A DNA stretch of 26,269 bases, taken from IMG/VR virus record IMGVR_UViG_3300023118_000026, positions 1-26,269 of that record; one strand, given 5' to 3'. The position numbers and the translations under genes are program-made. This DNA is from a virus. The notes beneath the pieces were generated by a model. It was not told the DNA's origin. It searched no databases and saw only the letters and a program-made list of their open reading frames with translations. The first letter of the stretch is position 1. Each line of letters starts with the position of its first letter. Shown here in pieces: positions 1 through 26,269 of this stretch.

Positions 1-70
1 GCCTCGGCCGTGATGCCTAATGCAATGACTAACGTGCCGAATTGCGGAGGGTCTGCATCCCAGTGATTTA

Positions 71-127
71 CGGAGCCGCCTATCAGAATCGAACTGATGA
101 CCTTCTCATTACGAGTGAGATGCTCTA
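71..127 (-). other. Attachment-site core: 3' part of tRNA-Thr(CGT)
   Basis: Read on the minus strand, this stretch has the 3' part of a tRNA: the end of the D-stem (GAGC), a TCTCA/TGAGA anticodon stem around loop CTCGTAA (anticodon CGT, threonine), a T-arm ATCAG-TTCGATT-CTGAT, and the acceptor strand AGGCGGC with discriminator T followed by CC. The expected 5' acceptor and D-loop are absent: upstream sequence stops resembling a tRNA at about position 127. An integrase gene starts 340 bp away. This is the usual signature of phage integration into the 3' end of a tRNA gene. Whether it is attL/attR of a prophage or attP of a free phage cannot be decided from this window alone. Confidence 0.8.
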
Positions 128-211
128 GGTGCAGAAACCCCCGCAGACACGGCCTTTTCCCGAATTCTCGGCATTCTGCAACCCCGCACACCCTCGTACG
201 GGGGCGTAGCA

Positions 212-230
212 ATGCCTAACGAATGCCTGA
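212..230 (+). repeat. Paired ATGCCTRA direct repeats, candidate arm-type sites
   Basis: ATGCCTAA (212-219) and ATGCCTGA (223-230) are direct repeats spaced 11 bp, about one helical turn. A third ATGCCTAA lies at 13-20, on the other side of the tRNA-derived core. Tandem short repeats flanking a core are what integrase arm sites or excisionase sites look like, but a 7-8 base match is weak evidence. The same ATGCCTA heptamer recurs in the immunity operators at 2392-2468. Confidence 0.35.
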
Positions 231-260
231 TGTTTGGTGTAGTGTTCCAAGTAGAACGAA

Positions 261-292
261 GAAAGGCCCCGCGGAGTGCAATCCGCGAGGCC
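261..292 (-). terminator. Hairpin, probable intrinsic terminator on the minus strand
   Basis: GGCC-C-CGCGGA (265-275) pairs with TCCGCG-A-GGCC (282-292) around a 6-base loop. Read on the minus strand, the stem is followed by a T-rich tail (TTTCTTCGTTC). Read on the plus strand there is no U-tract. It would stop leftward transcription before the att site. The stem is clear; the terminator function is inferred. Confidence 0.55.
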
Positions 293-328
293 AATCCCAT
301 CCAAGTGGCTAGACAAGGACGGAACACC

Positions 329-448
329 ATGAAGTTTACCGACTTCGTATTCAGAAGACACCAGCACGTGGGCGTAATCAACGGAGCCGTATGGTCGGCT
401 CACGACAGAAGAGTGCAGGGAACAACGATGTTCCCACGCACTCCCTAA
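329..448 (+). CDS. Possible 39-residue leader peptide upstream of integrase
   Basis: A short reading frame begins with ATG at 329 after an AAGGAC sequence and ends 15 bases before the integrase start. Its product is basic and aromatic (MKFTDFVFRRHQHVG...). I recognise no family. The case for a real gene is only the start context and its position directly ahead of the integrase, where a leader peptide could couple translation. A longer version starting at 212 would run through the minus-strand terminator hairpin and is less likely. It could equally be non-coding leader. Confidence 0.3.
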   Translation: MKFTDFVFRRHQHVGVINGAVWSAHDRRVQGTTMFPRTP

Positions 449-463
449 CACCAGGGAGCGGCA

Positions 464-1876
464 ATGGCTGCAACGACAACACGTAAGGGTGGCACCTGCA
501 AGGTCACAAAAGTGGTCGGCGGTGTCACCCTTACCTGTGCCCTGCCATCCCACCCGCAGAAGAAACACAACGACGGCACGAACGATTGGTTCGAGGGCAA
601 CACCCGCGAAAAGAAGACCGGCAGCGTCTTCCCACTGCCAGACGGTCGATACGCAGCCGAAATCCGCCTGGACTCGGGCAAGAAGAAGCGCGTCTCAGCA
701 AAGACGAAACGGCAAGTCGAAGAGAAACTGAAGCTCCTTCGCCGCGACATCGACGCCGGCAAGGTAGTTCAGTCAGGCAGCCAAACCGTTTCCGTATGGC
801 TCACCCACTGGCTCGCCAACCTCGCAGAGCACAAGCCGAAGACCGCCGAGACAAACCGGTCCATGGTGAACAAACACATCATCCCCGCGATCGGCACGAA
901 ACGACTCGACAAACTCACCACCGATGACGTCCGCCGCATCCGCACCGAGATCCTAGACAAAGGACTATCGCACGCCACAGCAGTTCGCGCACACTCTGTG
1001 TTTGCGTCCGCGATGGATCAGGCGTTTCAAGACGAGCTTGTGACCGAGAACATTGTCAAGCGGGTCAAGCGCCCACGTAAGGCACCCGCAGCAGTGCCGA
1101 TTGTTTCCCCCGACGACGCCATGAAAGTGCTCCGAGCGACCTACGGCGACCGCCTAGGGTCACGCCTGGTCGCGGCCTTCTACACGGGCGCGCGGCAGGG
1201 CGAACTGTTGGGGCTCGAGCTCGATCGAGTAGATCTCATCAAGAACACGATGGACATTACCTGGCAACTGCAAGCGATCTCGTGGCAACACGGATGCGGC
1301 GACAAGTGCGGACGCAAACGCGGCACCGATTGTCCCGACCGGAAGCTGAGTTTCCCACCGGACTGGGAACACCGACACCTCACCGGCACCCTCTACCTCG
1401 CACGCCCAAAGACCAAAGCGGGCAAGCGGCCCATCCCGATTGTTCCCGTTCTGCAAGCCGCACTTGAGCGGCGCATTGCGGTCGCGATGACCGAGCCCAA
1501 CCCGCACGGCCTTGTCTGGACTTCTGATCCAAAGAAGGACCGTCACGGCCGGATTCTTCCGCTCGACGGGTCGCCAATACTTCCCGGCACTGACTCCAGC
1601 TACTGGCACTCAGCATTGGATTTAGCAGGGGTGGCATCGGCCCCGCTTCACGCTGCGCGACACACAACCGCGTCCCTCCTGCTCCGCGCGAAAATACCTG
1701 TACCGATCATCATTGCCATCCTTGGACACAACAGCTTTGTTACGTCCATTGGCTACATGGACATCGATGACGGCCAGAAGCTCGAGGCCCTAACGGCAGC
1801 CACCGCCTACATCCCATCCTTCTCGCCAGCAGTTGCCAGCGGTATGGGCGAGCTTGAGGGAATGTCAGACGGCTGA
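464..1876 (+). CDS. int: Tyrosine-family phage integrase
   Basis: This 470-residue site-specific recombinase integrates and excises the phage at the tRNA-Thr core 340 bp upstream. An N-terminal arm-binding-like region with C, H and W residues (about 11-45) is followed by a SAM-like core-binding domain (about 105-200) and a catalytic domain. Catalytic residues are visible: R244 in TGARQGELLGL, a beta-hairpin lysine near 316-318, H396 and R399 in LHAARH, H422 in LGH, and the nucleophile Y431. The ATG at 464 has a GGGAG ribosome site at suitable distance. The catalytic domain carries an unusual Cys-containing insertion (HGCGDKCGRKRGTDC, residues 277-290) between R244 and the lysine hairpin, possibly metal binding. 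All catalytic residues are intact, so it should be active. Confidence 0.96.
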   Translation: MAATTTRKGGTCKVTKVVGGVTLTCALPSHPQKKHNDGTNDWFEGNTREKKTGSVFPLPDGRYAAEIRLDSGKKKRVSAKTKRQVEEKLKLLRRDIDAGKVVQSGSQTVSVWLTHWLANLAEHKPKTAETNRSMVNKHIIPAIGTKRLDKLTTDDVRRIRTEILDKGLSHATAVRAHSVFASAMDQAFQDELVTENIVKRVKRPRKAPAAVPIVSPDDAMKVLRATYGDRLGSRLVAAFYTGARQGELLGLELDRVDLIKNTMDITWQLQAISWQHGCGDKCGRKRGTDCPDRKLSFPPDWEHRHLTGTLYLARPKTKAGKRPIPIVPVLQAALERRIAVAMTEPNPHGLVWTSDPKKDRHGRILPLDGSPILPGTDSSYWHSALDLAGVASAPLHAARHTTASLLLRAKIPVPIIIAILGHNSFVTSIGYMDIDDGQKLEALTAATAYIPSFSPAVASGMGELEGMSDG

Positions 1877-1918
1877 TATATCGTCCCCTTCACCAAGCAA
1901 TTAGTTCAAGGGGGAAAT

Positions 1919-2104
1919 TTGGCACTTATCGGGTTCACTATCGCCGGGGCAGCGGAAGCAACGTCGCTACCTGAGTCGGCGATTATCACGGCGTTGAAGT
2001 CGGGGGACTTGCCCGCAAGACGACTCGGGAACGAAGTCGTGCTGCTTAGCAGCGACCTGCTCGCATGGCTGGAAACTTTGCCCGTTTGGGCTCAGGCCTC
2101 GTAG
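1919..2104 (+). CDS. Excisionase-like helix-turn-helix protein
   Basis: A 61-residue MerR/HTH_17-type DNA-binding protein. The recognition region is EATSLPESAIITALKSGDL followed by a basic wing and the ending DLLAWLETLPVW. Start: TTG at 1919 is preceded by a strong AAGGGGGAAA site; no ATG fits. Directly downstream of the integrase, such proteins are usually recombination directionality factors (Xis) that bend DNA for excision; this is inferred from family and position. Its last 13 bases overlap the 3' end of the opposing repressor gene, so the two genes converge tail to tail. The protein resembles the product of 2702-2917, which has the same DLLAWxxxLPV ending. Confidence 0.75.
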   Translation: MALIGFTIAGAAEATSLPESAIITALKSGDLPARRLGNEVVLLSSDLLAWLETLPVWAQAS

Positions 2105-2382
2105 ATGCGGCGCTTCGATGCTGCATCAGCATCGGTGATCACCGTAGTCAAGTTCAGTCCCACAAGCATGCAGATGCGATCGAGCATCTCTATGTCTATC
2201 TGGATGATGCCATTCACCATGTCGCCCACATAAGAGGCGCTTACTCCGAGGGCAGCGGCTAGGGCCCGATTAGTCGAGGGCCTTCCGCCTTCACTCCGTT
2301 TATTCGACGCGAGTTGAGCGCGCAGAATCCTGGCAATCTCTTGCGTTAATGCGCCCGCGGGCGGCTTCGTTCCTCCAGCCAT
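2092..2382 (-). CDS. XRE-family immunity repressor (CI-like)
   Basis: This is the only convincing minus-strand gene in the window. The 96-residue product has one Cro/CI helix-turn-helix at about 38-60 (NRALAAALGVSASYVGDMVNG) and a short C-terminal part with no peptidase domain, so it is not a LexA-type self-cleaving repressor. It lies divergent to the Cro-like gene at 2461 with operators between them, the classic position of the lysogeny repressor. The ATG at 2382 has no properly spaced ribosome site (GAGGG ends only 1 base upstream), while a TACACT -10 element sits 6 bases before the start, which points to a leaderless mRNA. Loss of this protein should derepress the lytic promoter. Confidence 0.8.
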   Translation of the reverse strand: MAGGTKPPAGALTQEIARILRAQLASNKRSEGGRPSTNRALAAALGVSASYVGDMVNGIIQIDIEMLDRICMLVGLNLTTVITDADAASKRRIYEA

Positions 2383-2468
2383 GCCCTCAGTGTAGGCATA
2401 TGTGCAAGAAATACGCGAACAGTGCTTGACAGCGTGCGCGTATGCCTACAAACTATCCATATGCCTAC
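2383..2468. promoter_or_regulatory. Divergent immunity promoters with three operators
   Basis: The 78 bp between the repressor and Cro-like starts contains GTAGGCATAT (2392-2401), GTATGCCTAC (2440-2449) and ATATGCCTAC (2459-2468). The first is the exact reverse complement of the third. Rightward promoter: TTGACA at 2426-2431, with a weak -10 around 2447-2454 overlapping the second operator. The ATG at 2461 lies inside the third. Leftward promoter: TACACT on the minus strand (2394-2389), overlapping the first operator and 6 bases before the repressor ATG. Neither gene has a usable Shine-Dalgarno here, so both mRNAs are probably leaderless. Binding by either HTH protein would block a -10 or a start codon directly. 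Confidence 0.72.
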
Positions 2469-2709
2469 CGCACCGCTAAGAAGAACGAAGCTCGCCGATG
2501 AACTTGTCGCCGAGATCGCCAGAGCTCGCGTCTCCAAAAGGAGCGTTGCAAGAGCTGCAGGCATCTCGGTAGACACCCTTCGCCGGCGGTTGAACAATGG
2601 CCGCGATGTGTCCTTCCCCACGGAAGATGTCGTGGCCATTTGTGATTTCTTGGGCATCTCCTACGCCGATCTGATCGAGCGTGCACGGGAGGTTGATCAG
2701 GTTGCCTAA
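2461..2709 (+). CDS. Cro-like XRE-family regulator
   Basis: An 82-residue helix-turn-helix protein; the HTH is at about 24-45 (SKRSVARAAGISVDTLRRRLN). It is the first rightward gene after the operator region and faces the repressor, so a Cro role is likely. I chose ATG 2461 rather than the upstream in-frame start at 2422 because the -35 TTGACA (2426-2431) lies within that longer version, and because -10 spacing predicts transcription starting at or next to 2461. The start codon overlaps the third operator. Its 3' end overlaps the next gene by 8 bases. Confidence 0.78.
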   Translation: MPTAPLRRTKLADELVAEIARARVSKRSVARAAGISVDTLRRRLNNGRDVSFPTEDVVAICDFLGISYADLIERAREVDQVA

Positions 2710-2917
2710 GACACAAGCCCTCACGCCATCACCGATCGCATACCGGATTCCCGAAGCGGCCGCCATCGTCGGCGTATCCGAATCCACCCTCAAAGCAGCA
2801 GTCAACCGCGGTGACCTCACCCGCCGTTACCCCGACTCGCGTCCCCTCATCGGGCACGACGACCTCCTCGCATGGTTCAACTCCCTCCCCGTCGACAAGC
2901 CCGGGAGCGCCGCATGA
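2702..2917 (+). CDS. Second HTH_17/excisionase-like DNA-binding protein
   Basis: A 71-residue protein with a MerR/excisionase-type helix-turn-helix (RIPEAAAIVGVSESTLKAAV) followed by a DLTRRYPDSRP wing and the ending DLLAWFNSLPVD. The TTG at 2702 is placed 9 bases after GGGAGG (2687-2692) and overlaps the Cro-like stop, so translational coupling is likely. The GTG at 2681 lacks a ribosome site. It shares domain layout and ending with the product of 1919-2104. One of the two may be the true Xis and the other an early regulator; the sequence does not say which. Confidence 0.72.
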   Translation: MPKTQALTPSPIAYRIPEAAAIVGVSESTLKAAVNRGDLTRRYPDSRPLIGHDDLLAWFNSLPVDKPGSAA

Positions 2918-3297
2918 CTATCTACACCGCCGACATGTTGCGCGCCGACATCCGCGAGATCGTTGAGCGTGGTGAAGTCGACCACGAAGAAAGCTTCTAC
3001 GGCAAGCACGTCGTCTATGTCGTCGCTTTCAGTGACGGCCTCGTGAAGGTCGGTCACACAACCGACTTTGAAACGCGTCAGAAGGCGCACACGCGGGTCG
3101 CACGCCGGTATGGGCACACACCGTCGAGCCATTGGGCCGCGGTCACTGCCAGCGCTCTCGAGGACGAGCAGGTTCTTATCCAGCTCGCCATGAACGCGGG
3201 CGGCAAACCGAAGGCCACTTCCAAAGAGTGGTTCACGAATGTTGACGTCGATGCGCTGATGGCTTCCGTTGAACGCGCAAAGGCGGTCGCCGCATGA
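2914..3297 (+). CDS. T5orf172/GIY-YIG-like domain protein
   Basis: A 127-residue protein whose centre, about YVVAFSDGLVKVGHTTDFE with a later EDEQVL and KEWF, matches the T5orf172/MUG113 branch of GIY-YIG-like nuclease domains. These are common in phages next to immunity genes; whether they cut DNA is mostly unknown. The start ATG overlaps the upstream stop (ATGA) and has a GGGAG site in the preceding gene. It is the last gene before the long non-coding leader. A nuclease or DNA-binding role is inference. Confidence 0.65.
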   Translation: MTIYTADMLRADIREIVERGEVDHEESFYGKHVVYVVAFSDGLVKVGHTTDFETRQKAHTRVARRYGHTPSSHWAAVTASALEDEQVLIQLAMNAGGKPKATSKEWFTNVDVDALMASVERAKAVAA

Positions 3298-3511
3298 TCC
3301 CTTCCCCACCCCCTAACACCCCACCGGCAACCTCGCGTGTTTACCGCAACCTGACCCCCCTGTTGTGTGTGTTCGCCCTGGTCCGCCGCTGTTGACGGCC
3401 TCCATCTTCCTGGCCTCGTAGCTCGCCCGAAGCCCTACGAGTCCTTCCGAGCTTACAAGCTCAGCCTCCGAGTCACGGACCGGTCGGAGGCACTATCCGG
3501 CATGCCCGGAT

Positions 3512-3531
3512 GCTCCTTGAGAACTCAATAG
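3512..3531 (+). promoter_or_regulatory. BoxA-like antitermination element
   Basis: TTGAGAACTCAA (3517-3528), followed by TAGCG, matches the BoxA sequence that precedes actinobacterial rRNA genes, where NusB/NusE bind nascent RNA and prevent termination. It sits immediately after the fourth hairpin, giving a hairpin-then-BoxA order. Outside rRNA leaders, a BoxA at the head of a long phage operon suggests processive antitermination using host Nus factors. The sequence match is clear; the function is inferred. Confidence 0.6.
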
Positions 3532-3714
3532 CGATACCTCGAAGACAAAGAAGGGGTGCCCTCCGCCGTAGCGGGCTTGAGGGGTTGGGGGCGGAAATCC
3601 CTGTGCCGGATCGACTAGCAGCTCGAGGCCGGCGAACAAATCTTTTGTGTCTGCAGATGGCCTTTTGGGGTGCCCGCTTGCTCGGGGTAAACGATCACAA
3701 GGCAGTCACTAGGG

Positions 3715-3738
3715 CCTGGCGGGGTCAAAGCCGCCAGG
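3715..3738 (+). terminator. GC-rich hairpin downstream of BoxA, possible attenuator
   Basis: CCTGGCGG (3715-3722) pairs perfectly with CCGCCAGG (3731-3738) around an 8-base loop, followed by TTCACAT with no true U-tract. It lies between the BoxA-like element and the first early gene. It may be a weak terminator overcome by antitermination, or only RNA structure. Confidence 0.35.
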
Positions 3739-3806
3739 TTCACATATCCACTTCTCCGGTCCCACCGTTTGGTGTGCCCGCAACCCGACAGATAGGGGGG
3801 GTTCTG

Positions 3807-4319
3807 ATGGCTAAGCCGTATAGGTCGTGTAAGTCCGAGTTTGAGCGTCTTGGTGCGGTTGAGCTGAGGCGCGATAAGTCGGGGTGCACGTTTCAGTTTC
3901 GTGATGGTCGTTGCCAGTTCGTGCATTTCAACGTGACTGCGCATGTTGCCCGGAATTTGATTGGTGATGTTCGGCAGCAGTACGGGCATTCGCGTGGTGT
4001 GGGGAAGTTCAAGGACCCGAAGGCACCACGGATTGAGATTGCCCGGTTGCGTGCGTCGGAGCATGCGAAGTCTCGGCTCGCTTTGATGCAGAGACAGCAG
4101 CAGGTGTCGTTTAACGAACTTGTGCACGCACTGGTGACTCCGGTTGAGGTGCGTTATTCGGGTTTGCATGAGTCGTGGATTTGGTGCGGTCATCGGGTTG
4201 CTGTGGCGGTCGCATTGGATGCGGATGGCGCACCGGTGATCACGACTGTTCTTTGGGCTACCCGCGAGTTGTGGGATGCCGCACCCAGACCGGAGAAGGC
4301 ACGGGTTGACCGTGGCTAA
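3807..4319 (+). CDS. HicA-like plus DUF4258-like two-domain protein
   Basis: A 170-residue protein and the first gene of the early operon. Residues about 8-55 (FERLGAVELRRDKSGCTFQF then FVHFNVTAHVARNLIGDVRQ) resemble a HicA-type double-stranded-RNA-binding-like fold. Residues about 100-150 (FNELVHALVTPVEVRYSG, then WIWCGHRVAVAVALD and VITTVLW) resemble DUF4258, a RelE-like fold. Both assignments are by eye and each fold also occurs in toxins, but no antitoxin gene is adjacent. ATG 3807 follows a run of G (3795-3800). Codon use (GGT, GTT, CGT rich) differs from the C-ending usage of the following genes and resembles the terminase/portal genes, a possible sign of separate origin. Confidence 0.6.
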   Translation: MAKPYRSCKSEFERLGAVELRRDKSGCTFQFRDGRCQFVHFNVTAHVARNLIGDVRQQYGHSRGVGKFKDPKAPRIEIARLRASEHAKSRLALMQRQQQVSFNELVHALVTPVEVRYSGLHESWIWCGHRVAVAVALDADGAPVITTVLWATRELWDAAPRPEKARVDRG

Positions 4320-4359
4320 GCAGCGTGAGGTTCAACGACTCCGCAAACGACAGAGATAA
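4306..4359 (+). CDS. Possible 17-residue basic peptide
   Basis: TTG at 4306 follows GGAGAAGG (4292-4299) and opens a frame ending TAA at 4359 that overlaps the end of the previous gene. The product (MTVAKQREVQRLRKRQR) is strongly basic. It fills the only gap between 3807-4319 and 4369-4557. Support is only the ribosome site and spacing, so it may be spurious. Confidence 0.2.
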   Translation: MTVAKQREVQRLRKRQR

Positions 4360-4368
4360 AGGAGAACG

Positions 4369-4557
4369 GTGACGAACGACGAACAGGAGCGCATCGGTCA
4401 CGAGGAATGCCGCGCCGAGATCCACTCGTGGGACTACTTCAACCAGAACCAGACCGGCAGCTACTGGATGCGGTGCCACCTACTTGGACCGCACAAGGAG
4501 CACGAGAACAGCGAGACGGGTGCGCGGTGGAATACGGAGCAGGAGAACATGCGATGA
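4369..4557 (+). CDS. Small Cys/His phage protein, unknown function
   Basis: A 62-residue acidic/polar protein. GTG at 4369 follows AAAGGAGAAC. The C-terminal half has CHLLGPHKEHENS then GARW, a C-x-L-x2-x-H-x2-H...W pattern that also occurs near the integrase N-terminus (CALPSHPQKKH...DW). A small metal-binding fold is possible. Its stop overlaps the start of the ASCH gene (ATGA). I do not recognise a named family. Confidence 0.65.
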   Translation: MTNDEQERIGHEECRAEIHSWDYFNQNQTGSYWMRCHLLGPHKEHENSETGARWNTEQENMR

Positions 4558-5087
4558 GCGACGAGATGCGCATCCTCACTGTGCGTCAGCCGTGGGCGTG
4601 GGCGATCATCCACGGTGGCAAAGACGTTGAGAACCGGGTGCGGAACATCGCCGGCGACTACCGCGGTCCAATTGCTATTCACGCTGGCCTAGCCAAGTTC
4701 GAAGACGACGGGCAATACCGCGAGGTAACCCGATCCGTTGTATCGGAACTCAATGGGTGGCCCGCTGATGACGGCGAGATGTGGGGCGCTGACCTCCTCG
4801 AACCCGATGACCCGCGATTCATCTTCGGCGCGATCATCGGCGTTGTTGACCTCGATGGCGTGCATGAAGGCCATAACACGGAGCGGTCACGCATGAAGTC
4901 CGTGCAGTCCTGCTACCGACCTATGAAGCCATTCGGCCCGTGCTCCTCGTGGGCATTGCCCGATAGCTGGCACCTCGAACTCGCCAACCCGCGCCCACTC
5001 ACCGAGCCGATCCGGTTCAAGGGCGCGCTTGGTTTGCGCCGACTTCCTGCTGACGTGATTGACCAGATCAAGGAGCAACTGAAATGA
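4554..5087 (+). CDS. ASCH-domain protein
   Basis: A 177-residue protein starting MSDEMRILTVRQPWAWAIIH. The motif ILTVRQPWAWAIIHGGKDVE near the N-terminus, followed by YRGPIAIHAG, is diagnostic of the ASCH (PUA-like) fold, which binds RNA or modified nucleotides; some members are nucleosidases or amidohydrolases. The later part (FIFGAIIGVVDLDG, then PFGPCSSWALPDSWHLELANPR) fits the same beta-barrel. The start was chosen at the ATGA overlap with a GGAGAAC ribosome site, not at an upstream start in the same frame. Its role in the phage is unknown; RNA binding during early growth is a guess. Confidence 0.85.
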   Translation: MSDEMRILTVRQPWAWAIIHGGKDVENRVRNIAGDYRGPIAIHAGLAKFEDDGQYREVTRSVVSELNGWPADDGEMWGADLLEPDDPRFIFGAIIGVVDLDGVHEGHNTERSRMKSVQSCYRPMKPFGPCSSWALPDSWHLELANPRPLTEPIRFKGALGLRRLPADVIDQIKEQLK

Positions 5088-5395
5088 CCACGACTGCACC
5101 CCAGATTCTCCCGGACGACGCAGCCCGCACAAGGAGATCCGATCCGCTCACCAGCCATGAAGCGGCAGACAGTAACGATGTCCACGGTTCGCAAGTCTCG
5201 GTCCTCCTAACCCTCTCCCTGTCTGGTCCACTAGCGGATCACGAGTTGGTGGAACGGATCAAGGACTACTCACCATCACGAGTGCGGACGGCGCGCTCAG
5301 AACTGGTGGGCATGGGAATGGTTGAGTTCACCGGCTTCTACCGACTGACGGCCGGCAACAGGCGCACACAGGTTTGGCAGGTGGTCAAGCCGTGA
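5084..5395 (+). CDS. Winged-helix-like small phage protein
   Basis: A 103-residue protein with the RSDPLTSHEAAD motif seen near the N-terminus of many phage early proteins, followed by a likely winged helix (LADHELVERIKDYSPSRVRTARSELVGMGM, then a wing FTGFYRLTAGNRRTQVWQVV). A DNA-binding role is inferred from that fold. It is coupled to the ASCH gene by a 4-base overlap. Confidence 0.7.
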   Translation: MTTTAPQILPDDAARTRRSDPLTSHEAADSNDVHGSQVSVLLTLSLSGPLADHELVERIKDYSPSRVRTARSELVGMGMVEFTGFYRLTAGNRRTQVWQVVKP

Positions 5396-5481
5396 TGCAC
5401 ATCGACCTCCTACCCCTCCTCATCGCACTCCCCCTTATTGCGGGCATGTGGTTACTGCACCGGAAAGAAGGACGCGGCTAA
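5395..5481 (+). CDS. 28-residue single-pass membrane peptide
   Basis: ATG at 5395 overlaps the upstream stop by one base, and TAATG joins it to the next gene. The product is a short head (MHIDL), a hydrophobic segment of about 15 residues (LPLLIALPLIAGMWLL) and a basic tail (HRKEGRG), predicting a single membrane helix with a cytoplasmic basic end. No family is recognised. Tight coupling on both sides is the main support. Confidence 0.5.
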   Translation: MHIDLLPLLIALPLIAGMWLLHRKEGRG

Positions 5482-5630
5482 TGGGTGTTCACGAGGTTCA
5501 CGGGCGCACGGTCGAGTACACGCCGTGTGCCAAACATGCTGCCTATGAGAAATCCGGGTATCTGGTTCTCAGTTGTCGGAAGTGTGTCGTCCGCCGTGTT
5601 GATGAGCAACCCGACGAAACCGACGAATGA
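5481..5630 (+). CDS. Small CxxC protein, unknown function
   Basis: A 49-residue protein from ATG 5481 (AAGGA in the preceding gene) to 5630. It contains CAKH and, 16 residues on, CRKC, consistent with one small zinc-binding site, and an acidic tail. ATGA overlap with the next gene. Function unknown. Confidence 0.6.
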   Translation: MGVHEVHGRTVEYTPCAKHAAYEKSGYLVLSCRKCVVRRVDEQPDETDE

Positions 5631-5764
5631 CCACATATCGCACGCTCCCTGATCCCGGCACCATCGAGGAGTTCCTGGCCCGTATTCGTGCACGCCCGGA
5701 ACCTGAACCCGACCCGGACGACCGCAGAAAACAACGACTTGAAGAAACGGAAGACGAACTATGA
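5627..5764 (+). CDS. Small charged protein, unknown function
   Basis: A 45-residue reading frame (MTTYRTLPDPGTIEEFLARI...) joined at both ends by ATGA overlaps. The second half is a run of charged and proline residues (RPEPEPDPDDRRKQRLEET), probably disordered. Support is operon geometry only. Confidence 0.55.
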   Translation: MTTYRTLPDPGTIEEFLARIRARPEPEPDPDDRRKQRLEETEDEL

Positions 5765-6063
5765 ACAACCTCGACGTATCCAAGATCACCGAACGACTCG
5801 AATTCATCATCCGACAGCGGGAGCAGAAACGCTCGGTCAGTGTCCACCTTGACGTTCTGCTGTCTGACATTCAGGCGGGGGCATATGACGCACCAGAACC
5901 GGTCGTCACCGTGGTCGAGCAGGAAGTTGTAGCCAACCTGCGCGCAGTGGCTCTTGACCAGGCGCGACAGTTCCGTGCTACCCGTGCAGGTGAACAGGGC
6001 CCCCAGACGGTGACTCGTGATGCAGTCCAGATGCTGAAGTTCCTCACCACAGGGAAAAGCTGA
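5761..6063 (+). CDS. Helical phage protein, unknown function
   Basis: A 100-residue, mostly alpha-helical protein (NNLDVSKITERLEFIIRQRE, later VVEQEVVANLRAVALDQAR). No family recognised. It overlaps both neighbours by 1 to 4 bases and shares their C-ending codon use. Confidence 0.65.
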   Translation: MNNLDVSKITERLEFIIRQREQKRSVSVHLDVLLSDIQAGAYDAPEPVVTVVEQEVVANLRAVALDQARQFRATRAGEQGPQTVTRDAVQMLKFLTTGKS

Positions 6064-6242
6064 TGACCACTGTTCCCCGTCATGAGGTTGACCGGATCAT
6101 TGCCGACTACGAACACGATGTTGCACGGGTCAGAGCACGGGTCCGGTCGATCGTGCGTTCCGTGTGGCCATGGGTGAAAGACGCGGCATTCATCATCGGA
6201 TGCGCTGCCATCGTCTGGGTTATTGCGTGGGTGTTCGCATGA
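6063..6242 (+). CDS. 59-residue membrane-anchored protein
   Basis: ATG at 6063 overlaps the upstream stop. A charged helical N-terminal part (EVDRIIADYEHDVARVRARV) is followed by one strong C-terminal membrane segment (AAFIIGCAAIVWVIAWVFA) that runs to the last residue, a tail-anchored layout. No family recognised. The gene ends inside the start of the methyltransferase gene (ATGA). Confidence 0.6.
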   Translation: MTTVPRHEVDRIIADYEHDVARVRARVRSIVRSVWPWVKDAAFIIGCAAIVWVIAWVFA

Positions 6243-6739
6243 CCGGCGCGATGGGATCTCACCAGTCAGCTCGAGCCGAGACGACGACATGGCTCACCCC
6301 GCCGAACATCGTTGAGGCCTTGGGCGCATTCGACCTGGACCCCTGTGCAGCGCCATCGCCCCGGCCCTGGTCAACCGCAGCGCGCCACATCGAACTGCCC
6401 GAAGACGGGCTAGCAGCGGAATGGTCCGGGCGTGTGTGGCTGAACCCGCCGTACTCGTTCGAGGCGTGGAATTGGCTGTCGAAACTCGCCGACCATGGCA
6501 AAGGCACCGCGCTTATCTTTGCTCGCACCGAGACTGCTGGCTTCGTATCCGAGGTGTGGGGCAAAGCGACGGCGCTCCTGTTCCTCCACGGGCGGCTGTA
6601 CTTCCATCGCCCAGACGGCACGCGTGCAGCGGCTAACTCTGGCGCTCCATCCGTTCTCGTCGCATACGGCAGAGAAGACGCTGACGCACTGAAAGCAAGC
6701 CCACTGAGTGGCACCTACGTCCAGTTGAAAGACGACTAG
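6239..6739 (+). CDS. dam: Phage DNA N6-adenine methyltransferase
   Basis: A 166-residue enzyme of the short phage Dam-type family (DNA N-6-adenine-methyltransferase) that transfers methyl from S-adenosylmethionine to adenine. Visible motifs: TWLTPPNIVEAL near 17-28, FDLDPCA (31-37), the catalytic NPPY at 69-72, and LIFARTETAGF, followed by LLFLHGRLYFHRPDG typical of this family. Start at the ATGA overlap; an upstream in-frame extension would run through the membrane-protein gene. No cognate restriction enzyme is adjacent, so it is an orphan enzyme, probably protecting phage DNA from host restriction or modulating regulation. Confidence 0.9.
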   Translation: MTGAMGSHQSARAETTTWLTPPNIVEALGAFDLDPCAAPSPRPWSTAARHIELPEDGLAAEWSGRVWLNPPYSFEAWNWLSKLADHGKGTALIFARTETAGFVSEVWGKATALLFLHGRLYFHRPDGTRAAANSGAPSVLVAYGREDADALKASPLSGTYVQLKDD

Positions 6740-6832
6740 ATGACCCCACACCGGTTCATCCTCCTGGGCCTCTTATTCGCCCCCACCATCATCACGGTCT
6801 GCTGCCTCTGGGTACGGACCGTTAGTTATTGA
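6740..6832 (+). CDS. 30-residue membrane peptide
   Basis: ATG immediately follows the methyltransferase stop. The peptide is mostly one hydrophobic segment (FILLGLLFAPTIITVCCLW) with short ends. No ribosome site of its own is obvious, so it would rely on coupling. No family recognised; a small membrane protein is plausible. Confidence 0.4.
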   Translation: MTPHRFILLGLLFAPTIITVCCLWVRTVSY

Positions 6833-6844
6833 AAGGCCAAAACA

Positions 6845-7039
6845 ATGTCCAAACTCGACCACGCAAGACTGTGCCTCCAAGCCGCAGAACACCTCGCAAC
6901 AATGCCCGACAGCCACACGATCAGGGCACAAGTCGCAGTACTCAACGAATGGTTGCAGCGCGACCAACCAGCCACCCTCGAAGCATCCGTGATCGGGTTG
7001 GCGGTCGCGATCCTGCACGACGCCGGAGTTTTGGCGTGA
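6845..7039 (+). CDS. Small helical protein upstream of the exonuclease
   Basis: A 64-residue protein with an AAAGG site 8 bases upstream of ATG 6845. It is predicted to be two or three helices (LDHARLCLQAAEHLATM, IRAQVAVLNEWLQ, ASVIGLAVAILHDAG). No family recognised. It overlaps the exonuclease start by 4 bases (GTGA) and so is probably co-translated with the recombination genes. Confidence 0.6.
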   Translation: MSKLDHARLCLQAAEHLATMPDSHTIRAQVAVLNEWLQRDQPATLEASVIGLAVAILHDAGVLA

Positions 7040-7713
7040 CACTGCACACCTACGAGGAAATAGAGCAGGGCTCGGAACTCTGGCATTTGGCCAGGCGCGG
7101 CATCCTCACCGCGTCAGTGATCGGCCAGTTCATCACCCCGAAGACGGTCAAAGTCGCAGCGAACGACAAAACCCGCGCCAAAGCGTACGAGCTCGTGGCC
7201 GAACGCATCACCGGAATCAGCGAAGACCGGTACGTGTCACGCGACATGGAGGAAGGCCACTTCATCGAACCGATCGCCCGCGACCTGTACAGCCAGCATT
7301 ACGCGCCGGCAACAGAGGTTGGGTTCATGGTTCGCGACGACTGGGGATTCCGCATCGGCTACTCACCGGATGGCGTAGTGGGTGATGACGGGCTGATCGA
7401 GATAAAGAAACGCCTCCCGAAACTGCACCTCGAAACGATCCTCACCGACCAGATGCCGCCCGAACACATGGCCCAAGTACAAACCGGCCTGTTGGTCAGC
7501 GGCCGTCAGTGGCTTGACTTCATCAGCTACTGCGGAGGAATGCCGCTCTTTGTGAAGCGCATTTTTCCCGACCCCATCTGGCACGCAGCAATCATCGAAG
7601 CCGCCACCGCCTTCGAGGAATCAGCCACCGACATGATCAGCCGGTACGCCGTCGCAACCGCTGATCTGCATCCCACCGAACGCATCGAAATGTACGAAGA
7701 AATGGTGATCTGA
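7036..7713 (+). CDS. YqaJ-type viral recombinase exonuclease
   Basis: A 225-residue protein of the YqaJ/lambda-exonuclease (PD-(D/E)xK) family, which resects double-stranded DNA ends for phage homologous recombination. Visible: QGSELWHLARRGILTAS (11-27), conserved acids in MEEGHFIEP (71-79), D112 in YSPDG, and E122/K124 in LIEIKK, the metal-binding core, then MPPEHMAQVQTGLLVSG. The start is GTG 7036 at a GTGA overlap with GGAG 9 bases upstream; further upstream the open frame has no ribosome site. Next to it lie a DnaJ-like zinc protein and a candidate recombination partner, forming a Red-like module. Confidence 0.92.
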   Translation: MTLHTYEEIEQGSELWHLARRGILTASVIGQFITPKTVKVAANDKTRAKAYELVAERITGISEDRYVSRDMEEGHFIEPIARDLYSQHYAPATEVGFMVRDDWGFRIGYSPDGVVGDDGLIEIKKRLPKLHLETILTDQMPPEHMAQVQTGLLVSGRQWLDFISYCGGMPLFVKRIFPDPIWHAAIIEAATAFEESATDMISRYAVATADLHPTERIEMYEEMVI

Positions 7714-8162
7714 TGCCACATCCAACCGGCCTGTCCTCCCAAGCCATCCACGGCTCGGGCATTGACCACCCATGGGACCCCAGTGACCTACTCCGCTGCA
7801 TCCGATACTGCGACGGATACCTGACGACCGAACAACTCCGCGAACGAATGGCCGGACGGTCGGTCGCATGGGATCGCCTACTCCCGGAGTGGGACAACCT
7901 TGTCGCGCTTCTCAAGCACGAGATGGCAACGCACACCGATGATCTCGCGCCTCTCACCTACCGGGCGATGAAGCGAGTCATCGCGGGCGGCACTGAATGC
8001 TCCGCCTGCAACGGGACCGGCACCGGCACCCCTTGCCTGAAGTGCAAGGGGACAGGTCGCCGCAGTGGCGGCAAGTGCCGCGCCCCTGGCTGCTTCCGTG
8101 GCTCGCACCTCTGCCAGACCTGCCGTGGTCGTGGCTTCACGATCAACAAGGAGAACCAGTAA
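7713..8162 (+). CDS. DnaJ-type zinc-finger protein
   Basis: A 149-residue protein whose C-terminal third has four CxxC-like pairs: CSAC (96-99), CLKC (108-111), C122 with C127, and CQTC (134-137), several followed by GxG as in the DnaJ cysteine-rich domain. That suggests two zinc sites. No J domain is present; the N-terminal 90 residues are helical and unrecognised. It lies between the exonuclease and its likely partner, so a role in recombination-complex assembly is conceivable but unproven. Confidence 0.75.
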   Translation: MPHPTGLSSQAIHGSGIDHPWDPSDLLRCIRYCDGYLTTEQLRERMAGRSVAWDRLLPEWDNLVALLKHEMATHTDDLAPLTYRAMKRVIAGGTECSACNGTGTGTPCLKCKGTGRRSGGKCRAPGCFRGSHLCQTCRGRGFTINKENQ

Positions 8163-8731
8163 TGAACCTCACCGAAACTATCGTGCCCAAGAGCGACCAA
8201 ATCAATGCGGATGACCTCATGGCCGCGCCCATCACGGTCACCATCACCGGTCACAGGAGAGGCAGCGCAGAACAGCCCGTCGACTTCGAGCTGGCAGAGT
8301 TCCCCGGACGCGCATACCGACCCTCCAAATCCATGCGCCGGGTCATGGTCAGCGCGTGGGGTGCAGAAGCCGCCAACTACGCCGGACATCGACTCACCCT
8401 GTTCCGCAACCCGGAGATCAAGTTCGGTGCAGAGAAGGTCGGCGGGATCGAAATCGCTGCCATGAGCCACATCGACAAGGCATTGACGATCGCTCTCACG
8501 GCGACAAGAGGCAAGCGGAAAGCATTCACCGTCCAACCCCTCAAAGACGCTGCGCCAACCGCCGCACCGTACATCGACCCGGATGTGATCACCGCATGGG
8601 TGACCAAATTTGATGAAGCCACCACCCTCGAAGAACTGCAAGGCATCTGGGGAGAAGCGAAAACGGCCGGCGTTGTCACCAATGCCGACGTTGTTGCGGC
8701 TAAAGACCGGAAGAAAGCGGCGCTGTCATGA
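8162..8731 (+). CDS. Conserved actinophage protein, probable recombination partner
   Basis: A 189-residue protein starting MNLTETIVPKSDQINADDL. The core (VTITGHRRGSAEQPVDFELA, RPSKSMRRVMVSAWG, GHRLTLFRNPEIKFG, GGIEIAAMSHID, LTATRGKRK) recurs in actinophages next to YqaJ exonucleases, as far as I recall. By position it may supply a single-strand annealing or DNA-binding function in place of RecT/Bet; this is inference, since I see no RecT signature. A short helical tail (TLEELQGIWGEAKTAGV) could mediate contacts. GGAGAAC lies 5 bases before the ATG. Confidence 0.7.
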   Translation: MNLTETIVPKSDQINADDLMAAPITVTITGHRRGSAEQPVDFELAEFPGRAYRPSKSMRRVMVSAWGAEAANYAGHRLTLFRNPEIKFGAEKVGGIEIAAMSHIDKALTIALTATRGKRKAFTVQPLKDAAPTAAPYIDPDVITAWVTKFDEATTLEELQGIWGEAKTAGVVTNADVVAAKDRKKAALS

Positions 8732-9141
8732 CCGCACTAGAAGAGATTGAAGCGGCAATTGCGAACCTGACGAGGCTCAAGGCCGAGTCAACTCAGTGGC
8801 AGCCTGACCCCGATATGCCCGAACTTGCTGGCTGGTATGTGGACTCGGACGGTTCCGGGCTCCAGGGTGTATTCGCGATCAAGGAACTGTTCAGGGGTGG
8901 TCATGCGGTAGCGCTCTACGCTGACCCGCCTGACGCCGAATTGATCGTCACCTTGCACCGCACCATCGACGCACAGTTGGCGATTTTGGGAGCCGCTTCG
9001 TCGTCAATCTTGGAGACAGGGCGCGATCCCGAAGCCGTGTACTCAGACGGGCGGCACATGGACGGGGCGCGGCTGCTGATGGTTGCTCCATGGGGTCGTG
9101 CCGCGGTGGACATGGCTCGCTCTATCAACGGCACCTCATGA
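8728..9141 (+). CDS. Hypothetical early protein
   Basis: A 137-residue protein of mixed character: an N-terminal helix (EEIEAAIANLTRLKAES), an aromatic acidic middle, then helices (AELIVTLHRTIDAQLAIL). I recognise no family. It is coupled at both ends by ATGA overlaps between the recombination partner and the RusA-like gene. Confidence 0.65.
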   Translation: MTALEEIEAAIANLTRLKAESTQWQPDPDMPELAGWYVDSDGSGLQGVFAIKELFRGGHAVALYADPPDAELIVTLHRTIDAQLAILGAASSSILETGRDPEAVYSDGRHMDGARLLMVAPWGRAAVDMARSINGTS

Positions 9142-9563
9142 CCTCGAATATTGATGGTGCTGAGATGGCGTACCACATCGAGCCGCTCCCGTTCAGCACC
9201 ACGTTCCGGTTCGACTGGGTGAAAGCGCCACTGTCGATGAACATGCGACTGCACCGGATGGCTGAAGCGAAAATCGTTCGCGAACTACGCAGCATGATGC
9301 ACGCCAAAGCCCGCATCATCCCCGAACTTGGGCGGTGTGAAGTGCGTCTCATCTGGTACGTCACCACGAACCATCGCAGGGACGAAGAGAACATTGTGCC
9401 CGTCCTCAAGGCGCTCTGTGACGGGCTGGTGGATGCCGAAGTGGTGGAAGACGACACCCCTCGGTTCATGCACAAACTCATGCCTGAAATCGTCAAGATC
9501 AACGGCCGCGACGACACCGCCCACTTCGAATTCACGATCACCGAGCTGGGTATAGCCGCTTAG
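9138..9563 (+). CDS. rusA: RusA-family Holliday-junction resolvase
   Basis: A 141-residue endonuclease that resolves four-way DNA junctions. PLSMNMRLHR (31-40) and the metal-site region RRDEENIVPVLKALCDGLVD carry the expected D82, N85, K91 and D95, followed by EVVEDD with a further acid, as in RusA. The start at the ATGA overlap (9138) gives a normal family length. In the operon it follows exonuclease and partner, so it likely clears junctions from recombination or branched replication DNA before packaging. Confidence 0.88.
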   Translation: MTSNIDGAEMAYHIEPLPFSTTFRFDWVKAPLSMNMRLHRMAEAKIVRELRSMMHAKARIIPELGRCEVRLIWYVTTNHRRDEENIVPVLKALCDGLVDAEVVEDDTPRFMHKLMPEIVKINGRDDTAHFEFTITELGIAA

Positions 9564-9577
9564 GCAGGAGGAACAAA

Positions 9578-10117
9578 ATGTCGAAGCTCACAATCAGCGA
9601 ACGACTCTGGGCGAACGTGACGGTCACGGGCTGCTGCTGGTACTGGGACGGATACCAAAAAGAAGGTGGTTACGGCTACATGCTTGCAAATCGACGCCTG
9701 CGACTGGTCCACCGGCTTGCGTACGAAGAGATGATCGGACCAATCCCCGAGGGCTTGCAGATTGATCACATCTGCAGGACTCGAAATTGTGTCAACCCAG
9801 ATCATCTAGAAGCCGTCACCCAGCAAGAAAATATCCGCCGTATCCCCCGCACCGTCTGGCACGGATACCGCGAGCAGACCCACTGCAAGAACGGCCATGA
9901 GTACACCGCCGAGAACACACGATATAGCCCGACAAGGCCGGGAAGAGTGCGCATATGCAGGGCGTGCGAACACGACAGATATGTGCGATATGTGTCTCGC
10001 AGGTCTATAGACAATGAGCCCGAACCATACACAATCCCGGCGCAAACAACAGCCGACGCGACCGTGCGAGTGGCCGCATCGAACGCTGAACTCATGCGCA
10101 GATTGGGGAAACCATGA
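9578..10117 (+). CDS. Free-standing HNH homing-type endonuclease
   Basis: A 179-residue protein with an HNH_3 motif: VHRLAYEEMIGPIPEGLQIDH (D63, H64), C71, N73 and H76 in RNCVNPDHLEAVTQQEN, then a second cysteine set (CKNGHEYT, later CRACEHD) typical of phage homing endonucleases with an extra zinc site. It has its own strong AGGAGG-type site and a 14-base gap upstream, unlike its tightly overlapping neighbours, consistent with insertion as a mobile gene. Its 3' end overlaps the C5-methyltransferase start. Confidence 0.9.
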   Translation: MSKLTISERLWANVTVTGCCWYWDGYQKEGGYGYMLANRRLRLVHRLAYEEMIGPIPEGLQIDHICRTRNCVNPDHLEAVTQQENIRRIPRTVWHGYREQTHCKNGHEYTAENTRYSPTRPGRVRICRACEHDRYVRYVSRRSIDNEPEPYTIPAQTTADATVRVAASNAELMRRLGKP

Positions 10118-10827
10118 CCAGAAGAATCCTTGACCTGTTCTGTTGCGCGGGCGGTGCTGGCACAGGTTACGAACGTGCCGGCTTCGATGTCTACGCGATC
10201 GACCTCGACCCGCAGCCCAACAACCCGCACCCGTTCCATCAAGGTGACGCACTCGAAGCACTCCGCACACTCATCGCCGGCGGGCGAATCGACTTCACCC
10301 ATAAAGACGGCCGGGTCGAATGGCTGAAGCTGGATGACTTCGACGCCATCCATGCGAGCCCACCATGCCAGGGGTACACGGCCCTCAAAGCCGTACACGG
10401 CAACGCATGGCCGCTACTAATTGAACCCGTCCGAGAACTGCTCGACGCAACCGGGCTGCCCTACATCCTCGAGAACGTACAGGGCGCACCAATCCGACGC
10501 GACCTGACCCTGTGCGGGGAAATGTTCGGGCTGGGTGTCATCCGTCATCGGTACTTCGAGCTCGGTGGGTGGACTGCGGTCGAACCGGAGCATGTGAAGC
10601 ATCGAGGGCGTGTTGCTGGTTGGCGTCATGGCCGCTACTTCGAAGGCCCGTATTTCGCCGTCTATGGCAACGGTGGAGGCAAGGGAACGGTGAAGCAGTG
10701 GCAAGACGCGATGGGCATCCACTGGACGGCAGATCGGCATGAGCTGGCAGAGGCGATCCCTCCGTCGTTCACAGAGCACATCGGCAAGCAACTAGTCACG
10801 CACCTCATATTGGAGGCCGCAGCATGA
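10114..10827 (+). CDS. dcm: DNA C5-cytosine methyltransferase
   Basis: A 237-residue enzyme, short for the family. Motif I is DLFCCAGGAGTGYERAGF, motif IV ASPPCQGYT with catalytic C85, motif VI ENV (120-122), motif VIII IRHRYFE (143-149), and motif X near AIPPSFTEHIGKQL. The target-recognition region is compact (about 150-200), as in other phage orphan enzymes. No partner nuclease is adjacent. It could protect phage DNA from host restriction or mimic host methylation. It overlaps the HNH and WhiB genes by 4 bases each. Confidence 0.93.
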   Translation: MTRRILDLFCCAGGAGTGYERAGFDVYAIDLDPQPNNPHPFHQGDALEALRTLIAGGRIDFTHKDGRVEWLKLDDFDAIHASPPCQGYTALKAVHGNAWPLLIEPVRELLDATGLPYILENVQGAPIRRDLTLCGEMFGLGVIRHRYFELGGWTAVEPEHVKHRGRVAGWRHGRYFEGPYFAVYGNGGGKGTVKQWQDAMGIHWTADRHELAEAIPPSFTEHIGKQLVTHLILEAAA

Positions 10828-11051
10828 CCGATCCCATCGATTGGCGCGACCGTGCTAATTGCGCGACCACGGACGGTGACCAGTTTTTCGCCGGCAATGA
10901 ACTGTCCATCCGCACACGCCTCATATGTAACGCCTGCCCAGTCCGCATCCAATGTGCCGAATTCGCGATCGCACATGAACCGGAATGGGGATTCTGGGGC
11001 GGCCTCACACCCAAACAACGACGACAAATCAGAAAGGACGGAGCCGCATGA
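10824..11051 (+). CDS. WhiB-like iron-sulfur regulator
   Basis: A 75-residue actinobacterial WhiB-family protein. The four cluster-ligating cysteines are C13, C35, C38 and C44 (CNACPVRIQC), followed by the GFWGGL turn (56-61) and a short basic DNA-contacting tail (KQRRQIRK). WhiB proteins bind a 4Fe-4S cluster and the primary sigma factor. Phage copies (for example WhiBTM4 of mycobacteriophage TM4) can interfere with host WhiB functions. Here it may redirect host transcription in early infection; its target is unknown. It is also the best single marker for an actinobacterial host. Confidence 0.93.
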   Translation: MTDPIDWRDRANCATTDGDQFFAGNELSIRTRLICNACPVRIQCAEFAIAHEPEWGFWGGLTPKQRRQIRKDGAA

Positions 11052-11215
11052 CAGAGATCCTTGCCCACATCGGCAGTTGCTGCAACCACGGCATCGGCTA
11101 CTGCGGAACACCCGTGGGACTAATGCCAGATGACCCAATCCCGAAAGAGATCTGCATCGTCTGCTCGACCTTCGACGCCTTCCTGACGTGCGGTCAATGC
11201 GCTAGGGCGTGCTGA
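11048..11215 (+). CDS. Small cysteine-rich protein
   Basis: A 55-residue protein with eight cysteines (SCCNHG, YCGT, ICIVC, TCGQCARAC), suggesting one or two zinc sites. No family recognised. It overlaps the WhiB stop (ATGA) and ends two bases before the replication gene. Confidence 0.6.
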   Translation: MTEILAHIGSCCNHGIGYCGTPVGLMPDDPIPKEICIVCSTFDAFLTCGQCARAC

Positions 11216-11216
11216 A

Positions 11217-11969
11217 TTGCCGTGGTTCAAAGTGGACGATGGATTCCACGGACACCCGAAGGTCGTCGAACTCACGCTCTCAGCAGTCGGTCTGTGGACG
11301 CTCACCGGCTCATGGTGCGCGAAGTATCTAACCGATGGGTTCGTGCCCGACAAGACCATCATTCGGCTCGGTGGAACGGTCGAAGAGTCGCAGGAATTGG
11401 TGCGGGCCGATCTTTGGCTGACCGCTCTCGGTGGTTACGAGTTCAAGGATTGGGCTGATTATCAGCCACTCAAGGCCGATATTGAGCTCGAACGGTCCGC
11501 AGCGCAGGAAAGGATGCGTTCCGTAAGAGCGAAACGTAAAGGGGTAAACGGTTCGCCCGAACAGCCGCCGAACGTTCCCCCGAACAACACGCGAAGTTCG
11601 CCCGAAGTTCGGTCAACCCCATCCCAGTCCCATCCCAGTCCCATCCCAGTCCCCCCTACGGGGGAAGCGCGCAAGCGCGGCACCCGCCTCAACGACAAAT
11701 TCGAGGTCACAACGGAGATGGTCGCATGGGCCAAAGACAACGCCCCCGACGTGAACGGAAAACGGGCAACCGAGATGTTCATGAATCACTTCCGGTCCAA
11801 GTCGGGGCAGGCAGGGGTTCGCGTCGACTGGGTTCTCACATGGAAGAACTGGCTACTGAAAGACCAACAGCGCGCCGAAGAACGCAGCACGAAACCCACA
11901 CCGGAGCAGCGAGCGAGACAAACCATCCAGCTCGCAACCGACATTGATCTGAAAGGAATCGAACAGTGA
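11217..11969 (+). CDS. DnaD/DnaT-like replication initiation protein
   Basis: A 250-residue phage replication protein. The N-terminal winged-helix region starts MPWFKVDDGFHGHPKVVELT and continues to about 95. A basic stretch and a proline/serine linker (about 100-150) are followed by a C-terminal domain (DKFEVTTEMVAWAKDNAP, WVLTWKNWLLKDQQ) like the single-stranded-DNA-binding domain of DnaT/DnaD proteins. Such proteins open the origin and recruit helicase loader and helicase. TTG 11217 is the only start fitting the conserved N-terminus; the ribosome site (AGGG) is weak. The linker DNA contains iteron-like repeats, as lambda O does. The next gene looks like the helicase loader. Confidence 0.82.
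   Translation: MPWFKVDDGFHGHPKVVELTLSAVGLWTLTGSWCAKYLTDGFVPDKTIIRLGGTVEESQELVRADLWLTALGGYEFKDWADYQPLKADIELERSAAQERMRSVRAKRKGVNGSPEQPPNVPPNNTRSSPEVRSTPSQSHPSPIPVPPTGEARKRGTRLNDKFEVTTEMVAWAKDNAPDVNGKRATEMFMNHFRSKSGQAGVRVDWVLTWKNWLLKDQQRAEERSTKPTPEQRARQTIQLATDIDLKGIEQ
11551..11664. repeat. Iteron-like repeats inside the replication gene, candidate origin
   Basis: GTTCGCCCGAA at 11551-11561 and 11596-11606, with GTTCCCCCGAA at 11574-11584, are spaced 23 and 22 bp, about two helical turns. They are followed by three perfect tandem copies of the 11-mer CCCATCCCAGT (11618-11650) and a CCCCC-TAC-GGGGG hairpin (11652-11664). The 11-bp period is not a codon multiple, so the tandem is not explained by a repeated peptide. 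Lambda-type phages have their origin inside the initiator gene at exactly this place. Origin function is inferred. Confidence 0.6.
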
Positions 11970-12265
11970 CCAATGACGAAGTGGCGAAAGTGTTGGCCCG
12001 CATTCAGTTGGGCGACAACCGGCAAGTGGATCGGGCGACTCTCCTGGATTGGATTGACACGATCGGTGACTTGGATTTTGCGGACTCGATCGCCGCTGTA
12101 GTTATGCATCGCCGCGAATCGACCGCATACCTACTCCCGGCACATATCCGGGCGAACGTGAAAACGATCCGGTCACGCCGGGAAAGGGATGCGCGGTTGG
12201 CTCTCCCGCGACCAGAACCGAAGCCGATCACGCTCGTTGGATGGGCGGCGAAACCGAACCGATGA
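11966..12265 (+). CDS. G39P-like helicase loader candidate
   Basis: A 99-residue protein (MTNDEVAKVLARIQLGDNRQ, then RATLLDWIDTIGDLDFADSIAAVVMHRRES, YLLPAHIRANVKTIRSRR). The helical pattern with DW, AxxAVxxHRRES and PAHIR resembles phage proteins classed as G39P-like replicative helicase loader/inhibitor. It follows the initiator with a GTGA overlap, the expected order. Family call is moderate, by pattern only. Confidence 0.68.
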   Translation: MTNDEVAKVLARIQLGDNRQVDRATLLDWIDTIGDLDFADSIAAVVMHRRESTAYLLPAHIRANVKTIRSRRERDARLALPRPEPKPITLVGWAAKPNR

Positions 12266-12375
12266 CACAAAACGATTACGCCGCAGACCTGTTCTTTGCC
12301 TCATTCACCCCAGCAATGTTCTGCGACTACGAATACCGCATCTTCCAGCACTACCAACTCAGGAGAAATAAGTAA
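12262..12375 (+). CDS. 37-residue aromatic-rich peptide
   Basis: ATG at 12262 overlaps the upstream stop, and its own stop overlaps the next start (TAATG). The product (MTQNDYAADLFFASFTPAMF...) is rich in F and Y with a basic end. It also supplies the AGGAGAAA ribosome site for the next gene. No family recognised. Confidence 0.5.
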   Translation: MTQNDYAADLFFASFTPAMFCDYEYRIFQHYQLRRNK

Positions 12376-12584
12376 TGGCAACCACCACCTATGACCCGCG
12401 GCCCGAAACCCTGACCGCTGAACAGATCGCCGTAGATCTGACGCTGAGCAACGAAGAGGGCTCCTCGATGTTCGGCTATGGATTCAACCACGAGGGCGGC
12501 TTTCTAGAAGTCGAGATGTATGGCGACGAAGGCCAGATCATCAAGTCATACGCAGTGACCATGAACATCGAGGAGATCAACTAA
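12375..12584 (+). CDS. Small acidic protein, unknown function
   Basis: A 69-residue acidic protein ([20 protein letters not shown], ending MNIEEIN), likely a beta fold. No family recognised. AGGAGAAA lies 8 bases upstream, and its stop overlaps the SSB start by one base. Confidence 0.62.
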
Positions 12585-13060
12585 TGGCCGGCGAAACCAC
12601 TATCACCATCATCGGAAACCTCACCAGCGACCCCGAGTTGCGGTACACGCAGAACGGGTTGGCGGTGGCGAACTTCACCATCGCGTCGACGCCGCGTGTG
12701 TTCGACAAGACCACGAACCAGTCGAAGGACGGGGAAGCTTTATTCCTCCGCGCGTCGGTGTGGCGTGAGTTCGCGGAACATGTTGCCGGGTCGCTGACGA
12801 AGGGTATGCGGGTTATCGCGGTCGGATCATTGAAGCAGCGCTCCTACGAAAAGGACGGTGAGAAGCGGACGTCGATCGAGCTCGACATTGACAGCATCGG
12901 ACCCGACCTGCGATTCGCCACTGCCGCTGTCACCCGCGCAACGGACGGACGCTCAAGCACACCCGCTGCATCTGCCCCCGAACCGTGGGCGGCAACAGGG
13001 CCGGCATCCACTGGTGATGTTTGGAACACGCCAGCCAACGACTCAGAAATTCCTTTCTAG
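12584..13060 (+). CDS. ssb: Single-stranded DNA-binding protein
   Basis: A 158-residue SSB. The OB fold starts [20 protein letters not shown], with [31 protein letters not shown] and [20 protein letters not shown] in the expected order. A flexible tail ends DSEIPF, a variant of the DDDIPF tip that docks partner proteins. It coats single-stranded DNA during phage replication and recombination. It lies downstream of the initiator and loader, completing the replication block. Confidence 0.96.
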
Positions 13061-13069
13061 GAGGCCCGC

Positions 13070-13348
13070 ATGACGACAAGAAGCTACGAAATCTTCACTG
13101 ATGTCGAGTTCGAATATGACCCCGAAACCGTTGACCCGTTCTGGTTCGACGACGACGGTGTGCGGACCTGGCGAATGACACACATCTACGACATCCCAGA
13201 CGAAGACGGAATCTGGAAGCACCTCGCATACAACGCCATCTCGAATGGGGTAACGGATGCTTCACGGCTTGACGGATGGGCCGACCTGGAACCGGGTCAA
13301 CTGACCATGTTCGTGGTGCACAACACGCTGACCATCGAGGAAGCCTGA
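13070..13348 (+). CDS. Hypothetical acidic protein
   Basis: A 92-residue acidic, aromatic protein (FDDDGVRTWRMTHIYDIPDE, later LDGWADLEPGQLTMFVVHN). It has a clear AGGAGG site. No family recognised. Confidence 0.62.
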   Translation: MTTRSYEIFTDVEFEYDPETVDPFWFDDDGVRTWRMTHIYDIPDEDGIWKHLAYNAISNGVTDASRLDGWADLEPGQLTMFVVHNTLTIEEA

Positions 13349-13530
13349 TGACCGATGCAGCCGCCATTGCCGCCTATAACGCCGACCGTAACCATCACTA
13401 CACAACCAACCCCCGCCATGACGATGCAACCCCGGACTGGGATGACCTGAACCCGGAAGAACAACTCACCCACGACGAAAACCGGTACCTACTCGAAAAC
13501 GGTGGGATTGCGTTCGGCAAGGACGGCTGA
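13348..13530 (+). CDS. Hypothetical small protein
   Basis: A 60-residue, His/Asn/Asp-rich protein (ADRNHHYTTNPRHDDATPDWDDL) starting at an ATGA-type junction. The upstream in-frame extension lies inside the previous gene and has no ribosome site. Function unknown. Confidence 0.55.
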   Translation: MTDAAAIAAYNADRNHHYTTNPRHDDATPDWDDLNPEEQLTHDENRYLLENGGIAFGKDG

Positions 13531-13661
13531 TGCCCGAACCGACAGAAGCAGAAGACACGGGCTGGATCATCTCCGGCCCGTTCGGTGTCGACCCAGAATC
13601 CGGATTCCCCGGCATCACCATCCGCCGGCGACCCAACGCAAACGAATCGAAGGAGTCCTGA
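13530..13661 (+). CDS. Hypothetical 43-residue protein
   Basis: MPEPTEAEDTGWIISGPFGVDP..., ending SKES. It is joined to both neighbours by one-base stop/start overlaps (TGATG). Its 3' end carries the AAGGAG site for the next gene in a sequence repeated at the end of that next gene. Confidence 0.5.
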   Translation: MPEPTEAEDTGWIISGPFGVDPESGFPGITIRRRPNANESKES

Positions 13662-13836
13662 TGCCGATCAATCCAACAATCGCCCAGTACCCAAAAGTCG
13701 ACCGCATCGAAGTGATCGACAACACCGGACGCGCATTCACCGTCCGCGTCGAACCCGGAGCCGAAACACACCTCCAAGACGAAGGCAGGACGCTCAAAGT
13801 GTTCGCCGGCAAACGAACCTCGAAGGAGTCCTGATG
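13647..13836 (+). repeat. Duplicated gene-start sequence TCGAAGGAGTCCTGATG
   Basis: The 17-base sequence TCGAAGGAGTCCTGATG occurs at 13647-13663 and 13820-13836. Each copy contains the Shine-Dalgarno, the upstream stop and the downstream start. Both are preceded by GCAAACGAA, 0 or 2 bases before the repeat. The two downstream proteins are unrelated, so this is a repeated junction, not a gene duplication. Confidence 0.75.
13661..13834 (+). CDS. Hypothetical 57-residue protein
   Basis: A small protein (PKVDRIEVIDNTGRAFTVRV, EPGAETHLQDEGRTLKVF) that looks like a small beta fold. It ends KRTSKES, echoing the end of the preceding gene. AAGGAG lies 7 bases upstream of the ATG. Confidence 0.58.
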   Translation: MPINPTIAQYPKVDRIEVIDNTGRAFTVRVEPGAETHLQDEGRTLKVFAGKRTSKES

Positions 13837-14010
13837 TCTACCCCTGACCCCGAAGCCCCGAAACTCGACCCGAAGCCGTGGCTCGACCCAACAACGGACG
13901 ACGACGATGAACGGCGACACACAACTGCTCCGGGCCCGTGGCAAAACTTCTACATCTTCGCCCCCCGTCGCGGGTACAGCCTCAACCGGAAGGACTACCC
14001 CAATGCCTGA
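13834..14010 (+). CDS. Hypothetical 58-residue protein
   Basis: A proline- and aspartate-rich N-terminal half followed by an aromatic region (PWQNFYIFAPRRGYSLNRKDYP). It uses the second copy of the AAGGAGTCCTGATG start region. Function unknown. Confidence 0.5.
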   Translation: MSTPDPEAPKLDPKPWLDPTTDDDDERRHTTAPGPWQNFYIFAPRRGYSLNRKDYPNA

Positions 14011-14422
14011 CCCCGAAGAAACCGAACGGGAAGCACTCGCCCGTGTCAATGTCAGGTATGTCGACGTAGGGCACCCATCAGGGGAGCGGCAGCCCGTTGA
14101 TATGGAACCCCGTGAGGCGTTGATCTTTGCCTTGATGGGCCCACGAGTCGTCAAGACGCACAACGGGACATGGAAGCTCGCGCGGCACGAAGCCGAAGCG
14201 TTCGCTGACGCGATCCTCGCTGCGGGTTTCCGTCGCCTGTCCGAGCCCGAGATACGCCGCGACCAAGCCGAGAAGATCAGGGCTGCGAAAGCCGAGGGCT
14301 GGGAGCGTGGCCGGTCAGACACCATCGCCAATCACCGACCACCACTCAGCGGCTTCGACAAGCGGGACAACCCGTACTCCGCCACCCCTTCACCCGAGAC
14401 GGAACAGGAGAACAAGCGATGA
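14003..14422 (+). CDS. Hypothetical helical protein
   Basis: A 139-residue charged protein (EETEREALARVNVRYVDVGH, WKLARHEAEAFADAILAAGF, RRDQAEKIRAAKAEGWERGR). No family recognised. The ATG overlaps the 3' end of the preceding gene. The last codons (ETEQENKR) and the junction with the next gene nearly repeat those at 4535-4564. Confidence 0.62.
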   Translation: MPDPEETEREALARVNVRYVDVGHPSGERQPVDMEPREALIFALMGPRVVKTHNGTWKLARHEAEAFADAILAAGFRRLSEPEIRRDQAEKIRAAKAEGWERGRSDTIANHRPPLSGFDKRDNPYSATPSPETEQENKR

Positions 14423-14904
14423 GCGACGACACGGCGCGCATTGGCGAGATGGTTCGTGATCTCGCAACACATCACGACCACGGCGACGGATGGACCTACA
14501 GCCGGAAGACGGGCAACCTAGAACACATCCGCTACCACAGCGACCACACCGGATACGGTTCCCTACACCGCCGCATCCTCCGCGCATTCGATCCCAAGCA
14601 CCTGACCGGCCGCGATTCGCTATCGAAAGCAATTCGAGGGCCATGGACACCACTCAGTGCCCTCGCCTGGATCTCAGTGTCACTCCGGAAAGACAAGAAC
14701 CTTCCAGACGGAGTGCTAAACGGCGGCAGCGTCATAACCATGTGGGAAGAAGACGGCGAATACATCGAAGCGGTCGGTCCGACTGTCGGGGTCAAGATCG
14801 CGGACTTCCTCACCCAAGAGCCGAACAACCCACACGCAATAGCAATCGCCACGGAAATTCAGCGAGTCCAATCCCTTGCGAACGGAGAACCAGATGAGCG
14901 ATGA
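14419..14904 (+). CDS. Hypothetical early protein
   Basis: A 161-residue protein starting MSDDTARIGEMVRDLATHHD. No family recognised. It begins at an ATGA overlap after GGAGAAC, and its end overlaps the next start by 11 bases. Confidence 0.65.
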   Translation: MSDDTARIGEMVRDLATHHDHGDGWTYSRKTGNLEHIRYHSDHTGYGSLHRRILRAFDPKHLTGRDSLSKAIRGPWTPLSALAWISVSLRKDKNLPDGVLNGGSVITMWEEDGEYIEAVGPTVGVKIADFLTQEPNNPHAIAIATEIQRVQSLANGEPDER

Positions 14905-15535
14905 CAGAGACAACCCGCTGCTACTAGCGGTCGAACATCTGACCAAACCGCAACGGTCAAAAGTCATCCAAGGGGAGACAGTTCATACAGTTGAACTGCC
15001 TCCCTTACTTGTTCAACTCGACGAAGCGATCCGCGGCACCATCGGCATCGGCGGTTCAGGGTCACTCCCGAACGAACGCAACGCACTCAACAACGACGCC
15101 CTGTTCCGACTGTCCGTGATCACCAGCCAGATCAAAGACTGGTGCCACATCGCCGGCATCGTCACCAGGCCCGGAGACAAGCCTGTTGAGCTGCTGCAAC
15201 GCTGGTACATCGCCTACACGCAACGACCACTCACCGTCGATGCGGAACGGTTCTACACCCGGGCACTCACCAGTTGGGCCGTCCAAATCGAAACCATGTT
15301 TGACCCGCCACGCACACACGACCTACCCGACCCATGCCCCGTATGCGCCGCAACCTCATGGTGGAACCCAGACGACAAACGCGAATACCCACGCCCACTC
15401 ATCGTCCAATACAAAGAATCCGAAACAGACATCATCGGATCAGCCAAAGGAGTATGCCGAGCTTGCGCACACGTCTGGACCGCACGAGAGTTGGCATACG
15501 CCATCGAAGAAAAAGAACGCGAGGAAGCCGGATGA
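14894..15535 (+). CDS. Phage protein with C-terminal zinc-ribbon-like cysteines
   Basis: A 213-residue protein. The N-terminal two thirds are helical (PPLLVQLDEAIRGTIG, LSVITSQIKDWCHIAG, LLQRWYIAYTQRP). The C-terminal part has CPVC about 35 residues before CRAC, a zinc-ribbon pattern. I recognise the type from actinophage early operons but cannot name a function. The start follows GGAGAAC by 3 bases. Confidence 0.7.
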   Translation: MSDDRDNPLLLAVEHLTKPQRSKVIQGETVHTVELPPLLVQLDEAIRGTIGIGGSGSLPNERNALNNDALFRLSVITSQIKDWCHIAGIVTRPGDKPVELLQRWYIAYTQRPLTVDAERFYTRALTSWAVQIETMFDPPRTHDLPDPCPVCAATSWWNPDDKREYPRPLIVQYKESETDIIGSAKGVCRACAHVWTARELAYAIEEKEREEAG

Positions 15536-15777
15536 CCGAACATGCACAGAGGTTCCCGCCACCATTGGGCCGAGTCAAAAGGATCAACGGCGTCCGCACA
15601 CCAGTGATCGAAGCGCCGGTCATGGAATGCGGGAACAGCGTCCACCTCCGCGGCATAGGACTTGTCGTCTGCATACGCAAGGTGGGCCACCCAGTCGCGA
15701 TCAACTTCGGCCACTCGAACGGCTACGAAGAGTGGTGTTTCGAAGAAGCCGACACGCCGGAAACTACCGCATTGTAA
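15532..15777 (+). CDS. Last gene of the early operon, unknown function
   Basis: An 81-residue protein (APVMECGNSVHLRGIGLVVC, IRKVGHPVAINFGHSNG, EEWCFEE) with scattered C, H and W residues loosely like the C...H...H...W pattern of 4369-4557. Coupled by an ATGA overlap. An intrinsic terminator lies 65 bases after its stop. Confidence 0.58.
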   Translation: MTEHAQRFPPPLGRVKRINGVRTPVIEAPVMECGNSVHLRGIGLVVCIRKVGHPVAINFGHSNGYEEWCFEEADTPETTAL

Positions 15778-15842
15778 TTCCCTCAACAATCTGGCAGAAT
15801 CAGCAACAAGTTCCTACACCTGTCTGAAAAATCAGGTAGCAG

Positions 15843-15873
15843 AAAGGTCAGCCCTCACCGGCTGACCTTTTTT
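15843..15873 (+). terminator. Strong intrinsic terminator of the early operon
   Basis: AAAGGTCAGCC (15843-15853) and GGCTGACCTTT (15860-15870) form an 11-bp perfect stem with a 6-base loop, followed by more T, giving a six-T run (15868-15873). This is a textbook Rho-independent terminator at the end of the 12 kb early operon. Confidence 0.92.
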
Positions 15874-16057
15874 GCGTTAACGAACTATCACACTTCCGAT
15901 CACCTGGGACACATCAGACAGCCTCGAGCGTCAACGCCAGCCGATGAATCGGAACACCCCTCCTGCACGCATCGATCCCCGTTGCGTGCATGGGATACAA
16001 ACACGGCACAGATGCCGTCACAACCGCTGACTGACCAGAAGTTGGGCAGCGGCACTT
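15874..16057 (+). other. Non-coding stretch with a hairpin, upstream of the tRNAs
   Basis: No gene is supported. TGCACGCA (15964-15971) pairs perfectly with TGCGTGCA (15983-15990). A smaller CCGAT/ATCGG repeat lies near 15942-15953. No convincing -35/-10 pair is seen, so the promoter for the tRNAs remains unidentified. Confidence 0.5.
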
Positions 16058-16130
16058 TGGCAGGTAGCTCAACTGGAAGAGCGACAGTCTCCAAAACTGT
16101 TAGATGCAGGTTCGAATCCTGCCCGGTCAG
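16058..16130 (+). tRNA. tRNA-Trp(CCA), phage-encoded
   Basis: It folds as a full cloverleaf: D-stem GCTC/GAGC, anticodon stem ACAGT/ACTGT around loop CTCCAAA (anticodon CCA at 16091-16093), T-arm GCAGG-TTCGAAT-CCTGC, and acceptor TGGCAGG/CCGGTCA with discriminator G as expected for tryptophan. The acceptor has one A-G mismatch and one G-U pair. The CCA end is not encoded. It may supplement host tRNA during lytic growth. Confidence 0.85.
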
Positions 16131-16245
16131 CGCTGCACGGGAGAACTTGACGCGTTCCCATCCCGCGCGTGGTTGCAGTACCTAAACAAAAGCTGGGCAC
16201 GCCGAACCGTCCATGGGATTCTCACCATGTAAAAAACGGGAGCAT

Positions 16246-16319
16246 GTCAGGGTGCAAGTAACGGTAACTGGCCGGCCTCATAAGCCGTGCGATTGAGGGT
16301 TCGATTCCCTCCCCTGTCA
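16246..16319 (+). tRNA. Irregular CAT-anticodon tRNA (Met- or Ile2-like)
   Basis: A perfect T-arm (GAGGG-TTCGATT-CCCTC), an acceptor GTCAGGG/CCCTGTC with a T-T mismatch at the second pair and discriminator A, and an anticodon loop CTCATAA (CAT at 16279-16281) on a short CGGC/GCCG stem. The D-arm (CAAG...CTGG) has a mismatch and position 26 is hard to place. Anticodon CAT means methionine, or isoleucine-AUA if the wobble C is modified to lysidine. The irregular D and anticodon arms make function uncertain. Confidence 0.65.
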
Positions 16320-16321
16320 CG

Positions 16322-16651
16322 GACGCCTAGCTAGCGTCTGACGTGATTGGTGCGTCAACCATGCGCCTACCCGCGCGGGGGTCACGTCATAGCTCCTCGC
16401 CGCCCTCCGGGACTGGTGGGGCTTTTGTTTGCGGTGGGTTCCCGATGTGATGGCGTCGGGCTAGCACAGTCAGCCATGTGGCCCACCGCAATACCCCATG
16501 ATCGGGTCTCGCAAATATTGGCGAGGAACGTCATCCGCCTGGGTGGGCCGCGTTGTTCTGCCGTTAGCAGACCGGCCCACTTCAGTGCACCCATAAGTTC
16601 ACGTTCGCCGGTGACGCATACGGCCACTCAAACAACCCGAACCTTGAGTGG
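16322..16651 (+). other. Densely structured non-coding region
   Basis: About 330 bp without a supported gene, filled with perfect inverted repeats: GACGC/GCGTC (16322-16338); TGACGTGA/TCACGTCA (16339-16346 with 16382-16389); TGCGGTGGG/CCCACCGCA (16430-16438 with 16482-16490), enclosing CCCGA/TCGGG; GTGGGCCG/CGGCCCAC (16543-16550 with 16573-16580), enclosing TCTGC/GCAGA; and CCACTCAA/TTGAGTGG (16624-16631 with 16644-16651). A structured RNA, a long 5' leader of the phosphoesterase mRNA or protein-binding DNA are all possible. A frame open from 16347 is ignored because it lacks a ribosome site. Confidence 0.6.
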
Positions 16652-16653
16652 AG
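16624..16653 (+). promoter_or_regulatory. Hairpin masking a ribosome binding site
   Basis: The 3' arm of the CCACTCAA/TTGAGTGG stem ends at 16651 and includes the first two bases of GGAG (16650-16653), the Shine-Dalgarno of the phosphoesterase gene starting at 16659. When folded, the stem would hinder ribosome loading. Translational control is inferred. Confidence 0.45.
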
Positions 16654-16658
16654 CCGCA

Positions 16659-17885
16659 ATGTCCTGCACCGTCTGCGCGTCAGGTGTTGTCATTGATGAC
16701 AGCCTCAGCAACGTTGCATGGGGACGTCAGCTCGGAATCAACGAATCATCCGTACGCCGACACCTGAAGCACGCACCCCGGGTTGCCAGCTCGAGCACAG
16801 CACCCGCATCCGGTGGCGAATCTGAAACGCATAACAGTAACGGCGACCACTACGTCCGCTTCTCGCAGAAGCCCTGGGGATACGACGACTACCGGGCCTT
16901 CATCCAGTCCAAAGGTCAGAACCCCGACGAAGTAACTTTCACCTGGGGTTGGACATCAAACCCTGCCGGCGGGTTCTGGAACAAACTCAACAACGTTCGC
17001 CCGATCGCTCGGGGTGCATCACGCATCGCCACCGACGACCTGCTCGCATCGATTGACGCCTGGACGCCTCCTGCAGCCCCGAACGCACCCACCAGTGCGG
17101 AAACGTTCGTCGTCTGCGCCGCAGACCTCCAGGCGGGCAAAACAGACTACGGGCTCGGGTCAACGGATCTCATCAACCGGGTCATGACATCATTCACCGC
17201 CGCCGCCGAGATCGCGTTGACCACTCGGTTCGCGGAAATCATCCTGGCCGACCTCGGTGACGTGGTTGAGAACATCAACAACACCAGCTCACAACGAGCC
17301 ACCAACGACCTCGCCATCACCGAACAAATCCGGTTAGCGCGCCGGCTCATGCTCGAAGGCATCAAACTACTCGCACCGTTGACCGACTCGCTCGTGTACG
17401 TCGCGGTCCCGTCCAACCACGGCTCAGTCAGGCTCGGACCCAAGTCGCCCGAAAACCATGTACTTGATGACTACGGGATTGAGATAGCTGAGCAGTTGCG
17501 CGACATTGTTGCCGAGTCCGACAAGTTGTCCAACGTCAGCATCCGCATCCCCGAACAGAGTGCCGAAACACTCGCGCTCGAGACATCCGGGACCACGCTC
17601 GGATTCGCACACGGACACCAAGCACAATCGCCCGACGCACTCGGCAAGTTCTGGCAGGGACAATCACACGGCCGCATGCCACTCGCACATGCCGACATCG
17701 CCCTGTTTGGTCACTATCACTCGTTGAGAGTGCAGCAATCCGGTGACTCACGATGGCTATTCGTCGCACCCACATCCGACAACGGCTCGTCCTGGTTCAC
17801 GAACAAGACCGGCGAAAGCAGTCAAGCCGGAATGCTCACATTCGTCACGAGCACTGGTAAGTGGTCAGATTTGAGGATTCTCTGA
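16659..17885 (+). CDS. HTH-metallophosphoesterase phage protein
   Basis: A 408-residue protein. Residues about 17-38 (NVAWGRQLGINESSVRRHLK) are a helix-turn-helix preceded by CTVC. The C-terminal two thirds form a calcineurin-like phosphoesterase: CAADLQAGK (D156), LADLGDVVEN (200-204), a VPSNHG (N253, H254) in place of GNH, FAHGHQ (318-321) and FGHYHS (351-354). These ligate two metals to cleave phosphodiesters or phosphomonoesters. The start was set by GGAG 5 bases upstream; longer starts run through the structured region. Similar proteins lie before terminase genes in actinophages. The substrate is unknown; DNA processing is one guess. Confidence 0.82.
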   Translation: MSCTVCASGVVIDDSLSNVAWGRQLGINESSVRRHLKHAPRVASSSTAPASGGESETHNSNGDHYVRFSQKPWGYDDYRAFIQSKGQNPDEVTFTWGWTSNPAGGFWNKLNNVRPIARGASRIATDDLLASIDAWTPPAAPNAPTSAETFVVCAADLQAGKTDYGLGSTDLINRVMTSFTAAAEIALTTRFAEIILADLGDVVENINNTSSQRATNDLAITEQIRLARRLMLEGIKLLAPLTDSLVYVAVPSNHGSVRLGPKSPENHVLDDYGIEIAEQLRDIVAESDKLSNVSIRIPEQSAETLALETSGTTLGFAHGHQAQSPDALGKFWQGQSHGRMPLAHADIALFGHYHSLRVQQSGDSRWLFVAPTSDNGSSWFTNKTGESSQAGMLTFVTSTGKWSDLRIL

Positions 17886-18436
17886 TGCACATTCTCGTTG
17901 ACATGGACGGCGTAATCGCCAACTGGGGCAAGCAATGGGACCACGTCGCCGACACGTACTGGCCCGAATCGCGAGTACACCGTCACCAGCAACAAACCAG
18001 CTTCGACCTCAAAGCAGGCCTCGACGCATACGACTGTGACGTGGTTGACCTGATCATGAACCACCCCAACTTCTACCGCGACCTCGAACCAATCGACGGC
18101 GCGATCGAAGCACTCCACACCATGACCGAAGCCGGGCATGGTGTGACCATCTGCACGTCACCATGGCTTACCAACAAGACATGTGTCACCGACAAGCTCG
18201 AATGGCTCGACCGTCACATCGGTGACGGCTGGTCATCAAAAGCAGTCATCACGGCAGACAAAACACAGGTAGCCGGCGACATCCTCATCGACGACAAGCC
18301 CACCATCAAAGGTGCGTTCATCCCCACCTGGGAACACGTCGTATTCGATCAGCCCTACAACCGCGAAGTTGTAGACCGTCAACGCATCGTCGGATGGTCC
18401 AACTGGTCAGAACAAATATTCGGAGTTCACGCATGA
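17885..18436 (+). CDS. 5'(3')-deoxyribonucleotidase (HAD family)
   Basis: A 183-residue HAD-superfamily phosphatase of the NT5C type that removes phosphate from deoxynucleoside monophosphates. Motif I is VDMDGVIANW (D6 nucleophile, D8), followed by FYRDLEPIDGAIEALHTM, motif II in VTICTSP, and motif III/IV in ILIDDKPTIKGAF. The ATG overlaps the upstream stop. It overlaps the pyrophosphohydrolase-like gene, so the two probably adjust the nucleotide pool together. Confidence 0.88.
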   Translation: MHILVDMDGVIANWGKQWDHVADTYWPESRVHRHQQQTSFDLKAGLDAYDCDVVDLIMNHPNFYRDLEPIDGAIEALHTMTEAGHGVTICTSPWLTNKTCVTDKLEWLDRHIGDGWSSKAVITADKTQVAGDILIDDKPTIKGAFIPTWEHVVFDQPYNREVVDRQRIVGWSNWSEQIFGVHA

Positions 18437-18768
18437 CCGAAGTTCGCACCACATCATCAACAGGCGGACAGAAAGGCTCCAAGGAAGAGAGATACGACCT
18501 CATTCCTGTAGAGCCACTGAGGCTACTCGCCCAGCTTTACGGTCGTGGAGCCGAGAAATACGCCGACAACAACTGGATGCTCGGCTACGAATGGAAACTC
18601 TCCTACGCAGCCGCACAACGACACCTCAACCAGTTCTGGGGCGGCGAAGACCTAGACGAAGAGATGCAACTACCTCACGTCATCTCCGCAGCGTTCCACT
18701 GCCTGGCACTCGCACAGTTCATGATCGATCACCCCGAGTTCGACTCGCGAGTCAAGAAGTCTGAATAA
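18433..18768 (+). CDS. dATP/dGTP pyrophosphohydrolase-like (DUF5664) protein
   Basis: A 111-residue all-alpha protein. STGGQKGSKEERYDLIPVEPLRLLAQLYGRG and AEKYADNNW, then LSYAAAQRHLNQFWGGEDLD and LPHVISAAFHCLALAQF, match the N-terminal dATP/dGTP diphosphohydrolase family (DUF5664), MazG-like enzymes that hydrolyse dNTPs to dNMPs. Its dNMP product would be a substrate type for the preceding nucleotidase. The family includes MazZ of 2-aminoadenine (Z-genome) phages, but no PurZ is seen in this window. Confidence 0.82.
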   Translation: MTEVRTTSSTGGQKGSKEERYDLIPVEPLRLLAQLYGRGAEKYADNNWMLGYEWKLSYAAAQRHLNQFWGGEDLDEEMQLPHVISAAFHCLALAQFMIDHPEFDSRVKKSE

Positions 18769-18809
18769 CCCCTACCGCGCCGATGGAGACGCGACCAAGG
18801 ACCAACACC

Positions 18810-18986
18810 ATGGACTGGCACGCAGAACCACACCCCGTTGACCCGGTGATCGCTGAAGCCGTCGACCACATCAACGAATTACTGCCAACGCGGTACCTCG
18901 AACCACTCATCACCGCGCGTGACTGCGAGCTCGCAGGGTTCAACCTTGCCGACGTCATGGCCGCATACCGAGCAGAGGCACGATGA
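18810..18986 (+). CDS. Hypothetical 58-residue protein
   Basis: MDWHAEPHPVDPVIAEAVDH..., a small helical protein. ATG 18810 follows AAGGA at 6-base spacing; the in-frame ATG at 18783 has no ribosome site. No family recognised. ATGA overlap with the next gene. Confidence 0.55.
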   Translation: MDWHAEPHPVDPVIAEAVDHINELLPTRYLEPLITARDCELAGFNLADVMAAYRAEAR

Positions 18987-19093
18987 CCGACGACCTGACA
19001 GTGGCCGAAGCAGCAGGCGTCAACATCGCAGCACGACTCGAACCCCATGTGCTCGCACAGTTACGGGACTGGCTTGATGCGCATGACGTGTGA
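18983..19093 (+). CDS. Hypothetical 36-residue protein
   Basis: MTDDLTVAEAAGVNIAARLE..., predicted helical. It fits between its neighbours by ATGA overlap upstream and ends just before the HNH gene. Function unknown. Confidence 0.5.
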   Translation: MTDDLTVAEAAGVNIAARLEPHVLAQLRDWLDAHDV

Positions 19094-19146
19094 ACCGATC
19101 GGTTTCGATGGGCATGGCGCACCACTGTACGAATGGCAGGTCGACG

Positions 19147-19419
19147 ATGCCACCAATCAAACGGAACTCAGCACTCCGCGATAAGCATCGAGCACAGATC
19201 AAAGCGACCAAAGCCAACTGCCACATCTGCGGAACAGCCATTGACTACACACTCAAATGGCCCGACCCAATGTGCTTCGTCGTCGATCACGTCATCCCCT
19301 TGCAGAAACAAGGGCCGGACACGCTAGCGAACAAGAAGGCAGCGCACGCGTCATGCAACTCCAAGAAGCGTGCACGACTCATCGCACCAACCATTCGTCG
19401 AAGTCGGTCACTCGAATGA
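19147..19419 (+). CDS. HNH endonuclease beside terminase
   Basis: A 90-residue HNH nuclease: CHIC (25-28), VVDHVIP (D47, H48), then AHASCNSKKR (H67, C70, N71). Small HNH proteins directly upstream of the terminase genes are typical of cos-type HK97-like phages, where they work with terminase in genome packaging. ATG 19147 gives the usual family N-terminus. A GTG at 19090, overlapping the previous stop (GTGA), would add 19 residues and is a real alternative. Confidence 0.88.
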   Translation: MPPIKRNSALRDKHRAQIKATKANCHICGTAIDYTLKWPDPMCFVVDHVIPLQKQGPDTLANKKAAHASCNSKKRARLIAPTIRRSRSLE

Positions 19420-19532
19420 CAATTCCAACACCTTCGACCCACCCCAGGGTCCCCCCATGCCCCATGTCTAAGACCCTCCGGGCGTAGGCGTAATCTCTCC
19501 CCACGTTTTTTCCACAAGGCGGTGACTGCATC
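19420..19532 (+). other. HNH-terminase intergenic region, candidate cos site
   Basis: 113 bp with no gene. It holds a C-rich segment (19441-19464) with an AGGGTC/GACCCT inverted repeat (19446-19451 with 19472-19477), a CCGGGCG segment, and six T (19505-19510). Cohesive-end sites of Gram-positive HK97-type phages commonly lie between the HNH and small terminase genes and are GC-rich. The cut position cannot be read from sequence. Confidence 0.4.
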
Positions 19533-19835
19533 ATGGCGGCACGCACAAGTCCTCTGCGGGCTGTTGAGCCTGGCGAGAAGGCTAAGTCGACTCATGCCAA
19601 GACGGTCACTGAGGCGGCTAAAGATGGCACGACCCGTGAGCTGTTGATTGCTACTCGTGACCGTATTGCTCGTGCTGTTGAGGACCCGAATACTGCGGCG
19701 CGTGATCTTGCTGCGTTGACGAAGCGGCTGATGGAAACGGTTCGGGAGATCGAATCGATTGATGCCCGTGAGGCGCAGGAGGCCGGCGAATATGTCGAAG
19801 TCTCCGATGGTGAGTTCGACGCCTCGGCTGTCTGA
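19533..19835 (+). CDS. terS: Terminase small subunit
   Basis: A 100-residue helical protein (TTRELLIATRDRIARAVEDP, AARDLAALTKRLMETVREIE) with an acidic tail, like small terminase subunits of actinophages. It recognises phage DNA for packaging. Position between HNH and large terminase supports the call. Its 3' end overlaps the large-subunit gene by 44 bases. From here codon use shifts towards T-ending codons. Confidence 0.82.
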   Translation: MAARTSPLRAVEPGEKAKSTHAKTVTEAAKDGTTRELLIATRDRIARAVEDPNTAARDLAALTKRLMETVREIESIDAREAQEAGEYVEVSDGEFDASAV

Positions 19836-21273
19836 GTTTGCTCGATCGTTTGTCTTCCCGAAGAACATTCACCGCACTGTGTGGCCGCGTGTGGAGGCTA
19901 AGGGCAAGGATCTTGGTCTGGGTTTTGACTGGTGGCAGTCACAGCTGGGAACTGTATGCCTTGGCTATGGCGAGGACGGTAAGTATGTAGCCACAGTCGG
20001 CGGTGTTGGTCTATCCATACCTCGGCAGGTAGGCAAGACATATTTCGTTCTCGCGATGATCGTCATTCTCTGCATCCTGTTCCCCGGTTTGCAGGTTGTG
20101 TGGACCGCTCACCACCTGCGTACATCGACGAAGACGTTCACGACGTTACGTGGCATCTGCCGGCGCAAGAAGATTCACCCGTTGGTGCGTTCGATGCGTG
20201 CGGCGAATGGTGAGCAGCAGGTCGAGTTCACGAACGGGTCGATGATCATGTTCGGGGCACGGTCGCAGGGGTTCGGTCGCGGCTTCGACGAGATCGATAT
20301 TGAAGTTTTCGACGAGGCACAGATCCTTGACACGAAGTCCCTCGAGGACATGATCGCGGCCACGAACCAGGCTCGCAATGAGCACGGTGCGCTGCTGTTC
20401 TTCATGGGCACTCCGCCGCGTCCGGCTGACCCGTCTGAGGCTTTCGAGTCTCGACGTGCTGATGCGCTGGAAGGCAAAGCGAAGAAGTCGGTTTGGCTTG
20501 AGATTGGTGCTGAGCCGAATTCTGATGTGAACGATGAGGCGCAATGGCCTCTTATGAATCCGTCGTATCCGTCTCGCACACCGCATGAGTCGATGGAGCG
20601 TCTTCGGGAGAACCTGAAGGATGACGATTCGTGGAACCGCGAGGGTCGCGGCGTTTGGGACGAACTCGTTTCTTCCCGTGTCATCGATGAGGTGACGTGG
20701 GGGCTGCAGGGTGATGCGGCGTCGATGGCTGTTGAGCGTTTGACGCTGTCGATCGAGGTTCCCCCGGATAGGAAGTCTGCTGCGGTTGGTTTCGCGGGTC
20801 AGCGTGCTGATGGTCGTTGGCATGTGGAGCTAGATGAGGAACGCCGCGGTGTGGATTGGGCTATCCCGTGGGTGGTTGCTCGTGCCGGCAAGAACCGTTT
20901 GCACGCGGTGGTGGTTGATGAGATGTCGGGCCTTGTGGAGAAGCGCCGTGGTCGGAACTTTCTGATCGGTACCGATATTGAGGTGACGTTGGCTGCTGCG
21001 GAGGGTCGTGATATGGCGATCGCCTGTTCGAAGCTTTACGACGGCATCCATGATGGCTCTGTTTTTCATACGGATCAGCCGCAGGTGAATGTGGCCTTGT
21101 CGGTTGCGACGAAGCGTCCTTTGGCGGGTTCGTGGGCGTGGAATCGCAAGGATGCGACGTCTAATATTTCGCCGGTTGTGGCGGAAACTCTTGCCCTTTG
21201 GGGTGCACAAAACGGCAATGTGACGCGTCCTACTAGGCGTGCGAGTGAGCGAAGGGCGGTGATGCTGTCGTGA
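19792..21273 (+). CDS. terL: Terminase large subunit
   Basis: A 493-residue packaging motor. ATPase domain: Walker A-like SIPRQVGKT (K82), Walker B IDIEVFDEAQ (D174, E175), and a coupling motif FFMGT. Nuclease domain: from about residue 320 (LSIEVPPDRKSAAVGFAG), with VVVDEMSG and a C-terminal SNISPVVAETLALWG typical of HK97-like actinophage TerL. ATG 19792 follows AGGAGG by 9 bases inside the small-subunit gene; a longer start lacks that site. It translocates DNA into the procapsid and cuts it. Confidence 0.95.
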   Translation: MSKSPMVSSTPRLSEFARSFVFPKNIHRTVWPRVEAKGKDLGLGFDWWQSQLGTVCLGYGEDGKYVATVGGVGLSIPRQVGKTYFVLAMIVILCILFPGLQVVWTAHHLRTSTKTFTTLRGICRRKKIHPLVRSMRAANGEQQVEFTNGSMIMFGARSQGFGRGFDEIDIEVFDEAQILDTKSLEDMIAATNQARNEHGALLFFMGTPPRPADPSEAFESRRADALEGKAKKSVWLEIGAEPNSDVNDEAQWPLMNPSYPSRTPHESMERLRENLKDDDSWNREGRGVWDELVSSRVIDEVTWGLQGDAASMAVERLTLSIEVPPDRKSAAVGFAGQRADGRWHVELDEERRGVDWAIPWVVARAGKNRLHAVVVDEMSGLVEKRRGRNFLIGTDIEVTLAAAEGRDMAIACSKLYDGIHDGSVFHTDQPQVNVALSVATKRPLAGSWAWNRKDATSNISPVVAETLALWGAQNGNVTRPTRRASERRAVMLS

Positions 21274-22682
21274 TCGAAGCGCTATCTGTTCCGGGGCTGA
21301 CTGAAGATGAAACGGTGACTCTCAATCTGTTGCTTGCGCAGTTGGATGAGAAGGCTAAACGGAATCTGATGCGTTCGTCGATTTACGACGGCAAGCGTGC
21401 GATTCGTCAGGTTGGGACTGTTATCCCGCCGCAGTACAAGAAGCTTGGTCTGATCCTTGGCTGGAACGCTAAGGGTGTTGATGGGTTGGCTCGCCGCTGC
21501 AATTTGGACGGCATGGTGTGGCCTGGCGGGGATCTTGATTCTCTGGGCATGAAGGAACTGACGGATAGCAACTTTCTGCTGTCTGAGGTTGCTTCTGGTC
21601 GCACTGATTCGCTCATTCATGGTGTTTCGTATCTGATTACGACGCAGGGTGATGTAGATGAGCCGAAGGCTTTGCTGCATGCGAAGGATGGCAGCAACGC
21701 GACTGGTTCTTGGAATAACCGGAAGCGTCGTCTCGACAATTTGCTCTCGGTGACGTCGCGCAAGGATGGCAAGGTCACTGGGTTTGTCCTGTACCTCGAT
21801 GGTGTGACGATCAGTGCGGAGAAGGATCAGGTTTGGCGGGTTACTTCACGGTCTGAGCATCCGTGGCATGTGCCGGCTGATCCGATGGTGTACCGGCCGC
21901 GAGCTTCCCGGCGCATGGGCCGTTCGCGTATCACTCGTTCGACGATTGGTCTTCAGGATGCTGCTGTTCGTGCGTTGATTCGCATGGAAGGCCACATGGA
22001 CATCTACTCCATCCCGCAGCTCTGGTTGTTGGGTGCGTCGGATTCGATTTTCAAGAACGCTGATGGATCGCAGAAGGCTTCATGGCAGGTGGCCCTTGGT
22101 CGCGTGTATGGGGTTCCTGATGACACTGATGCGGATCAGGCGAACCAACGTGCTGATATCAAGCAGTTCAAGGCCGAGTCGCCGGAGGCCCACCTGGCGC
22201 AGTTGAATGCGTTGGCGAAGCTGACGGCTCGTGAGTTCGATCTGTCGGATGCTGACTTTGCGCTGACTGATATGGCGAACCCGACATCGGAGGGGTCGTA
22301 TTCGGAGGCGCGGGAGAACCTGATTGCTGAGGCTGAGGGGGCAATGGATGACTGGTCTATCAGCATCCGCCGTTCGGTGACTCGCGCTTTGGCGATTCAG
22401 AACGGTTTGGACGAGATTCCGGCCGAGTGGGCGTCGATCGATACGAAGTGGCGTAAGGCTCAGTTCACTTCTCGTGCGTCTGCTGCTGATGCTGGTGCGA
22501 AGCAGTTGAGTTCGGTCCCGTGGCTCGCTGAGACTGAGGTTGGTCTTGAGTTGCTGGGGTTGGATGCGCAGCAGATTGAGCGTGCGATGGCTGAGAAGGC
22601 TGTTGCTGAGCGTCGTGCGGCGGGTCGTGCTGTTGTGGCGGCGTTGAAGCCTGCCGCGCAGGTTGATGCCGTCGCCGGTTGA
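21270..22682 (+). CDS. Portal protein
   Basis: A 470-residue portal of the SPP1 gp6-like type: a clip/stem/wing pattern with IPPQYKKLGLILGWNAKGVDGL near 52-75, LIHGVSYLITTQG, a central RSRITRSTIGLQDAAVRAL, and SDADFALTDMANPTSEG. It forms the dodecameric ring at one capsid vertex through which DNA passes. GTG at 21270 overlaps the TerL stop. Confidence 0.93.
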   Translation: MIEALSVPGLTEDETVTLNLLLAQLDEKAKRNLMRSSIYDGKRAIRQVGTVIPPQYKKLGLILGWNAKGVDGLARRCNLDGMVWPGGDLDSLGMKELTDSNFLLSEVASGRTDSLIHGVSYLITTQGDVDEPKALLHAKDGSNATGSWNNRKRRLDNLLSVTSRKDGKVTGFVLYLDGVTISAEKDQVWRVTSRSEHPWHVPADPMVYRPRASRRMGRSRITRSTIGLQDAAVRALIRMEGHMDIYSIPQLWLLGASDSIFKNADGSQKASWQVALGRVYGVPDDTDADQANQRADIKQFKAESPEAHLAQLNALAKLTAREFDLSDADFALTDMANPTSEGSYSEARENLIAEAEGAMDDWSISIRRSVTRALAIQNGLDEIPAEWASIDTKWRKAQFTSRASAADAGAKQLSSVPWLAETEVGLELLGLDAQQIERAMAEKAVAERRAAGRAVVAALKPAAQVDAVAG

Positions 22683-23328
22683 GTATCGGGAGGGTTTGCA
22701 GGTTCTGACCGCTGAGGCGGTGGCAACGTCTGTTGAGTTGCTGCGGCGCACGTCGGGTTCTGCAGATTCGCGCCGGTACCTGCTGCTTGAGGGCGTTCCG
22801 TCGTTGGTTGGTTATTACGCGGATGGTTCGTCCGCGTTGGCTGCTGACTTCTACGACGAGCGTCGGGAGATGGCGGGGGTTCGTCGGTCGTTTGGGGCTT
22901 CTCCGATTGTTCCTGATCGGACGGTGAAGATTCGTCGCGCTGTTGCGTGGGCGTCTGAGCCGTTGTTTCAGGGTTTGGAGTTGGACGCGGCTAAACGGCT
23001 CGAGCAGGTTGTGCAGTTGGAGACGGCACGCCCGTTTAGGGACACCATCACTAGTAACCGGAAGCGTGATCCGCAGTCGGTCGGCTGGCAACGCATCTCG
23101 GCTGGCGGTTGTGCGTTCTGTCGTGCGCTCGCGTCCCGCGGTGCTGTGTACAAGGAGTCCACGGCACGGTTTGCGGCCCATCCTTCCTGTCACTGCACAG
23201 CATCCCCGGTGTTCCTCGGTGGCGATACGGGCCCGGAAGCTTCCGTGCTGCAGTACATGGCAAGTAAACGGTCACGCAGCCCGAAGGAACGTGAGCAGGT
23301 TCGTAACTGGATCTCGCTGTTCGAATGA
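22666..23328 (+). CDS. MuF-like minor capsid protein
   Basis: A 220-residue protein. VGWQRISAGGCAFCRALASR, then TARFAAHPSCHCTASPVF in the C-terminal part, matches the MuF/VG15 head-morphogenesis proteins, which sit inside the capsid near the portal and can be delivered with DNA. The Cys/His set (CAFC, H, CHC) may bind zinc. ATG 22666 overlaps the portal 3' end by 17 bases; TTG 22663 is less likely. Confidence 0.86.
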   Translation: MPSPVEYREGLQVLTAEAVATSVELLRRTSGSADSRRYLLLEGVPSLVGYYADGSSALAADFYDERREMAGVRRSFGASPIVPDRTVKIRRAVAWASEPLFQGLELDAAKRLEQVVQLETARPFRDTITSNRKRDPQSVGWQRISAGGCAFCRALASRGAVYKESTARFAAHPSCHCTASPVFLGGDTGPEASVLQYMASKRSRSPKEREQVRNWISLFE

Positions 23329-23330
23329 CT

Positions 23331-23372
23331 TCCCCACTAAGGGGAGAACGCTACGCCCGCGTTTCAAGGGCG
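23331..23372 (+). other. Two small hairpins between MuF-like and scaffold genes
   Basis: TCCCC/GGGGA (23331-23345) lies directly after the MuF-like stop, followed by CGCCC/GGGCG (23354-23372). Neither has a U-tract. In the 79-base gap before scaffold and capsid genes they could stabilise or process the downstream mRNA; this is a guess. Confidence 0.4.
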
Positions 23373-23407
23373 GTCTATGTGCGACGGCACGGAAACGGAT
23401 AGAACCG

Positions 23408-23911
23408 ATGACAACCGAAGAAGAAGCCGCAGCAGCAGCCGAAAAGGCGCGCATTGAGGCCGAAACCAAGCAGCAGGGACAGACCTTCACTCAGGCAGAG
23501 GTCAACCAGATCGTTCAGGACCGGCTCAAGCAGCAGGCCGCGAACAAGTTTGGTGACTATGACGAGCTGAAGACGAAGGCGGCCGGTGCCCAGACGCTCG
23601 AGGAGCGTCTTGGGCTGGTTGAGAAAGAACTGACGACGACGAAGGCGGAAGCATTGCGCTCCCGCATTGCCGCGAAGTTCGGCATCAGCACAGAGCCCGC
23701 TAAGGCTGGCGAGCCGTCCGACGCCGATCTGTTCCTCACCGGTTCTGACGAAGCCTCTCTGACCGCACAGGCACAGCGCCTTGCCGGTCGTGAGGCAGAC
23801 CGCAAGAAGCAAGGCAACGTCGCGCCCAAAGAGGGCGAGACCACAACTACCGGCGGCCCGACCGCAGACCTCCGCGAGTTCGCAAAGGGTCTGTTCGGCA
23901 ACGCCGACTAA
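23408..23911 (+). CDS. Capsid scaffolding protein
   Basis: A 167-residue, highly charged, coiled-coil-rich protein (EEEAAAAAEKARIEAETKQQ; LKQQAANKFGDYDELKTKAA; LEERLGLVEKELTTTKAEAL) with a short C-terminal LREFAKGLFGNAD that probably docks capsid. This is the usual scaffold layout just upstream of the major capsid gene. It shapes procapsid assembly and then leaves. Confidence 0.88.
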   Translation: MTTEEEAAAAAEKARIEAETKQQGQTFTQAEVNQIVQDRLKQQAANKFGDYDELKTKAAGAQTLEERLGLVEKELTTTKAEALRSRIAAKFGISTEPAKAGEPSDADLFLTGSDEASLTAQAQRLAGREADRKKQGNVAPKEGETTTTGGPTADLREFAKGLFGNAD

Positions 23912-23929
23912 CAGACAAGGAAACACATC

Positions 23930-24826
23930 ATGGTTGCACTCGCAACTGGATCACTCTCGATCCCCAAGCAGAAAATCGACCCTTGGCTGGGCGCGATCAA
24001 GAGCGGCTCCGCCGTCGCAGAACTGTCGGCCCAGACGCCGATGACCTTCGGTGAGGGCGAGTCGTGGACGTTCAACATCGGTGAGGCAGAGTACGTCGCT
24101 GAAGGTGGCGACAAGGGCGCTTCGACGATCGTCCCGACCACCAAGACGATCAAGCCGTTCAAGTTCCACAAGACCCTCCGTTTCAACGAAGAGGTTCTGT
24201 GGGCCGACGAGGACCGCCAGCTTGAGGTCATCGACGAGATACTGGCTCTCATCCAGCCGGCGCTTTCGCGTGCGCTCGACTTCGGTGTGTTCCACGAGAT
24301 CAACCCGACCGGTGGTGCTGTTGTTGCCGCCATGAACGGTGGCCTCACCGACACGACCAACCTCGTGGAGTATGTCGCTGCGAACAAGCCGTACGTCAGC
24401 CTGGACGCTGCGGACGACCTCGTTCTCGCGGACGGCTTCGTCCCTCGTGACGTCGCACTCTCGCCCACCTACGCCGCCAAGTTCTCGGCGCTGCGGGGAA
24501 CCAACTCGGAGCAGAAGCTGTACCCGAACTTCCGCCTGGGCGTGGAGACCAGCGAGCTCGACGGTCACCGTGCGTCCGTGTCGAACACGGTCAGTGGTAC
24601 CGGAGTGCTCGCCGTAGACACCAAGGTTCTCGGCTTCGTTGGAGACTTCTCCGCGATCCGCTGGGGCGTTCAGAAGCAGATCGGCCTTGAGCTGATCAAG
24701 TACGGCGACCCGGACGGTGGCGGTGACCTCAAGCGCAAGAACCAGGTGGCCTTCCGTGCGGAGGTCGTCTACGGCTGGGGCATTGCGGACCTGAACGCGT
24801 TCGCCAAGATCCACGATCTCGTTTGA
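23930..24826 (+). CDS. HK97-fold major capsid protein
   Basis: A 298-residue protein. FGEGESWTFNIGEAEYVAEGG and KTIKPFKFHKTLRFNEEVLW match the E-loop and N-terminal region of HK97-fold capsids without a protease domain. FSAIRWGVQKQIGLELIKYG and NQVAFRAEVVYGWGI are the usual C-terminal landmarks. Strong AAGGAAA site. Codon use here is strongly C-ending, unlike the terminase/portal genes, consistent with high expression. Confidence 0.95.
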   Translation: MVALATGSLSIPKQKIDPWLGAIKSGSAVAELSAQTPMTFGEGESWTFNIGEAEYVAEGGDKGASTIVPTTKTIKPFKFHKTLRFNEEVLWADEDRQLEVIDEILALIQPALSRALDFGVFHEINPTGGAVVAAMNGGLTDTTNLVEYVAANKPYVSLDAADDLVLADGFVPRDVALSPTYAAKFSALRGTNSEQKLYPNFRLGVETSELDGHRASVSNTVSGTGVLAVDTKVLGFVGDFSAIRWGVQKQIGLELIKYGDPDGGGDLKRKNQVAFRAEVVYGWGIADLNAFAKIHDLV

Positions 24827-24828
24827 TC

Positions 24829-24969
24829 GTGGCTCGACTAAAGAACGTCACGACGGGTGCCGTCGTGAACGTGCCTGAAGAGAAGGCTGCTCGGCTTGGT
24901 TCTGAGTGGGAGCCCGTCGTTGACGAGAAGCCCGCGAAGAAGCCTGCCGCTAAGCCGGTTAGTAAGTAA
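24829..24969 (+). CDS. Small head protein downstream of capsid
   Basis: A 46-residue protein (MARLKNVTTGAVVNVPEEKA, ARLGSEWEPVV) ending in a Lys/Pro/Ala-rich tail. Proteins of this type sit between capsid and connector genes in many actinophages; the role is unknown. GTG 24829 gives the usual N-terminus; TTG 24823, overlapping the capsid stop, is an alternative. Confidence 0.72.
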   Translation: MARLKNVTTGAVVNVPEEKAARLGSEWEPVVDEKPAKKPAAKPVSK

Positions 24970-24984
24970 GGGAAGGGGGCGGTC

Positions 24985-25455
24985 ATGTCTGTGACTCCCG
25001 ATATGCTCGCGGTCGCGCTTGGTGTGGCTGCCCCCGAACCTGATTCGATCACGGATCGTCAGTGGTCGTTGTTTATTCAGGATGCTGAGATGTTGATTGA
25101 GGCCCGCCGTATTGCGGTTGGTGTTGATGGCCCGATCGATGAAGCGAAACTTGATTATGTGGTGCGCTCGGCTGTTGTGTCGCATATCAAGAAGCCGGAC
25201 GATGCCACGCAGATCACGGTTTCGACTGATGATTCGTCGTCGTCGCGGACGTATAAGTCGGGCAAGGGTCGTGTCACGATCCTGGACGAGTGGTGGTTGC
25301 TGCTCGGTCTGACGGATACGCAGGGTGCGTTCACGATCGACATGGTTGGTGTGAGTTCGCTGCATCTCCCGTGGTGCTCGCTGAACTTCGGTGCCCTGTA
25401 TTGCTCGTGCGGTGTTGATATTGCGGGTGAGCCGATCTTCGAGTTGGACGACTGA
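24985..25455 (+). CDS. Head-tail connector (Gp19/Gp15/Gp42-like) protein
   Basis: A 156-residue adaptor. An N-terminal helical half (SITDRQWSLFIQDAEMLIEA; LDYVVRSAVVSHIKKPDD) is followed by TVSTDDSSSSRTYKSGKGRV and ILDEWWLLLG, which fits the phage Gp19/Gp15/Gp42 family that binds the portal ring. Good GGAAGGGGG site. Its stop overlaps the next start. Confidence 0.82.
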   Translation: MSVTPDMLAVALGVAAPEPDSITDRQWSLFIQDAEMLIEARRIAVGVDGPIDEAKLDYVVRSAVVSHIKKPDDATQITVSTDDSSSSRTYKSGKGRVTILDEWWLLLGLTDTQGAFTIDMVGVSSLHLPWCSLNFGALYCSCGVDIAGEPIFELDD

Positions 25456-25865
25456 TGGATCTTGGTTACGACGTTTTGAATGCGTTGCCGGAGATGCGTC
25501 GTCAGGCTGAGTCGTTGATGACTGACACGGCTGAGGTCGGCACCTGGTCTGATGGGACCGTGCTGAACGAAGCAACAGGTCAGTACGAGAAGACGTTCAC
25601 CGCTATCTACGTCGGCAAGTGTCGGTTCAAGGCGGGCGATACAGCACTCGATCCGGCTGATGCTGCTGGTCAGTTGCTGGTGCAGCAGCAGAACACGATC
25701 AGCTTCCCGGTGGATACGTCCACAAGCATCGGTAAAGACATGATCGTGCGAATGCTTACCTCCACAACCGACCCTGCCCTGCCAGGTGTTACGGCGCGGA
25801 TCAAGGGCCCGTTTGTTGGCGCTGGGCTCACAGCGCGCAGATTCCCGGTCGAAGTAACCAGTTAG
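25455..25865 (+). CDS. DUF6093-like head-closure protein
   Basis: A 136-residue beta-rich protein (AIYVGKCRFKAG; QQQNTISFPVDTSTSIGKD; VTARIKGPFVGAG) of the type placed at the head-tail stopper position in actinophages (DUF6093). It probably seals the packaged head. Order and family pattern support it. Confidence 0.75.
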   Translation: MDLGYDVLNALPEMRRQAESLMTDTAEVGTWSDGTVLNEATGQYEKTFTAIYVGKCRFKAGDTALDPADAAGQLLVQQQNTISFPVDTSTSIGKDMIVRMLTSTTDPALPGVTARIKGPFVGAGLTARRFPVEVTS

Positions 25866-25874
25866 GGGCACGTC

Positions 25875-26269
25875 ATGGCTGAGGCTGCTTCCTTTGACTA
25901 CACAGATTTGACGAAACTCACGGTCGATATCGGTGCCGTGCCCGGTGACACATCGGAGAACGTGCGCACCGCGGTGAAGGTCACGTCACTGAACATCAAG
26001 AACGCGTGGAAGGCCAAACTGCAAGGTTCGGCCACCCTGCCGGCGCTCCCCAATGCAGTGACGTTCGACATGACCGAATCGGCCACTGGTGTCGAGTCGG
26101 ACATTGGTTTCGACAAGGGCCGGAAGCAGGGCGCGCTTGGCAATATCTCAGAGTATGGAACTCCGAAGACGGCTCCGCGTGGTTTTGGCCTCGCGTCTCT
26201 GCACGAGAACGAAGAGGATTTCGAGCGCGGTATTGAGATTGCGATCGATCAGGCGTTGAAGGCGGCGGG
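25875..26269 (+). CDS. HK97 gp10-like neck protein (cut by window edge)
   Basis: The first 131 residues are present; the frame is open to the edge. KVTSLNIKNAWKAKLQ and the run GNISEYGTPKTAPRGFG then EEDFERGIEIAIDQALK fit the HK97 gp10 family of tail-completion/neck proteins. The N-terminus starts at ATG after AGGGGCACGTC. Downstream tail genes are outside the window. Confidence 0.8.
   Translation, partial: MAEAASFDYTDLTKLTVDIGAVPGDTSENVRTAVKVTSLNIKNAWKAKLQGSATLPALPNAVTFDMTESATGVESDIGFDKGRKQGALGNISEYGTPKTAPRGFGLASLHENEEDFERGIEIAIDQALKAA

Follow-up and report, generated by a model that had tools for sequence, protein, structure and literature searches.

An rRNA-type BoxA leader in the early gene region of a viral contig and its counterparts in actinophages: probable use of the host rRNA antitermination machinery

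In phage lambda, nutR follows cro in the early transcript, and the BoxB element of the nut site is a short-loop hairpin located right after BoxA. The put RNA of phage HK022 is not known to contain a BoxA. This RNA acts without protein factors (PMC9378689), and gamma-proteobacterial suhB provides a case of BoxA outside rRNA and the lambdoid phages (PMC5725501). For E. coli rRNA, it has been argued that the Nus complex acts mainly in rRNA maturation and less in antitermination (PMC4807359). BoxA and Nus-dependent phage antitermination are, hence, already known; among the matches listed in the open-licence literature, no paper was found that deals with BoxA in actinophages, nor with actinophage leaders taken from the rRNA of the host, and no description of Rho avoidance in long actinophage early operons.

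The window studied here (the whole stretch of DNA analysed) is a viral record of 26,269 bases, from a phage of an actinobacterium, that carries, on its plus strand, the BoxA TTGAGAACTCAA followed by TAG (3517-3531), as do the rRNA leaders used for comparison (L169-L171). The preliminary description had located this BoxA at 3517-3528, where the sequence is indeed exact and the sole copy in the record; when CTTGAGAACTCAAYAG was searched with up to three mismatches, the only match was the exact one, 0.25 being expected at that tolerance. It had also been stated that this form precedes actinobacterial rRNA genes, which agrees with the three rRNA replicons fetched of the 13 listed (Arthrobacter, Nonomuraea and Streptomyces): all three carry the same BoxA, 92-184 nt upstream of the 16S match. 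The BoxA core TTGAGAACTCAA followed by YAG is, in this way, common to the window and the fetched rRNA leaders, and the flanks of the window BoxA have no likeness to those leaders. The motif GATACC stands directly after BoxA in the window (3532-3538) and in two other viral contigs treated below (L057 and L005), and also 19-31 nt past BoxA in two of the rRNA leaders (L169 and L171), which may be chance.

As for the gene order, a repressor-like HTH gene in a CI-like position on the minus strand (2092-2382; Pfam HTH_3, 2.3e-06; PHROG 1373 transcriptional regulator, 5.6e-06) diverges from a Cro-like HTH gene on the plus strand (2461-2709; PHROG 4583 transcriptional repressor, 3.2e-14; Pfam HTH_26, 5e-08). 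The stretch at 2392-2468 is a candidate early promoter/operator, in which TTGACA occupies 2426-2431 and TATGCCTAC-type repeats occur three times between both genes, at 2392 (inverted), 2441 and 2460; its role as a promoter is putative, the promoter scan having called none between the repressor-like and the Cro-like genes. There follow on the plus strand an excisionase (xis)-like HTH gene (2681-2917; PHROG 66, 6.8e-06; Pfam HTH_17, 4.2e-06), a T5orf172-domain gene (2914-3297; Pfam PF10544, 0.00033, above its cut-off) and a conserved ORF of 33 codons (3294-3395), which overlaps the preceding gene through ATGA. The codon differences of this ORF between the window and L057 are 10 synonymous and 3 nonsynonymous, and a recognisable form of it is found in a third contig, L135. 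Since it had been overlooked in the preliminary description, the gene-free leader of about 510 bp reported there shrinks to 411 nt (3396-3806). The first gene after it (3807-4319, plus strand; P0001 without its Met), of unknown family, gave no match in the PHROG and Pfam scans and is 95% identical in L135; its start codon lies 275 nt past BoxA (3531 to 3807). A long same-strand gene run does follow the leader, as claimed; the idea that the leader is the 5' end of a separate operon is probably wrong, because only about 20 nt separate the small ORF from the first hairpin, and the Cro-like and xis-like genes lie upstream on the same strand. This short gap leads to reading the early transcript as one that starts at the repressor/Cro promoter and reaches BoxA past the Cro-like gene. 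The position and strand of BoxA fit an untranslated RNA before a same-strand gene run, the transcript being deduced from gene order.

It is likely, in our opinion, that 3396-3806 is a part of the early transcript that is left untranslated and works like an actinobacterial rRNA leader, through host-Nus (rrn-type) antitermination directed against Rho. RNA polymerase would start at the putative promoter that lies between the two divergent regulator genes, and would transcribe cro, xis and two small genes before BoxA. The BoxA RNA would then recruit the host NusB-NusE (the window record itself has no NusB gene), which in turn would bring NusA/NusG onto the polymerase, and the polymerase modified in this manner is predicted to resist Rho through the untranslated leader and the early gene run. 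It is probable that the conserved hairpins upstream of BoxA maintain the fold of this RNA, protect it from Rho and present BoxA. Terminator-like sites in 3400-16000 number one on the plus and 10 on the minus strand, 12.3 being expected on both, and this scarcity on the plus strand makes Rho the more likely obstacle to be overcome. No G+C-rich hairpin with a T-run, as would be proper of an intrinsic terminator or attenuator, was listed on the plus strand in 3396-3806. The C-rich stretch just before BoxA, with a GC skew of about -0.24 to -0.36, would suit Rho, though the small ORF takes up a portion of this stretch.

The same signal is widespread. When 50,697 phage records were searched by BLAST with BoxA oligos (E limit 10; the match sets of the oligos overlap), three of them matched 145, 107 and 99 phage records, all actinophages among the matches listed, and a fourth matched 59, again all actinophages; the hosts, among the matches listed, are Streptomyces, Mycobacterium, Gordonia, Rhodococcus and Nocardia. 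The annotated regions of 15 phages, chosen by hand and mostly among matches with no gene under them, were opened (Endor1, Bantam, MrMagoo, BRock, Bongo, Adzzy, Scherzo, P3.1, Lika, Gilson, HaugeAnator, GuyFagieri, Refuge, Lannister and SunsetPointe), and in all 15 the next gene lies on the BoxA strand. Endor1 and Adzzy carry a one-base variant of BoxA, and BRock and Bongo gave no match in the search for the near-exact core. Two observations speak against the proposed reading: in some other phages (e.g., Joe, Coruscant, Ibantik and Ailee) a hypothetical gene is annotated over the match, and BoxA is absent from Pitbull, whose capsid is the closest among named phages. The Mycobacterium phages Bongo, PegLeg, SirSheldon and their relatives were counted with two BoxA-like places in each genome. 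In Adzzy, Scherzo and Refuge (L173, L174 and L180), which are among the mycobacteriophages of about 53 kb and two of which are Fromanvirus, BoxA belongs to the leader of leftward early genes and is situated roughly 1 kb from the right end.

Would such a BoxA have to act on termination? An alternative is that it recruits NusB-NusE with another outcome, be it looping, folding or processing of the RNA or translational repression of the next gene, rather than resistance to termination. There are precedents for it, since the BoxA upstream of suhB in E. coli mediates repression (PMC5725501) and, at E. coli rRNA, the main service of the complex is argued to be maturation (PMC4807359). Furthermore, the RNA that follows the phage BoxA is long, structured and untranslated: over 60 loci, the 120 nt after BoxA are slightly more structured than control stretches (p = 0.025). 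Nevertheless, BoxA is found before whole early gene runs and not before one regulated gene, and its distance to the start codon (275 nt in the window, 120-482 nt in most of the opened phages) is far from that in suhB, below 50 nt, all of which makes this explanation unlikely.

The four tandem hairpins announced in the preliminary description are present on the plus strand, at 3412-3511, with arms that could be located at 3412-3421/3435-3444 (hairpin 1, 3412-3444), 3449-3454/3457-3462 (hairpin 2, 3449-3462), 3464-3471/3484-3491 (hairpin 3, 3464-3491) and 3495-3500/3506-3511 (hairpin 4, 3495-3511). The segment that holds them together with BoxA (3410-3530, 121 nt) folds better than its shuffled versions (z -2.61; three of 200 shuffles as good), while the whole leader, taken as 408 nt, has no more structure than expected by chance (z -0.05). 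A pair formed by a 5-bp hairpin and an adjacent 8-bp one, like hairpins 2 and 3, appeared in three of 20,000 shuffles of the window segment and in five of 20,000 of that of L135. Past BoxA there are a hairpin of the form ACCYC..GGGGT (3535-3558, plus strand), a weak one (3605-3633, plus strand) and the strong hairpin that had been reported at 3715-3738 (plus strand), which has indeed a perfect 8-bp stem (arms 3715-3722/3731-3738); its sequence differs in L057 and L135, but visual inspection allows a similar hairpin to be traced in both. A role of this last hairpin as a terminator was rejected, as it has no T-run and was left uncalled on the plus strand by the terminator scans. At the gathering score, Rfam gave no family over the leader and only two tRNAs in the window, and no match over the leader in 12 BoxA loci. 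The tRNA-Trp and tRNA-Met genes of the window lie at 16058-16131 and 16246-16320, within the same-strand gene run; when 30 BoxA loci were searched for tRNAs, none was consistently located close to BoxA.

Relatives of this leader were sought with P0001, the core of hairpin 1, hairpin 1 plus BoxA, the post-BoxA hairpin and the small ORF, and only L057 and L135 (the same contig as L161) were returned, together with L005 for the part after BoxA. One more match to the core of hairpin 1 (L160) was a chance match on reading, and the seven matches to hairpin 1 plus BoxA in genome contigs, all non-actinobacterial, were, to judge by their titles, also due to chance. Of the 22 stretches found with the pattern AACTCAAYAGCGATACC, only those of L005 and L057 are BoxA leaders. 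L057 and L135 keep the small ORF, the hairpins and the BoxA region, and their genes between xis and the small ORF are unlike those of the window. L057 differs from the window within 3410-3530 at two positions, both in loops, one of these being the loop of hairpin 4. L135 is the only distant relative with the hairpins, and its BoxA is weakened (TTATAACTCAACAG), which speaks against the proposed reading. In its leader, hairpin 1 (stem and loop near letter-for-letter in both contigs) has one one-sided change only, hairpin 4 is missing, and hairpins 2 and 3 have rewritten stems with two-sided changes in two of five and five of eight pairs, respectively, their order and stem lengths being kept and their spacing nearly so. 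The comparison of homologues for compensatory changes that the preliminary description had proposed gave, in sum, 7 of 20 pairs of hairpins 1-3 with two-sided compensatory changes and none broken between L135 and the window; this covariation rests on three sequences (window, L057 and L135), and hairpins 2-3 of L135 were paired by hand because MAFFT misaligned them. L005 shares with the window only BoxA and the next 45 nt or so, including the ACCYC..GGGGT hairpin, in which one U-G pair becomes C-G and none is broken; in the hairpin at 3605-3633, whose loop is partly common to both, two pairs have two-sided changes and several others are broken. The 50 nt or so that precede the first gene start in the window (3749-3798) are identical in L057 and 92% identical in L135, where they precede a different gene; we take them for a mobile 5' element that may form a hairpin. 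A tRNA-like sequence, of undetermined anticodon, lies in L005 at 10546-10617 (minus strand), about 100-220 nt after BoxA.

These hairpins had been proposed as possible substitutes for a phage N-like protein, an idea that finds no support as a general rule: the array is confined to three known records, and the 110 nt upstream of BoxA show no excess of structure over control stretches in 60 loci (p = 0.37). As the preliminary description had noted, there is no obvious N or Q gene, none being annotated in PHROG and Pfam scans that covered part of the ORFs; this absence is weak because many small genes had no match. A related possibility is antitermination free of proteins, in which the hairpins would act on RNA polymerase like the HK022 put RNA and BoxA would be secondary. 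The put RNA is a known solution of a phage that does without a phage protein (PMC9378689), and L135 keeps hairpins 1-3 better than its BoxA; set against this, the array occurs in three known records while BoxA is widespread, hairpin 4 is lost in L135 and most BoxA leaders lack excess structure upstream, so that the possibility is very unlikely.

The 17-base pattern TTGAGAACTCAAYAGYG was found in at least 119 viral-contig stretches, compared with 14 for the reversed pattern, and two reversed oligos matched one and four phage records, with no actinophage among them. The 121 segments collected (window included) fall into 58 sequence clusters, of which 48 are GC-rich; some groups of matches (e.g., those of L025 and L038) are AT-rich coding DNA and no leaders. 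A codon model was trained on genes annotated in 13 phages (13 of 13 in leave-one-out validation). It assigns most of the downstream genes to the BoxA strand at 70 of the 77 GC-rich loci, which are not independent of each other, and to the opposite strand at seven; loci of the latter kind are present in six of the 48 GC-rich clusters, four of which hold only such loci. The upstream genes of GC-rich loci are evenly distributed (32 vs. 31 of 65, two tied), as are the downstream genes of GC-poor loci (eight vs. nine of 17). A count by the longest ORF gave a much weaker bias (48 plus and 34 minus in 82 GC-rich loci), and was set aside because it assigned to the minus strand the early genes of Lika that are annotated on the plus strand. 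In L053, one of the BoxA-bearing viral contigs, type II hammerhead ribozymes occur at three places of the same strand (3850-3935, 4935-4997 and 6899-6966; Rfam).

Part of the phages go further than BoxA. With a 151-nt stretch of a Streptomyces rRNA leader as query (150 records at E up to 10, the weak matches including non-actinophages), the early leaders of Streptomyces phages match over 76-107 nt with a best E of 6e-12, which corresponds to Lannister (78% over 107 nt); further matches are those of Zemlya, Danzina, Goby and others (76%), of SunsetPointe, Caliburn and Izzy (76 nt at 82%, 2e-11) and of Gilson (73.5%, 3e-3). A model (R1) built from the 65 nt before BoxA of 20 Streptomyces-type phage leaders, without rRNA and without BoxA, finds the rRNA leader in a match that ends exactly at its BoxA (E 1.6e-8); its other three matches among 24 sources (L111, L177 and L043) nearly duplicate sequences of the training set. 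Among those sources, the window, L005, L057 and L135 were unmatched, as were the mycobacterial, Gordonia, Nocardia and Rhodococcus leaders. Since R1 misses the window leader, only BoxA ties the window to rRNA, and the claim made for it is that it works like an rRNA leader and not that it is a copy of one. Judged by sequence, there are two styles: the leaders of Streptomyces phages resemble the rRNA leader, and those of the window and others have only BoxA in common with it.

Could the BoxA-like sequence still be a DNA operator, or chance? The 12-mer is nearly palindromic, and some matches fall in AT-rich coding DNA, as in the groups of L025 and L038; chance is ruled out by the counts for the reversed pattern and the reversed oligos, the latter nearly without matches, and an operator is unlikely given the strand bias of the downstream genes at GC-rich loci. 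The additional YAG in common with rRNA and the existence of rRNA-like phage leaders go against both, which together retain very little probability, even less than the protein-free alternative. A decoy function, by which abundant early BoxA RNA would titrate NusB-NusE from host rRNA synthesis, is hardly credible, as a BoxA in a transcribed early leader is compatible with it and nothing more specific, and the cis placement before long same-strand gene runs would be needless.

The presence of an rRNA signal in many unrelated actinophages, some of them with a near-copy of the leader, indicates that actinophages probably borrow the host rRNA antitermination machine for early gene expression. A broader joint reading, on which opinion is evenly balanced, is that unrelated actinophages carry out early transcription with the host rRNA antitermination machinery and without a phage N, by means of a repeatedly acquired BoxA leader: in the Arquatrovirinae and Gilson-like Streptomyces phages it would be a near-copy of the rRNA leader, with the early transcript passing as rRNA, and in the group of the window it would be accompanied by a private covarying hairpin array. 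This general case, i.e., actinophages that borrow or copy a host rRNA leader signal, is the point of most interest. Rho avoidance matters for the widely used mycobacteriophages and Streptomyces phages, and a cis-acting signal that these phages share and have copied from the rRNA genes of their hosts would be a direct and testable answer to it. If an rRNA-type signal is used, phage early expression would depend on NusB, and BoxA leaders would supply a natural series for the study of Nus factors in Actinobacteria.

Compared with the described systems, the suhB BoxA, which represses a single gene from less than 50 nt before its start codon, differs from that of the window, placed 275 nt away and before a gene run. 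The put site of HK022 and the window may be likened, by analogy, as structured leader RNAs of phages in which no phage protein has been identified. The window resembles lambda nutR in that the early transcript would reach the site past a Cro-like gene (in the window, by gene order) and in that both have BoxA; in contrast to lambda nut/N, the hairpins of the window precede BoxA, no N-like gene is recognised and BoxA is of the rRNA form, and no BoxB of the lambda type follows it in the window, where the first hairpin past BoxA has a 12-nt loop. With the actinobacterial rrn leader, the window shares the same BoxA core plus YAG and, as predicted from position and strand, a location in untranslated RNA before a long transcription unit, and the Streptomyces phages have, in addition, the 65 nt before BoxA in common with it, the difference being that BoxA is followed by rRNA in the rrn operons and by protein genes in the phages.
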